64,000 nucleotides of DNA from Streptomyces marianii (lineage in GTDB: Bacteria > Actinomycetota > Actinomycetes > Streptomycetales > Streptomycetaceae), in contig NZ_VAWE01000001.1 in assembly GCF_005795905.1 (NCBI RefSeq), positions 4,262,001-4,326,000 of the forward strand. The letters are read 5' to 3'. The notes beneath the pieces were generated by a model. It worked only from the letters and a program-made list of their open reading frames with translations, searched no databases and was not told where the DNA came from. How positions within the stretch are numbered: the stretch's first letter is position 1; each line of letters starts with the position of its first letter. This document shows, piece after piece, positions 1-64,000 of the stretch. The position numbers and the translations under genes were made by a program.

Positions 1-384
1 GGCTTCGCCGTCGCCCACGAGCCGGTGGCGGCCGCGCTGCGCAAGACGGCCGTGCCGTTCGGCGTCAGCCAGCTCGCCCAGGACGCGGCGGTCGCCTCGC
101 TTCAGGCGGAGGACGAACTCCTGGGCCGGGTCGGCGCGCTGGTGGCGGAGCGGACGCGGGTGTACGAGGGCCTGGTGAAGCAGGGCTGGACGGTGCCGCC
201 GACGCAGGCGAACTTCGTCTGGCTGCGGCTCGGGGAGCGTACGGCCGAGTTCGCCGCGGCCTGCGAGGCGGCCGGGGTCGTGGTGCGGCCGTTCCCGGGC
301 GAGGGAGCGCGGGTCACCATCGGCGAGTCCGAGGCGAACGACATCTTCCTGCACGCAGCGGACGCGTTCCGCAACAGGACGTAG
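1..384 (+). CDS. hisC: Histidinol-phosphate/aromatic aminotransferase, C-terminal part (5' end outside window)
   Basis: The reading frame is open from base 1, so this is the last 127 codons of a gene that begins upstream. The tail has the small-domain pattern of class I/II (fold type I) PLP aminotransferases of the HisC type: a helix with [13 protein letters not shown], then NFVWLRLG and a final [15 protein letters not shown] segment in which the Arg that binds the substrate carboxylate normally sits. The PLP lysine lies outside the window. Streptomyces carry a second HisC-like gene just before the cytochrome bd operon, which fits this place. It could serve histidine or aromatic amino acid transamination; the fragment cannot decide. 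Confidence 0.85.
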
Positions 385-406
385 CAGTCGGCCGCCCTTG
401 CGTGAT

Positions 407-433
407 GGCCCGCCCTCGCTCCGGGGGCGGGCC
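407..433 (+). terminator. Hairpin terminator after the aminotransferase gene
   Basis: A 9-bp perfect GC-rich stem (407-415 with 425-433) and a 9-nt loop lie 22 bases after the stop codon. There is no long T run, as is usual in Streptomyces. It separates the aminotransferase from the cyd operon. Confidence 0.6.
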
Positions 434-574
434 GTCTCCGTTCCAGAGCTTCAACAATCGGTTGACTGGATGAGCGAGGTGCTGTTCGGGCTCCTGTGTA
501 CCGACCGGCCGGTGTGTCGCTCGGGGACCCCCGCTCACCGGTTCGGATCCGGTATGGGTCATAATTGCTTGTGA

Positions 575-592
575 ATGTGAACGCGTTCACAA
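575..592 (+). promoter_or_regulatory. Rex operator upstream of cydA
   Basis: The 18-mer ATGTGAACGCGTTCACAA contains a perfect 16-bp palindrome (576-591). It differs at one outer position from the Rex operator described for Streptomyces coelicolor, TTGTGAACGCGTTCACAA. Rex senses NADH/NAD+ and represses the cytochrome bd operon when NAD+ is high. The site lies about 100 bases before the cydA start, a normal promoter position. The match and location are seen; the regulation is from the family. Confidence 0.88.
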
Positions 593-694
593 GCGGTCCG
601 GAAGCTCTCGCTATGTCATGGATGTCCTGGGCAACTGTCGTGACGTATCCGACGAGCACGCCGATGTGACCACGCCGACGTAAGGAGAGACGAC

Positions 695-2200
695 GTGGAC
701 CTCGCTCTGGCGCCAGAGACTCTGGCGCGCTGGCAGTTCGGCATCACCACCGTCTACCACTTCCTCTTCGTTCCTCTGACGATCTCGCTGGCGGCGCTGA
801 CGGCCGGCCTGCAAACGGCGTGGGTGCGTACGAACAAGGAGAAGTACCTCCGGGCGACCAAGTTCTGGGGCAAGCTCTTCCTGATCAACATCGCCATGGG
901 TGTCGTCACCGGCATCGTGCAGGAGTTCCAGTTCGGCATGAACTGGTCCGACTACTCGCGCTTCGTCGGCGACGTCTTCGGCGCCCCGCTCGCATTCGAG
1001 GCGCTGATCGCCTTCTTCTTCGAGTCCACCTTCATCGGGCTGTGGATCTTCGGCTGGGACAAGCTCCCGAAGAAGATCCATCTCGCCTGCATCTGGATGG
1101 TCTCCATCGGCACGATCCTCTCCGCGTACTTCATCCTGGCCGCCAACTCCTGGATGCAGCACCCGGTCGGCTACCGGATCAACCAGGAGAACGGGCGCGC
1201 GGAACTCACCGACATCTGGCTCGTACTGACCCAGAACACCACCCTCACCCAGGTGTTCCACACCCTCTCCGCCGCCTTCCTCACCGGCGGTGCGTTCATG
1301 GTCGGCATCGCCGCCTTCCACCTGCTGCGCAGGAAGCACGTCCCGGTGATGAAGAGCTCGCTGCGACTCGGCCTGGTCACCGTGGTCATCGCGGGTCTGC
1401 TGACGGCGATCAGCGGCGACTTCCTCGGCAAGGTCATGTTCAAGCAGCAGCCGATGAAGATGGCGGCCGCCGAGGCGCTGTGGGACGGCGAGGGCCCCGC
1501 ACCCTTCTCCGTCTTCGCCTACGGCGACGTGGACAAGGGCCACAACAAGGTCGCCATAGAGATTCCGGGTCTGCTCTCGTTCCTGGCGAACGACGACTTC
1601 ACGTCGTACGTGCCCGGCATCAACGACACCAACAAGGCGGAGCAGGAGAAGTACGGGCCCGGCGACTACCGGCCCAACATCCCCGTCACGTACTGGGGCT
1701 TCCGTTGGATGATCGGTTTCGGCATGACGTCGCTCGCCATCGGCCTGGCCGGGCTCTGGCTGACCCGGAAGAAGTTCATGCTGCCGGCGGCGTCGAGGGT
1801 CGGTGAGGACGACGTGCCCCATGTGGTGCTGTTCCGGAAGCCGCTCGGACCGAAGCTCACGCGGCTGTACTGGCTCGCCGCGATCTGGACGCTCGGCTTC
1901 CCGCTGATCGCCAACTCCTGGGGCTGGATCTTCACGGAGATGGGGCGGCAGCCCTGGGTCGTGTACGGCGTCCTGCGCACCCGGGACGCCGTCTCCCCCG
2001 GCGTCTCCCAGGGCGAGGTGCTCACGTCGATGATCGTGTTCACGCTCATCTACGCGATCCTCGCCGTCATCGAGGTCAAGCTGTTGGTCAAGTACGTCAA
2101 GGCCGGGCCTCCCGAGCTCACCGAAGCCGACCTCAACCCGCCCACCAAGATCGGCGGCGACGACCGCGACGCCGACCGGCCGATGGCCTTCTCGTACTGA
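695..2200 (+). CDS. cydA: Cytochrome bd quinol oxidase subunit I
   Basis: CydA is the membrane subunit that binds hemes b558, b595 and d, oxidises quinol and reduces oxygen to water. The 501-residue product begins with LARWQFGITTVYHFLFVPLT, containing the heme-ligand His of helix 1. It has further membrane segments with PLAFEALIAFFFEST and ILAANSWMQHPVG, and near residue 420 the conserved GWIFTEMGRQPW motif at the end of the quinol (Q) loop. Length is normal for the short-Q-loop type. The GTG start is chosen for the AAGGAGA ribosome site at about 682-688. It is the first gene of cydA-cydB-cydCD, under the Rex operator. Confidence 0.97.
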   Translation: MDLALAPETLARWQFGITTVYHFLFVPLTISLAALTAGLQTAWVRTNKEKYLRATKFWGKLFLINIAMGVVTGIVQEFQFGMNWSDYSRFVGDVFGAPLAFEALIAFFFESTFIGLWIFGWDKLPKKIHLACIWMVSIGTILSAYFILAANSWMQHPVGYRINQENGRAELTDIWLVLTQNTTLTQVFHTLSAAFLTGGAFMVGIAAFHLLRRKHVPVMKSSLRLGLVTVVIAGLLTAISGDFLGKVMFKQQPMKMAAAEALWDGEGPAPFSVFAYGDVDKGHNKVAIEIPGLLSFLANDDFTSYVPGINDTNKAEQEKYGPGDYRPNIPVTYWGFRWMIGFGMTSLAIGLAGLWLTRKKFMLPAASRVGEDDVPHVVLFRKPLGPKLTRLYWLAAIWTLGFPLIANSWGWIFTEMGRQPWVVYGVLRTRDAVSPGVSQGEVLTSMIVFTLIYAILAVIEVKLLVKYVKAGPPELTEADLNPPTKIGGDDRDADRPMAFSY

Positions 2201-2223
2201 GACCGAGGACTGGGATCTGAGGC

Positions 2224-3225
2224 ATGGAACTCCACGACGTCTGGTTCGTACTCATCGCCGTCCTGTGGACCGGCTACTTCTTCCTCGAGGGCTTCGACTT
2301 CGGGGTCGGCATCCTGACGAAGCTGCTCGCCCGCGACCGGGTCGAGAAGCGCGTCCTCATCAACACCATCGGACCGGTCTGGGACGGCAACGAGGTGTGG
2401 CTGCTCACGGCGGGCGGGGCGACCTTCGCCGCCTTCCCCGAGTGGTACGCCACTCTCTTCTCCGGCTTCTATCTGCCGCTGCTGCTCATCCTGGTCTGCC
2501 TGATCGTGCGCGGTGTCGCGTTCGAGTACCGGGCCAAGCGGCCGGAGGAGCACTGGCAGCGCAACTGGGAGGAGGCCATCTTCTGGACCTCGCTCATCCC
2601 TGCGTTCCTGTGGGGCGTGGCCTTCGGGAACATCGTGCGCGGTGTCAAGATCGACCAGGAGATGGAGTACGTCGGCACCTTCTGGGATCTGCTGAACCCG
2701 TACGCGATCCTGGGCGGCCTCGTGACCCTGACGCTGTTCACCTTCCACGGGTCGGTGTTCACGGCGCTGAAGACCGTCGGGGAGATCAGGGAGCGGGCCC
2801 GGAAGCTCGCCCGCAACCTCGGGCTGGTCACGGCCGTGCTGGCGCTCGGGTTCCTGGGCTGGACGCAGGCGGACAAGGGCGACGGCGCGAGCCTGGTCGC
2901 CATGGTCATCGCCGTCGCGGCGCTGGTCGCCGCGCTCGGAGCGAACCAGGTGGGGCGCGAGGGGTGGTCGTTCGCCCTGTCGGGCGTCACGATCGTGGCC
3001 GCGGTCGCGATGCTGTTCCTGACCCTCTTCCCGAACGTGATGCCCTCGTCGCTCAATGAGGCGTGGAGCCTGACGGTCACCAACGCGTCCTCGAGCCCCT
3101 ACACCCTGAAGATCATGACCTGGTGCGCCGGGATCGCCACCCCCGTGGTGCTGCTGTACCAGGGCTGGACCTACTGGGTGTTCCGGAAGCGGATCGGTAC
3201 GCAGCACATCGCCGATCCGCACTGA
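2224..3225 (+). CDS. cydB: Cytochrome bd quinol oxidase subunit II
   Basis: This 333-residue, roughly eight-to-nine-helix protein is the structural partner of CydA. It opens with the family hallmark WTGYFFLEGFDFGVGIL and has GPVWDGNEVWLLTAGGATFAAFPEWY near residues 50-80, both typical of CydB. It starts 23 bases after cydA and is co-transcribed. Nothing unusual is seen. Confidence 0.96.
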   Translation: MELHDVWFVLIAVLWTGYFFLEGFDFGVGILTKLLARDRVEKRVLINTIGPVWDGNEVWLLTAGGATFAAFPEWYATLFSGFYLPLLLILVCLIVRGVAFEYRAKRPEEHWQRNWEEAIFWTSLIPAFLWGVAFGNIVRGVKIDQEMEYVGTFWDLLNPYAILGGLVTLTLFTFHGSVFTALKTVGEIRERARKLARNLGLVTAVLALGFLGWTQADKGDGASLVAMVIAVAALVAALGANQVGREGWSFALSGVTIVAAVAMLFLTLFPNVMPSSLNEAWSLTVTNASSSPYTLKIMTWCAGIATPVVLLYQGWTYWVFRKRIGTQHIADPH

Positions 3226-3267
3226 GGCCGGAGTTCCACGGGGACCGTCCGGTCCCCTGACCAAGGG

Positions 3268-6200
3268 ATGTTTCACGTGAAACCCGTCGACCCGCGACTG
3301 CTCCGGTACGCCCGTGCCACCCGCCTCTTCCTGGCGACCGTGGTGGCGCTGGGCCTTGCCGGGGCGGCGCTGGTCGTCGCCCAGGCGATGCTCATCGCCG
3401 ACGTGGTGGTCGGCGCCTTCCAGAACGGGATGGACGCAGGTGAGCTGCGGAACCCGCTGGTGCTGCTGGCCGCCGTCGCCGCCGGCCGCGGACTGGTGGC
3501 CTGGCTGACGGAGCTGGCGGCCCACCGGGCGAGCGCGGCGGTCAAGTCCGAGCTGCGGCTGCGGTTGCTGGAGCGGGCCGCGCAGCTGGGACCGGGGTGG
3601 CTGAGCGGGCAGCGGAGCGGTTCGCTGGCCGCCCTGGCCACCCGGGGGGTGGATGCGCTCGACGACTACTTCGCGCGCTATCTGCCGCAGTTGGGGCTGG
3701 CCGTGGTCGTTCCGGTCGCGGTGCTGGCCCGGATCGTCACCGAGGACTGGGTCTCCGCGGCGGTCATCGTGATCACCCTGCCGCTGATCCCGATCTTCAT
3801 GGTGCTGATCGGCTGGGCGACCGAAGCCCGGATGAACCGTCAGTGGGCGCTGCTGTCGCGGCTGTCCGGGCACTTCCTCGACGTGGTCGCGGGACTGCCG
3901 ACACTGAAGGTCTTCGGGCGGGCGAAGGCCCAGGCCGAAGCGATCCGGAAGATCACATCGGAGTACCGGCGGGCGACGCTGAAGACCCTGAGGATCGCCT
4001 TCCTCTCCTCGTTCGCCCTGGAGCTGCTGTCGACGCTCTCGGTGGCGCTGGTGGCGGTCGGTATCGGCATGCGGCTCGTCCATGGAGATCTGGATCTCCA
4101 CACCGGACTCGTCGTGCTGATCCTCGCCCCCGAGGCATATCTGCCACTGCGGCAGGTCGGGGCGCAGTACCACGCCGCGGCGGAGGGACTGTCGGCGGCG
4201 GAGGAGATCTTCCGGGTGCTGGAGACCCCGGTCCGGGCCGGCGGCGCGGCGCCGGTGCCTGCTGCCCGGGGGGTTCGGCTGGAGCTGGACTCCGTGACGG
4301 TACGCCACGAGGGCCGTGCCGTTCCCTCGCTGGACGGCGCGTCCCTGACGGTCGGGGAAGGCGAGACCGTCGCCCTGGTCGGTCCGAGCGGGGTCGGCAA
4401 GTCGACGCTGCTCGACGTGGTGCTCGGCTTCACGGCTCCGGACGAGGGCACGATCCGGGTGGGTGCCCCCGGCGAAGGACTTTCGCAACACGCCCTAGTG
4501 GACCTCGCCTCGCTGGACCGGGTGGCCTGGCACCGGCAGATCGCCTGGGTGCCGCAGCGGCCGTACCTCTTCGCGGGGACCATCGCTGAGAACGTACGGC
4601 TGGCGCGGTACGAAGCGGACGACGCGGAGGTCCTGGCGGCACTCCGGGAGGCCGGTGCGGCGGACTTCGTGGCCGCGCTGCCGGAGGGCATGGAGACGGC
4701 CCTCGGTGAGGACGGCGCGGGGCTTTCCGCTGGTCAGCGCCAGCGGATCGCGCTCGCCCGGGCCTTCCTCGCCGACCGTCCTCTGCTGCTGCTCGACGAG
4801 CCCACGGCGGCGCTCGACGGGGAGACCGAGGCGGGGATCGTGGACGCGGTGCGGCGGCTGGCACGGGGCCGGACGGTGCTGCTCGTCGTCCACCGGCCCG
4901 CTCTGCTGTCCGTCGCCGACCGGGTGGTCGAACTGCGCCCCGCCCAGCGGGTTCTTGCCGGCGAGGAGGCTCGGGGGGAGCTCGTTCCCTCCCGGGTTCC
5001 CCGCCCGTCGCCGTCACCCGACGGCACGGCCGTGACGGCGCAGGCCACGCTGCCCGTCGAACCCATGGAACGGCCGGCCTCCTCCGTTGAGGACCCCGCG
5101 TACCGGGCCGCCCGAGGAGCGTCCGGGCCCGTCGGCGTCGGGGTGCTGGCGCGGGTGCGTGGGATGGCCGGGGCGTTGCGCGGCCGGCTGGTGCTGGCGC
5201 TGGTGCTCGGAAGCCTGGCGCTGGGCTCGGCCGTGGGCCTCATGGCCGTGTCGGGGTGGCTGATCTCGCGGGCATCGGAGCAGCCGCCCGTGCTCTATCT
5301 GATGGTGGCCGTCACGGCGACCCGGGCGTTCGGGATCGGGCGGGCGGTGTTCCGGTACGCCGAGCGGCTCGTCTCGCACGACGCCGTGCTGAGGATGCTG
5401 GCCGATCTCCGGGTCGGGGTGTACCGCAGGCTGGAGCGGATCGCGCCCGCCGGGCTGCGCCGCACCCGCCGGGGCGATCTGCTCTCCCGGCTCGTCGCCG
5501 ATGTGGACGCCCTCCAGGACTACTGGCTGCGCTGGATGCTGCCGGCCGGTGCGGCGCTCTTCGTCGGGGCCGCGTCCGTCGGGTTCACCGCATGGCTGCT
5601 GCCCGAGGCCGGCGCCGTGCTGGCCGTGGGCCTGTTCGCGGCCGGGGTGGCCGTACCGGCGCTGAGCGGGATGTTCGCACGCCGGGCCGAGCGACGGCTC
5701 GCCCCGGCCCGCGGAGTGCTCGCCACCCAGGTCGTCGATCTGCTCAAGGGCACCGCCGAGCTGACCGTCACCGGGGCTCTGGCACGGCGGACGGCCGGGG
5801 TGCGGGAGGCCGACCGCGTTCTGACCCGGATCGCCTCGCGCGCCGCGGCCGCCACCGCGCTGGGCGGCGGGCTGTCGGCCGTGGCCTGCGGTCTGACCGT
5901 CGCCTTCGCGGCGTACGCAGGTGTCACGGCCGTGCACTCCGGCCGGGTCGAAGGGGTCGAACTCGCCGTCGTCGTGCTCACGCCGCTCGCCGCCTTCGAG
6001 GCGGTCGTGGGGCTGCCGCTGGCGGTGCAGTACCGGCAGCGTGTGAAGCGCAGCGCCCAGCGGGTCTTCGAGGTGCTCGACGCCCCGGTGCCGGTGAGCG
6101 AGCCCGCGGAACCGGTCCCCGCGCCTGCCTCCGTGTTCCCCCTGGAGGTCCGGGGGCTCACCGTGCGCCATGCCGGCGGGCGGGAGGACGCGCTGTCCGG

Positions 6201-6915
6201 CTTCGACCTGACACTCACCGCCGGCCGGCGCGTCGCCGTCGTCGGTTCCTCCGGGTCCGGCAAGACGACCCTCGCGCAGGCACTGCTGCGCTTCCTGGAC
6301 GTACGGGCCGGGACTTACACGATCGGCGGGACGGACGCGACGGCGCTCGACGGGGACACCGTCCGCCGCCGCGTCGGCCTCTGCGCCCAGGACGCCCATC
6401 TCTTCGACAGCTCCATCCGGGAGAATCTGCGGCTCGCCCGGACCGGTGCCTCCGAGGAGGAGCTGCGCGCGGCACTCGCGGCCGCCCGGCTGCTGGACTG
6501 GGCCGAGGGGCTTCCGGACGGGCTCGACACCCTGGTGGGTGAGCACGGAGCCCAACTCTCCGGCGGTCAGCGCCAGCGGCTGGCCCTGGCGCGTGCCCTG
6601 CTCGCCGACTTCCCCGTGCTGCTGCTCGACGAACCGGCCGAGCATCTGGATCTCGCTACGGCGGACGCCCTGACCGCAGACCTGCTGGCCGCGACCGAGG
6701 GCCGTACGACGGTGCTGATCACCCATCGGCTCCGCGGCCTCGACACGGTCGACGAGGTGCTGGTACTGGACGAGGGCCGCACCGTGCAGCGCGGGCCCTA
6801 CGCGGAGCTGGTGGCAACGGACGGTCCGCTGAGCCGCATGCTCGAACGTGAGCGTGCCGGTGATCTGCTCGGAGAGCGCCTCAGGGATCCCGCTTTCTCG
6901 GCCAAACAGGAATAG
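3268..6915 (+). CDS. cydCD: Fused CydD-CydC heterodimeric ABC exporter for cytochrome bd assembly
   Basis: In most bacteria CydD and CydC are two proteins exporting glutathione/cysteine or heme-related thiol compounds needed for cytochrome bd maturation. Here one 1215-residue chain carries both halves, as in other streptomycetes. Half 1 has six membrane helices, a Walker A GPSGVGKST near residue 372 and signature LSAGQ near 486. Half 2 restarts with a membrane domain near residue 630 and has Walker A GSSGSGKTT near 992, signature LSGGQ and LLLDEP. A 60-70 residue Pro/Ala-rich linker joins them. The first codons MFHVKP are dictated by an overlapping parS site. It ends the cyd operon. Confidence 0.95.
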   Translation: MFHVKPVDPRLLRYARATRLFLATVVALGLAGAALVVAQAMLIADVVVGAFQNGMDAGELRNPLVLLAAVAAGRGLVAWLTELAAHRASAAVKSELRLRLLERAAQLGPGWLSGQRSGSLAALATRGVDALDDYFARYLPQLGLAVVVPVAVLARIVTEDWVSAAVIVITLPLIPIFMVLIGWATEARMNRQWALLSRLSGHFLDVVAGLPTLKVFGRAKAQAEAIRKITSEYRRATLKTLRIAFLSSFALELLSTLSVALVAVGIGMRLVHGDLDLHTGLVVLILAPEAYLPLRQVGAQYHAAAEGLSAAEEIFRVLETPVRAGGAAPVPAARGVRLELDSVTVRHEGRAVPSLDGASLTVGEGETVALVGPSGVGKSTLLDVVLGFTAPDEGTIRVGAPGEGLSQHALVDLASLDRVAWHRQIAWVPQRPYLFAGTIAENVRLARYEADDAEVLAALREAGAADFVAALPEGMETALGEDGAGLSAGQRQRIALARAFLADRPLLLLDEPTAALDGETEAGIVDAVRRLARGRTVLLVVHRPALLSVADRVVELRPAQRVLAGEEARGELVPSRVPRPSPSPDGTAVTAQATLPVEPMERPASSVEDPAYRAARGASGPVGVGVLARVRGMAGALRGRLVLALVLGSLALGSAVGLMAVSGWLISRASEQPPVLYLMVAVTATRAFGIGRAVFRYAERLVSHDAVLRMLADLRVGVYRRLERIAPAGLRRTRRGDLLSRLVADVDALQDYWLRWMLPAGAALFVGAASVGFTAWLLPEAGAVLAVGLFAAGVAVPALSGMFARRAERRLAPARGVLATQVVDLLKGTAELTVTGALARRTAGVREADRVLTRIASRAAAATALGGGLSAVACGLTVAFAAYAGVTAVHSGRVEGVELAVVVLTPLAAFEAVVGLPLAVQYRQRVKRSAQRVFEVLDAPVPVSEPAEPVPAPASVFPLEVRGLTVRHAGGREDALSGFDLTLTAGRRVAVVGSSGSGKTTLAQALLRFLDVRAGTYTIGGTDATALDGDTVRRRVGLCAQDAHLFDSSIRENLRLARTGASEEELRAALAAARLLDWAEGLPDGLDTLVGEHGAQLSGGQRQRLALARALLADFPVLLLDEPAEHLDLATADALTADLLAATEGRTTVLITHRLRGLDTVDEVLVLDEGRTVQRGPYAELVATDGPLSRMLERERAGDLLGERLRDPAFSAKQE
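3270..3283 (+). promoter_or_regulatory. parS centromere site (ParB binding) at the cydCD start
   Basis: GTTTCACGTGAAAC is an exact match to the 14-bp palindromic parS sequence bound by ParB in Streptomyces, where about 20 such sites cluster around oriC. It begins on the third base of the cydCD ATG codon, so the site is inside a coding sequence and fixes the residues FHVK. It shows that this window is origin-proximal. Confidence 0.9.
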
Positions 6916-7257
6916 GTCGGACTCATCGGCGGGGGTCGTGCTGCTGCCGAGGGCGAAGGCGGACTGGAGGTGGTCGAGGGCGGTGGCGGTACGGCGGTCG
7001 CCCGGGAGGCCCGCTCCAGGCGCAGAACGCCCTCGCCGCGCCATCGGCCGACGCGGCGGGGCCGAGCCGCCGCGGGCGTGGTCCCTCCCCCCGACGCCCC
7101 GTCAGCAGGTGGTCCGGCCACCAGTCCGGCGGTCCCGACGCACCGTCACCAACGCGTCGTGAGGTGTCGCCGAGGGCCCCCGGACGGCTGGGCCGGATGG
7201 CCGTACGTACCTGGATAAATGTGGCAAAACCTCAGGGTCTGATGTGACGATCCGAGC
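6916..7257. other. Intergenic region between cydCD and the M23 peptidase gene
   Basis: No convincing gene, riboswitch or RNA is seen in these 342 bases. Open frames here show no normal coding pattern. The 60 bases before 7258 are richer in A/T and presumably hold the peptidase promoter. I looked for the c-di-AMP (ydaO) riboswitch that often precedes Streptomyces wall hydrolase genes and did not find its conserved blocks. Confidence 0.5.
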
Positions 7258-8310
7258 ATGGGACACCGACAACGCGACTGCCACCGGCGGCTGTTCAGGC
7301 CATTGCTGTGCGCGCTGCTGGTCGCCTTCCCACTGCTGCCCGCGCCCGCCGCGTCCGCGAATGACGGCCCCAACGTCAGCGTGCAGGTCGCCCAGCTGCT
7401 CGAGGAGGTGTCCAAGGCCACCGCCACGTACGAGCGGGGACTGCAGGCGTCCGTCGCCGAGCGCGCCCGGCTCGACCAGCTGCAGTGGCAGCTTGCCGAC
7501 AGACGGCGCGAGATGCGGAAGATGCATGACAAGCTCGGCGCGGTGGCCAGGGCGCAGTACCGCAGCGGTGGCAACCTTGCGCCCACCGTCGAGCTGATGT
7601 TCGCCTCCGATCCCGATGAGCTGCTGCGCGGGCAGCGGATGTACGCCAAGGCCACGCTGACGGTGAACCTGCTGCTGGAGGAGGCCAGGGAAGCCGAGCA
7701 CCTGACGGCCGTGGCGGAGAAGAGGGCTCGTGAGGCCTGGTACCGCCTGGACGCCCGTACGGCGGAGCTGGCGCGGATCAAACGCGGCATCGAGACCAAG
7801 CTCGACGCGGCGCGATGGTCACTGCAGGCACAGGCGGACCGGAGCGCGGCCTCCGGGCAGTGCTCCGGCTCGGTCCCGCTGCCGCAGACGGACTTTCCCG
7901 AGGGTTCGGCCTGGGTGACGCCCGTCCAGCGCTACACGCTGTCGGCCGGCTTCGACAGTGCCGGTACACGCTGGGCGAACCGGCACACCGGGCAGGACTT
8001 CGCCGTCGGGATCGGCAGCCCCGTGCGCTCGATCGGCGCCGGCCGGGTGGTGTCCGTCTCCTGCGGCGGAGGCTTCGGCATGCAGATCGTCGTCCAGCAC
8101 AACGACGGCTGGTACTCGCAGTACGCGCACCTCGCCTCCGTCACGGTGGACCAGGGCGACCGGGTCCGCACCGGCCAGTGGCTCGGCCAGGCCGGGACCA
8201 CGGGCAACTCGACCGGGCCCCATCTCCACTTCGAGGTGCGGCTCACCCCGGACTTCGGATCGGCGGTGGATCCGGTGACCTGGCTGCGGAACCGCGGAGT
8301 CTGGCTGTGA
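7258..8310 (+). CDS. Secreted M23-family (LytM-type) peptidase with coiled-coil domain
   Basis: The product (350 aa) has an N-terminal Arg-rich signal peptide with hydrophobic core LLCALLVAFPLLPAP and likely cleavage after ASA near residue 35. Residues about 40-195 are charged and helical (SERARLDQLQWQLADRRREM), a predicted coiled coil of the kind found in EnvC/RipA-like proteins. Residues about 235-345 form the M23 metallopeptidase fold: the zinc ligands are the His/Asp of HTGQDFAVG and the terminal His of GPHLHFEVR, with QYAHL between. Such enzymes cut peptidoglycan cross-links or activate other hydrolases. No clear ribosome site precedes the ATG, so the start rests on the signal peptide. 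Confidence 0.9.
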   Translation: MGHRQRDCHRRLFRPLLCALLVAFPLLPAPAASANDGPNVSVQVAQLLEEVSKATATYERGLQASVAERARLDQLQWQLADRRREMRKMHDKLGAVARAQYRSGGNLAPTVELMFASDPDELLRGQRMYAKATLTVNLLLEEAREAEHLTAVAEKRAREAWYRLDARTAELARIKRGIETKLDAARWSLQAQADRSAASGQCSGSVPLPQTDFPEGSAWVTPVQRYTLSAGFDSAGTRWANRHTGQDFAVGIGSPVRSIGAGRVVSVSCGGGFGMQIVVQHNDGWYSQYAHLASVTVDQGDRVRTGQWLGQAGTTGNSTGPHLHFEVRLTPDFGSAVDPVTWLRNRGVWL

Positions 8311-8355
8311 CCCTTCGGCGGGCGGCCGAGGCCCGTCCCCGATGCTTCCCGGGCG

Positions 8356-9225
8356 CTACGCCCGCGGCCGGGCTCCGTGCGACGCGGCGAGGAGCCGCTC
8401 GATGACGACCGCGACACCGTCGTCGTTGTTCGCCACGGTCCGGCCGGACGCGGCGGCGACCACGTCGGGGTGGGCGTTGCCCATGGCGAACGACGTGCCC
8501 GCCCAGGTCAGCATCTCCACGTCGTTCGGCATGTCGCCGAAGGCCACGACCTCGTCCGACGATATGCCGCGCTCCGCGCAGCACAGGGCGAGCGTCGAGG
8601 CCTTGGACACCCCGAGACCGCTCACCTCCAGCAGCGAGGTCGGGCTGGAGCGGGTGATGGTGGCCAGGTGCCCGGCGGCAGTGCGGGCCAGGTCGAGGAA
8701 GCCGTCGGGGACCAGTTCGCCGTGCTGGGCGAGCAGCTTGAGTACCGGGGCCGCGGACCCCGCCTTCTCCTCGTGCAGCAGCTTCTCGGCGACGGCGACC
8801 GTGGCGCCGGGGTCGAGGTGGAAGGGCGGGTAGCCGGGTTCGTAGTGGATCCCCGTGGCGGTCTCGACCGCGAACGAGGTTCCGGGTGCCGCGTCGCGCA
8901 GCCTCCGTACGACGTCGAGCGCGTTCCCGCGCCCCAGCGGACGGACCTCCAGGAGTTTCCCGCCGGCGTGCAGATCGACCACCGCCGCGCCGTTGGCGCA
9001 GATCGCCAGCCCGTGGCCGTGCACATGGTCGCTGACGACGTCCATCCAGCGCGCCGGGCGGCCCGTGACGAAGAAGACCTCGATCCCCGCCCTCTCCGCC
9101 GCCGCGAGTGCGGCGATGGTGCGCTCCGAGACGGACTTGTCGTCACGCAGCAGGGTGCCGTCGAGGTCGGTGGCGATGAGCCGGACGGTCGAGGGCAGTG
9201 GCAGAGGATCGGTAGCTGAGGTCAC
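8356..9225 (-). CDS. Cof-type HAD-superfamily phosphatase
   Basis: The 289-residue product has HAD motif I ([14 protein letters not shown]), motif II Thr in FFVTGRP, a long C2B cap domain between about residues 95 and 195, and motif IV FGDMPNDVEML with the metal-binding Asp pair. Cof-type members dephosphorylate sugar phosphates and cofactor precursors; the substrate here is unknown. The GTG start is chosen because GGGAG lies 9 bases upstream and the HAD motif begins about 18 codons later; the longer open frame upstream lies antisense to the LLM gene. A paralogue is next to serS at 25173-25976. Confidence 0.9.
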   Translation of the reverse strand: MTSATDPLPLPSTVRLIATDLDGTLLRDDKSVSERTIAALAAAERAGIEVFFVTGRPARWMDVVSDHVHGHGLAICANGAAVVDLHAGGKLLEVRPLGRGNALDVVRRLRDAAPGTSFAVETATGIHYEPGYPPFHLDPGATVAVAEKLLHEEKAGSAAPVLKLLAQHGELVPDGFLDLARTAAGHLATITRSSPTSLLEVSGLGVSKASTLALCCAERGISSDEVVAFGDMPNDVEMLTWAGTSFAMGNAHPDVVAAASGRTVANNDDGVAVVIERLLAASHGARPRA

Positions 9226-9241
9226 GCGTGCATTCTCCCGT

Positions 9242-9267
9242 ACCCCCTGCACGGCCGTGCAGGGGGT
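9242..9267. repeat. 26-bp perfect palindrome between the LLM and HAD genes
   Basis: ACCCCCTGCACGG is followed at once by its exact reverse complement. On the minus strand it lies after the LLM stop and 17 bases before the HAD GTG start. It may end LLM transcription or act as an operator or attenuator for the HAD gene. Only the symmetry is certain. Confidence 0.6.
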
Positions 9268-9329
9268 CGCACATCTGAGTGGTCGTCCGCTGGCTCCCCG
9301 TAACCGGGACGCCGTCGGGCCCTGCGTGA

Positions 9330-10262
9330 TCAGCCGAGCCGGGAGACGGCCTCGGTGGCGATGCGCTCGAAGACGGCCTGGTCGGCAGCGAAGACGGAGT
9401 CGTCGATGGGCCAGTGGACGACGATCTCGGTGAAACCGAGCTCCGCGTACCGCCCGGCGAAGTCCACGAACGCCTCCAGGGAGTCCAGCGGACGGCCCCG
9501 CCGGGGGGCCGGGACGGCGGGATTGAAGTCCGGGGTGAACCCGGTGAGCAGGATCCTGTCCAGCTCGGAGGCGTCCCGGCCCGCCTCGGCACAGGCCTTG
9601 CCGAGCTTGGTCAGCTGACCGGCCACGGCCTCGACGGACTGCTCGGGAGTGCCCGTCTCGAAGAGCTTCGGATCGCCCGTCGTCACCCAGGCCTGCCCGT
9701 ACTGGGCGGCGAGCCCCAGTCCGCGGGGGCCCGTGGCGGCGACGGCGAACGGTAGGCGGGGCCGCTGTACGCAGCCGGGTACGTTCCGTGCCTCCCGGGC
9801 CGCGTAGAAGCGGCCCTCGTGGGTCGTGCCGGCGGGCTCGCGCAGCAGCCTGTCGAGCAGGGGTACGAACTCGCCGAAGCGGTCGGCCCGCTCCCGGGGC
9901 GTCCACGGCTCCTCGTCGCCCTTCAGCAGCGTGGTCGCGTCGAAGCCGTTGCCCCCGGCCCCGATGCCCAGCGTCACGCGGCCGTCGGAGATGTCGTCGA
10001 GAGTGATCAGTTCCTTGGCGAGGGTGACCGGGTGCCGGAAGTTCGGAGACGTGACGAGGGTGCCCAGGCGCATACTCTGTGTTGCTGTCGCGGCCGCCGT
10101 GAGCGTGGGCACGGCGCCGAACCACGGGCCGTCCCGGAAGGACCGCCAGGAGAGGTGGTCGTACGTGTACGCGGCATGGAAGCCGAGGTCTTCGGCCCGC
10201 CGCCAGATCTTCTGTCCTTCGGCCCACCGGTGGATGGGGAGGATCACCGTGCTCAGTCGCAT
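9330..10262 (-). CDS. LLM-class (probably F420-dependent) oxidoreductase
   Basis: The 310-residue product is a bacterial luciferase-like TIM-barrel protein: it begins MRLSTVILPIHRWAEGQKIWRRAE and has YTYDHLSW, the strand LGTLVTSPNFRHPVTLAKE and the flavin/F420-site segment ITLDDISDGRVTLGIGAGG. Streptomyces members mostly use cofactor F420 rather than FMN. The substrate is unknown. The 5' 216 bases are repeated 5.5 kb away at 15556-15771 next to kptA. The present 5' end therefore appears to have been brought in by the accessory insertion, which left the reading frame intact. Confidence 0.9.
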   Translation of the reverse strand: MRLSTVILPIHRWAEGQKIWRRAEDLGFHAAYTYDHLSWRSFRDGPWFGAVPTLTAAATATQSMRLGTLVTSPNFRHPVTLAKELITLDDISDGRVTLGIGAGGNGFDATTLLKGDEEPWTPRERADRFGEFVPLLDRLLREPAGTTHEGRFYAAREARNVPGCVQRPRLPFAVAATGPRGLGLAAQYGQAWVTTGDPKLFETGTPEQSVEAVAGQLTKLGKACAEAGRDASELDRILLTGFTPDFNPAVPAPRRGRPLDSLEAFVDFAGRYAELGFTEIVVHWPIDDSVFAADQAVFERIATEAVSRLG

Positions 10263-10263
10263 G
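10048..10263. repeat. Left copy of 216-bp direct repeat flanking the accessory insertion
   Basis: This stretch (5' part of the LLM gene) matches 15556-15771 at 213 of 216 positions by eye, with differences near 10098, 10244 and 10256. Weaker similarity continues past the start codon into the upstream region. The two copies have the same orientation and are 5508 bases apart, as expected if an element entered this gene and regenerated its 5' end. Confidence 0.88.
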
Positions 10264-10375
10264 CCAGCGACCCTACGCTCCTGCGATCGGTGAGCGTCGG
10301 GCGCGCGAGGCTTCCGCGACTGCGCTGCGGCGGGCGGCGTTGAGTCCACGTACTCCGAGCGGTACCTGGCGCCGT

Positions 10376-10737
10376 TCAGCTCTCGCGGTAGCGCGCGAAG
10401 ACTCGAGCGCGCTCCTGCTCCCAGGTCGAGTCCGCGGCCGTCCGGCTGAATGGGGCACCCTTCGTCAACTCGAAGAACTGGCCGGCGGGCCTGCCGGTTG
10501 CCTTGAGGACCACGATGGCGGACAGCATGGGCTCAAGCCCCAAGCTGTCCCGGCGGCAGGCGTCACCCAACAAGAGGCTGATGATCCGGCCGCGGTAGTG
10601 GACGCTGTGCCCATTCGCCTTCAGCTCTTGGCTGAGGGACTTGTACCAGCCGTCGATACGTCCTCCCGTGCCCAACGCCGAAGGATCTCCATCGTCGCGT
10701 CCAGTGCTGCCAGGTACTCGGCGTCGCCCTGTCTCAT
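10376..10737 (-). pseudogene. Small conserved hypothetical gene split by a frameshift
   Basis: Two overlapping minus-strand frames look like one protein. The 5' part, from ATG at 10737, reads MRQGDAEYLAALDATMEILR and soon stops. The 3' part, in another frame, reads GWYKSLSQELKANGHSVHYR and runs to the stop at 10376, ending in a Glu/Arg-rich helix. The switch lies near 10660-10680. Together they give about 120 residues resembling small Streptomyces proteins of unknown role that have a GHxVHYRG segment followed by LSAIVV. It could be a sequencing error, a decayed gene, or two coupled genes. No function is assigned. Confidence 0.5.
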
Positions 10738-10885
10738 CCGAACCCCGCCCGTCTCGGTAACTCCCCCATCCCGGCGGAGCATGTCGACGTCGTGCCCGCC
10801 ACGACTGCTCATCCGGGGGACGGTGACGTGACCAGCGAAGCTGGATCCGCCGCCGACTCGACACAACCTGCCGCATAATCCTCGG

Positions 10886-12787
10886 GTGTCCCAGACCCCC
10901 GTACCGATACCGTCAGGCTCCGTTTCCGAAGGCGTTCCCGCCTGGCTGTCCGCCGACGCAGCGGCCTGGGCGAGCGCCCGCCCTGCCTCGTGGGCGAGGC
11001 CGCTGTGGTCCATCCTGGCGCTGTTGGCGACGGTGGTCGCGGCGATTGCCATGGAGCCGGTACCGGTGTGCAGCGACGCGGACCCGTGCGGTCCGGACTG
11101 GATCGGCATGGTGCAGATGGGCCTGGCCGTCGGCTTGTTGTACTGGTACGCCCGGCTCCCGGAGCTCACCCTTGTCGCTGCACCGGCTCTGGTGGGCATC
11201 GTGGCATGGGAGGAAATTCCTTCCTTCGGATGGGCATCCCGGGCAGCGAATCTGGCGGTCATCGCGGCCCTCGGCTTCGGCTGGGCAGCGGCGTGGGCCC
11301 GGCTGGCGGCCCGGCAGCGGCAGCGGCGGCTCGTCGAGCGGACCGCCGGCGCTGAGCACCGCCGGGTGGAGCTTGTCGGCCCGCTGAGGCGGGGGACGAT
11401 CCCGATCACCGCCGGGCTGGTGCTGTGCGCCGTGGCCGTCGGCGCGATCGTCCTGGGCTTGCGTGCTGTGCAGGTGGACGAGCGGCAGGCCGCCGTGGCG
11501 ACGCGTACCGAGGCCGAAGTCACCAGCCGTACAGACATGTCGCTGCGTGTCCGCACCCATGACGGGCGTCGCATTACCGTCGACGCCCTCTTCCCCGAGG
11601 ATTACAGACTCGGAACCACCGTGGTGGTGCTGGAGGACGGATCGTGGCGGCGCCTGGCCACCGAGCCGTACGACGCGTTCGGCTGGCAGTTGCTGACCCT
11701 GGCCGGCGGATTGCCCGGGCTCTCACTGTTGACGACGGGGATTCTGGCACGTCGACGCGATACGGCGCTGCGTCTCGGACCGGTGCACGCTCTGCGGATG
11801 CTGGAGCGGTTGGACCACGAGGGCCGGACCTGGGTCTACGCCGCCGACGACGCCGCGGGGCGCACACCCCTCTTCGTCTGTACCTGCGTACCGGTGCTCC
11901 CGGACGCGGATGACCGCGAGGAGCCCGGCGCGGAGACCGGTGTCGTCCACGACGCCGACGGCGCCGACGACATCGACGACGTCCCGATCACCGAGACGAG
12001 GCTCCACGAAGCCGTGATGCTCGGCGCGCCGTACGAAGGTGGCGAGTTGGCCTTCATCACCACGGGCGCCGATGGGACCCCCGTAGTGACCCACACCGTC
12101 GGACCAGTCCGGATGCCCGGGCCTGGGGAGGGGCCCGTAGGGGAGACTCCTGCGGACATGGACGCCGCATCCGCCGTCACTGAAGCGCGGCACGGCGACG
12201 GCGTGGATCGCGCTGACCATGTGGATAGTGTGGCCGCGGGCCGGAAGCCCACCGATCGTCCCATTCGCTGGGGACCGGGCGCCGTGGCCAGAGTCGGCGG
12301 GCTGGCGCTCAGCGCGGTGATCGTCGGCGGGGTCCACGTCCTCACCGGCTCACTAATGACCGACGGACTCGGCTGGGACATCGTCCCCCTGCTCGGCCTG
12401 CTCATGCTGATCAGCCCGGCGGCCACCCTGCTCAACTGGCGCGTCACCGCGGACCGGGAGGGCGTGTGGCTCGTCGGCCCCTGGAACGTGCGGAACGTGC
12501 CGTGGGACCAGTTGCGGGCAGCCGTGTACACCCCGGACGGCAGCGTCGAGATCCGCCTCTGCAGAGGGGACCTCTGGCGCCTCCCCGGCCTCGGCTGGCC
12601 ATGGGTCGAGCGCCGACTGGGGCTGCGCCCGTCACACACCCGGGTGGTCGAAGAACTCACCGTCTTGCACCGTCAGCCAGAGCTGCGTCCCGTCGGGCAG
12701 CGCTTCTCACGTCGCAATGGCCTGCCACTGGGGCCCTCCCTTGCCCTGGTGGTCGGCCTGGCCGCTGCTTCAGCGTTCGTCGGATGA
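10886..12787 (+). CDS. Multi-pass membrane protein of unknown function, 633 aa
   Basis: Several hydrophobic segments are visible: about residues 33-55, 75-115 (two), 130-145, 175-195, 270-290, 480-530 (two) and a last one at 615-633. A soluble acidic stretch (about 350-450, rich in Asp/Glu) lies in the middle. Near residue 535, DREGVWLVGPWNVRNVPWDQ looks like the bacterial PH-like (DUF2581-type) domain seen in membrane proteins, but I am not certain. It starts with GTG after the frameshifted small gene and is divergent from it. It lies inside the insertion bounded by the LLM repeats. A functionally unknown but probably expressed accessory gene. Confidence 0.75.
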   Translation: MSQTPVPIPSGSVSEGVPAWLSADAAAWASARPASWARPLWSILALLATVVAAIAMEPVPVCSDADPCGPDWIGMVQMGLAVGLLYWYARLPELTLVAAPALVGIVAWEEIPSFGWASRAANLAVIAALGFGWAAAWARLAARQRQRRLVERTAGAEHRRVELVGPLRRGTIPITAGLVLCAVAVGAIVLGLRAVQVDERQAAVATRTEAEVTSRTDMSLRVRTHDGRRITVDALFPEDYRLGTTVVVLEDGSWRRLATEPYDAFGWQLLTLAGGLPGLSLLTTGILARRRDTALRLGPVHALRMLERLDHEGRTWVYAADDAAGRTPLFVCTCVPVLPDADDREEPGAETGVVHDADGADDIDDVPITETRLHEAVMLGAPYEGGELAFITTGADGTPVVTHTVGPVRMPGPGEGPVGETPADMDAASAVTEARHGDGVDRADHVDSVAAGRKPTDRPIRWGPGAVARVGGLALSAVIVGGVHVLTGSLMTDGLGWDIVPLLGLLMLISPAATLLNWRVTADREGVWLVGPWNVRNVPWDQLRAAVYTPDGSVEIRLCRGDLWRLPGLGWPWVERRLGLRPSHTRVVEELTVLHRQPELRPVGQRFSRRNGLPLGPSLALVVGLAAASAFVG

Positions 12788-13150
12788 GAGCTGAGGCGGC
12801 GACGCCGCGGGTATGCCCGCATGCATGATCGTGGGGTTGCCGAGCGCGGCTCCCCGCTCGCGGCGCAAGGAGCGTTTCAGCAGGTCAGCCCGCGATGGGC
12901 GGACGAGGTTTGACTGACGTGAACTTGTGCCTCCCGGCTTTCTGGTCTGGATGGTTCACCTGGCGACTCACGGTGGCGGTCATATCTCGTTCAGGTCGGT
13001 GACCGCTGCTCCCAGACTGGGGCGAGCGCCGCGACGGGGTCGGTGTTGGCCGATGCTGCGGGCCACCATGCGCCATCGTCGTACCGGAGATGGGATACCA
13101 GCGGTGTCATGGCCGCCCTGTGTCACCCCGAGGGTGGCTAGTGTTGCCCC
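12788..13150. other. Intergenic region inside the accessory insertion
   Basis: No supported gene is present in these 363 bases. A possible minus-strand peptide ending SVKPRPPIAG may be a remnant but cannot be anchored by a start or ribosome site. Bases just before 13151 (TAGTGT about 12 bases before the ATG) could be a -10 element giving a nearly leaderless transcript. Confidence 0.4.
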
Positions 13151-13462
13151 ATGAGCGCGTTGGACACGGCCGAGCTTGAGGCCATGATCGAAGATGCGAC
13201 TGTCGACGCCTACAACGAGGACGAGCAGCTGACCGGTCTGTTCACCATGCTTGAGGAGCACCTCTGCCTGCCCTTCACCACCCCGGTTCTCGGCGTCGAG
13301 GTAACCGTGGGCGGCATCGACCTCACGCCGGACGGAAGGATCGTCGCCCTGTGCTCTCGCGGCGGCATGCGGCAATCGATCGGAATCCTGGAGCTGCCGT
13401 TGCCCAGCCCGGCGCCTGAGGGCGCGGAGTGGATCGAGGCGTACCGTCACTGGGCCGGTTGA
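13151..13462 (+). CDS. Small acidic CcbP-like protein
   Basis: The 103-residue product is strongly acidic at its N-terminus (LEAMIEDATVDAYNEDEQLT) and continues LPFTTPVLGVEVTVGGIDLT, ending PEGAEWIEAYRHW. This arrangement resembles the calcium-binding CcbP family first known from Anabaena and widespread in actinomycetes as orphan genes. Calcium binding here is inferred from that resemblance only. It stands alone between the membrane protein and the 400-aa protein. Confidence 0.65.
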   Translation: MSALDTAELEAMIEDATVDAYNEDEQLTGLFTMLEEHLCLPFTTPVLGVEVTVGGIDLTPDGRIVALCSRGGMRQSIGILELPLPSPAPEGAEWIEAYRHWAG

Positions 13463-13514
13463 GGTCGGGCACCGCACACCCCACTCGGAACCGGCTTGTC
13501 TGGGAGGGCTGAAC

Positions 13515-14717
13515 GTGGCTGACGCCGTACAGGGCACGCATCGGGGCGGCGGCGAACCGTCGCTGGCCGACCTCATCGAGCGCAGTGCCGAGTTGAAAGG
13601 GCAGCTGGTCGCCTTCGGGCAGAGCGCCCGCTTTGACCGGTGGTTGACGCCCCTCCTGCTGGAGGCCGCTGGGCCTGAGCGGCAGTTGGACGAGGGCGGG
13701 GCAATCCGGATCATCGACCACTTCATCCTGCGGTACCGCCTTCCGGGCGGTTCGACCGTGGTGGACCGTTTCGTCGCGGGACGGAAGGACTTGACCGCGG
13801 TCGACCGGGAGATTCTGCTCGGCTGGCGTGACCCGGTCGAGGGCATCTTCGAGATCCAGCGCAAGGAGAAGGATGCCGTCGTCTTGCTGAACCTGGTCGA
13901 CGACCTGGAGTACCGCACGTACTCCAATGTCGGGCGGGCGGCGTTCCGTGGAGTGTCCAAGGGGGGCTTCCTGCACACCTGCCTGGTACCGGTCCACTCG
14001 GCCGGCGGGGCGTGGCTGGTGTCCGGGGCGATGTCGAGTTACCCCAAGTCCAGTGCCACCGAGATCGCCCAGGCTGCTATCCGTCTGGCGACCAACCAGC
14101 CCGAACTCGTCTTCCGCAACCCCGTGAAGATCGAGCAGGGCTGGCAGCGGATGCGGGAGGACCGGGCCGCGTTCGTCGAGTTCTGCGGCGGCGACGAACT
14201 GGTCCTTCCGCCTGCCGAAGCCGAGGACCTCCTCAATGGCTACTACCGCCACCGCCAAGAAGCCGCCGTCGCCGGACAGCCCGGCCGTGCCCGGGGCAGG
14301 CGGCTTCCCGGCCTGGACTTGCCCTTCTTCGAGCTGCCGCGAGAACTGGCGGACTCGGACACCATCGGTGTCATCTACGACCAGGTTGACGGGCTCAACT
14401 TCTACGTGGACTACGGGATGCTGCGGGACCTGTTCGCAGACCCGGCCCTCGTGGCCCGCAGGCAGCACCAGGACCTATTGCGCACGTACCTGCGAGAGGA
14501 GTCGATCGCTCCACTGCCGATCCGCCGACTGGCTGCCGCTCACCCGGAGACAGCCGACGCTGTATTCCGGAAGCTGTTGCGGAAGCCCGGATTCACCTGG
14601 AGCGAGCACGGCGAGGCGCTGCTGCGCCGACGCAAGCCCTGGTACTACGCGGACGAACCCCGCCCCGGTGTCTCCGTGATCGGCGACAGACTCAGCGCGC
14701 TTGCCGTCGGCCGCTGA
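13515..14717 (+). CDS. Hypothetical protein, 400 aa, unrecognised family
   Basis: A soluble protein with no signal peptide or membrane segment. A good ribosome site (GGGAGGG, 13502-13508) supports the GTG start. Visible segments include IDHFILRYRLPGGSTVVDRF near residue 70 and a probable second domain beginning LPGLDLPFFELPRELADSDT near residue 262. I do not recognise catalytic motifs. It follows the CcbP-like gene by 52 bases in the same direction and may be co-transcribed with it. Its place in the LLM-bounded insertion suggests accessory character. Confidence 0.7.
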   Translation: MADAVQGTHRGGGEPSLADLIERSAELKGQLVAFGQSARFDRWLTPLLLEAAGPERQLDEGGAIRIIDHFILRYRLPGGSTVVDRFVAGRKDLTAVDREILLGWRDPVEGIFEIQRKEKDAVVLLNLVDDLEYRTYSNVGRAAFRGVSKGGFLHTCLVPVHSAGGAWLVSGAMSSYPKSSATEIAQAAIRLATNQPELVFRNPVKIEQGWQRMREDRAAFVEFCGGDELVLPPAEAEDLLNGYYRHRQEAAVAGQPGRARGRRLPGLDLPFFELPRELADSDTIGVIYDQVDGLNFYVDYGMLRDLFADPALVARRQHQDLLRTYLREESIAPLPIRRLAAAHPETADAVFRKLLRKPGFTWSEHGEALLRRRKPWYYADEPRPGVSVIGDRLSALAVGR

Positions 14718-14807
14718 CAGTCACCGATTCCCGTTGAGGCCCCGGGCCGCTGTCGGCCGCGGCCCATCGGAGCGGAGGAACCGCAGGCCGGAATGGCCCG
14801 AGGGTGC

Positions 14808-14823
14808 GCATATCGCAGTATGC
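14808..14823 (+). promoter_or_regulatory. Inverted repeat overlapping the -10 of the toxin-antitoxin operon
   Basis: GCATA-(6 nt)-TATGC lies 8-23 bases before the antitoxin ATG; its right arm is part of a likely -10 box TATGCT (14819-14824). RHH-type antitoxins typically repress their own operon by binding such dyads. The symmetry is seen; the role is inferred. Confidence 0.55.
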
Positions 14824-14830
14824 TCGGGTC

Positions 14831-15079
14831 ATGGCGGACACGACACGGATCACGGTGACGCTGCCGACCGAGCAGGTCGCCGAACTGAGGAAGCTCACCG
14901 ACAACGTCTCCGGTTATGTGGCCGAGGCGGTGGCGCGTCAGCTGCGGCACCAACTGCTCGGCGCCGACCTGCAGCGCCACCAGGAGGAGCACGGGGCGTT
15001 CACCGAGGAGGAGCTGGCAGAGGCTCGCTCCAGGATCTTCGGGACGACGGGCGCGGGCGGGTCGGCGAGTGCGGCGTGA
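14831..15079 (+). CDS. Ribbon-helix-helix antitoxin (VapB/CopG type)
   Basis: The 82-residue product starts MADTTRITVTLPTEQVAELR, the beta-strand-helix opening of CopG/MetJ ribbon-helix-helix proteins, followed by a second helix (SGYVAEAVARQLR) and an acidic C-terminal tail (TEEELAEARSRIF) of the kind that wraps the toxin. Its stop overlaps the PIN-toxin start by GTGA, giving translational coupling. The ATG at 14831 is preferred over an upstream in-frame ATG because the RHH strand begins directly after it. Confidence 0.85.
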   Translation: MADTTRITVTLPTEQVAELRKLTDNVSGYVAEAVARQLRHQLLGADLQRHQEEHGAFTEEELAEARSRIFGTTGAGGSASAA

Positions 15080-15477
15080 ACGAGCACGTCGAGACCGTCG
15101 TCCTGGACTCCCAGGGGGTCTCCGCCTGGATTGTCCAGGACCGCAAGATCCTCGCGATGTTCCAGGTGTTTCATGCCATGGGTGCCGATTTCGTCATCGG
15201 AGCCAACACCATTGTGGAAGTCAGCCATGCGCGGGTGAACATGCCCCGGCTGCGGTGGGTGCTGTCCCGCGTCAAGGTCGAGCCGGTGACCGAGAACGCA
15301 GCGAAAGCGTCCGCGGAACTGCTCAAGGCCGCAGGTCTGCATGGCCACAAGTACGCGATCGACGCGACTGTCGCCGAGATGGCACTGCGCCAGCCCGGGC
15401 CGGTGGCCATACTGACGTCCGACCTTGACGACATGGCCCGGCTGTGCGGTGACCGAGTCCGGCTCATCGGCGTCTGA
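15076..15477 (+). CDS. PIN-domain toxin (VapC type ribonuclease)
   Basis: The 133-residue product has the four acidic residues of the PIN nuclease centre in order: Asp in VVLDSQGVSAW, Glu in NTIVEVSHARV, Asp in AIDATVAEMAL and Asp in ILTSDLDDMARL. VapC toxins cleave tRNAs or rRNA when released from their antitoxin. It starts with GTG overlapping the antitoxin stop (GTGA). The module sits at the right edge of the LLM-bounded insertion, where it could favour maintenance of the insert. Confidence 0.88.
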   Translation: MNEHVETVVLDSQGVSAWIVQDRKILAMFQVFHAMGADFVIGANTIVEVSHARVNMPRLRWVLSRVKVEPVTENAAKASAELLKAAGLHGHKYAIDATVAEMALRQPGPVAILTSDLDDMARLCGDRVRLIGV

Positions 15478-15524
15478 GTACGGAAGTGCCGTTGCCACCA
15501 CCGGCCCAAAGCGAATCCCCCAGG

Positions 15525-15770
15525 TCACGTTGCGATAGGCGAAAAAGCCTTGACTGACGTGACGAGGGTGCCCAGGCGCATACTCTGTGTTGCTGTCGCG
15601 GCCGCTGTGAGCGTGGGCACGGCGCCGAACCACGGGCCGTCCCGGAAGGACCGCCAGGAGAGGTGGTCGTACGTGTACGCGGCATGGAAGCCGAGGTCTT
15701 CGGCCCGCCGCCAGATCTTCTGTCCTTCGGCCCACCGGTGGATGGGGAGGACCACCGTGCTCAGACGCAT
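15525..15770 (-). pseudogene. Truncated 5' end of the LLM oxidoreductase gene
   Basis: Starting at ATG 15770 this frame reads MRLSTVVLPIHRWAEG and follows the intact LLM protein (9330-10262) to GTLVTS, then departs and stops at 15525. It is the former 5' end of the gene, still adjacent to kptA, cut off by the accessory insertion. The last residues (VKAFSPIAT) come from insert DNA. Confidence 0.88.
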
Positions 15771-15771
15771 G
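15556..15771. repeat. Right copy of 216-bp direct repeat flanking the accessory insertion
   Basis: This is the partner of 10048-10263 (three differences in 216 positions by eye). It ends at the truncated LLM start codon, with looser similarity beyond. It marks the right border of the inserted segment. Confidence 0.88.
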
Positions 15772-15835
15772 ACCTCGACCATACGCGGGCTTCCCGCTGC
15801 CCCGGCGTGTACCCTTCCGGGCGGCTGCCGGTCCC

Positions 15836-16378
15836 TCAGTGGGGGAAGCGCAGGAACCGCGGCGGGACGCCGTCCGTGAGCCAGACGCCGTTGGCGCTGA
15901 CGTGGAAGACATGGCCGGCGCGGTGCATCGCTCCCGCGTCCACGGCGAGGACGACAGGGCGGCCCCTGCGGGCACCGACCCGGGTCGCCGTCTCCCGGTC
16001 CGGCGAGAGGTGCACGTGGTGGCGGGCCATCGGGCGCAGCCCCTCGGCCCGGATCGCGTCCAGGCTGCGGGCGACCGTGCCGTGGTAGAGGTGTGCGGGC
16101 GGCTCGGCGACCGGTAGATCCAGGTCCACCTCCACGGTGTGGCCCTGGTTCGCCCGGATCCGCAGGCCGTCGATCATGAAGCGTCGTTTGTCGTTCGCCG
16201 CCACCACGTGGTCCAGCTCGTCCCGGGTGATGGGGAACCCGTTCCCGGCCGCGGCGCGCAGCAGTTCCTCGATCGCGATCCAGCCGTTCGCGTCCAAGGT
16301 GATCCCGATGCGCTCCGGCTGGTGCCGCAGGTGCTTCGCGAGGTACTTCGACACCTTCACGGTGCGTTGCTCGTCCAT
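15836..16378 (-). CDS. kptA: RNA 2'-phosphotransferase (Tpt1/KptA)
   Basis: KptA transfers an internal RNA 2'-phosphate to NAD+, giving ADP-ribose 1'',2''-cyclic phosphate. The 180-residue product carries the family blocks in order: KVSKYLAKHLRHQPERIGI (N-terminal winged helix), DANGWIAIEELL, RIRANQGHTVEVDL, LYHGTVARSLDAIRAEGL and HHVHLSPDRETATRVG, including the R-H-R-R catalytic set. The ATG at 16378 is chosen because the conserved N-terminus begins there; a longer frame would include the DnaA-box region. The bacterial role is unclear. It precedes the broken LLM 5' end in the same direction. Confidence 0.92.
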   Translation of the reverse strand: MDEQRTVKVSKYLAKHLRHQPERIGITLDANGWIAIEELLRAAAGNGFPITRDELDHVVAANDKRRFMIDGLRIRANQGHTVEVDLDLPVAEPPAHLYHGTVARSLDAIRAEGLRPMARHHVHLSPDRETATRVGARRGRPVVLAVDAGAMHRAGHVFHVSANGVWLTDGVPPRFLRFPH

Positions 16379-16450
16379 GTCCTCAGGGTGCCGCCGGAAG
16401 TCGAAGCGCCGCCACGAGATTTTCTTCCGGACGACAACGGCCGAAATGTT

Positions 16451-16504
16451 TGGTCCACAGCCAACTCGGTTTATCCACAAGCAAATTGACGATGTTGTGG
16501 ACAA
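16451..16504. promoter_or_regulatory. DnaA-box cluster between kptA and the MerR gene
   Basis: Three boxes in 54 bases: TGGTCCACA (16451-16459, one mismatch), TTATCCACA (16471-16479, perfect) and TGTGGACAA (16496-16504, perfect TTGTCCACA on the minus strand). Streptomyces DnaA recognises TTGTCCACA/TTATCCACA. The 137-base gap holding them is much richer in A/T than its surroundings. It may titrate DnaA or regulate the flanking genes. Confidence 0.7.
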
Positions 16505-16516
16505 CTACGCGGGCCG

Positions 16517-17458
16517 TCAGCCGTTTTGATCAACATCGATGGCCTCGTGCCTGTTTGCCGTAAGTGCATCCAATGTCCTTGTATGTACCTCCCTTTCCGT
16601 GGCGGCGGTGATGAAGTCCGCTGCGTGCTCTCGCCCAACAAGCGCTTCCACGGCCCGAATCGTCTCCGCGGGAAGAGTCACCCGGCGTGAGTCGTCGCCG
16701 CTCTCCGGAGCCCCCTCGGTGCCGAGGTGGTAATGCAGGTGGCGCGTGGCGAACAGCCGCATGGCCCGCGCCAGTTCGGCGTCGACGGTCTGCTGGGCGA
16801 GGGGCCGCAGCCGTCGCGCCATCGACGCCGCATCCGCCGCGTCGGCGTCCGTCGGAGGTCGATGGCCGAGATAGCGGGCGAAGACGTGCTCGGTGGTGAA
16901 CTCCAGGAAACGTGAGGCTATATGCTCCACTTGTCCTCGAAGTTCCCTCAGATGGCCCGAGATCGCCACCAAGGGGACGCCGGCGGCGTGCAACTCGGCG
17001 GCCACTGCCAGCTCCTGGGGGCTCGGCACCAGGAACTCGTCGTCCCTGCCCGGGATGCGCTCCAGTACGCCGAGGTCCACCGCCTCGGCGATCGCCTCCT
17101 CGTCGGGTTCTCCTCCGAAGGCCGCTTCCAGCTCAACCCGGCTTATCCGGTCGGCCTCCTCGTCGGACCAGGGGCCGTGGACCTCCGCGACGAGCCCCAG
17201 CACCCCGCCCAGTCCGCGCCCCGCGTCCCAGGCATCCAGGAGCTCCTTGATCGATGCAAGGGTGTACCCGCGGTCGAGGAGGTCGGCGATCTGACGCAGC
17301 CGTGCCAGATGGGAGTCCCCGTACACGTTCGACCGGCCGCGCCGCTCCGGTTTGGGCAGCAGTCCGCGGTCCTGGTAGGCGCGAATCGTCCGGACCGTCG
17401 CCCCGCTGTGGTGGGCGAGGTCCTCGATCCGGTACTCCACCGCATGCTCCCCGGACAC
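16517..17458 (-). CDS. MerR-family transcriptional regulator
   Basis: The 313-residue product begins with a MerR winged helix-turn-helix: EYRIEDLAHHSGATVRTIRAY, then RGLLPKPERRGRSNVYGDSH and a helix ending SIKELLDAW. The long C-terminal part (about residues 110-313) is helical with no recognisable ligand domain and no Cys cluster of metal sensors. GTG at 17458 is preferred over the in-frame GTG at 17464 because GAGGAG sits at proper spacing. Its stop lies 13 bases past the last DnaA box, so that cluster is at its 3' end, not its promoter. Confidence 0.88.
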   Translation of the reverse strand: MSGEHAVEYRIEDLAHHSGATVRTIRAYQDRGLLPKPERRGRSNVYGDSHLARLRQIADLLDRGYTLASIKELLDAWDAGRGLGGVLGLVAEVHGPWSDEEADRISRVELEAAFGGEPDEEAIAEAVDLGVLERIPGRDDEFLVPSPQELAVAAELHAAGVPLVAISGHLRELRGQVEHIASRFLEFTTEHVFARYLGHRPPTDADAADAASMARRLRPLAQQTVDAELARAMRLFATRHLHYHLGTEGAPESGDDSRRVTLPAETIRAVEALVGREHAADFITAATEREVHTRTLDALTANRHEAIDVDQNG

Positions 17459-17574
17459 GACCACTCCTCACTGCTCCATGACGGTCGGCACGCCCCATCT
17501 CTCGCGGGCGCCTCCAGGCCGGGACGCCGCCTCCCGGCCGGGGGGCCGGTGCGGCGCGACCACATCATGACCGC

Positions 17575-19359
17575 TCACAGCGGAGGTTCCAACCGTGCAA
17601 TCGCCCGCAGGGCCCCGGGTGTGAACCGGGACAGCAGCCGGGCGCCCCGGGCCTCCGGGGTCACCGGCACCACCGCCTGGTCGTTCAGGACGGCGTGGAG
17701 GATCGCCCCGGCCACCTTCTCCGGGGGGTAGTTGCGCATCCCGTAGAGCTTGGAGCTCTTCTTCCGCAGCCGGTTCTCCTCCTGCTCGGAGACTCCGGCG
17801 AAGCGCGCCGTGGCCGTGATGTTCGTGTTCACGATCCCGGGGCAGATCGCTGAGACCCCGATGCCCCGGCCGGCCAGCTCCGCCCGCAGGCACTCGCTCA
17901 GCATCAGGACCGCGGCCTTCGACGTCGCGTACGCGGGCAGGGCCTTGGAGGGCTGAAAGGCCGCTGCCGACGCCGTGTTGACGATGTGGCCGCCCTGGCC
18001 GCGCTCGGCCATCTGCCCGCCGAAGACCCGGCAGCCGTGGATGACCCCCCACAGGTTGACGTCGAGCACCCTGCGCCAGTCGTCGGCCGTGGTGTCCAGG
18101 AACGAGCCGGAGAGCCCGATCCCGGCGTTGTTCACGAGCACGTCCACGATGCCGTACTCGCCGGCGACCTTCTCGGCGAGCTTCTCCATCGCCGCCTCGT
18201 CGGAGACGTCGACCGTCTCGGGCCATGCCTCCGGCGCTCCGATCAGCCGGGCCAACTCCGCCGTCCTGGCGGCCCCCTCGCCCTCCCGGTCCACTGCGAC
18301 CACGCGTGCTCCGGCCTCGGCGAAGGCGAACGCCGTCGCCCGTCCGATGCCGCTGGCCGCGCCCGTCACCAGCACCAACTGCCCGCCGAACCGCTCCGCG
18401 TACTTCCCCCAGGACCCCGTCGCGGGAGTGGGCCGGGAGGTGCCCGAGGTGCCTCCCTCCTCGTGAGTGGTCACGAACTCGGCTATCCAGCGGGACAGTT
18501 GATCGGGGCGGGTGCGGGGCACCCAGTGCTTGGCAGGCAGCGTGCGGCGCACGAGCCGCGGGGCCCACAGCGCGAGGTCGTCGTAGAGCCGCTCGGAGAG
18601 GAACGCGTCACCGGTGGGGGTGATCAGCTGTACCGGCACGTGTGCGTACGCGTCGGCGCGGGGGTGGAGCAGCCGGAAGCGGACGTTGTCGCGGTAGAGC
18701 CAGGCTCCGTGCGCCGCGTCCGACGGCAGCGAGGCGGTGGGGTAGTCACCGCCCGGCACCTTCTCCAGCCGCTCCAGGATCTTCGGCCACCGCCGGCCCA
18801 GTGGCCCGCGCCAGGCCATCTCGGGCAGTGCCGGGGTGTGCAGCAAGTACACGTACCAGGACTTGGCGCCCTGGCCGAGGAGCTGTGCCAACCGGCGCGG
18901 AGTGGGCCGGGCCGTACGCTTCTTGATCCAGTGGCCGAAGTGGTCGAGCGACGGGCCGGACACGGACGTGAACGAGGCGATCCTCCCCTCGGTCCGTTTC
19001 ACCGTGACGAACTCCCAGGACTGCACCGAGCCCCAGTCGTGGCCCACCAGATGCACCGGCCGGTCCGGGCTGACCGCGTCCGCCACTGCCAGGAAGTCGT
19101 CCGTCAGCTTCTCCAGGGTGAAGCCCCCGCGCAGCGGCACCGGAGCCGTGGAGCGGCCGTGGCCCCGGACGTCGTACAGCACCACGTGGAACCGGGCCGC
19201 CAGCCGGGACGCGACCTCGGACCACACCTCCTTGCTGTCCGGATAACCGTGCACCAGCACGACGGTCGGCTGCCGTTCGTCGCCGAGCTCCGCCACGCAC
19301 AGCTCGATCCCGCCCGTGCGCACCCGGCGCTCGCGTGCTCCCTCGATCCCCGTGGTCAC
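17575..19359 (-). CDS. Fusion of alpha/beta hydrolase and short-chain dehydrogenase
   Basis: One 594-residue chain holds two enzymes. Residues about 1-290 are an alpha/beta hydrolase: oxyanion HGYPDSKEVW and nucleophile elbow GHDWGS, whose Asp is the nucleophile in epoxide hydrolases and haloalkane dehalogenases. Residues about 318-594 are a classical SDR: cofactor loop GAASGIGRA, NNAG, Ser of NTASAAA and YATSK with the Tyr/Lys pair. Such fusions are common in actinomycetes; the substrate is unknown, though a lipid-like ring or epoxide then alcohol is plausible. The GTG start overlaps the M24 gene stop (GTGA) and has GGAGGAGA upstream. Confidence 0.92.
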   Translation of the reverse strand: MTTGIEGARERRVRTGGIELCVAELGDERQPTVVLVHGYPDSKEVWSEVASRLAARFHVVLYDVRGHGRSTAPVPLRGGFTLEKLTDDFLAVADAVSPDRPVHLVGHDWGSVQSWEFVTVKRTEGRIASFTSVSGPSLDHFGHWIKKRTARPTPRRLAQLLGQGAKSWYVYLLHTPALPEMAWRGPLGRRWPKILERLEKVPGGDYPTASLPSDAAHGAWLYRDNVRFRLLHPRADAYAHVPVQLITPTGDAFLSERLYDDLALWAPRLVRRTLPAKHWVPRTRPDQLSRWIAEFVTTHEEGGTSGTSRPTPATGSWGKYAERFGGQLVLVTGAASGIGRATAFAFAEAGARVVAVDREGEGAARTAELARLIGAPEAWPETVDVSDEAAMEKLAEKVAGEYGIVDVLVNNAGIGLSGSFLDTTADDWRRVLDVNLWGVIHGCRVFGGQMAERGQGGHIVNTASAAAFQPSKALPAYATSKAAVLMLSECLRAELAGRGIGVSAICPGIVNTNITATARFAGVSEQEENRLRKKSSKLYGMRNYPPEKVAGAILHAVLNDQAVVPVTPEARGARLLSRFTPGALRAIARLEPPL

Positions 19360-20204
19360 ACCGTCTCCTCCTCGGTCCAGCGCCGCACGTGCGGCAGGTC
19401 GTCGTCCAGCCAGAAGGCGCTCTGCTCCGGGTCCTTCGAGTCCGTGACCACCAGGATCTCCTCGAACTTCGCGCCCGTCCCGCGGAAGCCGAGATGGGGC
19501 TCCACGGCCCACAGCCCAGGTTGCGGCGGATGGTCGGAGAAGCGGTAGGGCGACCACAGAGGCGACCAGCCCTCCCGGTGGCCGCGCAGCGCGTCGCTCG
19601 CCAGGCCCTTCAGCGAACGCGTGCCGAACCCGAACAGCGTCGGTGTCCAGCGCCGCGGCCCGACCCGGTCGACCTTGTGGGCGATGACGCCGAACGGATA
19701 CGCCCGGTGCCGGTTGGCGTAGCCCTGGCGCACCATGAGCCCGTCCACGTCCTCGTAGACCTCCCGGAGGGAGCGGCGCTCGCGCACCTCGCGCAGGATG
19801 AGCTCCCGGTGTGCCCGGAGGTCCCCGAGCAGCCTGTCGTGCAGGGGGTGGGGCCCGAGACATCCCGAATAGCCGATGTCGGCCGTGAAACCGTTGTGGA
19901 TCGGTGCCATGTCGAGGATGAAGGGCATGCCCGCCTCGAGCCTCCGGTCGGTCGGGAAGAACTGCAGCGGTATCCGGAAGCCCGCGAACGCCGTCCGGTC
20001 GCCGAACCAGGCGAAGGGGAGATGGAACCAGTCCCGCACCCCCCGCCCGTGCAGCCAGCGGCGCTGCATGCGTGCCGCCTCCCGCTCGGTCACCCCGGGT
20101 CTCAGCTGCGCCGCGACCGCCTCCGCGCACTCATAGGCCAGGCGCTGCACTTCCCGGAACCCCCGCAGTTCTGCGGTTCGTTCGCTCAGCACTGCCGAGG
20201 TCAT
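19356..20204 (-). CDS. M24-family (creatinase/aminopeptidase-like) metalloprotein
   Basis: The 282-residue product shows the pita-bread fold pattern. PFILDMAPIHNGFTADIGYS contributes the two metal-binding Asp residues, and the C-terminal Glu lies in GLWAVEPHLGF with a following FEEILVV. The expected central His is less obvious (IAHKVDR), so catalytic activity is not certain. ATG at 20204 is chosen because the longer frame upstream is antisense to the ABC transporter promoter region. Translational coupling to the hydrolase-SDR fusion suggests a shared pathway, perhaps turnover of a modified amino acid or amide. Confidence 0.8.
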   Translation of the reverse strand: MTSAVLSERTAELRGFREVQRLAYECAEAVAAQLRPGVTEREAARMQRRWLHGRGVRDWFHLPFAWFGDRTAFAGFRIPLQFFPTDRRLEAGMPFILDMAPIHNGFTADIGYSGCLGPHPLHDRLLGDLRAHRELILREVRERRSLREVYEDVDGLMVRQGYANRHRAYPFGVIAHKVDRVGPRRWTPTLFGFGTRSLKGLASDALRGHREGWSPLWSPYRFSDHPPQPGLWAVEPHLGFRGTGAKFEEILVVTDSKDPEQSAFWLDDDLPHVRRWTEEETV

Positions 20205-20460
20205 GCCACCGTCCCGTCCGGATCCGACGCGTAGCGTCCGTCTGCCTGTGCGGTACGTGCTCGTAACGTGACACTGATGACTGTGACAATGTCCCACGGC
20301 TGCGTCAAGGGGCCTGCGGACGCCTGTGGACGACCGCCGGCGCACCGCGGCCGTCTCCTCCTCCGGCGCTGGCCCCTACGGGTCCGTACGCCTGGAGTCG
20401 GATGCGGAACCAGCCGCCAGGGCTGACGCCTGGTGTGGTGTGCACCACTACCGTCGAAGC

Positions 20461-21432
20461 GTGACTGTGATCGTGACCGAAAGCCTGAGCAAGCGGTTCC
20501 CCCGGGTGACCGCGCTTGACCGGCTCTCCCTGGACATCGGGCCCGGCGTGACCGGACTCGTGGGCGCCAACGGGGCCGGCAAGTCCACACTGATCAAGAT
20601 CCTGCTGGGTCTGTCCCCCGCCACGGAGGGCCGCGCCGAGGTACTCGGCCTCGACGTCGCCACCTCAGGCGCCGCCATCCGTGAGCGCGTCGGCTACATG
20701 CCCGAACACGACTGCCTGCCGCCGGACGTCTCGGCCACCGAGTTCGTCGTCCACATGGCGCGCATGTCCGGACTCCCGCCGACCGCGGCACGCGAGCGCA
20801 CCGCGGACACCCTGCGCCACGTCGGCCTCTACGAGGAGCGCTACCGGCCCATCGGCGGCTACTCGACCGGCATGAAGCAGCGTGTGAAGCTCGCCCAGGC
20901 CCTGGTCCACGACCCGCAGCTGGTACTGCTGGACGAGCCGACCAACGGCCTCGACCCGGTCGGCCGGGACGAGATGCTCGGCCTGATCCGCCGCGTCCAC
21001 ACCGACTTCGGCATTTCGGTCCTGGTCACCTCGCACCTCCTCGGTGAGCTCGAGCGCACCTGCGACCACGTCGTGGTCGTCGACGGCGGCCGGCTGCTGC
21101 GCTCCAGCTCCACCAGCGACTTCACCAAGATCACGACGACCCTGGCGGTCGAGGTCACGGACTCCGACACCCACCCCGACGGGACCGCGGCACTGCGCGA
21201 GGCGCTGTCGGCCGCCGGGGTCACCCTGCACGCCGGGGTCGAGGACGGGCTGCCGGGCGCCGGCCACATCCTCCTGCTGGAGGCCACCGGCGAGGAGACC
21301 TACGACACCGTCCGGGACACCGTCGCCGCCCTCGGCCTCGGCCTCGTACGGATGGAACAGCGCCGCCACCACATCGCGGAGGTCTTCCGCCCCGAGGCGG
21401 CGGCCCAGCCCATGGAGGTGCCGGCGCGATGA
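20461..21432 (+). CDS. ABC transporter ATP-binding protein
   Basis: First gene of a four-gene ABC operon. The 323-residue product has Walker A GANGAGKST near residue 40, a variant signature YSTGMKQ, Walker B LVLLDEPTNGLDP and the H-loop TSHLL. It resembles ABC-2 type export ATPases with a C-terminal regulatory extension. The GTG at 20461 is chosen: a likely -10 (TACCGT, 20449-20454) lies 7 bases before it and there is no ribosome site, so the transcript may be leaderless. The longer frame upstream is not supported. It overlaps the next gene by ATGA. Confidence 0.93.
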   Translation: MTVIVTESLSKRFPRVTALDRLSLDIGPGVTGLVGANGAGKSTLIKILLGLSPATEGRAEVLGLDVATSGAAIRERVGYMPEHDCLPPDVSATEFVVHMARMSGLPPTAARERTADTLRHVGLYEERYRPIGGYSTGMKQRVKLAQALVHDPQLVLLDEPTNGLDPVGRDEMLGLIRRVHTDFGISVLVTSHLLGELERTCDHVVVVDGGRLLRSSSTSDFTKITTTLAVEVTDSDTHPDGTAALREALSAAGVTLHAGVEDGLPGAGHILLLEATGEETYDTVRDTVAALGLGLVRMEQRRHHIAEVFRPEAAAQPMEVPAR

Positions 21433-22340
21433 GCAACGGGACGACCCGCACGGGGACGGCGCTCAACGAGACCACCCGTATCCACAACATCGGGTACCGC
21501 AACTACGACGGAGCGCGGCTCGGCCGCGCCTACGCCCGCCGATCGCTCTTCGCGCAGTCGCTGCGCGGGGCGTACGGGCTCGGCCGCTCCGCAAGGTCGA
21601 AGGTGCTGCCGATGATCCTCTTCGCGGTCATGTGCGTGCCCGCGGCGATCGTGGTCGCCGTGGCGGTGACCACCAAGATGAAGGAACTGCCGCTCGACTA
21701 CACGCGCTACGCGATCGTCACACAGGCGGTCATCGCCCTCTTCCTCGCCGCTCAGGCCCCGCAGTCCGTGTCGCGGGACCTGCGTTTCAAGACCGTGCCG
21801 CTGTACTTCTCGCGGCCCATCGAACGCGTCGACTACGTCCTGGCCAAGTTCGGCGCGATGGCCTCGGCGCTCTTCGTCCTCACCGCCGCACCCCTCCTGA
21901 TCCTCTACATCGGCTCGCTGCTGGCGAAGATGGACTTCGCCGACCAGACGAAGGGCTTCGCACAGGGACTGGTCTCCGTGGCGCTCCTCTCGCTCCTCTT
22001 CGGCGGTCTCGGCCTCGTCATGGCCGCGCTCACCCCGCGCCGCGGCTTCGGCGTCGCGGCGGTCATCGCCACGCTCACCATCACCTACGGGGCGGTGTCC
22101 ACGGTCCAGGCCATCGCCTACGAGACCGGGTCCGAAGGCGCGGTGGAGTGGCTCGGGCTCTTCTCGCCCGTCACCCTCATCGACGGCGTGCAGACCGCCT
22201 TCCTCGGTGCGTCCTCCTCCTTCCCCGGCGGACAGGGGCCCGGCACGGGCACCGGAGTGGTCTATCTGCTGGCCGTCCTCGCGCTCATCGCCGGCTCGTA
22301 CGGCGTCCTGATGCGCCGCTACCGAAAGGTCGGGCTCTGA
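21429..22340 (+). CDS. ABC-2 type transporter permease
   Basis: The 303-residue product has a charged N-terminal part (NYDGARLGRAYARR) and six hydrophobic segments, the first at about residues 62-84 and the last at about 270-295. SVSRDLRFKTVPLYFSRPI after the second helix is the typical ABC-2 cytoplasmic motif for export permeases. It pairs with the ATPase before it through an ATGA overlap. Confidence 0.9.
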   Translation: MSNGTTRTGTALNETTRIHNIGYRNYDGARLGRAYARRSLFAQSLRGAYGLGRSARSKVLPMILFAVMCVPAAIVVAVAVTTKMKELPLDYTRYAIVTQAVIALFLAAQAPQSVSRDLRFKTVPLYFSRPIERVDYVLAKFGAMASALFVLTAAPLLILYIGSLLAKMDFADQTKGFAQGLVSVALLSLLFGGLGLVMAALTPRRGFGVAAVIATLTITYGAVSTVQAIAYETGSEGAVEWLGLFSPVTLIDGVQTAFLGASSSFPGGQGPGTGTGVVYLLAVLALIAGSYGVLMRRYRKVGL

Positions 22341-22342
22341 TC

Positions 22343-23254
22343 ATGACCACTGTCCACATCGACCACGCCTCGCGCTGGTTCGGCAACGTGGTGGCCGTCA
22401 ACGACGTCACCATGGCCATCGGTCCCGGCGTCACCGGACTCCTCGGCCCCAACGGGGCCGGCAAGTCCACGCTCATCAACATGATGGGCGGCTTCCTCGC
22501 CCCCTCGACGGGCACCGTCACCCTCGACGGGGAAACGATCTGGCGCAACGAGTCCGTCTACCGGCAGATCGGCGTCGTGCCCGAGCGGGAGGCGATGTAC
22601 GACTTCCTCACCGGACGGGAGTTCGTCCTCGCCAACGCCGAACTGCACGGCCTCGGTGCCAAGGAGGCCCAGCGCGCCCTGGCCACGGTGGAGATGGAGC
22701 CCGCGCAGGACCGCAAGATCGCCACGTACAGCAAGGGCATGCGCCAGCGGGTCAAGATGGCGTCCGCCCTGGTGCACGAGCCGAGCGTGCTGCTCCTCGA
22801 CGAGCCCTTCAACGGGATGGACCCGCGCCAGCGCATGCAGCTCATGGACCTGCTCCGGCGGATGGGGGGCGAGGGACGCACGGTCCTGTTCTCCTCCCAC
22901 ATCCTGGAGGAGGTCGAGCAGCTCGCCTCCCACATCGAGGTGATCGTCGCGGGACGGCACGCGGCGAGCGGCGACTTCCGCAGGATCCGCCGGCTGATGA
23001 CGGACCGGCCGCACCGCTATCTGGTGCGGTCCAGCGACGACCGGGCGCTCGCCGCCGCGCTGATCGCGGACCCGTCGACCGCCGGAATCGAAGTGGACGT
23101 CCAGGAAGGCGCGTTGCGCATTCAGGCGGTCGACTTCGGACGCTTCACCGAGCTCCTGCCGAGGGTGGCCCGTGAGCACTCCATCCGGCTGCTCACGGTC
23201 TCGCCCTCCGACGAGTCCCTCGAATCGGTCTTCTCCTACCTCGTAGCGGCCTGA
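22343..23254 (+). CDS. ABC transporter ATP-binding protein (second)
   Basis: The 303-residue product has Walker A GPNGAGKST near residue 38, a YSKGMRQ signature variant, Walker B VLLLDEPFNGMDP and SSHIL. It is clearly homologous to the first ATPase of the operon but diverged. Its C-terminal 80 residues form a probable regulatory domain. It starts two bases after the first permease and serves the second permease, giving two ATPase-permease pairs in one operon. Confidence 0.93.
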   Translation: MTTVHIDHASRWFGNVVAVNDVTMAIGPGVTGLLGPNGAGKSTLINMMGGFLAPSTGTVTLDGETIWRNESVYRQIGVVPEREAMYDFLTGREFVLANAELHGLGAKEAQRALATVEMEPAQDRKIATYSKGMRQRVKMASALVHEPSVLLLDEPFNGMDPRQRMQLMDLLRRMGGEGRTVLFSSHILEEVEQLASHIEVIVAGRHAASGDFRRIRRLMTDRPHRYLVRSSDDRALAAALIADPSTAGIEVDVQEGALRIQAVDFGRFTELLPRVAREHSIRLLTVSPSDESLESVFSYLVAA

Positions 23255-23268
23255 AAGGAGCCAACGAC

Positions 23269-23988
23269 ATGTACGACCCGACAGTCGCCCGGCTCACCTA
23301 CCGGGCCCTCCTCGGCCGCCGCCGCGCGGCGATCCTCTTCGTCCTCCCGGCGCTGCTGCTGCTCATCGCCGTAGCCGTACGGGCGTTCAACGGCGTGGAC
23401 GACCAGGTCGCCGCCGACGTGCTGGGCGGATTCGCCCTCGCCACGATGGTGCCGTTGATCGGCGTGATCGCCGGAACGGGGGCGATCGGGCCCGAGATCG
23501 ACGACGGCTCGATCGTCTATCTGCTGGCCAAGCCGGTGAAGCGGCCGACGATCATCGTCACCAAGCTGATCGTGGCGATCGCCGTGACCATGGTGTTCTC
23601 CGCGGTCCCCACGTTCGTCGCGGGATACATCCTCAACGGCAACGGACAGCAGGTCGCCGTGGCCTACACGGTCGCCGCGCTGGTCGCGTCGATCGCCTAC
23701 GCCGCGCTGTTCCTGCTGCTCGGCACGGTCAGCCGGCACGCGGTCGTGATCGGTCTGGTCTACGCGCTGGTGTGGGAGACGCTCTTCGGCAGCCTGGTGC
23801 CCGGGGCACGGACGCTCAGCGTGCAGCAGTGGTCGCTGGCCCTGGCCGAACGGATCGGCGGGGAAGGGATGATCACCTCCGACGTGGGCCTGCCGCTCGC
23901 GACGGTGCTGCTCGTCGGGGTCACGCTACTGGCGACGGGATACGCCGGGCAGAAGCTGAGGACGCTGACGCTGGCCGGTGAGGAGTAA
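23269..23988 (+). CDS. ABC-2 type transporter permease (second)
   Basis: The 239-residue product has six hydrophobic segments and the motif IGPEIDDGSIVYLLAKPVKR, equivalent to the cytoplasmic motif of the first permease. A strong ribosome site AAAGGAG (about 23254-23260) precedes the ATG. Last gene of the transporter operon; the substrate is unknown. Confidence 0.9.
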   Translation: MYDPTVARLTYRALLGRRRAAILFVLPALLLLIAVAVRAFNGVDDQVAADVLGGFALATMVPLIGVIAGTGAIGPEIDDGSIVYLLAKPVKRPTIIVTKLIVAIAVTMVFSAVPTFVAGYILNGNGQQVAVAYTVAALVASIAYAALFLLLGTVSRHAVVIGLVYALVWETLFGSLVPGARTLSVQQWSLALAERIGGEGMITSDVGLPLATVLLVGVTLLATGYAGQKLRTLTLAGEE

Positions 23989-24004
23989 CGAGGCATGGCG
24001 CGAG

Positions 24005-24033
24005 ACGCCCCGGGGGCCCTCCTCCCGGGGCGT
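24005..24033 (+). terminator. Hairpin terminator of the ABC transporter operon
   Basis: A perfect 10-bp stem (24005-24014 with 24024-24033) and 9-nt loop begin 16 bases after the last stop codon. Confidence 0.7.
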
Positions 24034-24093
24034 TCCCGTCCTCACACGGACCCGACGGGGCGGCGGGGACACTGTGGGTGAGAGGAGACCGTC

Positions 24094-24546
24094 ATGCCGG
24101 AGGAGCCGACCCCCCGACCGGAGCCGGGACCGGACCCGGGTGAGTGCGGACCTGGACCGGACCAGGAGGAGCGCGGACCGGGACCGGACCCGGTGTCCGG
24201 CGAGCCCCGCAGCGGCCCCGGTGGCGGACCGCCGGGCCCCGCCGCCGTGGGCGGAGGCGCGGGCGGTCGTCCGCGGGGTGGTGCCGGCGGCGGAGGTCCC
24301 GGCGCCGGCGCGGGTGATCGGCGGGACGCCTGGGACGAGGTGGTTCTCGACGAGGACTTCGTGCGTGCCGCCGGGACCTCCGAGCCGTCGGCCCGTGCGC
24401 GGATGCTCACCGCCCGGTGGCGCGGCTCCGCGCCCGAACCGCAGCCCTGGCGTTCGGACGAGCCGCCTGCGGGCTGGTTCTGGAGCCGGGCCCGGGCACG
24501 GCGCCGCAGCGGCCGGCGCTGGTGGCGCCGGTGGCGCGGGTCTTGA
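24094..24546 (+). CDS. Pro/Gly-rich hypothetical protein, 150 aa
   Basis: The first 75 residues are low-complexity (Pro-Glu-Gly runs). A compact conserved part follows: DAWDEVVLDEDFVRAAGTSE, then ARMLTARWR, and a basic Arg/Trp-rich tail. GAGAGGAGA 5-8 bases before the ATG supports translation. Small proteins with a WDEVVLDEDFV block occur in many Streptomyces; none has a known role. It sits between the ABC operon and tRNA-Ser. Confidence 0.72.
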   Translation: MPEEPTPRPEPGPDPGECGPGPDQEERGPGPDPVSGEPRSGPGGGPPGPAAVGGGAGGRPRGGAGGGGPGAGAGDRRDAWDEVVLDEDFVRAAGTSEPSARARMLTARWRGSAPEPQPWRSDEPPAGWFWSRARARRRSGRRWWRRWRGS

Positions 24547-24810
24547 GACGGTCCGCACGGATATTCGGTGGCATCGGAGGGTGCGTACCGGGCACAGTGG
24601 GCGATGCCGCCGCCGGATGTGCGGGGGCACAACAGGGCCACGATGTCCGAGACCGGGGAGGGGCGCGGCGATGACCGAGAGTACGAGTCCGTCGAGCTCC
24701 CTGCAGGGCAGCGCACGGCAGGCTTCGGAGTAATCATCGGACTCCGTGGAGCCGCCGGAAGACTGCCCGGGCGGCCGCTTCGAGCGCGCATCCGCGCGGG
24801 CCGCCCTCCC

Positions 24811-24899
<89 letters not shown>

Positions 24900-24900
24900 T

Positions 24901-24926
24901 GGGTACGCGTCTGCGGACGCGTACCC
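24901..24926 (+). terminator. Terminator hairpin after tRNA-Ser(GCU)
   Basis: A perfect 11-bp stem (24901-24911 with 24916-24926) and a TGCG loop follow the tRNA directly. This compact hairpin is a convincing transcription end. Confidence 0.75.
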
Positions 24927-25095
24927 GGAGTCCCGTGACGGGCCATGGGTCCGGCGGCCCGACGCCGCACACGACCGACCCGCCGGGGACGTTCCGGAAC
25001 GAGCGGCAGCTCCGCATCGGACGGGAGGTCCGCACGCCGGCCCCGGGGGCGTGAGCGCAGTGGGCTGCGCCGACGACCGACAGCGCCGCGTGGGG

Positions 25096-25132
25096 GCACT
25101 CCCCCGTGCCCGGAGGGCCATTGGGGGAGTGC
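25096..25132 (-). terminator. Inverted repeat after the HAD gene, probable terminator
   Basis: GCACTCCCCC and GGGGGAGTGC form a perfect 10-bp stem with a 17-nt loop, 41 bases past the stop of the minus-strand HAD gene. Similar C-run/G-run palindromes recur between Streptomyces genes. From 24940 to 25172 nothing else is recognised. Confidence 0.6.
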
Positions 25133-25172
25133 ATGCCGGACGTCCCGGCCGGACGGGACTTTCGAACGCGCC

Positions 25173-25976
25173 CTAACGCCCCAGCAGTTCCTCCAGCACC
25201 TGTGCGATGCCGTCGTGCTCGTTCGACGCCGTGATCTCGTGTGCCACGGCCTTCAGTTCGTCGTGGGCGTTGGCCATCGCGACACCGTGCGCGGCCCAGC
25301 CGAACATGGGGATGTCGTTGGGCATGTCGCCGAAGGCGATCGTCTGGGTGGACTTCACGCCCAGCCGGCGGGCGGCCAGCGACAGGCCGGTGGCCTTGCT
25401 CAGGCCGAGGGGGAGGATCTCGACGATGTCCTCGCCGGCCATCACCACGTCCACCAGACCGCCGACCGTCGAGCGCGCGACGCGGGTCAGCTCGTCGTCG
25501 TCGAGGGCCGGATGCTGGATGTAGAGCTTGTTCAGCGGAGCCGCCAACAGCTCGGCCGGGTCGTCGAAGACCACGACCGGGAGCGGACCCTCCTGGAACC
25601 GGTAGCCGGGGCTGACGACCACCTTCCCGTCCAGGCCGTCGCGGCTCGCCGCCAGGGCGAGCGGACCGACCTCCGCCTCCAGCTTGGCGAGGGCGAGGCC
25701 GGCCAGCCGGCGGTCCAGCGTCACCGAGGTGAGCAGCTTGTCCTCACCCGCGTGGTACACCTGTGCGCCCTGTCCGCAGACCGCGAGGCCCTGGTAGCCC
25801 AGGTCCTCGAGGATGTGCCGGGTCCAGGGGACGGCCCGTCCGGTGACGACGATGTGGGCGGCGCCCGCCGCCGTGGCGGCGGCGAGCGCGTCGCGCGTGC
25901 GCTGCGAGACGCTCTCGTCGGAGCGCAGCAGGGTCCCGTCGAGATCCGTGGCGATCAGGCGGTACGGAAAGCTCAC
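25173..25976 (-). CDS. Cof-type HAD-superfamily phosphatase
   Basis: The 267-residue product has motif [17 protein letters not shown], motif II Thr in HIVVTGRA, a C2B cap (about residues 85-190), and motif [15 protein letters not shown]. It is a paralogue of the phosphatase at 8356-9225. Its GTG start overlaps the serS stop by GTGA, so it is translated with serS. The substrate is unknown; the fixed linkage with serS in Streptomyces suggests a housekeeping role. Confidence 0.92.
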
Positions 25977-27250
25977 TTGGCGACCGGTTCCAGGACCTCA
26001 CGGCCGCCGAGGTAGGGCCGCAGGACCTCCGGCACCCGCACCGAGCCGTCGGCCAGCTGGTGGTTCTCCAGGATCGCGACGATCGTGCGCGGCACGGCGC
26101 ACAGCGTGCCGTTCAGCGTCGCGAGCGGCTTGACCTGCTTGCCGTCGCGCATGCGGACCGACAGCCGGCGGGCCTGGAAACCGTCGCAGTTCGACGCCGA
26201 GGTGAGTTCGCGGTACTTCCCCTGGGTCGGGATCCACGCCTCGCAGTCGTACTTGCGGGAAGCCGAGGCCCCCAGGTCGCCGGTGGCCACGTCGATCACC
26301 TGGAACGGCAGCTCCAGGCCGGTCAGCCACTGCTTCTCCCACTCCAGGAGCCGCTTGTGCTCGTTCTCGGCGTCGTCCGGGTGGACGTAGGAGAACATCT
26401 CGACCTTGTCGAACTGGTGGACGCGGAAGATGCCGCGGGTGTCCTTGCCGTAGGTGCCGGCCTCCCGGCGGAAGCAGGGCGAGAAGCCCGCGTACCGCAG
26501 GGGCAGCTTGTCGGCGTCGAGGATCTCGTCCATGTGGTACGCCGCGAGCGGGACCTCGGACGTGCCGACGAGATAGAAGTCGTCCTTCTCGAGGTGGTAG
26601 ACGTTCTCCGAGGCCTGGCCGAGGAAGCCCGTGCCCTCCATGGCACGCGGGCGGACCAGCGCCGGGGTCAGCATCGGCGTGAAGCCCGCCTCGGTGGCCT
26701 GCGCCATGGCGGCGTTGACGAGGGCGAGCTCCAGCAGGGCACCGACGCCCGTCAGGTAGTAGAAGCGGGAGCCGGACACCTTCGCGCCGCGCTCGACGTC
26801 GATGGCTCCCAGCGCCTCGCCGAGCTCCAGGTGGTCCTTGGGCTGGAAGCCCTCGGCGCCGAAGTCGCGGACGGTGCCGTGCGTCTCCAGGACCACGAAG
26901 TCCTCCTCGCCGCCGACCGGGACGTCCGGGTGGACCAGGTTGCCCAGCCCGAGCAGCAGTCGGCGGGCCTCTTCCTCGGCCTCGTTCTGCTCCGCCTCGG
27001 CGGCCTTGACGTCGGACTTGAGCTGCTCGGCCTTCTTCAGCAGCTCGGCGCGCTCGTCCGGGGACGCCTTGGGGATGAGCTTGCCGAGCGACTTCTGCTC
27101 GGAGCGGAGTTCGTCGAAGCGGACGCCGGACGACCTGCGCCGCTCGTCGGCGGAGAGCAGGGCGTCGACGAGTTCGACGTCCTCTCCACGGGCGCGCTGG
27201 GAGGCGCGAACACGGTCGGGGTCCTCACGGAGCAGGCGAAGGTCAATCAC
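25973..27250 (-). CDS. serS: Seryl-tRNA synthetase
   Basis: SerRS charges tRNA-Ser with serine. The 425-residue product has the N-terminal helical hairpin that contacts the long variable arm of tRNA-Ser (about residues 30-105, with [20 protein letters not shown]), then the class II catalytic core: motif 2 [18 protein letters not shown] and motif 3 near residue 385 ([17 protein letters not shown]). Length is normal. GTG at 27250 starts the conserved [11 protein letters not shown]; its ribosome site is weak. It lies beside tRNA-Ser(GCU) and is followed by the HAD gene. Confidence 0.97.
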
Positions 27251-27450
27251 CCCACCAGGCTACCGGTGTGTGCTCCCGGCACCCCAGTTGATATTGGTTG
27301 CGTGTCAGTTTGACCGAATTGCCGGAATTGAGGAAAGGGTCGGTGAATCCCGCGCATGGTCCGCGGGCGCCTCGGCGCCGGCTGCCGAAAAGGGGTGAAT
27401 GCCGCTCCGTCCCGACGGTTGTCCGCTGCGGACCGTGGAACCCCGGGCCG

Positions 27451-27772
27451 TTGTCCACAGGGGAGGGAGGGGGCGCGTGAGTTATCCACAGGCTGTGGGA
27501 GGGGGCTGTGGATTGCGGAATTGATCATTCCGAAAGTCGGCAGAAGGTCCGGGGATTGCGTCTCCGAGCATGGCTCACGCACTCGTTCGAGTGGGAATTC
27601 CCCGCACTTCTTCGCCCCAAAGAGTTGATCAAAGGAATTGGGCTGACATGGGCATTCGATGTGTGCTGTGGAAGTAGCCGGGGTGAGTGAGATGATTTGT
27701 CGACTGTGTCGGATTGTGTTGTCGACTTGTCCCCAGATCGAGAAGCCGCCCTGTGGATAACTCTGTGGGTAA
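27451..27772. promoter_or_regulatory. DnaA-box cluster between serS and pheA
   Basis: The 573-base gap between serS and pheA is A/T-rich for this genome and holds no gene. It contains TTGTCCACA (27451-27459), TTATCCACA (27482-27490) and TGTGGATAA (27752-27760, perfect on the minus strand), plus near matches TTGTCCCCA (27727-27735), TGTGGGTAA (27764-27772) and TGTGGATTG (27507-27515). DnaA-box clusters outside oriC near the origin of S. coelicolor titrate DnaA and restrain initiation; this fits that description. It also contains the serS promoter. Confidence 0.82.
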
Positions 27773-27823
27773 CGGGGAGGGGCGAGGAGGACCGGGTGAC
27801 GCAGGGGTGCGGTGAACCCCGGG

Positions 27824-28765
27824 TTAAGCGCGGCCGTCCTGACAGCGCGCCAGCCACTCCGCCGCGTCCACGAACTCCGCGTCCGAGGTCCCGGGACGCA
27901 GCGTGCGCCTGCCACGCCGCGGAGCCGCCACTCCCGCCTGCGGATAGGACCCGAGGAACCGCACCTTCGGGCAGATGCGCTTCAGACCCATCAGCGCCTC
28001 CCCCACCCGCCGGTCCGAGATGTGGCCTTCCGCGTCGATCGCGAAGCAGTAGTTCCCGATGCCCGCGCCCGTGGGCCGCGACTGGAGCAGCATCAGGTTG
28101 ACGCCGCGCACCGCGAATTCCTGGAGGAGCTCCAGCAGGGCGCCAGGGTGGTCGTCCCGCTGCCAGATGACCACCGACGTCTTGTCCGCGCCGGTCGGGG
28201 CCGCGGGCCTTGCCGGACGGCCCACCAGGACGAAGCGAGTCTCCGCGTTCTGAGCGTCGTGGATCTCGGTGACCAGCGCCTCGAGCCCGTACGTCGCAGC
28301 CGCGAACTCACCCGCGAAGGCCGCGTCGAAGCGGCCCTCCTGCACCAGCCGCGCACCGTCCGCGTTCGACGCCGCCGACTCCCACACGGCGTCCGGGAGG
28401 TGGGACCGCAGCCAGTTCCGCACCTGCGGCTGGGCCACCGGGTGGCCGGTCACCGTCTTCACGTCCGACAGCTTCGTCCCCGGCCGCACCAGCAGCGCGA
28501 AGGAGATCGGCAGCAGCACCTCGCGGTAGATCATCAGCGGCTCGCCGGAGGCCAGCTCGTCGACGGTCGCGGTGACACCGCCCTCCACCGAGTTCTCGAT
28601 CGGCACCAGCGCGGCAGCGGCCTCACCGTTGCGCACGGCGTCCAAGGCGGCCGGCACGGACACCATCGGGACGAGTTCGCGGGTGGCGGCCTCCGGGAGG
28701 GTGCGCAGGGCGGCCTCGGTGAAGGTGCCCTCGGGGCCGAGGTACGTGTAGCGCGTGGCGGACAT
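27824..28765 (-). CDS. pheA: Prephenate dehydratase
   Basis: PheA converts prephenate to phenylpyruvate in phenylalanine synthesis. The 313-residue product begins YTYLGPEGTFTEAAL and contains IPIENSVEGGVTATVDEL, YGLEALVTEIHDAQNAETRF with the catalytic Thr-Arg-Phe, then a C-terminal ACT domain (about residues 195-275) with HPGALLELLQEFAVRGVNL and the Phe-sensing segment. A 35-residue Arg-rich tail follows. ATG at 28765 starts the conserved frame; the longer frame upstream is antisense to dtpA. The DnaA-box region lies downstream. Confidence 0.96.
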   Translation of the reverse strand: MSATRYTYLGPEGTFTEAALRTLPEAATRELVPMVSVPAALDAVRNGEAAAALVPIENSVEGGVTATVDELASGEPLMIYREVLLPISFALLVRPGTKLSDVKTVTGHPVAQPQVRNWLRSHLPDAVWESAASNADGARLVQEGRFDAAFAGEFAAATYGLEALVTEIHDAQNAETRFVLVGRPARPAAPTGADKTSVVIWQRDDHPGALLELLQEFAVRGVNLMLLQSRPTGAGIGNYCFAIDAEGHISDRRVGEALMGLKRICPKVRFLGSYPQAGVAAPRRGRRTLRPGTSDAEFVDAAEWLARCQDGRA

Positions 28766-28805
28766 ACCCGTCACCCTAGTGCGCCCCGGACCCCTGCGGC
28801 GCGCC

Positions 28806-30056
28806 TCACGACTCCAGCAGCCGGCTGCCGACGTACCCGCCCTCGTCCGCGCCGCCCGGGACGGCGAAGAGGCCGCTCGCCTCGTGCCGGATGAAGGGGG
28901 ACAACGCGTCGCCGCGGTCCAGCTTCCGCTGGACCGGGACGAAGCCCCGCAGGGGGTCGGCCTGCCAGCAGACGAAGAGCAGACCCGCGTCGGGAGTGCC
29001 GTCCGCCGCCATGCCGTCGTGGTACGAGAACGGCCGGCGCAGCATCGCCGCCCCCGCGTTCTGCTCCGGGGCGGAGATCCGGGCATGGGCGTCGGCCGGA
29101 ATGACCGGGGAACCGTCCGGCCCGGTCCGGTCGAGATCGAGCTCGGTCGTCTCGCCGCCGCCGGTCAGGGGGGCGCCGTCGGACTTGCGGCGGCCGATAA
29201 CCAGCTCCTGGTCCTTCGGTTTCAGCTTCTCCCAGTCGTCGAGCAGCATCCGGATCCGGCGGACGACCGCGTACGAGCCGCCCGCCATCCAGGCCGGCTG
29301 GTCCGGCGAGCCCGACCCGGACCCGGGGACCGGGACGAACACCCTGCGGTCGAAATCGGGATCGGACGGCTTGGGGTTGCGGGTGCCGTCGATCTGGCCC
29401 ATGAGGTTGCGGCTGGTCATCGGCCGGGACGTGATGCCCGGCGAACGGTTGAAGCCGTTCATCTGCCAGCGCGTCCGCGCCGCGCCGCCCGCCGACTTCT
29501 GGACGGCGCGCAGCGCGTGGAAGGCGACCAGTGCGTCGTTGGCGCCGATCTGCACCCAGAGGTCGCCCTCCGAACGACGCGGATCCAGCCGGTCGCCGGA
29601 GAACGCCGGCAGCGGGTCGAGCTGGACGGGGCGCCGCGCGGCCAGACCCGTGCGGTCGAAGAAGGTCCGGCCGAAGCCGAAGGTGACCGTGAGGGAGGAC
29701 GGGCCCGCGTCCAGGGCGACGCCGGTGTCGTCGTCGGCGGGCTCGCCCGCCGCCAGCCGGGCGGCGGTGGCCGACCAGCGGCGCATCAGAGCGGCCGCCT
29801 CCTTCCGGCCCGCCCCCGGCGCCAGGTCGAAGGCAACGAGATGGCCGTGGGACTGCATCGGCGTGGTGATGCCCGCCTGGTGCTCGCCGTGGAACGGCTC
29901 GCCGGTGGAGCCGACGGTCGCCAGGGCGGTCGCGGGGTCCGCGGCGGCCGCCGCGTACCCGGCGGCGCCGCCCGCCGCGCCGAGGGCCAGTCCGGTCGCT
30001 CCGGCGGCACCGACCGTTCCGAGCAGCCTGCGCCGCGAGATCTCGTTGTCGCTCAT
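28806..30056 (-). CDS. dtpA: Tat-exported DyP-type heme peroxidase
   Basis: The 416-residue product starts with a twin-arginine signal (SRRRLLG at residues 8-14, then a Gly/Ala hydrophobic stretch). The DyP heme signature is in NLMGQIDGTRNPK (GxxDG, distal Asp), with VVRRIRM providing the distal Arg, and the proximal His segment lies nearer the C-terminus. In S. lividans this protein, DtpA, is a Tat substrate required for maturation of the copper oxidase GlxA and hyphal morphogenesis. Here it ends the copper-gene series, 51 bases after the CopC-CopD gene. Confidence 0.93.
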   Translation of the reverse strand: MSDNEISRRRLLGTVGAAGATGLALGAAGGAAGYAAAAADPATALATVGSTGEPFHGEHQAGITTPMQSHGHLVAFDLAPGAGRKEAAALMRRWSATAARLAAGEPADDDTGVALDAGPSSLTVTFGFGRTFFDRTGLAARRPVQLDPLPAFSGDRLDPRRSEGDLWVQIGANDALVAFHALRAVQKSAGGAARTRWQMNGFNRSPGITSRPMTSRNLMGQIDGTRNPKPSDPDFDRRVFVPVPGSGSGSPDQPAWMAGGSYAVVRRIRMLLDDWEKLKPKDQELVIGRRKSDGAPLTGGGETTELDLDRTGPDGSPVIPADAHARISAPEQNAGAAMLRRPFSYHDGMAADGTPDAGLLFVCWQADPLRGFVPVQRKLDRGDALSPFIRHEASGLFAVPGGADEGGYVGSRLLES

Positions 30057-30107
30057 GCCTTGCCCACTGTTCCCACTGTTCCCGCTGTGCCTCGTCGGCC
30101 GACCACG

Positions 30108-32267
30108 TCAGCCGATCCTCACGTTCTTCTCGACGGTCGTCTGGTCGATGTCGGACGTCCGTACGGTGATCCGGACCTGCCATTCGCCCGGCAGCGGGAT
30201 CTGGATGTTGCTCGCACTCCACCGGCCGGCCGCGACGCGTTCCGGGACCAGCGGGAGCGGACCGATCTTCTCCGCGGTCAGGGTGAAGGAGACCTTGACC
30301 TCGGGCGCGTCCAGGGACTGCCCACCCGGGCCCTTGGTCCACAGACGCAGTTCGTTGGCGCCCGAGCGGCCAGGGCTGACGGTCAGCCGAGCCGTGCCCC
30401 TGCCGTTCGCGCCGCCGGTGTCGAAGGGCAGGGTGACGTCGACGGGCTTGGACGGCGCGGCCTCGGAGTTTCCGCCGCCCGCCCGCGCCGCCTGCTCCTC
30501 CGTACGGCCGGGTTCGGTGGACGTCAGGACCGTCGTCACGGCGAGCACGACGACGGCGACGCCGGCCTCCGCGAGGACGGAGCGGCGCAGTCCGGAGCGC
30601 TCAGGGTCGGCGTCCCTGAGGCGCTTGCGGGCGGCCGCGGCCACGGCGGCGTCCTGCCGGGCGAGTTGGGCGGCGCGCACGGGGTCGTCGGGCGCCGCTT
30701 CGGCGGCACGGGCCCCACCGTCGTCCTCGGTGGAGGCGCCCGTGTCCCCGCCCGTGCCCGTGTCCGCCTCCCCGTTCCCGTCCGTCGGCGTACGTTCCGA
30801 CAGCCGGGCCGTCCAGCGCCGCGAGATCCAGGCGATCCCGACCAGCACCGCGACCAGCCCGACCTTGACCAGCAGCAGCCGCCCGTACGAGGTGCCGGTC
30901 AGGGCCGACCACGAGCCGACCTGCCGCCAGGACTGGTAGAGCCCGGTCGCGGCGAGCACGAGGACGGACCAGAACGCCACCCGGGAGAAGCGGAGGACGG
31001 CCGGCCGCTCGATGGAGGGCGCCCGGTGGAGCGCCACGAGCAGGGTGGCCAGGCCGCCGAGCCATACGGCGACGGCCAGCAGGTGCAGCACGTCGACGGG
31101 CATCGCGAGACCGGCCTGGACACCGGCCGAGGCGTGCTCGGACAGTGCCCAGGTGGCGGCGATCCCGGCCGCGACGACCGTGCCGCCGACGGCCAGACCG
31201 AAGGTGAGATCCTGGTTCTCCCCGGCCCGTTCCCGGGCCGCTTCCGGGTGGCCCCCGGCGGCGTCCGCGCCCAGGTCCGCGGTGCTCTCCGGATGGGCCG
31301 GGCTGCGCACGGTGGGATCCGCGGTGCCCTCCGGATGGGCCGGGCTGCGCACGGTGGGATCCGCGGTGCCCTCCGGATGGGCCGGGCTGCGCACGGTGGG
31401 ATCCGCGGTGCCCTCCGGATGGGCCGGGCTGGGCACGGTGGGATCCGCGGTGCCCTCCGGTCCGGTGGCTCGCTTCGGGTAAGCCCCGAACAGCACCGCG
31501 ATGAACAGCGCCGCCGCGCCGAGCAGCAGCAGCCGTGAGACGAGCGCCGTCCCGGTCTTGGTCGTGAGGACGGCCTGCAGCCCGGCGAGGTCGAAGGCGT
31601 CGCCGAGTTCGCCGGAGCCGGCGTAGGGATTGCGCAGCATCAGCATCGCGAGGGTGGCGGCGGTGAGCGTCACCCAGCCGCCCACCACGAGCCGCTGCAC
31701 CGGCCGGACGACCGCCCCACGCGGCCAGCACGCCAGCACGAACGCGGCACCGCCGACCAGGACGGTGAAACCGGTGTACGCCGCGTACCGGGCGATGCCG
31801 TAGAGCGTGCCGACGAGCCCGCCGCCCGCCTCCTGCTTCGGCAGTTCGACGGCGGTCTTCGAGGGCGCCCCGACCGAGAAGGTGAACGCGCCGGCGATCG
31901 GGTGGCTGTCGGCGGAGACGGCCTGCCAGGCGACCGTGTACGTGCCGTCCGGCAGGCCGGAGCGCAGCGCCACCCCGTACCTGACGACGTCCGCTGTGCC
32001 GAGGTTCCTCACCTCGCCGGTGTCGATGCGTTTGCTCTTGGGGTCGAGGACGCGGATCGAGTCGTTCCCCAGGGCGACCTGCTCGGAGAAGGTGAGCGTG
32101 ACGTCCTCGGGGGCGACGGCCAGCACCGCCCCGTCCTTCGGGTCGCTCCCCGTCAGGGCGGCGTGCGCGTTCGCCGTGCCGGTGAGCACGGTGCCGAGCA
32201 GCGCCGCGGTGATCAGCAGCAGCCGCAGGAGAGTCGCCGTGCCGAGGCGCGGGGCGGTGGTGGTCAT
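30108..32267 (-). CDS. CopC-CopD fusion copper transport protein
   Basis: The 719-residue product has a signal peptide, then a CopC domain (about residues 33-130: AHAALTGSDPKDGAVL, start of the mature protein with the copper-binding His, and WQAVSADSHPIAGAFTFSVG). CopD membrane domain follows with about eight helices between residues 155 and 500, interrupted near 270-330 by a hydrophilic loop of four 14-residue repeats. The C-terminal 180 residues form an exposed domain like that of YcnJ-type proteins. Such proteins bring copper across the membrane. It lies between dtpA and the PCuAC gene. Confidence 0.92.
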   Translation of the reverse strand: MTTTAPRLGTATLLRLLLITAALLGTVLTGTANAHAALTGSDPKDGAVLAVAPEDVTLTFSEQVALGNDSIRVLDPKSKRIDTGEVRNLGTADVVRYGVALRSGLPDGTYTVAWQAVSADSHPIAGAFTFSVGAPSKTAVELPKQEAGGGLVGTLYGIARYAAYTGFTVLVGGAAFVLACWPRGAVVRPVQRLVVGGWVTLTAATLAMLMLRNPYAGSGELGDAFDLAGLQAVLTTKTGTALVSRLLLLGAAALFIAVLFGAYPKRATGPEGTADPTVPSPAHPEGTADPTVRSPAHPEGTADPTVRSPAHPEGTADPTVRSPAHPESTADLGADAAGGHPEAARERAGENQDLTFGLAVGGTVVAAGIAATWALSEHASAGVQAGLAMPVDVLHLLAVAVWLGGLATLLVALHRAPSIERPAVLRFSRVAFWSVLVLAATGLYQSWRQVGSWSALTGTSYGRLLLVKVGLVAVLVGIAWISRRWTARLSERTPTDGNGEADTGTGGDTGASTEDDGGARAAEAAPDDPVRAAQLARQDAAVAAAARKRLRDADPERSGLRRSVLAEAGVAVVVLAVTTVLTSTEPGRTEEQAARAGGGNSEAAPSKPVDVTLPFDTGGANGRGTARLTVSPGRSGANELRLWTKGPGGQSLDAPEVKVSFTLTAEKIGPLPLVPERVAAGRWSASNIQIPLPGEWQVRITVRTSDIDQTTVEKNVRIG
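31286..31453 (-). repeat. Four tandem 42-bp repeats inside the CopC-CopD gene
   Basis: Four nearly identical 42-bp units (starting 31286, 31328, 31370 and 31412) with a partial fifth encode HPEGTADPTVRSPA repeats in a loop between membrane helices. The period is a multiple of three, so copy number can change without breaking the frame. Confidence 0.9.
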
Positions 32268-32313
32268 CGTGTGTCGTCAGTCCCTCGAATGGCCGAGAGC
32301 CTCTGCACGGGGC

Positions 32314-32763
32314 TCAGTGCTGCTTCGGGTTGTGGGTCCGCTCCTCGACGGGGAGCTCGACCCTGATCGGTTCCGACTTCTCGAAGTGCAGCTCGACGTC
32401 GATCGTGTCGCCCTGCTGCGGCTGCTTCTTGATGCCCATGAACATGAGGTGGTCGCCACCGCGTTCCAGCCGCAGCTCCCCGTTGGGGGGTACGTCGAGC
32501 GACGTCACCTGCCGCATCCTGCGGTCCTTCGTCTCGTGTATCTGGACGTCGTCCGAGAGGCTGCTGGTGACGGACGTCAGCCTGTCCGCGGTGCCACCGC
32601 TGTTGGTGACGGTGAGGAAGCCGCCCGCCATGTCGCCGACGGGCTGTGGCATGAACGCACCGTCGACCGTCAGCTCGGGTGCGGACGAGGAACAGCCCGC
32701 CAGCACCGGACCGGCGGAGAGGGCCAGTGCCGCGGCGAGGGCGGTCACCGTTCGGCGGGTCAC
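32314..32763 (-). CDS. PCuAC-family periplasmic-type copper(I) chaperone lipoprotein
   Basis: The 149-residue product has a lipoprotein signal (LAGCSSS, lipidated Cys near residue 23) and the PCuAC copper site: QIHETKDRRM followed about 25 residues later by GGDHLMFMG, matching the H-xn-M and HxM pattern. The S. lividans orthologue, named ECuC, binds Cu(I) outside the membrane and works with Sco. GTG start overlaps the sco stop (GTGA). A His-containing tail (THNPKQH) may add a metal site. Confidence 0.92.
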   Translation of the reverse strand: MTRRTVTALAAALALSAGPVLAGCSSSAPELTVDGAFMPQPVGDMAGGFLTVTNSGGTADRLTSVTSSLSDDVQIHETKDRRMRQVTSLDVPPNGELRLERGGDHLMFMGIKKQPQQGDTIDVELHFEKSEPIRVELPVEERTHNPKQH

Positions 32764-33422
32764 GGGTTCTCCCCCTCGACGAGCTTGGGGAGGTCCTTGG
32801 CGAAGTCCTCGGGGGTGGTGTCCTCTCCGTACAGGACGTAGCCCCGGTCGGTCTTCGGGGAGAACGCCACGACCTGCGTCCCGTGCATGGACACGACCTT
32901 GCCGTTCTTGTCCTTTGTGGAGGGCTCGACACCGATGCCCAGCTGGCGCGCCCCGGCCTGGATGGTCGGGAAGTCGCCGGTGAGTCCGACGAAGGAGGGG
33001 TCGCCCGCGGCGGGGAGCCACTTGGCCAGTTCGGCCGCGGTGTCCCGCTCGGGGTCGGTGGTGACGAAGACGACCTGGAGCCTGTCCCGGTCGGCCTCGG
33101 GCAGTTGCTTCATGGCGACGGCGATGTTGCTCATCGTCAGCGGGCAGACGTCGGGGCAGTGGGTGTAGCCGAAGTAGATCAGGGTCGGCTTGCCCTTGGT
33201 CCGCTCGCGGAGGTCGTACGGCTTGCCCGTGGTGTCGGTGAGGACGAGGTCCGGCTTCTCGAAGGGCCGGTCGAGGACGGTCGCGGCCTTGTCCCCGGGC
33301 TGGGCGGAGACCTCGGCGACGGAGCCGTCCGCGTTGTCCGACCCCCCGTCGGGGCCGCAGGCGGAGAGGGAGAGTACGGCCGCCACCGCCAGGGCGGCGG
33401 CCGTCACGATCTTGTTGCGCAT
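32760..33422 (-). CDS. Sco-family copper chaperone lipoprotein
   Basis: Sco proteins deliver copper to the CuA site of cytochrome c oxidase and reduce its thiols. The 220-residue product has a lipobox LSAC (Cys22), a thioredoxin-like fold with GYTHCPDVCPL (copper-binding Cys89 and Cys93) and the third ligand His in SMHGTQVVAF. It is followed by the coupled PCuAC gene and preceded by ycnI in the same direction. The four to five genes form one copper unit. Confidence 0.94.
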   Translation of the reverse strand: MRNKIVTAAALAVAAVLSLSACGPDGGSDNADGSVAEVSAQPGDKAATVLDRPFEKPDLVLTDTTGKPYDLRERTKGKPTLIYFGYTHCPDVCPLTMSNIAVAMKQLPEADRDRLQVVFVTTDPERDTAAELAKWLPAAGDPSFVGLTGDFPTIQAGARQLGIGVEPSTKDKNGKVVSMHGTQVVAFSPKTDRGYVLYGEDTTPEDFAKDLPKLVEGENP

Positions 33423-33458
33423 GGAGAGATGTCCCGGAAGTGGAGGATGTGACGTCGG

Positions 33459-34205
33459 TCAGGCGGTGCGACGGCGGCCGGCCAGCACGCCGAAGGCCAC
33501 GCCACCGGCACCCACGAGGATGCCGACGACGGCGAGGACCCGCGCCGTGGTGTCCGTGGAGCTCGCCGTGGTCCCGTCCTCGCCGTCCGCGTGGTCCGCG
33601 GCGTGGGCGGCGTTCTTGCCGTCCGCCGCGTTCTTGCCGTCCGCGCCGCCGCCGTGGTGGTCACCGGTCGCCGCGGAGAGGGCGAGCACGGGCGCGGGGT
33701 GCTCCGGCTCGGCCGCGTCCTCCTGCGGCTCCTCGATCCAGCGCACGACCTCCTTGTTGTCGTACGTCTGGAGCGCCTTGAAGACGAGCTCGTCGGCGTC
33801 CTCCGGCAACCGGCCGAGGGACACCGGGAACTGCTGGAACTCACCGGGGCCGATCTTGCCGCCGGCCGCGGTCCAGGTGATCTTCGAGACGGCCTCGGTG
33901 ATCTGCTTGCCGTGCACGCTCAGCGGCTTGGCCAGCTTGGTCTTCGTGACCTCGGCCTTCCAGCCCGGGACGGGCTGCGGCATCACGGACGACAGCGGGT
34001 GATCGGCGGGGACGGTGACCTCGAGCTTCACCGTCGAGGCGTTGTCGCGCTCGTTCGGGACCTTGAAGTTGACCGTGGCGTAACCGCCCTTCGCGGCCTC
34101 GCCCTGCGGCTGCACGCTGACGTGCGCGAGGGCGGGGCCGCAGAGCAGCAGTACGGAGGAGGCGGCGACGCCGCCTGCGACGGCGAGGCGAGAGACCTTG
34201 TTCAT
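33459..34205 (-). CDS. YcnI-like copper-binding membrane-anchored protein (DUF1775)
   Basis: The 248-residue product has a signal peptide cleaved before His28 (GPALA-HVSVQP). That mature N-terminal His forms the copper site in YcnI proteins. The DUF1775 domain spans about residues 28-175 (KVPNERDNASTVKLEVTVP), then a His/Asp/Gly-rich linker and a C-terminal membrane helix (VLAVVGILVGAGGVAFGVLAG) with an Arg tail. First gene of the sco-PCuAC-CopCD-dtpA series. Confidence 0.93.
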   Translation of the reverse strand: MNKVSRLAVAGGVAASSVLLLCGPALAHVSVQPQGEAAKGGYATVNFKVPNERDNASTVKLEVTVPADHPLSSVMPQPVPGWKAEVTKTKLAKPLSVHGKQITEAVSKITWTAAGGKIGPGEFQQFPVSLGRLPEDADELVFKALQTYDNKEVVRWIEEPQEDAAEPEHPAPVLALSAATGDHHGGGADGKNAADGKNAAHAADHADGEDGTTASSTDTTARVLAVVGILVGAGGVAFGVLAGRRRTA

Positions 34206-34233
34206 GGCAGGGAAACTCCACGTGAGCAGGGAA

Positions 34234-34283
34234 GGTGATCGGTCCGCGCGCGGGTGCGCGGGAGCGCCGCGGCACCGATCACC
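34234..34283 (-). promoter_or_regulatory. Long-range inverted repeat in the ycnI leader
   Basis: GGTGATCGGT (34234-34243) and ACCGATCACC (34274-34283) are exact complements around a GC-rich 30-nt centre that can itself fold. On the minus strand the hairpin ends 28 bases before the ycnI ATG. It may terminate the upstream gene or act in the copper operon leader. Confidence 0.55.
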
Positions 34284-34325
34284 AGGGACACCCGTTTCGG
34301 GGTACGTCGCCGGGTGGCGCCGCGT

Positions 34326-35171
34326 TCAGGCTGCGAGAACGCAGACTGCGGGGACGCGGTGCGCGGGAGGGCCGCGCCTGATCACGATGTGCTGGAGAGC
34401 GGCCGCCACGGGCGGAGCGGAGCCGCCGGGGTCCGCCCCGACGGGTCCGGGACGGGCGTCCGGTGCCGCCGGCAGACCGGCGAGCAGCTCGCACACGAGG
34501 ACGAGCGCGGCCCGCAGGGCACGCACGAGCGCGCCTTCGGCCATCACCTCGCCGGCGCCCTGGGCACCCTGCGCGGAGAGCTCGGCCAGCCGGAACAGTG
34601 CGAGGTCGCCGCGGCGCAGCAGCCAGCCGGTGACGAGCGCCGCGAGCAGATGGCCGAGGACCATGGGCAGGCTCGGCAGCAGCCCGGTGGACTCGAGTGC
34701 GGCGTTCGGCCCGGCGGCGGCGTGCCCGGCGTGGGCGGCCCGCGCCGCGGCTGCCGGGTCGATGCCCGCGCCGGCGACGATCCGGTGGGCGTCGGCCGGG
34801 CTGAGCGCGTTGCCGCCGGCCCCGCACACGAGTCTGGCCGCCATCCGGATCAGGGCGTCGTCGGCGCTCGGTGACACGGTGAGCGGGCGCTGGCCCAGTC
34901 CGAAGAGGGTGTGCAGGCCGAGCTGCCCGAGCGCCAGGGCGCCGACGACCGCGGGGAGCGAGCGCGCGCGGCCGGCGAACGGCACCACCACCGCGAACAC
35001 CGCCAGGAAACCGGCGAGGAGCGTCCACCAGGGGACGGTCGCGCAGGCTGCCAGGACATGCCCCAGCGCGGACAGCACGAGGCAGACCGCGGCGAACACC
35101 GCGGCCCTCAGCAGCCGCGGTCCGGCCGCGGCCGGCGCGTCGCCGGGTGCGACCGGCAGGTGGGCAGACAT
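34326..35171 (-). CDS. Membrane protein of unknown function next to the copper genes
   Basis: The 281-residue product has four to five hydrophobic segments (about residues 20-45, 48-65, 72-90, 165-185 and 210-230). A hydrophilic stretch between the third and fourth contains HAGHAAAGP, a His pair of the sort found in metal-related loops. It precedes ycnI in the same direction but is separated from it by the inverted repeat. No family is recognised; a role in copper handling is only suggested by position. Confidence 0.7.
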   Translation of the reverse strand: MSAHLPVAPGDAPAAAGPRLLRAAVFAAVCLVLSALGHVLAACATVPWWTLLAGFLAVFAVVVPFAGRARSLPAVVGALALGQLGLHTLFGLGQRPLTVSPSADDALIRMAARLVCGAGGNALSPADAHRIVAGAGIDPAAAARAAHAGHAAAGPNAALESTGLLPSLPMVLGHLLAALVTGWLLRRGDLALFRLAELSAQGAQGAGEVMAEGALVRALRAALVLVCELLAGLPAAPDARPGPVGADPGGSAPPVAAALQHIVIRRGPPAHRVPAVCVLAA

Positions 35172-35385
35172 GGCCGGGACATCATCGCACTGCGCCTTCC
35201 GGAGCCGTGCGGCAGGTCCGGAAGATCACGTTTGAGACCCACTCGCCCACCTGGCGTGGGCATACACCGGCATGGCCGATCGACGCATCCGCCGAATGAG
35301 GGCAATCGCGTCAACTCCACGCTTACGAGCGTGATGACGCGGCAATACGTAACCGTATGTCGAGCCGCAGCCAGGAGGCTGGAGC

Positions 35386-35829
35386 ATGAGCATCTGGTGG
35401 TCTCTCCATTTGCGGCGCGAGGCTGCGAGCGTGCCGCTCGCTCGACGTCTTCTGCTCGGTGCCATGGAGACCGCGGGCGTCGATCCCGACATCTCCTTCG
35501 ATCTCTCCGTCGCGCTGAGCGAGGCGTGCGCGAACGCCGTCGAGCACGGTGGCTTCGGCGCTCCCGGATCGGCGGCGGACGGATACCGCGTGACGGCGTA
35601 TCTGGACGGCGAGAAGTGCCGTATCGAAGTGGCGGACGGAGGGCCGGGGTTCCCGGACTGCGCCCATCTCACCGGCGCGGGGCCCGCCGCGGAGAGCGGC
35701 CGCGGCCTCTGCCTCATCGAGCAGCTCGCCGACCACGTCCATCTGCGGAACCGGCCCGGCCGGGGCGCGGTGGTGAGCTTCGACAAGGTGCTGAAATGGC
35801 GGGACGGCGCCCTGCTCGGAGCGGTCTGA
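35386..35829 (+). CDS. Anti-sigma-factor-like ATPase (RsbW/SpoIIAB type)
   Basis: The 147-residue product is a single HATPase_c_2 domain: N-box SEACANAVEHGG, G1 box IEVADGGPGFPD and G2 ESGRGLCLIEQLADHV. Proteins of this kind bind sigma or anti-anti-sigma partners and may phosphorylate them. Streptomyces have dozens. AGGAGGCTGGAGC supports the ATG. No sigma gene is adjacent. A second, distinct member lies at 42363-42878. Confidence 0.92.
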   Translation: MSIWWSLHLRREAASVPLARRLLLGAMETAGVDPDISFDLSVALSEACANAVEHGGFGAPGSAADGYRVTAYLDGEKCRIEVADGGPGFPDCAHLTGAGPAAESGRGLCLIEQLADHVHLRNRPGRGAVVSFDKVLKWRDGALLGAV

Positions 35830-35864
35830 GCGAAGGCGCCGTCCCGGTGTGGCGGCCGGTCCGT

Positions 35865-35890
35865 CCGTACGGGCCGCGCGGCCCGTACGG
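35865..35890. terminator. Bidirectional terminator between convergent genes
   Basis: CCGTACGGGCCGC is followed by its exact reverse complement, a 26-bp perfect palindrome 35 bases after the anti-sigma gene and 12 bases after the Xaa-Pro peptidase stop on the other strand. Confidence 0.7.
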
Positions 35891-35902
35891 AGGGTGCGGG
35901 GA

Positions 35903-37393
35903 TCAGCCCTTGAGCCGGGCCATCCACGACTCGACCTCGTCCGCCTGTCGCGGCAGCGCCGCCGAGAGGTTCCGGTTGCCGTCCTCGGTGACGAGGATGT
36001 CGTCCTCGATCCGGACGCCGATGCCGCGGTACTCCTCGGGCACGGTCAGGTCGTCGGCCTGGAAGTACAGACCGGGCTCGACGGTCAGGCACATGCCGGG
36101 CTCCAGCGTGCCCGCGACGTAGGTCTCGCGGCGCGCGGCCGCGCAGTCGTGGACGTCCATGCCGAGCATGTGCCCGGTGCCGTGCAGCGTCCAGCGGCGC
36201 TGGAGGCCGAGCTCGAGCACCTTCTCGACGTCGAGGTCGCCGAGCAGACCCCACTCCACGAGCCGGGTGGCCAGGACCCGCTGGGCCGCGTCGTGGAAGT
36301 CGCGGTAGGGGGCACCGGGCCGCACCGCGGCGATGCCGGCCTCCTGCGCCTCGTACACGGCGTCGTAGATCCTGCGCTGCAGCTCGGTGAAGCGGCCGTT
36401 GATCGGCAGGGTGCGGGTGACGTCGGCGGTGTAGAGCTCGGTGGTCTCCACGCCGGCGTCCAGGAGCAGCAGCTCGCCGGAGCGGACCGCACCGTCGTTG
36501 CGGACCCAGTGCAGGGTGGTGGCGTGCGGACCGGCCGCACAGATCGAGCCGTAGCCGACGTCGTTGCCGTCGACCCGGGCGCGCAGGAAGAACGTTCCCT
36601 CGATGTAGCGCTCGCTGGTGGCCTCGGCCCGGTCCAGAACCCTGACGACGTCCTCGAAGCCGCGGGCCGTGGCGTCGCAGGCCCGCTGGAGCTCGGCGAT
36701 CTCGAACTCGTCCTTGACCAGGCGGGCCTCGGAGAGGAAGACGCGCAGTTCCTCGTCGCGCTCGGCGGTGACCTTGTCGTTCAGGGCGGACTCGACGCCG
36801 GCGTCGTGGCCGCGGACGACGCGGACCGGGCCGGTCGCCTCGCGCAGCTTCTGCGGCAGCTCGCGCACGTCCTCGGCCGTGATGCCCAGCAGCTGCCCCG
36901 CCTCGGTCAGCGAGTGGCGGCGGCCGACCCACAGCTCGCCCTGGCCGTCGAGCCAGAACTCGCCGTTCTCCCGGTTGGAGCGCGGCAGCAGGTGGACGGT
37001 CGCCTTGTGGCCGTCGGCGGTGGGCTCCAGCACCAGGACGCCGTCGTGGCTCTGGTCGCCGGTGAGGTAGGCGTACTCGGTGGAGGCGCGGAAGGAGTAC
37101 TCGGTGTCGTTGGAGCGGGTCCTCAGGTTGCCCGCCGGGATCACGAGCCGCTCGCCCGGGAAGCGGGCGGAGAGGGCGGCGCGGCGGCGCTCGGTGTGCG
37201 CGGCCTGGGCGACGGGCTCCAGGCCGTGGAGCTCGGTGTCGGCCCAGCCCGACTTCATGTTCTCCGCGAGCTCGTCGGAGACCTCCGGGTACAGGCCGTT
37301 CTTGCGCTGCTTGATCGGCTCCTCGGTCCCTTCCGCCTCGGCGGTGCGGTCGGACTCGTTCTCCGGGGTCTCCGGGGTGAGCTCCTCTGCCAC
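35903..37393 (-). CDS. pepP: Xaa-Pro aminopeptidase (M24B)
   Basis: The enzyme removes an N-terminal residue before proline. The 496-residue product has the N-terminal AMP_N domain (about residues 60-190) and the C-terminal M24 metal site: LLLDAGVETTELYTADVTRT (two Asp), LHGTGHMLGMDVHD (His), CLTVEPGLYF (Glu) and GIGVRIEDDILV (Glu). GTG at 37393 is chosen for the perfect AGGAGG site 7 bases upstream. The first 40 residues are acidic and probably disordered. Confidence 0.95.
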   Translation of the reverse strand: MAEELTPETPENESDRTAEAEGTEEPIKQRKNGLYPEVSDELAENMKSGWADTELHGLEPVAQAAHTERRRAALSARFPGERLVIPAGNLRTRSNDTEYSFRASTEYAYLTGDQSHDGVLVLEPTADGHKATVHLLPRSNRENGEFWLDGQGELWVGRRHSLTEAGQLLGITAEDVRELPQKLREATGPVRVVRGHDAGVESALNDKVTAERDEELRVFLSEARLVKDEFEIAELQRACDATARGFEDVVRVLDRAEATSERYIEGTFFLRARVDGNDVGYGSICAAGPHATTLHWVRNDGAVRSGELLLLDAGVETTELYTADVTRTLPINGRFTELQRRIYDAVYEAQEAGIAAVRPGAPYRDFHDAAQRVLATRLVEWGLLGDLDVEKVLELGLQRRWTLHGTGHMLGMDVHDCAAARRETYVAGTLEPGMCLTVEPGLYFQADDLTVPEEYRGIGVRIEDDILVTEDGNRNLSAALPRQADEVESWMARLKG

Positions 37394-37497
37394 GGGTCTG
37401 CCTCCTAGTCGGTACGACGCTGAACCCCCACCCATCGTACGGTCGCACCGCGACGGTGCCGGAAGCCTTGCGGCCCCCGGCCCGCGTCACCGGAGCG

Positions 37498-38892
37498 TCA
37501 CTCGAACCGGGCAGCCAGCATCACCACGTCCTCGCCGTCCGCACCGGCGTCGAGCCCACCGGGCAGCACCGTGCGCAGCACGTGGTCGGCGACCGCGCCC
37601 GGGTCGTGGCGCATGGCCTTGGGCACGCTCGCCGCCGCGGTGTGCAGCCGGGTGAAGGCCCGGTCCATCGGATCGCCGGTGCGCCGGAGCAGACCGTCGG
37701 TGTAGAGCAGCACCGTTTCTCCTGGGGCGGGGGAGAACTCCACGCTGGGCGCCTCCCAGCAGGCGAGCATCCCCAGCGGCGCCGACAGCGACGTCTCGAC
37801 GAACTCGGTGCGGTGCTGCCCGACGATCAGCGGCGGGGTGTGCCCGGCGCCGGCCAGCACGATCTTGCTGCCCGAGCCCTCGGCATGGGGCGCCGTCGCG
37901 GGTTCGCAGTACGCGAAGAGCGCGGTCGCCGAGCGGGCCGGTTCGGTGAGCCTCAGCAGCAGCTCCAGGTCCGAGAGCACGGCGACGGGGTCCTCCCCCT
38001 CCATCACCGCGTACGCCCGCAGACTGGCCCGGAGCCTGCCCATGGCGGCCAGCGCGCTCGGTCCCGAACCGGAGACCGAACCGACGGCGAGGCCCAGGGC
38101 GCCCTCGGGCAGTGGCAGCGCGTCGTACCACTCGCCACCGCCGCGCGGTCCGGTGAGATGGCGGGCCGCGAGCCGTACCCCGGGGATCCGGGGCAGCCTG
38201 CTGGGCAGCAGCTCCTCGGCGATGACGGCCATCTGCCGGCGGGCCCGCTCCAGCTCCAGCAGCCGGGCGAGGTGCTCGGTGGCGTACCGCCCGTAGAGGC
38301 CGACGAGATGGCGCTGGCGGTCCACGGGTTCGGCGGGCTCGTCGTAGAACCAGACGGCGACGCCCAGCCTCCCGGCCTCCTCCGTGGCGAGCGGCAGGGC
38401 GTAGCTCGCGGCGTAGCCGAGGCGGGCGGCGACCTCGCGGTGGAGCGGGTCGAGCGCCTCCTCGTGGAAGAGGTCCGCCTGGACGACGGGGGAGGGGACG
38501 CCGGCCGTCCCGCTGTCGAGGATCCGGCCGTACCCGGTGGCGCTGCGGGGGACGGTCTCGATGTGGCCCAGGTCGGCGCGGGCCAGGCCGAGTCCGACGG
38601 TGCCGGCGGGCCCGCGGCCGTCGGCCGGTTCGAGGACGGCCATGCCTCGGCGGGCACCGACCAGGGCGGCGCCCGCGAGCAGGAGTTCGTCGAGTGCCTC
38701 GTCCAGCGTGCCGGTCCTGGCGAGCCGTTCGGTGAGTTCGTGGAGCGTGGTCAGGTCGGAGACCCAGCCGGCCAGCCGGTCCTGGATCACCGCGCCGGGC
38801 GCGGGATCGGGGGCGAGCGGTCCGGCAGTGTGCGCGGAGGGCGGAACCGCTGAGTCGATTCCAGCCACTTTCGGCAGGTGAGGGGCGCTCAT
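37498..38892 (-). CDS. GAF and SpoIIE-type PP2C phosphatase
   Basis: The 464-residue product has a GAF-like sensor (about residues 65-220, TLDEALDELLLAGAALVGAR) joined by a helical linker (RYATEHLARLLELERARRQM) to a PPM/SpoIIE phosphatase (about 240-464). GGEWYDALPLPEGALGLAVG replaces the usual GGDWYD, the last catalytic Asp lies in LLYTDGLLRR, and the C-terminal GEDVVMLAARF in the final motif. The Asp-to-Glu change in the first metal motif could alter activity. Such enzymes dephosphorylate anti-anti-sigma factors. ATG 38892 is chosen because the frame further upstream has low third-position GC. Confidence 0.88.
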   Translation of the reverse strand: MSAPHLPKVAGIDSAVPPSAHTAGPLAPDPAPGAVIQDRLAGWVSDLTTLHELTERLARTGTLDEALDELLLAGAALVGARRGMAVLEPADGRGPAGTVGLGLARADLGHIETVPRSATGYGRILDSGTAGVPSPVVQADLFHEEALDPLHREVAARLGYAASYALPLATEEAGRLGVAVWFYDEPAEPVDRQRHLVGLYGRYATEHLARLLELERARRQMAVIAEELLPSRLPRIPGVRLAARHLTGPRGGGEWYDALPLPEGALGLAVGSVSGSGPSALAAMGRLRASLRAYAVMEGEDPVAVLSDLELLLRLTEPARSATALFAYCEPATAPHAEGSGSKIVLAGAGHTPPLIVGQHRTEFVETSLSAPLGMLACWEAPSVEFSPAPGETVLLYTDGLLRRTGDPMDRAFTRLHTAAASVPKAMRHDPGAVADHVLRTVLPGGLDAGADGEDVVMLAARFE

Positions 38893-39461
38893 GGCAGCCG
38901 GCCGTCCGGCTGGTGCGTTCTGCTCAATAGCATCGCAAACCCCCATGTCAATCTGCGCCGCTATCACTGCATCCACATCTACACGCAGACAAAGGGGGAT
39001 GTCCAGCATTGTCCTGGTGGTATCGCTGGTGTCCATGGGGTTGGTAACTTGGCCAAAAAATGCCCCCCATGAACGCGATTTGCGGTCGACTGAAGGCGTT
39101 CGGCATGGGGATCCCACCCAGGGTGAAGTCCGAGGCGAAGCCCGAGGCGGGAGTCATCCCGGGCGTGATGGGTACGTAAACGGTGATGGCCAGGGGCAGT
39201 TGGGACCGCCCCGGAACCTGGCGGGGAGCCCGGGCGTCTTAACCGTCGTGGGCCGCCGCCCCGTCCCGAGTGGCGGTACGAGTACAGCGGGAGAGCAAGC
39301 GCCATGCGCGCGCCACCCCTCGCCACGCGTTTAATGGACAGAGCCCATGAGGCCGCCCGTGCATACGGCAGGGGCGGCGAGACGCCGCTTTGTACGCACA
39401 GTCAAGTGATGCACACATGGTGTGATGGACCTCGGCGTTCAACGGAAAGGAACGAGCGCTC
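38893..39461. other. Long intergenic region with a possible structured RNA hairpin
   Basis: These 569 bases are relatively A/T-rich near 38920-38990 and 39045-39080 and hold no supported gene. A nested hairpin is visible at 39034-39071: CATGGGG with CCCCATG and TTGG with CCAA inside. Divergent promoters for the SpoIIE phosphatase and the primase-domain gene must lie here. The hairpin does not match a riboswitch I know. Confidence 0.4.
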
Positions 39462-40172
39462 ATGCGCGAGATCCTCGGAAGGCGACGCAGGCTCCGGTTC
39501 TGGCGCAAGGGGAGGCCTGCTCCTCAACTCGACGCGGCGCTGACCTGCGCCACCGTATGGAAATGGCCCGTGCTGCCCGGTGTGGGACTCACGACCGGCG
39601 GCGGGCGGGCCGATCGCGTCCGCGGCTGTGCCTGCCCCGACCGCGAGTGCGTCGTACCCGGCGCGCACCCCTTCGACCCCGGGCTCCTGGCGGCGACCAC
39701 CGACGAGCGGATGGTGCGCTGGTGGTGGACCCAGCGGCCCACCGCCCCGATCGTGCTCGCCACGGGAGGCCGCGCGCCGTGCGCGGTGAGCCTGCCGGCG
39801 GTCGCCGGGGCCCGGGCGCTCGCCGCGCTCGATCGGATGGGGATGAGACTCGGCCCGGTCGTCGCCACGCCGACCCGGTGGTCGCTGCTCGTCGCCCCGT
39901 ACTCGATGGAGCAGCTGGGCGAGCTGCTGCACGCCAAGGACCGGGTGCCGAGTTCGCTGCGCTTCCACGGCTCGGGCGGCTATCTGATGCTGCCGCCCTC
40001 GGAGACAGGCACGGGCCAGGTCCGCTGGGAGCGGGCCCCGCTTCCCGGCTCGGCCGCGCCCTGGCTGCCCGATGTGGAAGCCGTGGTGGACGCCCTAGTC
40101 GAGGCGAGCGTCAGCACCCCCTCGGGTGTGACGCCTCCGGAGACCGGGGAAGGGTCCCGCCTCGCGTACTGA
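39462..40172 (+). CDS. Bifunctional DNA primase/polymerase-domain protein
   Basis: The 236-residue product resembles the N-terminal Prim-Pol domain of replication proteins: it begins with an Arg-rich helix, has a zinc-like CACPDRECVVPGAHP block near residue 57 typical of this family, then MVRWWWTQRPTAPIVLATG and GSGGYLMLPPS. No helicase part is present, as in the stand-alone chromosomal copies of Streptomyces. AAAGGAAC before the ATG is a modest ribosome site. The biological role of these short proteins is unknown. Confidence 0.82.
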   Translation: MREILGRRRRLRFWRKGRPAPQLDAALTCATVWKWPVLPGVGLTTGGGRADRVRGCACPDRECVVPGAHPFDPGLLAATTDERMVRWWWTQRPTAPIVLATGGRAPCAVSLPAVAGARALAALDRMGMRLGPVVATPTRWSLLVAPYSMEQLGELLHAKDRVPSSLRFHGSGGYLMLPPSETGTGQVRWERAPLPGSAAPWLPDVEAVVDALVEASVSTPSGVTPPETGEGSRLAY

Positions 40173-40330
40173 CGGCCGCCCTCTCCCGTACCGAAGGGCG
40201 CCGCCGTCGCGCGGACGACCGGGCGGGGGCCCGGAGACTCACTCGTTCGGGTAGGAGCCGGGCCCCGTCACAAGGGAATTGGGGCGGACGCGGATCCGGA
40301 CGCCGCCGTCCGCCGATATCTTCGGCCCAC

Positions 40331-40885
40331 ATGAATCAGCGCCTGACCGGGATCGCGCTCGCCGTCGTCTGTGCCGCACTGCTGCCGCTCGCCGCCTCCG
40401 CCGCGCCGGAAGGTGCCGACGCGACGGCGAATGGCAAGAGGGCGGGGTGGTCGGCAAGTGTGGCCGGAATGTATGCCCCGCGTGGTCCACGGCAGGCGTC
40501 CGAGGCGGTTGACGACGCCGCCGGCGCCCGACGCACAAGCGAACACTGCGGCCCCGAAGTGATCTCACCGCACGGCATCGAAGCACAGACATGCGTCCTG
40601 ACCGACGGCCCGGACGCTTGGGCGCGAACGTACTACCGCAACGCGACGGGCGGAGGAATCATGCCCGTGCTGAGCCTGATGGGGCCGGGCGGAAGGACGG
40701 TACGCGCGCATTGCGCGGCCGAACCGGGAGATGAGCCCGCAGTCTGCGAAACACCGCGTGAGAAGGCCCGGGGCGAAGTCGGCGGCTATTACGCGATCGC
40801 GGAGTTCGCACGTTCCGGAGAAGCCGGAGATGATCCGCTGTTGCTGCGCGCGGGGAGCAACTCACCGGTCTCCGGGAGCAGTTGA
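40331..40885 (+). CDS. Small secreted protein of unknown function
   Basis: The 184-residue product has a signal peptide (MNQRLTGIALAVVCAALLPL, cleavage after ASA near residue 24). The mature part contains four Cys (in EHCGPEV, AQTCVLT, RAHCAAE and AVCETPR) that could form two disulfides. An immunity/inhibitor-like small exoprotein is possible but not shown. ATG at 40331 is chosen by the signal peptide. It is followed by a strong terminator. Confidence 0.75.
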   Translation: MNQRLTGIALAVVCAALLPLAASAAPEGADATANGKRAGWSASVAGMYAPRGPRQASEAVDDAAGARRTSEHCGPEVISPHGIEAQTCVLTDGPDAWARTYYRNATGGGIMPVLSLMGPGGRTVRAHCAAEPGDEPAVCETPREKARGEVGGYYAIAEFARSGEAGDDPLLLRAGSNSPVSGSS

Positions 40886-40925
40886 ACCCGGGCGGACCCC
40901 GGGGTCATTGCGGGAAATAGAGACG

Positions 40926-40963
40926 CCCGGTCGCTGGCGACGGGGGATGCACCAGCGACCGGG
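40926..40963 (+). terminator. Strong hairpin terminator after the secreted protein gene
   Basis: CCCGGTCGCTGG (40926-40937) pairs perfectly with 40952-40963 over 12 bp around a 14-nt loop and is followed by CTTCC. The DNA after it is A/T-rich. It is 40 bases after the stop codon. Confidence 0.78.
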
Positions 40964-41168
40964 CTTCCAGAACGGTAACAAGAGATCTGCTGTTCGCAAA
41001 TTCGATCTCGGGTATTCGGACAGCGAATTATCGCCCCGCAGGGCCGGTTGTGACGGGGATCACTCGCCATGGGGTGGTGGGCGTCGTACCGCGGCGGGCG
41101 GCGGCCGGAGCCGCCGCCCCGTCACCGTTGTCGTCGGCAGGGCGCGAGGACGGCCCGTGACACCGCCG

Positions 41169-42140
41169 TCAGCTGAGCGTGACCTGGCGGTTCGTGAGAC
41201 CGCTGCGGGCCCGGCGCTCCTCGCCCGTGAGCGGGGAGTCCGTCGAGAGTGCCTTGGCGAGCCGCTCGGCGAACTCCGCCGCCGGCTTCTCGCACTCCTC
41301 GGCGCCCATGCCGCCGGGCAGGTCCCAGACCGGGACCACCAGACCGTGCGCACGGAACGATCCGACGAGGCGGGTGCCTTCACCCAGGGTCGACGCGCCG
41401 GCCGCGTGCAGTCGGGCGAGCGCGTCCAGCAGGCGCTCCTCGGAGTGCGGCATGACCCAGCGCAGATGGTTCTTCTCCGGGGTCTCGCACCAGTACGCGG
41501 CGTCCACGCCGGACAGCTTCGCGGTCGGGATCGCGGCCGCGTTGGCGCGCTCCAGCGAAGCGGTCACCTCGGCGCTCGTGGTCTCCACCGACTCGGGGAT
41601 CCAGAACTCGAAACCACTGTGGACGACCGGCTCGAACGGGGCGTCCGCGTCGATCAGGTCCTGCAGCCGCGGACCGTCGCCGGGGGCGCGGCGCGGGGGC
41701 ACCGCGTTGCCGGGCTTCGTGGTCAGCGCGCGCTGCAGGGTGTCGGCGAGGTCGCGGCTGAGGTCGCCGGAGGGCGTGTCGTTCTGCAGCGCGAGCATGA
41801 CGGAGCCGTCCTCGCGGCGCAGCGCGGGCCACGCCATGGGCAGGACGGTCGCGAGCGTCAGCGACGGGACGTCCTCGGGCAGCCCGTCCTTGAGGGTCAG
41901 GGCGACGGTCGCGGCGGGCACCAGCTCGCGGAGGGCGACCCAGTCGCCCTCGCAGGGAAGCCCCTCGAAGGGGCGCTGGACCAGCTCGGTCACGGCGTGT
42001 GCGGCGGCCCGCCCGTGGCAGGCCTTGTAGCGACGGCCCGAACCGCAGGGGCAGGGCTCGCGGGCGCCGACCACCGGGATCTCACCGTCGGTGACCTGTG
42101 GCTTGGCGGCGGCCTTCGTCTGGGGGCGCTTCTTGGCCAT
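41169..42140 (-). CDS. SEC-C motif protein (DUF5926-like)
   Basis: The 323-residue product has a Lys-rich N-terminus and a SEC-C zinc motif near residues 30-43 ([14 protein letters not shown]), the same metal-binding knuckle as the SecA C-terminus. The rest is a soluble domain of about 270 residues, conserved in Streptomyces and known as DUF5926. Function is unknown; SEC-C modules bind ribosome or SecB-like partners. GGGAGAGAG upstream supports the ATG. Confidence 0.88.
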
Positions 42141-42362
42141 GATGTGGCTCTCTCCCGATGACGGCGTGCTTGTCTCGGGCGCGAGCCTAGCCGTTGCGGC
42201 CGTGGCAGCGGTCACAGCGGCGCTTCACGTCGCGTGCCCGCCCCCGCCGAACCCGCCGGAAGGGCGTCTTCCGGGTTGCCCGCGGACAGGCTGGTGGGCG
42301 GTGTCCGGTCCGTGACCTCGGGAGAGTGCCCGGTCCGGCCTGGGCGGACGGCGTCCGGGACC

Positions 42363-42878
42363 TCAGTCCATTTCCTCGTAGGCGTCCGCGAACTCGAAGC
42401 CGGGACCGGTGACGCGCGTAGCGAAATCGTCGCGGCGATGCCCTTCGGTGACGAGGACCCATACGGTGACCTCGCCGGCCGCGCTGTCCCGTACGCCCCA
42501 GTCGCGGGCGAGCGCGCTGATGATGTTGAGCCCGCGGCCGCCGTGCGCCGTGACCGAGGGGGTCGACGGAACCGGGCGGGTGGGACCGCCCCCGTCCGTG
42601 ACCTCGATGGTCAGCCCGCCCGACGGGTCGAGACGCCAAGCGGCGCGGATGTCGCCGTCGCCGATCTCCGCGTGCTGCCCGAGCGGTCTGCCGTGTCGGC
42701 AGGCATTGCTCAGCAGTTCGGAAAGGATCAGAACGGCATCGTCGACGACCGATTCGGGCACCGCGCTGCGCCGCAGTTGCTCACGCATCCGATGCCTCGC
42801 CTCACCCACGCCCGCAGGGCCATGGGGTACGGCCATGCTCGACGACGTGGGCACCTCCTGTGCCACCACCAACGCCAC
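42363..42878 (-). CDS. Anti-sigma-factor-like ATPase (HATPase_c_2)
   Basis: The 171-residue product has N-box ILSELLSNACRHG, G1 IEVTDGGGPTRP and G2 GGRGLNIISALARDWG. GTG at 42878 (VALVVAQEV) is preferred because AAGGAGG lies 7 bases upstream; an in-frame GTG at 42965 lacks a ribosome site. The N-terminal 40 residues before the domain are unusual but conserved in my memory of Streptomyces proteins. No partner gene is adjacent. Confidence 0.88.
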   Translation of the reverse strand: MALVVAQEVPTSSSMAVPHGPAGVGEARHRMREQLRRSAVPESVVDDAVLILSELLSNACRHGRPLGQHAEIGDGDIRAAWRLDPSGGLTIEVTDGGGPTRPVPSTPSVTAHGGRGLNIISALARDWGVRDSAAGEVTVWVLVTEGHRRDDFATRVTGPGFEFADAYEEMD

Positions 42879-43058
42879 CCCCGAGACCTCCTTCGCCCCA
42901 CGCCACGGTGTGGATGCCCCAATGGCCTGGACCGGAAACCGGCCAATCAGCGTCTGGTGACGCACTCGTCACGTTCGCACACGGATCGAACGCGCCGGAG
43001 CACTCCCTGTAATGGTCCGGTCGCGGTGCGGGAGCCTCCGGTACGGCCCGTTTGCCCC

Positions 43059-43850
43059 TCAGAGACGGCCCAACTGGGAGAGGACCTGCTTCGGGCGGTT
43101 GGTGATGATCGCCTCGACCCCGAGCCCGGCGCAGAGCTCGACGTCGGCCGGCTCGTTCACGGTCCAGACGTGCACCTGGTGACCGGCCGCATGCAGCCGG
43201 TCGACATAGGCGGGGTGGTTGCGCACGAGCCGGATCCCCGGGCCCGCGATCCGGGCGCCGGCCGGCAGCCGTGCCTCGCGCGCACGCAGCGGGAGGAACT
43301 GCATCAGGTACACGGACGGGAGGCCCGGCGCCGCGTCCGCGATCCGGTGCAGCGAGCGGGCCGAGAAGCTCATGACGCGCACGGGGGACTCGTCGGGTGC
43401 CGCCGGGGCGTCCAGACCGAAGCGCTTCAGCAGGCGGACCAGCCGCTCCTCCACCTGTCCGGCCCAGCGGGTCGGGTGCTTGGTCTCGATGGCGAGCTCG
43501 ATCCGCCGCCCGGAGTCCGTCACCAGTTCGAGCAGTCGCTCCAGGGTCAGCACGGAGGTGAAACCGGGATCCTTCCAGTCCGGGCTCTCCTCGCTGTCCT
43601 TCCAGGAGCCGAAGTCGAGCGCGGCGAGGTCCGCGAGTTCCAGCGCGGAGACCGCGCCCCGGCCGTTGGAGGTGCGGTTCACCCGGCGGTCGTGGACGCA
43701 GACCAGATGTCCGTCCGCCGTGAGGCGCACATCGCACTCGAGAGCGTCGGCCCCGTCCTCTATGGCTCTCACATAGGCGGCCAGGGTGTGTTCGGGGGCG
43801 TCCTCCGAGGCGCCTCGGTGGGCGACGACCTGGATCCGGTGTTGAGTCAC
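43059..43850 (-). CDS. Glycerophosphodiester phosphodiesterase
   Basis: GDPD hydrolyses glycerophosphodiesters to glycerol 3-phosphate and an alcohol. The 263-residue product has the catalytic blocks VVAHRGAS (His), ALECDVRLTADGHLVCVHDR (Glu, Asp, second His) and IELAIETKHP (Glu), and ends with WTVNEPADVELC and an ITNRP motif. It has no signal peptide, so it is probably cytoplasmic. GTG start without a strong ribosome site. Confidence 0.93.
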   Translation of the reverse strand: MTQHRIQVVAHRGASEDAPEHTLAAYVRAIEDGADALECDVRLTADGHLVCVHDRRVNRTSNGRGAVSALELADLAALDFGSWKDSEESPDWKDPGFTSVLTLERLLELVTDSGRRIELAIETKHPTRWAGQVEERLVRLLKRFGLDAPAAPDESPVRVMSFSARSLHRIADAAPGLPSVYLMQFLPLRAREARLPAGARIAGPGIRLVRNHPAYVDRLHAAGHQVHVWTVNEPADVELCAGLGVEAIITNRPKQVLSQLGRL

Positions 43851-43897
43851 CGCGTCATGGTGTCATCCGTCGGAAGGCGGGCGCCCCGCCCCTGCCC

Positions 43898-43933
43898 GCG
43901 ATGTTCGCGATGTTGGCGATGTTCGCGATGTCC
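43898..43933. repeat. Four tandem 9-bp repeats plus purine-rich tract
   Basis: GCGATGTTC, GCGATGTTG, GCGATGTTC and GCGATGTCC stand in a row, followed by a G/A-rich stretch (about 43936-44030) with further short repeats (GGCGGAGA, GGCACAGA). The block lies between the GDPD start and the HtrA-type protease gene and is not coding as far as I can see. Confidence 0.85.
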
Positions 43934-44136
43934 GAGACGAGGAGAAGCCGAGGGGCGGAGAGGCGGAGAGGTTGGGAAGCGGAGGGAAGGGGAGGCGCAC
44001 AAAGGCACAGAGGCACAGAGACACAGGTCCTGCTTACAGTGGCCTGACAGGCTGTGGGAAAAGCTGTCTGCAGCGCATCGGTGCGGTGCCGCGCCACCGC
44101 GGACCGCCGAATCGTGGAATCGAGGAAGAGGAAGCT

Positions 44137-45552
44137 GTGAGCACTGAGAACGAGGGCACCCCGGCACACGCGGGCCCGTCCGTACCTCCTGTGCCGGCGG
44201 CTGCTCCCGAAAGCGCTGCCGCGCACGCGCCCGCCGGTGCGGACGCCCCGACGCAGCCCGGCCGGGCGGTGCCCCCCGAGCCCCCGGTCCCGCCCACCGC
44301 CCATGGATCCGCACCCGGCGACCACTCCCCCGCCGCCACGGCCCCGTACCCGCAGGGTGGCTGGCCGCCGCCCCCGCCGCCCGTCTCGTCATGGGGCGAG
44401 CCCGCGCCCGGTCCGCACGGGCCGCGCAGGCGGTCCGGCGGGATCATCGCGTCCGTCCTCGTCGTCGCGCTCGTCGCCGGTGGTGTGGGGGGCGGGATCG
44501 GCTACTGGGCCGCCGAGCGCAACGACAGCGGGGTCTCGACGACCGTGGCCGCCGGCGAGGCCCCGGCGGGGTTCAAGCGCGACCCGGGCACGGTCGCCGC
44601 CGTGGCGAGCAAGGCGCTGCCCAGTGTCGTCACGATCGAGGCGAAGTCCGGTAGCAGCGAGGGCGAGGCCGGCACGGGCACGGGCTTCGTGTACGACAAG
44701 GAAGGCCACATCCTCACGAACAACCACGTGGTGGCCTCCGCCGCCGACGGCGGCACGCTCTCCGCGACCTTCTCCGACGGCAAGAAGTACGACGCCGAGG
44801 TCGTCGGCCGGGCCCAGGGCTACGACGTGGCCGTGCTGAAGCTGCGGAACGCGCCCGCCGGGCTCGACCCGCTGCCGCTGGGCAACTCCGACCAGGTCGC
44901 GGTCGGCGACTCGACCATCGCGATCGGCGCGCCCTTCGGCCTCTCCAACACGGTCACGACGGGCATTATCAGTGCCAAGAACCGGCCGGTGGCCTCGGGT
45001 GACGGTTCCGGCGGCAAGAACTCGTACATGAGCGCGCTGCAGACCGACGCCTCGATCAACCCCGGGAACTCCGGCGGTCCGCTCCTCGACGCGCGCGGCG
45101 CGGTGATCGGCATCAACTCGGCGATCCAGTCCGCGGGCGGCGGCAACGGCTTCGGCCAGCAGTCCCAGGCCGGCTCCATCGGCCTCGGTTTCGCCATCCC
45201 CGTCAACCAGGCGAAGAACGTTGCCGACCAGCTCATCAAGACGGGAAAGCCCGTCTACCCCGTCATCGGGGCGACGGTGAACATGACGGACAGGGGCGGC
45301 GGCGCGACGATCGCCCGGGAAGGCGCGGGCGGCACGGCGGCCGTCACCCCGAACGGCCCGGCGGCCAAGGCGGGGCTCAGGCCCGGCGACGTCATCACCA
45401 AGTTCGACGGCAAGCCGGTGGACAGCGGTCCGACGCTCATCAGCGAGATCTGGACCCACAAGCCCGGAGACCAGGTCCGGATCACCTACGAGCGGGACGG
45501 ACGGGAGGTCACGGCCACGGTCACGCTGGGCCAGCGCGAGGGTGACGGCTGA
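44137..45552 (+). CDS. Membrane-anchored HtrA/DegP-type serine protease with PDZ domain
   Basis: The 471-residue product has a cytoplasmic Pro/Ala-rich tail (about residues 1-100), one membrane helix (IIASVLVVALVAGGVGGGIG), and an extracellular trypsin-like domain with the triad His197 (NNHVV), Asp230 (YDVAVLKL) and Ser312 (NPGNSGGP). A PDZ domain follows (about 395-465, PAAKAGLRPGDVITKFDGKP). It degrades or refolds misfolded exported proteins. GTG start has GAGGAAGAGGAAG upstream. Confidence 0.95.
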   Translation: MSTENEGTPAHAGPSVPPVPAAAPESAAAHAPAGADAPTQPGRAVPPEPPVPPTAHGSAPGDHSPAATAPYPQGGWPPPPPPVSSWGEPAPGPHGPRRRSGGIIASVLVVALVAGGVGGGIGYWAAERNDSGVSTTVAAGEAPAGFKRDPGTVAAVASKALPSVVTIEAKSGSSEGEAGTGTGFVYDKEGHILTNNHVVASAADGGTLSATFSDGKKYDAEVVGRAQGYDVAVLKLRNAPAGLDPLPLGNSDQVAVGDSTIAIGAPFGLSNTVTTGIISAKNRPVASGDGSGGKNSYMSALQTDASINPGNSGGPLLDARGAVIGINSAIQSAGGGNGFGQQSQAGSIGLGFAIPVNQAKNVADQLIKTGKPVYPVIGATVNMTDRGGGATIAREGAGGTAAVTPNGPAAKAGLRPGDVITKFDGKPVDSGPTLISEIWTHKPGDQVRITYERDGREVTATVTLGQREGDG

Positions 45553-45583
45553 CCCGGGTGGCTTCCGGCCGGTGAACGGGACC

Positions 45584-45614
45584 AAGGGGCTGCCGATCCA
45601 CTCGGCAGCCCCTT
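45584..45614. terminator. Bidirectional terminator between protease and alcohol dehydrogenase genes
   Basis: AAGGGGCTGCCGA (45584-45596) pairs perfectly with 45602-45614 over 13 bp, with a 5-nt loop and A/T ends on both sides. It serves both convergent genes. Confidence 0.85.
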
Positions 45615-45690
45615 CGTCGTGGGGTTCTGCCCCCGTGGTCTCCCCGTGGCCGTGCGTCGCCGCCGGGGAGCCGTGGCCGACCCGGTGGTG

Positions 45691-46824
45691 CTACGGGTGC
45701 AGCACCACCTTGGTGTAGCCCTCGACCCTCTTGTCGAACTTCTCGTACGCCGACGGGGCCTGGTCCAACGGCAGCTCGTGGGAGACGACGAAGCTCGGCG
45801 TCGCCCTGCCCTCGATGATCATGTCGCGCAGGTACCGGTTGTAGCGCTTCACGTTGCACTGTCCGGTGCCCATCTTCAGGCCCTTCTCGAAGAGCCTGCC
45901 GATCGCGACGCTGAGCATGCCGTGCTTGGACTGCTCGTCCGGACCGCCGGGGTCGGAGGGTACGTACAGCCCGGGTACGCCGAGCATTCCGGTGGCCCTG
46001 ACGGTGCCGATGAGCGAGTTCAGCACGGTCGCGGGCTCCTCGCGTCCCGTGTCGCGCACCGTCGCCTGGTAGCCGACCGCGTCCACGCCCTTGTCGGTGC
46101 CGATGCCCTCGGTCTGCTCCTTGATCTGCTCCACCGGGTCGCCCTCGGCGAAGTTGATCGGCGTCGCGCCGATCTCCCGTGCCTTCTCGAGGCGTTCGGG
46201 GACACGGTCCACGACGAAGACCTTCTTGGCTCCCCGCAGCAGGGCCGAGTACGCGGCCATGAGGCCGACCGGTCCGCCGCCGTACACGGCGACGCTCTCG
46301 CCGGGGCGCACCTGGGCGAGTTCGCAGCCGTGGTACCCGGTGGGGAAGATGTCCGCGAGCAGGATGAAGTCGGTCTCGTGCTCGTTCCCCGCGGGCAGCT
46401 TCAGGCAGTTGAAGTCCGCGTAGGGGACACGCAGGTACTCGGCCTGGCCGCCGGGCCAGGGGCCCATGGCGACGTAGCCGTAAGCGCCGCCGGCGAACCC
46501 GGGATTGACGGTCAGACAGAACCCGGTGTACCCCTCCACGCAGTTCATGCAGAACCCGCATGCGACGTTGAAGGGCATGACCACCCGGTCGCCCTGCTTC
46601 AGCGAGGTGACGCCGTCACCTGTCTCCTCGATGATCCCCATGTTCTCGTGGCCGAAGACGATGCCCGGCTCCGCCGCGGTACGGCCCTCGTACATGTGCA
46701 GGTCGGAGCCGCATATCGCGGTGGAGGTGACCCGTACGATCACGTCGTTCGGGTGGTGGATCCGCGGCATCTCGACGTCCTCGACGGCCACCTCGAACGG
46801 TTCCTTGTACACAACGGCTTTCAT
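45691..46824 (-). CDS. Zinc-dependent alcohol dehydrogenase (glutathione-independent formaldehyde dehydrogenase type)
   Basis: The 377-residue product is an MDR enzyme: MKAVVYKEPFEVAVEDVEMP, catalytic zinc ligands in AICGSDLHMYEGR and FGHENMGIIEE, structural zinc Cys set in VACGFCMNCVEGYTGFC, and Rossmann motif VAVYGGGPVGLMAAY. Length and the insertion with NPGFAGGAYGY match the dismutating formaldehyde dehydrogenase group of Pseudomonas putida type, though many actinomycete members have unknown substrates. GGAGG lies 8 bases before the ATG. Confidence 0.92.
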   Translation of the reverse strand: MKAVVYKEPFEVAVEDVEMPRIHHPNDVIVRVTSTAICGSDLHMYEGRTAAEPGIVFGHENMGIIEETGDGVTSLKQGDRVVMPFNVACGFCMNCVEGYTGFCLTVNPGFAGGAYGYVAMGPWPGGQAEYLRVPYADFNCLKLPAGNEHETDFILLADIFPTGYHGCELAQVRPGESVAVYGGGPVGLMAAYSALLRGAKKVFVVDRVPERLEKAREIGATPINFAEGDPVEQIKEQTEGIGTDKGVDAVGYQATVRDTGREEPATVLNSLIGTVRATGMLGVPGLYVPSDPGGPDEQSKHGMLSVAIGRLFEKGLKMGTGQCNVKRYNRYLRDMIIEGRATPSFVVSHELPLDQAPSAYEKFDKRVEGYTKVVLHP

Positions 46825-47026
46825 AGCTGTGACCTCCGCTGGCGATACGTGCGTGGCTATGCCCCCGCCCCCCACCCCTCCCTTTCACTGGTGACCCACT
46901 TGTGGCACATGTCTCATGATTCTCCGGCCCGAAGGATCGGACAAGCCGGTAATCTCAGGAGGAATCCCCACGCCGGGTGGTGCCTCCAGGTACCGCACCG
47001 AGTCAACCGAACGGGAGGGTGAGAAA

Positions 47027-47218
47027 GTGGCAGCACAGAGGCTAGGGACCCTGCTCGTCCCCGTACCGGGCCTCTCCGGAGCCACGTACCCGGCCGGTAC
47101 GACGGTGACGGTCCGCGGTCGTGGCGCCACGGTGGATGCCTTTGTCGACGGCGACTGGCTTCCCCTCTCGTGGTGGGAGTTCTCCGACGGTCTCCGCGAG
47201 GACATCGCCGACCGCTGA
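47027..47218 (+). CDS. Small hypothetical protein, 63 aa
   Basis: The product reads VAAQRLGTLLVPVPGLSGA and ends with a Trp-rich acidic part (GDWLPLSWWEFSDGLREDIADR). GGGAGGG 8 bases before the GTG supports translation, and it stands directly in front of the tRNA-Ser region. It has the feel of a small all-beta conserved protein; no function is assigned. Confidence 0.65.
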   Translation: MAAQRLGTLLVPVPGLSGATYPAGTTVTVRGRGATVDAFVDGDWLPLSWWEFSDGLREDIADR

Positions 47219-47368
47219 GCCACCGCCGGGCCGACGCTCGGCCACGGCCGAGCCACGCCCTGCCCCACCGGGTCCGGCACCTCCGGGCGACTCTTCCCGG
47301 GCCGCCTCACGGGAGATCCGCGAGCCGGTAGGCTGTAGCCCGCCCCGCAGCAGGTGAAGCGGGGCGCA

Positions 47369-47459
47369 GGTGGGTTGCCCGAGCGGCCTAAGGGAACGGT
47401 CTTGAAAAACGTGAGGACGTGAAAGCGTCCCCGTGGGCTCGAATCCCACCACCTCCGCA
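47369..47459 (+). tRNA. Chimeric, probably non-functional tRNA-Ser(UGA) copy
   Basis: The 5' half, up to the anticodon loop CTTGAAA (anticodon TGA), is identical to the intact tRNA at 53702. The 3' half differs: the anticodon stem has a G-A mismatch, the variable arm is different, and the acceptor 3' strand CACCTCC pairs with GGTGGGT at only 4 of 7 positions. It ends GCA rather than GCCA. It looks like a recombinant of a native 5' half and a foreign 3' half at an integration site. An immediately preceding hairpin (47341-47366) parallels the one before the intact copy. Confidence 0.7.
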
Positions 47460-47550
47460 GGTCACAGACGTGCTGGTCAGAAGGAGTGCCCCTTCTGCGT
47501 GGAGGCTGTCTCACTCTGATCCGGCCGTGTCGCGTTGTGGATCAGTGCGT

Positions 47551-47572
47551 GTGGACCAGGCGTGGACCAAGA
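47551..47572. other. Probable integrase arm-type site, element 1
   Basis: A direct repeat GTGGACCAGGC-GTGGACCAAGA about 90 bases after the tRNA. The same paired motif occurs after the intact tRNA (53897-53918), before it (53618-53639), and in weaker form at 61084-61097. This spacing around core sites is typical of tyrosine-integrase arm sites. Confidence 0.55.
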
Positions 47573-47610
47573 ACCGGCGGACGGGGGCCGGGAACCTGCT
47601 GGTCAGCGGC

Positions 47611-47658
47611 CTGGGTGTATTGACACGCGTCGACAACCCCGCGGGTCGATACACCCAG
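47611..47658. repeat. 14-bp inverted repeat downstream of the serine hydrolase gene
   Basis: CTGGGTGTATTGAC (47611-47624) pairs with 47645-47658 with one G-T wobble; the loop is 20 nt. It lies between the element 1 arm site and the end of the serine hydrolase gene and may be a terminator. Apart from this and the arm site nothing is recognised in 47460-47784. Confidence 0.5.
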
Positions 47659-47784
47659 CGCGCCACGCGGTAGCCGGCTCGGCTCGCAACCGCTCGAACT
47701 CCTCCGCCAGGCCGCCGGAGACCAGCCGCATTGCCCCGCACCGCCGACAGTCTCAAACACGGCTAAGGGGCGTCCCGTGTGTCA

Positions 47785-48768
47785 TCAGCCGTTGTCGCGG
47801 CTGTGCTCAGCCAGAAGTGCGAACCCGTGACGGTCGACTGGTGCGGCGGTGGCCGAGAGGATGACGACGCCAGTGCCGGTGCTGCGGTCGAGTCCGAGCC
47901 AGGACCGGAAGCCGCCGGTTCCGCCGTTGTGCCAGGTGATCGGTTGGCCTTTCACCTGGACCGTGATCCATGCGGCGCCGATGTAGGCGTCCGTGCCGAA
48001 CGGGGCGATCGGATCGAGTGCGGTGATGCCCGGGGCGCTGCCGTCGAGCATCGCTGCTGTCATGCGGGCCATGCTGGTGATGGAGGCCCGGATGCCGCCT
48101 GCCGGTCCGAGTCCCTCGCCGGTCCAGGGTTGCCGCGGTCGCCCCCGGCGGCTTCTGCCGTTGAGCGCGCCGAGGCGAAGTTGGTCGACCGTGCCCGGGG
48201 CATAGAAGCAGTCGAGTTTCAGCGGGGTGGCGACGCGCCGGTGGACGAGCTGGGGGTAGGTCGTCGCGGCGGCATGGGCGAGGGCGTGGCCGAGTAGCTC
48301 GAACCCGAAGTTGGAGTAGCGGGGCCGCGGCTTGCCCGGCGGAACGTCCCGGGCCTGGTCGAGCAGCTGTTCGAGATCCTCGCCGTAAGGATTGGTTCCG
48401 CGTCGCCACAGGGCGATGGTGCGCCGCCATGGTTGCGCGGACTTGGGCAGCTGGGGCAGGCCGGACCGGTGCGTGCTCAGCGACCGCAGTGTCACTCGCG
48501 CGGCGGGGACGTCGCCCAGCGGCAGCAGCTCGCCAAGGGTCGCATCAGGGTCGATCTCGCCTCGGGTGAGCGCGTCGGCGTACAGCAGCCCGGTGACGCC
48601 CTTCGAGATCGAGCCGATCTCGAAGTCGGCGTTGAGGTCGGTGCCGCGGCCGACCACTGCCATGCCACGAGGAGAGACCACGGCCGCCGCGGCGACGGGG
48701 TGGCGTGGGCCTAATAGTTCGCCGAGCCTGGCAGCGAGCCTCTCGTCGCCATGGATCGCGGCGGTCAT
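47785..48768 (-). CDS. Serine hydrolase of the beta-lactamase class C/DD-peptidase family
   Basis: The 327-residue product has the three motifs of the penicillin-recognising fold: SISKG (SxxK nucleophile, near residue 53), RYSNFG (YxN) and WHNGGTGG (HxG). There is no signal peptide, so it is probably cytoplasmic and more likely an esterase or amidase than a resistance enzyme. Its start overlaps the stop of the HTH gene (ATGA), so the two are coupled. The pair is cargo placed between the att arm and the integrase terminator of element 1. Confidence 0.88.
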   Translation of the reverse strand: MTAAIHGDERLAARLGELLGPRHPVAAAAVVSPRGMAVVGRGTDLNADFEIGSISKGVTGLLYADALTRGEIDPDATLGELLPLGDVPAARVTLRSLSTHRSGLPQLPKSAQPWRRTIALWRRGTNPYGEDLEQLLDQARDVPPGKPRPRYSNFGFELLGHALAHAAATTYPQLVHRRVATPLKLDCFYAPGTVDQLRLGALNGRSRRGRPRQPWTGEGLGPAGGIRASITSMARMTAAMLDGSAPGITALDPIAPFGTDAYIGAAWITVQVKGQPITWHNGGTGGFRSWLGLDRSTGTGVVILSATAAPVDRHGFALLAEHSRDNG

Positions 48769-49001
48769 GACCGACCGTCGAACAGGCGTCGGCCGCCGTG
48801 CTTTTTGTGGACCGCCTGCTTCGAGACGCCCATGACGGCAGCGATTTGCGGCCACGTGGTGCCGTTGTTGCGGGCGCGGCGCACCAGTACAGCTTCGATG
48901 CGCTCCATCTCGGTGCGGAGCTGCGCCACGGCGCCCAATCCCACCAACGGGTCGTGGTCGGTCGTCGACGCCGCGAGTTCGGTCAACTGTTTCACATCCA
49001 T
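48765..49001 (-). CDS. Small helix-turn-helix regulator coupled to the serine hydrolase
   Basis: The 78-residue product has a helix (LGAVAQLRTEMERIEAVLVR) followed by a clear HTH, TTWPQIAAVMGVSKQAVHKK, and a basic end. It resembles small MerR/Sigma70-r4-like HTH proteins that accompany actinomycete enzymes. It overlaps the hydrolase gene (ATGA). Two palindromic sites directly in front of it suggest autoregulation. Confidence 0.8.
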   Translation of the reverse strand: MDVKQLTELAASTTDHDPLVGLGAVAQLRTEMERIEAVLVRRARNNGTTWPQIAAVMGVSKQAVHKKHGGRRLFDGRS

Positions 49002-49003
49002 GC

Positions 49004-49048
49004 GTCAACCATGGTTGACCACAACCCAGTCCGTCAATCAAAGTTGAC
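49004..49048 (-). promoter_or_regulatory. Twin operators in front of the HTH-serine hydrolase pair
   Basis: GTCAACCATGGTTGAC (49004-49019) is a perfect 16-bp palindrome touching the HTH start codon region. A second copy, GTCAATCAAAGTTGAC (49033-49048), keeps the GTCAA/TTGAC half-sites with the same 16-bp length, 29 bases away. Two like operators at nearly three helical turns suggest cooperative binding by the adjacent HTH protein. Confidence 0.7.
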
Positions 49049-49128
49049 GCCATTCCGAGACGGCGAGAAGGCGCCACCCTCTTCCTGGTAGGGGTGAGGA
49101 TGGCGCCTGTGGTCGAAGCGCCGCCGGT

Positions 49129-49719
49129 CTATTCGCCGTCGTCAGCCTCCAAGGCCCTCTCGATCTGTTCGTTCGCGCGCTGCTGATTGCGGTGGATGGC
49201 CTTGGCGTAGAAGCGGAACAAGACTGCGATGCTGTGGCCTGCCCGGCGTGCGACTTCTGCTGGGGAGACGCCGGACTCAAGCCAGAGCGAGACGCCCAGA
49301 TGACGCAGGGAGTACGGCACGTCAGCCAGGGGGGAAGCCGCTTCGGATTCGGTCAGCACCGCGAGTCGAGCCGCTTTCCAAACCTCCCCGTACTCCTTGG
49401 ACAGCAGGCCGCCACCCTGGGCCGCAGGGTACAGCCGGCTGTCTTCAGCGGTGCCGAACTCCTTGATGTGCTCGCGGACCAGGCGCACGAGCACGGGGGG
49501 AATCGGCACAGGCCGGGTTGCCTTGCGGGCCCGCTTCTTCAGGCCGCGCGTATCGAACGACTCGCCTGTGTCGGTCCACCCGGAGCCGACGCGGGGTGTG
49601 CTCGTGGACAGCAGCACTTCTCCCCAGCCCTCTTCGGACAAGGTGAAGTCTTCTTCCCGGAGATTGGCCACCTCCCCAGGGCGGTTGGCCGTAGTGGGTG
49701 TGTCGTTGATATTAGACAC
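49129..49719 (-). pseudogene. int: Tyrosine integrase, C-terminal fragment (element 1)
   Basis: The fragment (about 190 residues) holds the catalytic domain end: the first Arg region RPGEVANL, then VPYSLRHLGVSLWLESGVSP (H-x-x-R type box), GHS and the nucleophile region LFRFYAKAIH. The N-terminal core-binding half is absent; the frame instead joins a transfer-protein fragment near 49690-49720. An imperfect hairpin at about 49069-49107 follows the stop. It is closely related to the remnant at 54080-54412. Confidence 0.85.
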
Positions 49720-50074
49720 TCCCGGCGTCGGTGGGCACGTGAGTCGTTGGCGTGATCAGCGGGTCTACGCGCACCCCGCGCAGCATGACGTGTCCGGGCT
49801 TGTCTCCCGGCAGTGCTGACACGCGGGTCATACGCCAGGCATCAGCCAGGTAGGGGGCCGCTTTCTGATATTGCGCCAGGCCGCCGCCCGGCAGACAGGT
49901 CGCCCGCGCGATCACCCCGAACGCGTCATGCGTGACCTTCAGCGTGGGTACCAGGACGCGGGGCTTGACGGGCTTGCCGCATCGTGCTCCATCCGTCGGG
50001 GCTTCTTCCCTTGACCTCATGTATTCAGCTACGGCCGTGACTTGATGCCCCGACAGAAGAAGGGTGCCTCCCAC
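49712..50074 (-). pseudogene. FtsK/SpoIIIE-type transfer protein fragment
   Basis: About 85 residues (KPRVLVPTLKVTHDAFGVIA, then GGLAQYQKAAPYLADAWRM and KPGHVMLRGVRVDPL) resemble the N-terminal part of the AICE transfer proteins of the TraB/FtsK family, upstream of the ATPase domain. The ATPase itself is missing. The fragment abuts the integrase remnant on one side and the IS on the other, showing a deletion that removed the element's core. Confidence 0.6.
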
Positions 50075-50131
50075 CTGCGATGATCTGGATTTCCTAGATC
50101 AAAACCGTCGCAGAGAAGAGACACCCAACAG

Positions 50132-51592
50132 GTGCAGGCTACCGAATGGGATCACCGGCTTGCCGTGCGGGCCGATGGCAAGAACCTGACCGGCCACGCG
50201 GGCGTGGTGCTGCTGCGGAAGGTCGCCGACCGCGTCGGCCTGGCCACCGTGCTCAGCGCGGCGCTGCCGAAGGGCACTGGGCCTGGCTGGCGTGACCGGG
50301 GCATGGCGCTGGTCCAGCTGGCCTGTGCGATCGTGCTCGGCGCGACGAACATCCTGGAAGCCGAGCAACTACAGCACCACTGGAAGAGCCTGTTCCCGCG
50401 GCCGGTCTCGGACAGCACCCTGCGCCGCACTCTGGAGGCGATCGACGGTCCGGTGGCGGCGCGGATCGAGCGCGTGCGCGCCGTGGTCCGGCGCATGGTG
50501 TGGACCCTGCTCGCCCTGCGCCCCGGCGGCTTCCCTTGGATCGCGGTGTGCGGCAGAGAACTCACCGGCTGGTACGTCCTCGACCTCGACGCCACCATCG
50601 TGACCTGTAGCAGCAAGAAGGAGGGTGCGGCCGGCACCTTCAAGGGCAGCTTCGGCCGCATGCCGCTGGGAGCGTGGGTGGCCAACACCCGCGAGTGTGT
50701 CGCCATGCTGCTGCGACCCGGCAACGCGCCGCCGAACGATGTCGACGACCACAAGAGTGTCCTGGCCTCGGCGTTTCGGCAGCTCCCGCTGCCGCTGTGG
50801 TCGAAGCTGCTGATACGGATCGACGGCGCGGCCTTCAGCCACGACGTCCTCGGCCACCTCCAGAGCCTGACCACCAGCCGGCGCCGGGTGCGCTGGGTGA
50901 CCGGCTGGGCCATCAACGACGCCGACGAGAAGGCCATCGCCCGGCTGCCGGAGAAGGTGTGGACGGCGGCGCTGCGGCAAGACGGCCAACTGCACGAGAT
51001 CAAGGGCCCCGACGGCGAATGGCTGTCCTACCAGGTCGCTGAGCTGACCGGGGTCCGTGACCTGACCGGCTGGCCCCAGGGGATGCGGTTGATCGTGCGC
51101 CGGGTCAAGCCCTCGCGCCGGGATGCGAAGAAGCTGACCGCCTTCGAGAAACGCACCGGCTGGCGCTACCAGATCGTCGCCACGAACATCCCCTCCCACC
51201 AGGGACTTTCAGGGGTACCCGGCTCCGGCCAGGTCTGGTTCGTCGACGCCCTGTACCGCGATCACGCCGAGGTCGAGGACCGCGTCAAAGCGATCAAGCG
51301 GGTCGGCCTCGGGCTGCTGCCCTCGAAATCCTGGCAGTTCAACGCCGCCTGGGTGCTGGCCGCCACGCTCGCCGCCGACCTCGACGCCTGGACCCGGCTC
51401 CTCCTCCTGCACGACGAGCCCGAACTCGCCGCCGCCGAACCGGAGACGATCCGCAGGAAGCTCTACCACCTGCCCGCCCGCCTCACCTCCCACGCCCGCC
51501 GCCGCACCCTCCACCTTGACCGCACCTGGCCCTGGGCGGCAGCGTTCACCGCCGCCTGGAAGCGAGCCACCGAACTCCCGGCCCGTACCTGA
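50132..51592 (+). CDS. IS1380-like transposase
   Basis: The 486-residue product is a full-length DDE transposase. Candidate catalytic residues: Asp in YVLDLDATIV (near residue 151), Asp in LIRIDGAAF (near 230) and Glu in YRDHAEVEDRVKAIKRVG (near 380). GLGLLPSKSWQFNAAW and the final LPARLTSHARRRTLHL match the IS1380 pattern. Start GTG 50132. It interrupts element 1. The flanking ends (probably near 50075 and 51765) were not resolved by eye, as no convincing terminal inverted repeat was found. Confidence 0.85.
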   Translation: MQATEWDHRLAVRADGKNLTGHAGVVLLRKVADRVGLATVLSAALPKGTGPGWRDRGMALVQLACAIVLGATNILEAEQLQHHWKSLFPRPVSDSTLRRTLEAIDGPVAARIERVRAVVRRMVWTLLALRPGGFPWIAVCGRELTGWYVLDLDATIVTCSSKKEGAAGTFKGSFGRMPLGAWVANTRECVAMLLRPGNAPPNDVDDHKSVLASAFRQLPLPLWSKLLIRIDGAAFSHDVLGHLQSLTTSRRRVRWVTGWAINDADEKAIARLPEKVWTAALRQDGQLHEIKGPDGEWLSYQVAELTGVRDLTGWPQGMRLIVRRVKPSRRDAKKLTAFEKRTGWRYQIVATNIPSHQGLSGVPGSGQVWFVDALYRDHAEVEDRVKAIKRVGLGLLPSKSWQFNAAWVLAATLAADLDAWTRLLLLHDEPELAAAEPETIRRKLYHLPARLTSHARRRTLHLDRTWPWAAAFTAAWKRATELPART

Positions 51593-52153
51593 CGACCGGC
51601 CACCACCCCGACGACACCGGAGAGGAGAGGACCGCAGCACCCCCGGGGCCCGTGGAACCCGACGCCCCGCAGCGTCACGCGACGGCCAGTCCCGACACGG
51701 CACGGGACATACCGGGCAGCCAGCCGCACACGGCGACGCCGTCACGCCACCGAAGAATCGAGGTTGACGGTACCCAGACCGCACGCTGCGTGTGCAGTGC
51801 TCCAAGTCAGTGAATACCCCGATGCCTGGGCCAGCCTCCCCTATGGTGGCCCAGACCTGCCGTCGTCCGCAGCAGCGCCGTCTTCAGGATCCCGATTCAT
51901 CCGAGTGTTCAGTAGTCCCACGGCCGCGGGTACGTTGAAAGAGGTGCCTTGTCAGCAACGCCACCCAGGCCGCCAGACCGAACGCCGCGATGCACCGCAG
52001 CCAGGGCTCGGGTGCCGCTACTGGCGGCCGCCCACCCATAGAGCAGAATGTTGAGACTCATCCAGCCCGGACTATCGAAGAACTCCCCCACATTTCGCGA
52101 CATCTCCGCCCTCCCTCCTCGCATGTTTCCTGCGCAGGCCGAGCAAGACCTGC
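51593..52153. other. Non-coding stretch after the IS, with degenerate small-membrane-protein DNA
   Basis: No gene can be supported in these 561 bases. A minus-strand frame ending at 51909 has a hydrophobic part (GWMSLNILLYGWAAASSG) and may be a truncated relative of the small membrane proteins next to it, but it lacks a ribosome site. The right IS end should be in the first 180 bases. Confidence 0.4.
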
Positions 52154-52447
52154 TCAGGATCCGTCCCATATCCCCAGACGCTTGAGCCTGCGCTGCCGGA
52201 GCCGCTCTGACGCCGCTGTGAGACCAAAGATGAGTCCTAGGGACAGCCCGAAGAGCGTCGCGATGAGGATGTCCTCCAACTCCGCCTCATCAGAGAGCAT
52301 TACGAAGAAGAGCACAAAGAAGAGCGCGGCGGGGGCGCCCACGCACAAACCGGCTTTGATCGGGTGTCGGCCCACCCACTTCTGGAACCGAGTCGGACGC
52401 CGCTGCCCGCCCAGAACCCGATCCAGAGCCCAGAACGCACTCGTCAC
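52154..52447 (-). CDS. Small membrane protein, 97 aa
   Basis: The product has two membrane helices (about residues 33-50, AGLCVGAPAALFFVLFFVML, and 60-80) separated by an acidic DEAELEDI turn, with basic ends. It begins with GTG seven bases after the stop of the 268-aa membrane protein gene, so the two are likely co-transcribed. No function is assigned. Confidence 0.65.
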   Translation of the reverse strand: MTSAFWALDRVLGGQRRPTRFQKWVGRHPIKAGLCVGAPAALFFVLFFVMLSDEAELEDILIATLFGLSLGLIFGLTAASERLRQRRLKRLGIWDGS

Positions 52448-52453
52448 AGACCG

Positions 52454-53260
52454 CTACCAGTTCGCCAGGTAGCGGGGCCAGGTGCCGGTGTCGGCGGCCC
52501 TGCTGGGGGCGGGTCTGCGGCTGTGTCGTCCGGGGTTGTGTCTCTCCCGGCGCTCGACGACGAGCCAGACCGCGGGCAGCAGCGCCAGCCACAGCAGCGC
52601 CACGACTACCGGTCCGGTTCCGGTCTCGTAACCGATGATGCCCGCCGGCACAGAGGCGAATACGGCTCCCATGGTCCATCGGCCCCGGGGTGCCACCCAG
52701 TCGGGCAGTGATCGCCGCCGTGCGTGGCGTACCGCCGTGGCCCCCGCGAAACCGCCGTAGCCTCCCACGGTCAGCAAGTCGAGCGCGAAGGCAGTCTGGA
52801 TTTCGGGCCAACCCTCCGGGGTGTCGGTGGACTCCTGGGTCACGCCGTCCTTGGTGACGGCCGTCGCGTAGTCGCGCCAGACGGTCACCGTGACGTGGTC
52901 GCCTTTACGCAGATGCTTCAGCAGCGGGACCTCGTCGTCCATGTCGAGTTCCGCGGGAATCGGAGGCGGGCCGTCGAGCTTGAGCAGATACAGCTGACTC
53001 CGGCCCTGGTTCTCGACGGCCGTTCCGCGCACCGTCGCGGGGTAGGTGCGCAGGCAGTCGGCCGCGACGGCCGCCGGGAAGGTGCACGGCCGGGCGGAGC
53101 GAAAGGCCCGTACCTCGTTCACCGAGTCCGGCACGGTGACCAGGACCACGACGCCTGTCGCGCCTGCCATGACGGCCAGCGGCACCACGAGCAGCCCCCA
53201 GGCCCGGTTCCACCATGCGCGCCGACGCCGCCGCGCCTCCGCTCTCTTGCTCCTGCTCAC
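52454..53260 (-). CDS. Membrane protein of unknown function, 268 aa
   Basis: After a strongly basic start (SRSKRAEARRRRRAWW) come one helix (about residues 20-45), an exposed domain with three Cys, and three further helices near 160-180, 195-212 and 215-235, ending in a basic tail. GGGAGG 4 bases before GTG 53260 supports this start over an upstream ATG. The layout (exterior domain between helices) is similar in style to the 633-aa protein at 10886, but no common motif is clear. Confidence 0.7.
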   Translation of the reverse strand: MSRSKRAEARRRRRAWWNRAWGLLVVPLAVMAGATGVVVLVTVPDSVNEVRAFRSARPCTFPAAVAADCLRTYPATVRGTAVENQGRSQLYLLKLDGPPPIPAELDMDDEVPLLKHLRKGDHVTVTVWRDYATAVTKDGVTQESTDTPEGWPEIQTAFALDLLTVGGYGGFAGATAVRHARRRSLPDWVAPRGRWTMGAVFASVPAGIIGYETGTGPVVVALLWLALLPAVWLVVERRERHNPGRHSRRPAPSRAADTGTWPRYLANW

Positions 53261-53344
53261 CGGGCCTCCCTTCCGCTTCCGCCCCCGTTCGCGGGTGGGC
53301 ATATTGAGCCACAGTGCCTTCCCCGGCACGTAGGCGGGACCACA

Positions 53345-53600
53345 GCATGATCCGCACACAGGTGTTTGCCGGAACCCGGCAGCAAGAGGTTTGGTGTCCG
53401 CCTCCCGCCAGGCCGATCCTTGTCGGCGAGGATCACCTGCCCGGCCCGGACGAGGCGGTGGTCGCGTTCCAGAGTGCGGCCATCACCTCCCGCTCGCCGA
53501 GTTTCGGGTTGGCCAGGCACCAGGTGACGGGCATGCCCTCGGCGGTGGTGACCAGGTAGAGCCGAAAGCAGCCACAGGAGTGTCTGGCCGTTGGCCCTCA
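53345..53600 (-). pseudogene. IS transposase remnant (IS982-like)
   Basis: Pieces of a transposase are readable in shifted minus-strand frames: LVTTAEGMPVTWCLANPKLG followed by EREVMAAL, then in another frame the DNA for a VILADK segment. GMPVTWCLANPK is typical of IS982-type enzymes. Start, ends and catalytic core are missing, so it is dead. Confidence 0.6.
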
Positions 53601-53617
53601 CAGCCAGAAGCCAGCCA

Positions 53618-53639
53618 GTGGACCCCGTGTGGACCAAGG
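53618..53639. other. Probable integrase arm-type site left of the intact tRNA
   Basis: GTGGACCCCGT-GTGGACCAAGG is the same paired motif as at 47551 and 53897, about 60-80 bases before tRNA-Ser(UGA). Confidence 0.5.
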
Positions 53640-53701
53640 AGCCCGCGCGACGCCCGAGCCCGGTACTCTGTAGCCGTTCCGCCCCTGGTAGGCGGGACGG
53701 A

Positions 53702-53789
53702 GGTGGGTTGCCCGAGCGGCCTAAGGGAACGGTCTTGAAAACCGTCGTGGCGCAAGTCACCGTGGGTTCAAATCCCACACCCACCGCCA
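53702..53789 (+). tRNA. tRNA-Ser(UGA)
   Basis: Acceptor GGTGGGT/ACCCACC is fully paired, discriminator G and encoded CCA are present, anticodon stem ACGGT/ACCGT surrounds loop CTTGAAA (anticodon TGA), and there is a long variable arm and T-loop TTCAAAT. This is an intact class II serine tRNA. A hairpin (53674-53700) directly precedes it. Its 3' half is the integration site for element 2. Confidence 0.95.
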
Positions 53790-53896
53790 GGTCAGCGTAT
53801 GTGCTGGTCACAAGGGGTGTTCCGATTCCGGGGCGCCCCTTTCCCACGGACCTGTCTCACCGTGATTCGCCTCTGTCACGTCGTTGATCAGTGTCT

Positions 53897-53918
53897 GTGG
53901 ACCAGGCGTGGACCAAGA
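53897..53918. other. Probable integrase arm-type site, element 2
   Basis: GTGGACCAGGC-GTGGACCAAGA is identical to 47551-47572 and stands at a similar distance from its tRNA. Confidence 0.55.
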
Positions 53919-53995
53919 TCCGGTCCGCGGAGGACGAGAAAGCGCAGTTCACGACCACCGCTGTGGGCCATGTGTGGGCCATGTGCCCGACAACG

Positions 53996-54038
53996 CGAAG
54001 GCGCCACCTCTCCCGGTATCGGTGAGGTGGCGCCTTCG
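53996..54038 (-). terminator. Terminator of the element 2 integrase
   Basis: CGAAGGCGCCACCTC (53996-54010) pairs perfectly with 54024-54038 over 15 bp; the loop is 13 nt. It lies 42 bases after the integrase stop on the minus strand. Confidence 0.85.
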
Positions 54039-54079
54039 TGGCTGTCACGCCAAGGGCGGCTGCGAGTGGAGGAGGGCTG

Positions 54080-54412
54080 CTACTCGTCGTCGGCTGCTTC
54101 CAAGGCCCGCTCGATCTGCTGGTTCGAGCGATGCTGGTTGCGGTGGATGGCCTTGGCGTAAAAGCGGAACAAGACCGCGATGCTGTGGCCAGCGCGACGG
54201 GCGACCTCGGCGGGCGAGACGCCCGAGTCGAGCCAGAGTGAGACACCAGCGTGCCGCAGCGAGTACGGAACATTCGCCAGGGGCGAAGCAGCTTCAGGCC
54301 CTGTCGGAACCTCCTCCCGCGCGGCCTGCCAGACCTCCCCGTACTCCTTCGACAGGAGGTGTCCGCCCTGGACCGCACGGAAGAGGCGGCCGTCCTCGGC
54401 GACGCCGCGGCA
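54080..54412 (-). pseudogene. int: Tyrosine integrase, C-terminal fragment (element 2)
   Basis: The readable part, in order, is HLLSKEYGEVW, NVPYSLRHAGVSLWLDSGVSP, ARRAGHSIAVLFRFYAKAIH (with the nucleophile Tyr), and the end IERALEAADDE. It is close to the element 1 integrase fragment. Upstream (higher coordinates) the homology ends in DNA that has been tandemly duplicated, so the N-terminal two thirds are gone. Confidence 0.82.
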
Positions 54413-54692
54413 GAGATCCCCGGATTCATGGGCACACGGCAGTCAGCGCATCGGTATGGGGCTGGTCAAGGGGTCCGCGCGGCGGAGCTGTTCAGAGTTT
54501 CTTTACTGGATCCAGACCTCCCCGTACTCCTTCGACAGGAGGTGTCCGCCCTGGACCGCACGGAAGAGGCGGCCGTCCTCGGCGACGCCGCGGCAGAGAT
54601 CCCCGGATTCATGGGCACACGGCAGTCAGCGCATCGGTATGGGGCTGGTCAAGGGGCCCGCGCGGCGGAGCTGTTCAGAGTTTCTTTACTGG
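54329..54692. repeat. 182-bp tandem duplication in the decayed integrase
   Basis: 54329-54510 and 54511-54692 are identical except for one position (T at 54471, C at 54653). The unit includes a piece of the integrase and unrelated DNA. The near identity shows a recent event. Confidence 0.93.
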
Positions 54693-55198
54693 ATCAAGGC
54701 GGCCCGCTGACGCGGGCCGCGCGCGCTGGCGGCCCGGGGCCGCCGCCCGCTCCTGTCTACCGCCCCGCTGGCACCGGCCCCCAACCGCTCAGCGCGCAGC
54801 CCGAAGGAGCGGACGCACCAGACCCGCACGGAAGTCCGACCGGGCCACCAGACAGCTCCGCACCAAGCAGCCGAACACGACGCCCCGACATCCACCCCGG
54901 GCAGCCCCGCCACCAGCCCGAGCCCACCGGCCAACCCCCTGTGGCCGGGGCGGACGGCTTCCACGGCTTTACCCACCTGTTCGGCCCGGGGCCCGCGTCG
55001 AGCAAGGCCAGGGGGCCACTCGGACACATTGCGGGCAGGGGACAAGCCTGCCCGAGTTGCCGGGCAGCGTACGGCCCCCTGACCATGCCCGACCCCAACC
55101 CGAACAGGACACCGGCCAAAGCCGCTCCGGCCGACCGCGATGCGCAAGCGCGGCAGCCGTCACCAAATGCCAAAGACGGGGCGGGAGTTAACGCACGC
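54693..55198. other. GC-rich stretch without recognisable genes
   Basis: Long open frames exist on both strands because of extreme GC content, but none has a ribosome site, conserved motif or normal codon pattern. Probably remnant DNA of the element's former transfer or replication region. Confidence 0.4.
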
Positions 55199-55230
55199 GA
55201 GCCCCAGCGCGGAGGGGTGCGCTGGGGCTC
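55199..55230 (-). terminator. Terminator of the peptide/cupin/AKR/phosphotransferase operon
   Basis: GAGCCCCAGCGC (55199-55210) pairs perfectly with 55219-55230 over 12 bp; the loop is 8 nt. It lies 16 bases after the phosphotransferase stop on the minus strand. Confidence 0.82.
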
Positions 55231-55246
55231 GTATGGGAGGCGCCAA

Positions 55247-56098
55247 TCAGGCGGTCGGATGGGCCGGGGCCGGAGAACGGACGCCCGTCAGTTCCTCCGC
55301 GCGTCGGCGTAGGAGCGGGGCCAGCTCGACGTACCAGCCACGGCCCACGGCCTGGAGCATTTCGGCGAGGGCGATCTGTTCGCCGATCCGGCCGGCGGGG
55401 GTGTCGAGGATGTGGGCGAACTCGGCACGGATGCGGTCGGCGACGGCGGGGACGCGGAGGCTGTTGACGTAGAGCATCGCAGAGTCGTAGCCGACAGGGA
55501 CGGCGCCCCAGCGCTCCCAGTCCAGGATGACGAGCGGGTCATGGGTGAGGTTGGCCCACTGTAGGTCGGCGTGCCCGGTGACGCGTTCGGTGATGGCCGG
55601 GGCGGGGATGCCCAGGAACTCGGGGAAGACCCGGTCGGCCCAGGACTGGCGGATGGTCTCACGGGGCGGTTCGGCGGTGCTGAGGGCGTCCAGGCTCTCC
55701 CGCAGGGTCGTCCACCAGGAGTCCGGCAGGCCCGGATCCGCGGTGAGGTCGGGTGTTTCCGGGGAGATGACGGGCTGGGCGATGTAGTCGATCAGCTCCG
55801 CCTCGAAGACGTACGCGCCGCCGTCCCAGCGGTGCAGGTCGTGGAGGTGCGGGCGGGACACCTTGTCGGACACCCGTTCCTCGGCGAGGGCGATCCCCTC
55901 GTTCCGGGTGGCGGGGGTCTTGGCTGCCTCGCCGCAGTGGACGCGGAGCCAGTGGCCGCCTGCGGTGCGGCTGCCGATGGTGCGGCCCAGCCATCCCCAG
56001 GCCGGCGCCCCCGTCGTTGTGGTGGAGAGATGGGCAGCGGCGTGGGCCAGGGCGTCCTCCATGCGTGCCCTGGTGGTCTCATCCTTGGGCGAGTACAT
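55247..56098 (-). CDS. APH-family phosphotransferase
   Basis: The 283-residue product has the kinase core of aminoglycoside phosphotransferase/choline kinase enzymes: VTGHADLQWANL (catalytic Asp in the HxDxxxxN motif, near residue 185) and VILDWERWG (metal-binding Asp). The N-lobe is short and its ATP-lysine is not obvious. GGAAGG upstream of ATG 56098 supports the start. It overlaps the end of the aldo/keto reductase gene by 20 bases. APH-fold enzymes phosphorylate Ser/Thr of precursor peptides in thioamitide and class V lanthipeptide pathways; here the substrate could equally be a small molecule. Confidence 0.85.
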   Translation of the reverse strand: MYSPKDETTRARMEDALAHAAAHLSTTTTGAPAWGWLGRTIGSRTAGGHWLRVHCGEAAKTPATRNEGIALAEERVSDKVSRPHLHDLHRWDGGAYVFEAELIDYIAQPVISPETPDLTADPGLPDSWWTTLRESLDALSTAEPPRETIRQSWADRVFPEFLGIPAPAITERVTGHADLQWANLTHDPLVILDWERWGAVPVGYDSAMLYVNSLRVPAVADRIRAEFAHILDTPAGRIGEQIALAEMLQAVGRGWYVELAPLLRRRAEELTGVRSPAPAHPTA

Positions 56099-56972
56099 CG
56101 GTGACCTTCCTGAGGTGGCCCGGATCGAGCGGGGCGGCAACGGTTGCCTTTGCGGCGGCCCAGTGGGGAGCGGTGCCAGCAGACAGCAGTACCACGTCCA
56201 GGCTCGGGCAGGAGGCCGCAGCGAGGAGACAAGCGGTGCCCGGAGAGGCCCCCGGGCGGATGAACTCGGAGAGTTCTGGTGTGACGAGGCCGGGCAGTTC
56301 GCCGCCGTGCAGAGGCGAGGAGCCGAAGGTGATCAGGCCCGCCGCACGAGCCAGGACGAGCGGGCCCCTGCCGTCGAGGGCGAGGGCGATCGGCCTTGCC
56401 ACGACGAGGCTGACCGGCTGTTGGACGGCCCGGAGGTGATGTTCACCCAAACCAGCGGCCTCCATGGCCAGCCCCAGGAGTTCGGACACGGAGAAGGCGT
56501 CATGCTGGAACCCCGACCAGGTGGCCACGCCGTACCCGCCGATCCGGCCCGCAGCAGCGAACTCCTCCAACACCGCGAACACTTCACGAAGCGCCGAATG
56601 CAGCTCCGAGGGTCGAAGGCCGGCGTGCTCCGGGTTGTGGACGAACACGAGGTCGATCCGGCCGAGAGCGACCAGGGACCGTTCCGTCTGCCAGCGGACG
56701 AAGCCGGGGTCGAGGCTGTGTCCTGCCCGGACCTGGGCGGCGGTGAGGACCCCGGCCCGAAGAGCAGCCGCGCCCTCATCCGGGGTGAAGAAGCCCGTCT
56801 TCGTCGCCACCATGGCGCGCGGATGGTCGGCGATGACGGAGCCGAGCGACTGGTGGGCACTGCCGTAGTTGGGGGCGGTGTCGATCCACACGAGCCCGTC
56901 GGCGCACGCAGTGCGAGCCGCCTGTTCGACAGCGCGCACCCGGTACGTTCCCAGCCCCAGGGAAGCGGTCAA
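56079..56972 (-). CDS. Aldo/keto reductase
   Basis: The 297-residue product has the AKR tetrad: Asp and Tyr in WIDTAPNYGSAHQSLG, Lys in MVATKTGFF and His in LVFVHNPEHAG, on a TIM-barrel. It resembles the AKR subgroup fused or linked to biosynthetic genes rather than housekeeping reductases. A TTG start overlapping the cupin gene stop (TTGA) fits best, as the first barrel strand follows directly. It is translationally coupled to both neighbours. Substrate unknown. Confidence 0.85.
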   Translation of the reverse strand: MTASLGLGTYRVRAVEQAARTACADGLVWIDTAPNYGSAHQSLGSVIADHPRAMVATKTGFFTPDEGAAALRAGVLTAAQVRAGHSLDPGFVRWQTERSLVALGRIDLVFVHNPEHAGLRPSELHSALREVFAVLEEFAAAGRIGGYGVATWSGFQHDAFSVSELLGLAMEAAGLGEHHLRAVQQPVSLVVARPIALALDGRGPLVLARAAGLITFGSSPLHGGELPGLVTPELSEFIRPGASPGTACLLAAASCPSLDVVLLSAGTAPHWAAAKATVAAPLDPGHLRKVTDVLAQG

Positions 56973-58150
56973 GAGGAGCCCCCGACCACGGCGACGGCTT
57001 GACCGGCAACCAGCGCGGAGACGACCTCCGCCACCTGGACGAGGGTGAGGCCGGACTCGGCGGCCAGGTCCGCGAGGGTGGCCGGCGGGCCACCAGCGAG
57101 CAGGCGGAGGACCGGGGCGACGGAGAGGGCGAAGGTCCACTCGTTCCCTGCCCCGGCGAAGGTCACGGCCTGGTCGTCCTCGATCCGGGCACGGGGCACC
57201 GTGGCCTGCACGGTGATGCCCGGTTCGGCAGGAACGGCGGTGAGGTGTGGCAGCGACAGGCGCGGGCGCCCGGGGTGCGTCGCGTCCAGGGACGTTTCCC
57301 AGCGGGCCAGAACCGCAGGGTCGTCCAGGGCGGCCAGTACGTCCCTCCGTACGGCAGCCAGGTAGTCCGCACGCTCCTCCGGGGTGCCGAAACGCGGTAC
57401 GTCCGCCCGGACGGTCACGCTCGCCCGCAGGTCGTCGCACAGCCAGCCCAGGAACTCGGCTCCGGTCTGCGTGGCGAGTCCGAAGGTGAGGTGGAGGGAA
57501 GCGGTGCCCTGGTCGGCGCTCACGGCGTGCCACCAGCCGCGCGGGAGATAGAGCAGGTCGCCGGGCGTCATGACGATGTCCGCGATCGGCTCGCCGGTCG
57601 GGGCCTCGGGTGCTTCCATGTCGCGCCAGGCGGGGGACTGCCGGGTGGGGCCGTAGATCTTCCACCGCTTGGAGCCTTCGAGCTGGAGCACCACCACGTC
57701 GTGGTCGTCCCAGTGGGTGCCAAAGCCTTCCTCGGCGGTCCACGAGGCGTACGCGTTGACCTGCACGGGGGTGCGGAAGAACCGTTCGAGGCCGGCGGCG
57801 GCTTCCCGGACGGGCGGGTGGATCTGGTCGATCGCGTCGATGACCAGGGACGCGCCCTCGGCGAGCCGGGCATGGAACTCGGCAGGCTGGGGCTGGTACC
57901 AGGACACCCCGCGACGGTTCGTGCGGAGGATCGAGTATGCCGTGGCCGGGACAGCCTGCCCAGCACGCGAGAGCCGCATCCGAGGCGGTTCGAGCCGGTG
58001 AGCGGCCACGATCTCGTTGAGGTCGTCCCAGGTCAGCGGCGAGGGGAAGGTGGTGCCGTTGGAGCGGATCACTTTGTGGACCCGGAAGCACGTCTGGGCG
58101 AGGAACGTGTCCCCGCCCAGACGCTCGGCCCACGATGCCGAATCAATCAC
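56969..58150 (-). CDS. JmjC/cupin-fold oxygenase (ROXA/YcfD-like)
   Basis: The 393-residue product has the Fe(II) triad of 2-oxoglutarate oxygenases: His and Asp in GTHWDDHDVVVLQLEG (near residues 145-147) and His in YLPRGWWHAVSA (near 207). A C-terminal winged-helix-like domain (about 320-393, TLADLAAESGLTLVQVAEVV) follows, as in the ribosomal oxygenases YcfD/ROXA that hydroxylate Arg or His residues. This makes a peptide or protein substrate plausible. GTG start with GAGGAGA upstream. It directly follows the 43-aa peptide gene. Confidence 0.88.
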   Translation of the reverse strand: MIDSASWAERLGGDTFLAQTCFRVHKVIRSNGTTFPSPLTWDDLNEIVAAHRLEPPRMRLSRAGQAVPATAYSILRTNRRGVSWYQPQPAEFHARLAEGASLVIDAIDQIHPPVREAAAGLERFFRTPVQVNAYASWTAEEGFGTHWDDHDVVVLQLEGSKRWKIYGPTRQSPAWRDMEAPEAPTGEPIADIVMTPGDLLYLPRGWWHAVSADQGTASLHLTFGLATQTGAEFLGWLCDDLRASVTVRADVPRFGTPEERADYLAAVRRDVLAALDDPAVLARWETSLDATHPGRPRLSLPHLTAVPAEPGITVQATVPRARIEDDQAVTFAGAGNEWTFALSVAPVLRLLAGGPPATLADLAAESGLTLVQVAEVVSALVAGQAVAVVGGSS

Positions 58151-58169
58151 CGTGGGTCTCCTCGGTCGA

Positions 58170-58301
58170 TCAGGTGTCGTTCATGTCCGACTTGCCGCCC
58201 GTGTTGTCCGAGGCTTCCTCGGCACGCGAGCGGGCCGCGGCGATGCGGCGGACACCGATCAGCAGACCGCTGGTCTGCTCGGTGGGAGCGTTCTCGTTCA
58301 T
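58170..58301 (-). CDS. 43-aa peptide, candidate RiPP precursor
   Basis: From ATG 58301 the product begins MNENAPTEQTSGLLIGVRR, continues with an Arg/Ala helix (IAAARSRAEEAS) and ends DNTGGKSDMNDT. AAGGAG lies 6 bases upstream, a far better ribosome site than most genes here. It is 19 bases ahead of the JmjC/cupin gene. Charged flanks around a hydrophobic-basic centre (LLIGVRR) and the small size suit a modified peptide precursor or a regulatory peptide. No similar precursor is known to me. It is too short for standard gene callers. Confidence 0.7.
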   Translation of the reverse strand: MNENAPTEQTSGLLIGVRRIAAARSRAEEASDNTGGKSDMNDT

Positions 58302-58326
58302 CCCGTACTCCTTCCTGATCTCGATG

Positions 58327-58343
58327 GGTCCCCCCGGGGGACC
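58327..58343 (-). promoter_or_regulatory. Compact hairpin in the peptide gene leader
   Basis: GGTCCCCC-C-GGGGGACC forms an 8-bp symmetric stem between the 49-aa membrane peptide stop and the ribosome site of the 43-aa peptide. It could protect or separate the peptide message within the operon. Confidence 0.5.
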
Positions 58344-58360
58344 GGAGGGAAATCTGTGGT

Positions 58361-58510
58361 TCAGCTCCTCGAATTTCCAGCTACGGCCAGGGCGACCACC
58401 AGGACGCTGACCGCGACGACGTACAGGAAGACGGCGAGCTGTTGACGCCAGCCCCAGGGGGCGCGTGCGGTCAGCCGCGTTCCAGGCTGGAGGGGTCCTC
58501 GACCACCCAC
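58361..58510 (-). CDS. 49-aa single-pass membrane peptide
   Basis: A small frame with a clear membrane helix (QQLAVFLYVVAVSVLVVALA, about residues 23-42) after a basic N-terminus (RLTARAPWGWR). It overlaps the end of the 75-aa protein gene in another frame and starts most probably with GTG at 58510; the ribosome site is weak. The hydrophobic codons keep the high-GC third-position pattern, which argues for real coding. Its role could be export, anchoring or self-protection for the cassette. Confidence 0.5.
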   Translation of the reverse strand: MGGRGPLQPGTRLTARAPWGWRQQLAVFLYVVAVSVLVVALAVAGNSRS

Positions 58511-58698
58511 TCCACCCCACCGCCCTCCGGCCGGGCGAAGACGGCGTTCTGCATGACCACACGAGTCTTCGGGTCCTCGAACTCGCCGATGAACTGCACG
58601 ATGCCGGTGCGGCCCTTCACCGGGTCACGGATGAGGGTGCCTTCGCTGACCCAGCCGGGCACGGTCTGACGCTGACGATTGCGGCTCTTCGTGGACAC
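58471..58698 (-). CDS. Small conserved hypothetical protein, 75 aa
   Basis: The product begins with a basic stretch (STKSRNRQRQTVPGW) and has a small beta-rich core (GTLIRDPVKGRTGIVQFIGE, then GGGVEWVVEDPSSLE). Streptomyces XRE-type regulator loci often carry short proteins with a G-x-L-x-x-D ... GGGxEW pattern; this is one of that style. GTG start. It is the first gene of the minus-strand operon, divergent from the XRE regulator. Confidence 0.7.
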   Translation of the reverse strand: MSTKSRNRQRQTVPGWVSEGTLIRDPVKGRTGIVQFIGEFEDPKTRVVMQNAVFARPEGGGVEWVVEDPSSLERG

Positions 58699-58742
58699 TG
58701 CGCCTTACCTCGGTCTCGGTCGGGCTCTGCAATCCAGGGACA

Positions 58743-58788
58743 CAGCGGGCCGCAGGTGTGACGTTGCGGACGGTCCTGCGGCCCGCTG
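58743..58788 (-). promoter_or_regulatory. 14-bp inverted repeat in the divergent promoter region
   Basis: CAGCGGGCCGCAGG (58743-58756) and its exact reverse complement at 58775-58788 enclose 18 bases. It lies 45 bases upstream of the 75-aa gene start on the minus strand and 150 bases before the XRE gene. It is a candidate attenuator or regulator site for the cassette. Confidence 0.6.
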
Positions 58789-58938
58789 CGATGGGGAGGC
58801 CGCCTCTCCGGGCGGCTGAGATCAGTCAACTCCGCTGGCCAGGCGCCCAACAGGGCATTCCTCTAGGCACGTTGCAGGCACCCAGAAGGCAGATTGCGGC
58901 TACGCTTTCGGCGCCCGACTCGACCAGCGGACGGCGGG

Positions 58939-60246
58939 ATGATGGCGAACGAAGCTCTTCGTAGACGCAGAGACGCCCAGCGATGGACTCAGGCCCAGGT
59001 CGCGGAGCGCGTCTGCGCTCAGGTTCAGGCCGCAACCGGGCGCGATCCGGAGCTCGATGCGAACTGGGTGTCCCGTCTTGAGCGTGGAGCCATCACGTGG
59101 CCTTCCGGCGAATACAGGGCGGCCTTGTGCGTGGTGTTCCAGGTCGCCAACGAGGCGGAGCTGGGCCTCTATCCGAAGGGGTCCGCCGCACCAGAGGAAA
59201 GGCCGGCCGCAGAGACCCCGCCTGATGATGTCCGATCGCTGGCCGCCGATACGGAGCTGTCCGCCCGGTTGACTCGGCATGCGGCGGAGACCAACGTCAA
59301 CGCCCTCGTGCTGGAGGAGTTCGACGCGGACGTTGAACGACTCGCGCGGGACTTCGTCAGCCGTCCTCTGTCTCTCCTAGTCCCGGAGATCCGCACGGCT
59401 CGTACTGAGGTGTTCCGGTTGCTGGAGGGCCGACAGCAGCCCAGCCAGACTCGGCACCTGTACGTGGTCGCGGGGTGGCTATCCGGTCTCGCGGCGCATG
59501 TTTCGCTCGACCTGGGGGACCGCTCCGCCGCAGCTACGCATGCCCGCACTGTGGTGCAGTGCGCGGAGATCTCCGAGCACTCACCGTTACGCGCGTGGGC
59601 ACGGTCGTTCCAGTCACTGGCCGCCTACTGGGCGGGGGACTACCGGCGGGCAGGAGACCTTGCGCAGGCCGGCCAGAGCGAGGGTCGAGGCCCCGGCACG
59701 GGAACTATCAAAGCCCGGCTGCTGAGCTTGGAGGCACGGGCTCGCGCAGCCGAGGGCGACAACCGCAGCGCGCTGCGGATACTGGCACTGGCCCAGGAGG
59801 CGCGGGGTGCTGCGGGACCCGACGAGTTGCCCGGGGTCTTCTCGTTCCCCGAGGCCAAGCAGTGGACCTACGCCGGGACCACGCTGTTGGCCGTCGGGGG
59901 CGACGAGCAGATCCGGCACGCCATAAGCGCGTCCGATCGTGCCGTGGAGCTGTACCAGGCTGGGCCGGAAGGCGAGCGCTCCCCCGGCGATCTACAGGCC
60001 GCCCATCTGGACCTGGCCACGGCCTACCTTGCCAGCGGTGAGGTCGAGGGAGCCGCTGCGAAGCTCTCGGAGGTGTTCACCGCCGAGGGATATACGGCGA
60101 GCATCACCATCAGGCTTCGCAATCTGGCCGCACTCCTCGGAAGCGAGCCGTACCGTGGCGCACAGTCGGCAGTCAGTCTCCGCGCGCACATCCACGAGGT
60201 GACCGTCCGGCCTGCTCTCGCCAGCAACCCCACGGAGTCCCGATGA
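58939..60246 (+). CDS. XRE-type regulator with TPR-like sensor domain
   Basis: The 435-residue product has an N-terminal HTH (NEALRRRRDAQRWTQAQVAE, then NWVSRLERG) and a helical TPR-like domain (about residues 150-430), a build used by peptide- or signal-responsive regulators in Streptomyces. ATG at 58939 (or 58942) is preferred; a -10-like TACGCT near 58899 would put the transcript start just before it. It contains an in-frame TTA codon at 59587-59589 (residue 217), so translation should depend on the bldA tRNA. It overlaps the methyltransferase gene (ATGA). Confidence 0.88.
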   Translation: MMANEALRRRRDAQRWTQAQVAERVCAQVQAATGRDPELDANWVSRLERGAITWPSGEYRAALCVVFQVANEAELGLYPKGSAAPEERPAAETPPDDVRSLAADTELSARLTRHAAETNVNALVLEEFDADVERLARDFVSRPLSLLVPEIRTARTEVFRLLEGRQQPSQTRHLYVVAGWLSGLAAHVSLDLGDRSAAATHARTVVQCAEISEHSPLRAWARSFQSLAAYWAGDYRRAGDLAQAGQSEGRGPGTGTIKARLLSLEARARAAEGDNRSALRILALAQEARGAAGPDELPGVFSFPEAKQWTYAGTTLLAVGGDEQIRHAISASDRAVELYQAGPEGERSPGDLQAAHLDLATAYLASGEVEGAAAKLSEVFTAEGYTASITIRLRNLAALLGSEPYRGAQSAVSLRAHIHEVTVRPALASNPTESR

Positions 60247-61064
60247 CCACCCAGCCCAAGCATGATCATTTGGTCACCGACCGCAACCTTCTTTCGAGCA
60301 AGGCGTACGGCACGGGTCAGCACTTGGCCGCGCGCCAGTCCCTCTACCAGTGGCAGACGCCGCGGCATGATCTTCCGGGCATCGTGGTGAACGAACTGGT
60401 CGGCATACACGGCGCGGTCGCGGATGTGGGTTGCGGTAACGGCAAGTTCGTCGCCCGGGTACGGGAGGACCGTCCCGACTTGGCCGTGCTGCCCATGGAC
60501 GTGTCCCACGGCATCCTCGGTGCCATCCCGGTAGCCGTCGTCGCGGACGTCCAACAGCTCCCCATCGCCGATGGAGTCCTCGGCGCGGTCCTTGCGCTAC
60601 ACATGCTGTACCACGTCGAGGACCAGGCCCAGGCCGTGCGGGAGCTGGGCCGTGTACTCGCGCCCGGCGGCATCGCGATCGTCTCCACCAACAGCCAGAC
60701 CGACAAGCGGGAACTGGAGCACCTTTGGCGCCAAGCCGCGGGGGATGTGCTCGGCATTCCGGAGGGGCCGGCACGAGTGCAGCTGTCCGCCCGCTTCACC
60801 CTGGAGGATGCCCCGACGATCCTCGGAGCGGTTTTCGGCGACATCCGCACGATCCCCCTCCCCGGGGTGATCGAGGTGACCGACGCTGAACCGGTCGTCG
60901 CGCACTTGGCCTCATACGAAGCCTGGGCGGACAAGATGGGTGTTCCGTTCCTGGAGACGATCGAGCGTGCACGGGAGCGGGTCAACGAGATCATTCAGGC
61001 AGAGGGCGCTTTCCGCGTCACGTGCCTGGGCGGCATACTCGTCTGCCAGGGACCACAGCGGTAG
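60243..61064 (+). CDS. SAM-dependent methyltransferase (class I)
   Basis: The 273-residue product has the SAM motif I VADVGCGNGKFVARV near residue 60, an acidic strand end (LPMDVS), motif VADVQQLPIADGVLGAVLAL and LGRVLAPGGIAIVSTNS, in the Methyltransf_11 style. It is coupled to the XRE regulator by ATGA. Substrate unknown; it may modify the product of the divergent operon or a small molecule. Last gene before the right attachment site. Confidence 0.88.
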   Translation: MTTQPKHDHLVTDRNLLSSKAYGTGQHLAARQSLYQWQTPRHDLPGIVVNELVGIHGAVADVGCGNGKFVARVREDRPDLAVLPMDVSHGILGAIPVAVVADVQQLPIADGVLGAVLALHMLYHVEDQAQAVRELGRVLAPGGIAIVSTNSQTDKRELEHLWRQAAGDVLGIPEGPARVQLSARFTLEDAPTILGAVFGDIRTIPLPGVIEVTDAEPVVAHLASYEAWADKMGVPFLETIERARERVNEIIQAEGAFRVTCLGGILVCQGPQR

Positions 61065-61083
61065 AACTCACCTTTCGGGGCCA

Positions 61084-61097
61084 GTGGACCAGGTATG
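61084..61097. other. Weak integrase arm-type motif near attR
   Basis: GTGGACCAGGTATGGACC resembles the arm motifs at 47551 and 53897 and lies 90 bases before the tRNA 3' remnant. Confidence 0.4.
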
Positions 61098-61180
61098 GAC
61101 CGCCGTCGGCGGTGACGGGCCCCGGGGGCAGGGAACGTGCAGGTCATCCACCAGGTAGATGCTTCCCGCAGCCAGCACTC

Positions 61181-61237
61181 TCTTGAAAACCGTCGTGGCA
61201 GCGATGTCACCGTGGGTTCAAATCCCACACCCACCGC
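61181..61237 (+). other. tRNA-Ser(UGA) 3'-half remnant, attR of element 2
   Basis: The sequence matches the anticodon loop through discriminator of tRNA-Ser(UGA) at 53733-53787, with a short difference only in the variable arm. The 5' half of a tRNA is absent. It is the right boundary of element 2 and of the accessory region. Confidence 0.9.
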
Positions 61238-61352
61238 AGGTGAACGGCCCCTGAACAGGCAACTCGGTCGGGGGCCGCTGTGCTGCCGCTGCCTGCTGAC
61301 GACTGTTGTTCCCCGTGGCTTCCCGCTTGATGGGGCACGCCAGGGGGCACGG

Positions 61353-61523
61353 CTACCGGCTGAGTGTCTCGGCCAGGTCCAAGAACAGCGATGCACCGAA
61401 GATGGCGACGACGCCGATCCCGATCACCAGCAGGGCGACGACCAAGGCGATCGCCATCATGATCCGTGTCCGTCTCACAGCCGACCTGTAGTCGGTGTCG
61501 TCGTTCCAGTTCTGATCAAGCAC
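61353..61523 (-). CDS. Small membrane protein, 56 aa
   Basis: The product begins VLDQNWNDDTDYRSAVRRTR and continues with one strong membrane helix (IMMAIALVVALLVIGIGVVA) and a short exterior tail. AAGGGG lies 5 bases before the GTG at 61523, an excellent ribosome site. It is just outside the element 2 right end. Function unknown. Confidence 0.65.
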   Translation of the reverse strand: MLDQNWNDDTDYRSAVRRTRIMMAIALVVALLVIGIGVVAIFGASLFLDLAETLSR

Positions 61524-61589
61524 TGTGACCCCTTAGCAGGGGCACCGTACAGCGAAGGTCGGAGTCGCGGCTTTGGGCGTGTAGCTGTC

Positions 61590-62147
61590 ATGGGGCGAGC
61601 TATAGGGGCCCGTACGCTGGTCAGTGAAATCGGGCAGCCTGATGGGCCTGACCGGTATCGGCCCGATGCGGGCCCCGATCTTCGAGGCTCGCCCCATCGT
61701 GGCTGCGCAAAGCCGCGGAGCCCGCCGCCCCAGCCGCAGCTGGATGAGTTGAGCGCTGAGATCGACCGGATCGCTGCCCTCGTGTCCGACCGTTGCGAGG
61801 GTGCCGAGGAGGCGATCCGGGCCTTCAACGCGATGACCGGTCACGACTACGTGGCCTACGACTTCGCCGAGTACCGGGGAGGCCGGAGTGTGGAGGAGTT
61901 CGCCAGGGAAGCGGCCCGGCCGGCTCGCCCGCGGGTTGCGGACATCACCAGGGCGGAGCTCGTCGAAGTCGTTGGCCGACTCCTCGCGGGTGACCTGGAG
62001 AGTGACTACTACCTGCGTCTCCTTGAAGTGAACGTGACGCATCCCGGAGTCAGCGGCTCGGTCTTCCGCCCCTCGGCCGACGGTGTATCGGCGGAGGAGA
62101 TCGTCGACGAGGCCCTGCGGTACGGCCGATCGCGCTCTGAGTGGTCC
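61590..62147 (+). pseudogene. Hypothetical gene lacking its normal 3' end
   Basis: From about 61740 the frame has a normal coding look: LDELSAEIDRIAALVSDRCE, then GHDYVAYDFAEYRGGRSVEE and ARPRVADITRAELVEVVGRL, a helical protein of a kind common in Streptomyces. It then runs antisense into the cupin gene beyond 62147, where relatives in my memory would end with a short tail. The 5' part (61590-61735) is doubtful. Probably a truncated or rearranged gene. Confidence 0.45.
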
Positions 62148-62507
62148 CTACTTCGGCTTCGCGTAGTCCTTCGCCGTCTGACCGGCGAAGTCGTAGGCCA
62201 CACACGGCTCGTCGCCGACCGTCCAGGCATCGTGCCCGGGGGAACACACGAAGACCTCCCCGGGACCGACCTCGGTCTCCGCTCCGTCGTCCATGCGGAT
62301 GTGCAGCCGCCCCTGCACCACCATCCCGTTGTGATGGAACTGGCAGCTCTCGGTCCCGGCGATCGGTGCGACGTCCTGTGACCACCGCCAGCCGGGATCG
62401 AAGGTCGCCACCGAGAAGTCCAGCCCCGACAGGTGAACGGCCTCGAGGTGGCCATGGGGGAATTCCCGCTTCTCGTCCGGCCTACTGGGGGCCTTGACCT
62501 CCAACAT
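62148..62507 (-). CDS. Small cupin-domain protein
   Basis: The 119-residue product is a single cupin barrel: TESCQFHHNGMVVQGRLHIR (two His of motif 1), GPGEVFVCSPGHDAWTVGDE (His of motif 2), and ends GQTAKDYAKPK. GGAGG 9 bases before ATG 62507 fixes the start. It might be a metal-dependent isomerase or sensor; no partner is adjacent. Confidence 0.85.
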   Translation of the reverse strand: MLEVKAPSRPDEKREFPHGHLEAVHLSGLDFSVATFDPGWRWSQDVAPIAGTESCQFHHNGMVVQGRLHIRMDDGAETEVGPGEVFVCSPGHDAWTVGDEPCVAYDFAGQTAKDYAKPK

Positions 62508-62769
62508 GACGATGCCTCCTTCACTGGGCCGCATCTCCATCGTGCGCCGTCCATCACCTGTTGCGCCACACAGACGGTCGCCTCGGCCACTGCCCGCCTG
62601 GAAGTCCCGGACTCGGCGATGGACGGGCACAGGCGCCGGTCTGGCCGGCACGGTCGTAGGGACCCTGTGACCAAAGGTGATCGCGGTCGGCCGGTGCAGA
62701 ATCGGCGCTCCACCGGTGACGACACGCGGGAACCGGTGCCGGGCGGCCGGAGCCGGACGTACGGAGGGG

Positions 62770-63215
62770 TCAGACGCCCGATGAGCGCGCGGCGGCCTCC
62801 TTGTGCCAGTCCGAGGTGCCGCCGAGGAGGTGAGCCAGGACCAGTCCGTCGTCGTCGGCTTCGGCGGAGACGTCGTTGTACGTCGCCTCCCAGAACGGGG
62901 CGAGCTGCAGGGGCCACGGCAGTGGTACCGATGTGTGAACCGATCCTTGCCGGTCTGCTCGACGGTGAGCGTCATCCACGGCGCATGCTGCTTGTGCCGC
63001 ACCGCAGCAGCGGGGCCGATCACGGTCTCCCAGCCGCCGACGGTGAGCAGATCTCTCCCGTCGGCCCGGACCAGGGAGCACGGAGTGCGGCCCAGACGCC
63101 CCTTCCAGCAAACCTCCCACCGAAGCGTCCCGGAGGTCTCCGGGACATCGGCAGCAGCGGCCGCATCGGTGCCGCGGGAGGAGGTGAGGCCGGGCGGAGA
63201 AGCCGTGGCGTCCAC
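62770..63215 (-). pseudogene. Hypothetical gene with frameshift near 62910
   Basis: The upstream frame reads TLRWEVCWKGRLGRTPCSLV, WETVIGPAAAVRHKQHAPWM and FTHRYHCRG, then loses sense; the next frame continues PLQLAPFWEATYNDVSAEAD to the stop at 62770. Joined, they make a protein of about 148 residues with no known function. One or two bases are missing or extra near 62905-62915. It may be a real mutation or a sequencing error. Confidence 0.6.
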
Positions 63216-63799
63216 GAGGTCCGGCCCGACCGCCGGCTCCCCCTGTGACGCCGGTCAGGCCGGCGCCCTGCCTTCCCCGCGCCGGAGACTCCACACCCGA
63301 CACAGCGCCGCGGCACGGGGCGCCTGCCGGCGACGCCGTCTCCTGCCCGTCGGCGAGAGGGCGCCTTTACGGCTTTCCGCTCCGGACGCACATGGCGGCG
63401 GTGCGCTGCTGAGGGCGGCGCGGCACGGGATCGCCGTGCCGGTGGCGACCGGTCTGGTGGACGAGCTGACAACCAGCTGACGGTCGAGAAGTCGCACGGG
63501 GAACGACGGCGGTTGCGCGACGGCGGACGATCAAGGACGGGCGTCCCGCCGGCGGCACGGGGCGGGAGGAGCCGCCCCCGGCGCGCCGGCCGTCCCGCTG
63601 CGGCGGTGCTCCGGGCCCGCCGCCACGGGGCGCGGCGCGCCCCGTACCCGGCCGACGGGTACGGGCACGGCGCGGGGACGCGGCGTTGCGCCCGGGATCG
63701 CCGAACCCCAAGGTGGAGGGGTCAGGAGGGCGGCGCGGCCCGCGGGCCGGAGGGCGCCGTACCGGCCGCAGGACGCGGTACCGAGCGGAGGATGAGGCC
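63216..63799. other. Region without supported genes before the DUF427 gene
   Basis: Very GC-rich; frames on both strands lack ribosome sites and motifs. A short plus-strand stretch ending near 63480 (HGIAVPVATGLVDELTTS) could be the tail of a lost dehydrogenase-like gene but is too short to name. Confidence 0.4.
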
Positions 63800-64000
63800 A
63801 TGGCCGTACCCGGGAGCACGTCCGGGACCGCACCGGTGGTCCGGCGCCGTCCCGACCCGGCGGACAGTCTGGTCTGGGAGCCCAGTGAACGCTGGGTCCG
63901 GGGGACGAAGGGCGGCGTCACCGTCGTCGACAGCCGCCGGCCGGTGCTGGTGTGGGAGCCGGGCGTTCCCGTGCCGGTCTACGCGTTCCCGGTCGGGGAC
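63800..64000 (+). CDS. DUF427-domain protein (3' end outside window)
   Basis: The first 67 residues are visible: after an Arg-rich lead come RWVRGTKGGVTVVDSRRPVL and VWEPGVPVPVYAFPVGD, matching the N-terminal half of DUF427 proteins. GGAGGATGAGG before the ATG supports the start. Function of the family is not established. The gene runs past the window end. Confidence 0.8.
   Translation, partial: MAVPGSTSGTAPVVRRRPDPADSLVWEPSERWVRGTKGGVTVVDSRRPVLVWEPGVPVPVYAFPVGD

What the first reader, a model, noticed from the sequence alone, without database searches (positions are those of the whole stretch)
55247..61064. Candidate undescribed peptide-modification (RiPP-like) cassette in an integrated element
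Seen: a minus-strand operon of 75-aa protein, 49-aa membrane peptide, 43-aa peptide, JmjC/cupin oxygenase, aldo/keto reductase and APH-fold phosphotransferase with overlaps or gaps under 30 bases from the peptide on, closed by a terminator; and a divergent XRE regulator coupled to a methyltransferase. Known: JmjC oxygenases of the YcfD/ROXA type hydroxylate residues in proteins; APH-fold kinases act on peptides in thioamitide and class V lanthipeptide pathways. Inferred: the 43-aa peptide is the substrate, hydroxylated (possibly at Arg), then further changed by reductase, kinase and methyltransferase. I know no described class with this set.
Basis: partly seen in the sequence, partly recalled or inferred. 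Interest (0 to 1): 0.85.

Follow-up and report, generated by a model that had tools for sequence, protein, structure and literature searches.

The report
Mobile JmjC-kinase peptide-modification operon
A small operon in soil actinomycetes pairs a strongly conserved 43-amino-acid peptide with an oxygenase, a reductase and a kinase that probably modify it, and it looks like an undescribed family of ribosomally made, enzyme-modified peptides carried by plasmids and integrated elements.

Summary
The 43-aa ORF before the JmjC gene is a real, selected gene. Among 79 dereplicated JmjC loci its relatives are present in 71 of 71 with an APH-like kinase gene and 1 of 8 without; in the 57 not fetched by the peptide, 49 of 49 and 1 of 8. 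One locus dropped by dereplication, L173, has JmjC and kinase but no peptide. A second, paralogous family (one copy in the window's own genome) and relatives in two other families of the class share the leader motif and an Asp-rich core. Catalytic residues are invariant in the alignments. Reductase, kinase and a ferredoxin-like partner come and go; JmjC and peptide stay, and Asp32 is the only core residue kept in 22 of 22 selected precursors, so Asp hydroxylation is the likeliest first step. Arg is excluded as the general core site. The methyltransferase, 75-aa and 49-aa ORFs are not core parts; the XRE-TPR regulator is exchanged freely. The operon lies in a 7.45-kb element between tRNA-Ser repeats beside an integrase remnant. 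Product and function are unproven; I found no description in the searched literature.

The parts
58170..58301 (-). 43-aa precursor-like peptide: leader motif LLIGVRRIAAARSR, core SDNTGGKSDMND
   Evidence: Relatives in 71 of 71 dereplicated JmjC+APH loci; alignments A1, A10; ratio of mean dN to mean dS about 0.17
56969..58150 (-). JmjC (PF08007) Fe(II)/2-oxoglutarate oxygenase with C-terminal winged-helix-like domain
   Evidence: H146, D148, H208 and K161 invariant in 50 of 50; model pLDDT 91.6, best PDB matches NO66, MINA53, YcfD
56079..56972 (-). aldo/keto reductase
   Evidence: PF00248 1.8e-11; D38, Y43, K65, H119 invariant in 30 of 30; start from relatives
55247..56098 (-). APH-like kinase
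   Evidence: Weak PF01636 hit; H, D, N of HxDxxxxN and D, E of DWE invariant in 35 of 35 and 30 of 30
55198..55231 (-). terminator-like hairpin after the kinase gene
58942..60246 (+). divergent NsdA-family XRE-TPR regulator; probable operon regulator, exchangeable
   Evidence: divergent relative within 4.5 kb in 43 of 71 dereplicated loci; five groups among 16 close operons
60243..61064 (+). class I methyltransferase coupled to the regulator; accessory, not core
   Evidence: beside the operon in 4 of the 41 genomes that carry it
58471..58698 (-). 75-aa protein, accessory mainly of the closest clade
58361..58510 (-). 49-aa ORF with a hydrophobic stretch, overlaps the 75-aa ORF; not general
   Evidence: Relatives only beside close operons; hydrophobic small ORFs in 12 of 72 loci against 8 of 72 on the antisense strand (an insensitive test)
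53733..53792 (+). left end repeat, inside and just past tRNA-Ser(TGA)
61181..61241 (+). right end repeat (3' end of tRNA-Ser)
54083..54274 (-). C-terminal remnant of a tyrosine integrase
   Evidence: 54% to part of a 510-aa PF00589 protein of the same genome and 88% to window 49132-49323; no Pfam match of its own

Best explanation
The operon is a RiPP-type (ribosomally synthesised, post-translationally modified peptide) pathway. Shown by sequence: a dedicated peptide gene linked to JmjC oxygenase, aldo/keto reductase and APH-like kinase genes with intact active-site residues, in two paralogous families. Inferred: the conserved hydrophobic, probably helical segment (majority form L-[LIV]-x-A-V-E-x-L...R) is the recognition part; JmjC, the enzyme kept in nearly every variant, hydroxylates the beta-carbon of the invariant Asp32 (and perhaps of other core Asp/Asn); the kinase phosphorylates a core hydroxyl (Ser/Thr or the new one); the reductase changes a carbonyl/alcohol state made on the way. 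Because the core hardly varies within a family, the product probably has one fixed target or role rather than being a diversified antibiotic. The divergent XRE-TPR protein probably switches the operon. The set is spread as cargo of plasmids and integrated elements.
For: Peptide next to JmjC in 71 of 71 dereplicated JmjC+kinase loci against 1 of 8 JmjC loci without kinase; 49 of 49 against 1 of 8 in the loci not fetched by the peptide. Conversely, 41 of 41 peptide-HMM matches with E below 1e-12 in 295 Streptomyces genomes lie directly before a JmjC (compared by eye). Purifying selection. Invariant catalytic residues. JmjC fold of protein hydroxylases NO66/MINA/YcfD. Paralogous trio with its own homologous peptide, also in the window's genome. 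Relatives in unnamed families f17 and f18 of the class. Asp32 invariant in 22 of 22 selected precursors of all groups. A JmjC RiPP hydroxylase is known: BipG (passages of PMC12707348).
Against: No protease or exporter was seen to recur beside the operon (six annotated records; 23 recurrent gene clusters judged by their first residues only), so leader removal and export are unexplained. The core is more conserved than the N-terminus, the reverse of the usual RiPP pattern. L173 has JmjC and kinase without the peptide. In f18, 8 of 13 loci lack the kinase and two of these gave no reductase match. No mass spectrum or activity; the Asp site rests on conservation alone, over a gapped alignment of my own selection. 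A description in a subscription journal could have been missed.
Confidence: 0.72

Rival explanations
1. The modified peptide is an intra- or intercellular signal read by the adjacent XRE-TPR regulator, in the manner of RRNPP systems, to time transfer or expression of the mobile element.
For: Divergent XRE-TPR regulator within 4.5 kb in 43 of 71 dereplicated loci, 32 of 49 in the set not fetched by the peptide, against 42 family matches in the whole 9.0-Mb genome; fixed core; plasmid records and relaxase genes near two family-2 loci; the regulator profile weakly matches RapF (E about 3e-4).
Against: Among 16 operons with JmjC at least 78.7% identical and peptides 83-100% identical to the window's the regulators fall into five groups, and 9 of the 15 others have no BLAST match at 1e-5 to the window's regulator: a receptor should track its ligand. 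The regulator profile was built from the neighbours themselves, so the count leans upward. 28 of 71 loci have no such neighbour.
Confidence: 0.2
2. The peptide is a carrier or scaffold on which a small molecule is built or from which one is released, like PEARL scaffolds or LysW-type amino-group carriers (both recalled).
For: Core fixed in sequence, Asn-Asp at or near the C terminus in most family-1 peptides; oxidoreductase plus kinase.
Against: No ATP-grasp ligase or LanB-like enzyme is annotated near the operon in the six records seen; several peptides extend past the last Asp.
Confidence: 0.1
3. Trio of small-molecule enzymes; the short ORF is only a leader or attenuator peptide that couples translation.
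For: The ORF ends 10-24 nt before JmjC in family-1 loci with the motif.
Against: The amino-acid sequence is kept across families of the class (HMM matches of 1e-14 to 4e-17 in f17 with a profile made without them) and under purifying selection; in most family-2 loci it lies about 74-97 nt upstream, too far for simple coupling; JmjC has a protein-hydroxylase fold.
Confidence: 0.06
4. Ribosomal metal ligand: core Asp residues become beta-hydroxyaspartates that bind Fe(III) or another metal.
For: More than one Asp in each of the 22 cores aligned; beta-hydroxyaspartate is a known siderophore ligand (recalled).
Against: No match to a recalled iron-box consensus in the window (0 at up to 3 mismatches); a kinase is not expected; no exporter or receptor seen.
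Confidence: 0.08

Closest known systems
Biphenomycin biosynthesis (BipG / PbsQ, JmjC or cupin-like RiPP hydroxylases)
   Same: JmjC oxygenase hydroxylates a side chain of a ribosomal precursor in a RiPP cluster (passages of PMC12707348 and PMC12257519)
   Different: BipG acts on Orn with MNIO, B12-radical SAM, arginase and protease partners; here reductase and kinase and a different Asp-rich precursor
Ribosomal oxygenases NO66, MINA53, YcfD/ROX (PF08007)
   Same: JmjC fold, 2-His-1-carboxylate site, C-terminal winged-helix-like domain
   Different: Those modify ribosomal proteins (entry titles); identity 17-24% in those alignments; pairing with a small peptide gene is not known to me
Class V lanthipeptides / thioamitides (APH-fold kinases such as SprPT)
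   Same: PF01636 phosphotransferase in a RiPP cluster (passages of PMC7794033)
   Different: No HopA1-type lyase, YcaO or flavoprotein decarboxylase annotated beside the six annotated operons; Cys in only 2 of 32 peptides
RRE-fused JmjC proteins noted in the RRE-Finder update
   Same: One passage says that bacterial JmjC (PF08007) relatives occur in RiPP-like contexts (PMC12710340)
   Different: That passage names no peptide, reductase or kinase; I saw the abstract, that passage and part of the reference list

Membership tests
RiPP pathway (general) | Genetically encoded precursor adjacent to modifying enzymes, conserved with them | tested here: met
RiPP pathway (general) | Peptide is covalently modified by these enzymes | not testable with these tools
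   Needs co-expression and mass spectrometry
RiPP pathway (general) | Conserved leader, variable core (usual pattern, not obligatory) | tested here: not met
   The first 10-15 residues vary most; leader motif and core are both conserved within a family
RiPP pathway (general) | RiPP recognition element or equivalent | tested here: inconclusive
   Strands within 313-340 followed by helices 342-352, 359-366, 370-382 in the model, an order compatible with a winged helix or RRE; no peptide binding tested
RiPP pathway (general) | Cluster protease or exporter (common, not obligatory) | tested here: inconclusive
   None shared by the six annotated records or recognised by eye among recurrent clusters (which also missed many reductase genes, so it is not sensitive)
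Class V lanthipeptide / thioamitide | HopA1-like lyase and Cys-containing precursors | tested here: not met
   No such gene annotated in six records; Cys in 2 of 32 peptides
Biphenomycin-type RiPP | MNIO, B12-radical SAM, arginase with F-R-F core | tested here: not met
   Not annotated in six records; no F-R-F in the aligned peptides
ROX / JmjC protein hydroxylases | JmjC fold with HxD...H and a conserved Lys | tested here: met
   the role of the Lys in 2OG binding is recalled
ROX / JmjC protein hydroxylases | Ribosomal protein as substrate | not tested
   Operon context argues for the peptide instead
RRNPP-like quorum sensing | Receptor co-evolves with cognate peptide | tested here: not met
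   Five regulator groups beside near-identical peptides

The most novel reading that the evidence does not exclude
A new RiPP superfamily of actinobacteria, defined by a JmjC oxygenase and an Asp-rich core that is nearly fixed within each family, whose tailoring set is modular (reductase, kinase or a ferredoxin-like protein swapped in and out), carried by mobile elements, and whose product acts as a fixed-function cofactor, metal ligand or signal rather than as an antibiotic.
Probability: 0.35. Interest if true: 0.85.

Novelty: new variant of a known kind. Interest (0 to 1): 0.72.

Why it matters
It gives a ready genome-mining rule (JmjC_2 gene after a short ORF ending in an SDGG-type Asp-rich core) for a peptide family with strong matches in 37 of 295 sampled Streptomyces genomes for family 1 (three further genomes have weak, unlinked matches only) and matches in 42 of 295 for family 2 (some of them decayed copies), and in two further families. 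In the six plasmid records that I opened its parts are annotated as unrelated or hypothetical proteins. Natural loss of the reductase or kinase offers built-in tests of which enzyme does what. It also raises the question why mobile elements carry a fixed modified peptide.

Tried and rejected
Methyltransferase as a core enzyme: rejected, it is beside the operon in 4 of 41 carrier genomes (by coordinates). 49-aa membrane peptide as core: rejected, relatives only beside close operons and hydrophobic small ORFs in 12 of 72 loci against 8 of 72 antisense (this scan missed loci such as L039 in which one search had found a relative). 75-aa protein as core: rejected, 5 of 61 relatives have any match and only G000, G014 and G012 beside the operon, though L060 has one. 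Arg as general core site: rejected, Val in 10 of 53 cores. Reductase acting on the Ser/Thr before Asp39: suggestive only; reductase-less loci have Gly there (7 of 7), reductase-bearing ones Ser/Thr in 44 of 46, but the loss is one event on the tree and L138 and L145 break the rule. Iron box: none. Phage origin: no phage record matched. Kinase in PDB by profile: no match at 0.001, so the kinase assignment rests on motifs and a weak Pfam hit; its structure could not be predicted because the machine was busy.

Counts: the 79-locus tally keeps JmjC matches spanning at least 300 profile positions and drops loci at 90% JmjC identity or more. The undereplicated tally of 103, which holds near-duplicates and overlapping stretches, is 93 with both kinase and peptide, 7 with neither, 2 with peptide only (L075, L202), 1 with kinase only (L173). 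Some loci were fetched by the peptide, hence the separate tally of 57. The f18 loci are peptide-led and outside these tallies. Family-2 copies L193, L194 and L195 have JmjC broken or missing and L202 ends early. The AKR start used for the first Pfam scan was 56993; relatives favour 56972.
Full report
What is there. The minus-strand operon at 58698-55247 and the divergent regulator-methyltransferase pair are real and at the stated places. Domain scans give JmjC_2 (E 9.2e-31), aldo/keto reductase (1.8e-11) and only a weak APH hit (0.036) for the last gene; the regulator is an NsdA-family XRE-TPR protein. The kinase call is strengthened by an alignment of 35 relatives in which HxDxxxxN and the acid residues of DWE never vary, although no PDB sequence matched that profile at 0.001.

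The element. A repeat of the 3' end of tRNA-Ser(TGA) brackets 7.45 kb. Beside the left repeat lies the C-terminal piece of a tyrosine integrase. The piece gave no Pfam match; a 510-aa relative in the same genome (54% over 57 residues) is a PF00589 protein. The fragment recurs at window 49132-49323 (88%), and DNA like the tRNA-Ser matches 8 places in the genome, the tRNA and the right repeat included, so the site may have taken up elements more than once. In the plasmid collection 34 records cover 80% or more of the JmjC query, and the 20 listed are all Streptomyces; no phage record matched.

Is the small ORF a gene? Yes. In 295 Streptomyces genomes a profile of 32 peptides gave 45 matches in 40 genomes; the 41 with E below 1e-12 (37 genomes) all lie directly before a JmjC listed, and the four weak ones (E 1.5e-4 to 8.7e-4) do not (compared by eye). 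In 79 dereplicated JmjC loci the peptide occurs in 71 of 71 that have the kinase and in 1 of 8 that lack it; in the 57 of these not fetched by the peptide, 49 of 49 and 1 of 8. Before dereplication one of 94 kinase-bearing loci, L173, lacks it. The profiles were built from members of this set, so the test is of linkage and not of homology; but the profile from Streptomyces and its family finds the peptide in seven f17 loci at 4e-14 to 3e-17. Among close relatives mean dN is 0.041 and mean dS 0.237 (16 distinct sequences of 20, 118 pairs).

A second family. Distant JmjC homologues, about 26-34% identical, stand with their own reductase, kinase (mostly on the opposite strand, on the same strand in L158, L161 and L172) and a small ORF. 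One such locus is in the window's own genome (L092). Peptides such as GLLVAVEELTAVHDRYDSLRSDNAGSSGDAPWPGGDGNLTDIE share the leader motif and SD with the first family, and match in 42 of 295 genomes; some copies are decayed (L193, L194, L195). Peptides of family f17 bridge both: LLVAVEEIAVARSRGEQPSDGGGTGRSDLNDNAHH. In family f18 the same leader can end in a shortened core, for example SDSDGSDG; of 13 f18 loci fetched through the peptide, 8 lack the kinase, and in these 8 of 8 a convergent gene of one cluster follows; the three tested are Suc_Fer-like ferredoxin-type proteins. L231 and L232 gave no reductase match, and L236 no JmjC match. JmjC homologues without reductase and kinase also exist (L080, L087, L088, L091, L156, L165, L167), and three closely related ones (L156, L165, L167) follow another, unrelated small ORF.

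Mechanism. The JmjC model (mean pLDDT 91.6) matches NO66, MINA53 and YcfD best, all side-chain hydroxylases of proteins, and keeps H146, D148 and H208 in 50 of 50 sequences. The reductase keeps an Asp-Tyr-Lys-His set in 30 of 30 (its naming as the catalytic tetrad is recalled). So all three enzymes are probably active. Since JmjC and peptide stay while reductase, kinase and ferredoxin-like genes come and go, JmjC should do the founding step, and since Asp32 is the only core residue kept in 22 of 22 selected precursors, it is the best site. This is inference. Arg residues of the leader motif are conserved, but I read them as recognition, not as the site; that is not tested. Loci without reductase have Gly where the others have Ser/Thr before Asp39 (7 of 7 against 2 of 46), but this is one loss on the tree.

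The regulator. A divergent XRE-TPR protein lies within 4.5 kb in 43 of 71 (the profile was made from such neighbours). Yet five groups stand before 16 operons whose JmjC are at least 78.7% identical, and 9 of the 15 others do not match the window's regulator in BLAST. I therefore take it as an exchangeable switch, not as the peptide's receptor. The methyltransferase travels with one regulator type, also in distant Streptacidiphilus loci L069, L072 and L079, and mostly apart from this operon.

What is known. Searches of an open-access library (listings) led to JmjC enzymes in RiPP pathways only for biphenomycins (passages) and one general remark (passage). The decRiPPter paper holds none of the words cupin, aldo or JmjC in its main text. 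Two further papers were looked at in passages only. Most subscription journals are absent, so absence of a description is not proven; one title that must be checked was seen only in reference lists. I file this as a candidate new RiPP family with a known enzyme type in a new setting.

Noticed in passing
L179 (G279:C111) about 971-7641 and L197 (G169:C23) about 2403-8909: A complete family-1 operon sits between remnants of a family-2 operon (kinase and reductase end on one side, a family-2 peptide remnant on the other), as if one system had landed in or replaced the other.
   Followed up: partly
L156, L165, L167: Another JmjC clade without reductase or kinase follows a different shared small ORF ending VPDFTQMFGDSVK or similar; the three are close relatives.
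   Followed up: no
L224, L227-L232, L235: Family f18 variant: JmjC and short Asp-rich peptide with a convergent Suc_Fer-like gene instead of the kinase (8 loci by clustering, 3 tested in Pfam).
   Followed up: partly
window 47369-53787: A further tRNA-Ser-like stretch (81%) and a second integrase C-terminal fragment suggest a neighbouring, older integrated element at the same site.
   Followed up: no
window 54329-54694: Tandem duplication of 183 bp, 99% identical, overlapping the region of the integrase remnant.
   Followed up: no
L095 49-1698; L179 9034-10755: Relaxase (PF03432) genes near family-2 loci, consistent with mobilisable elements.
   Followed up: partly
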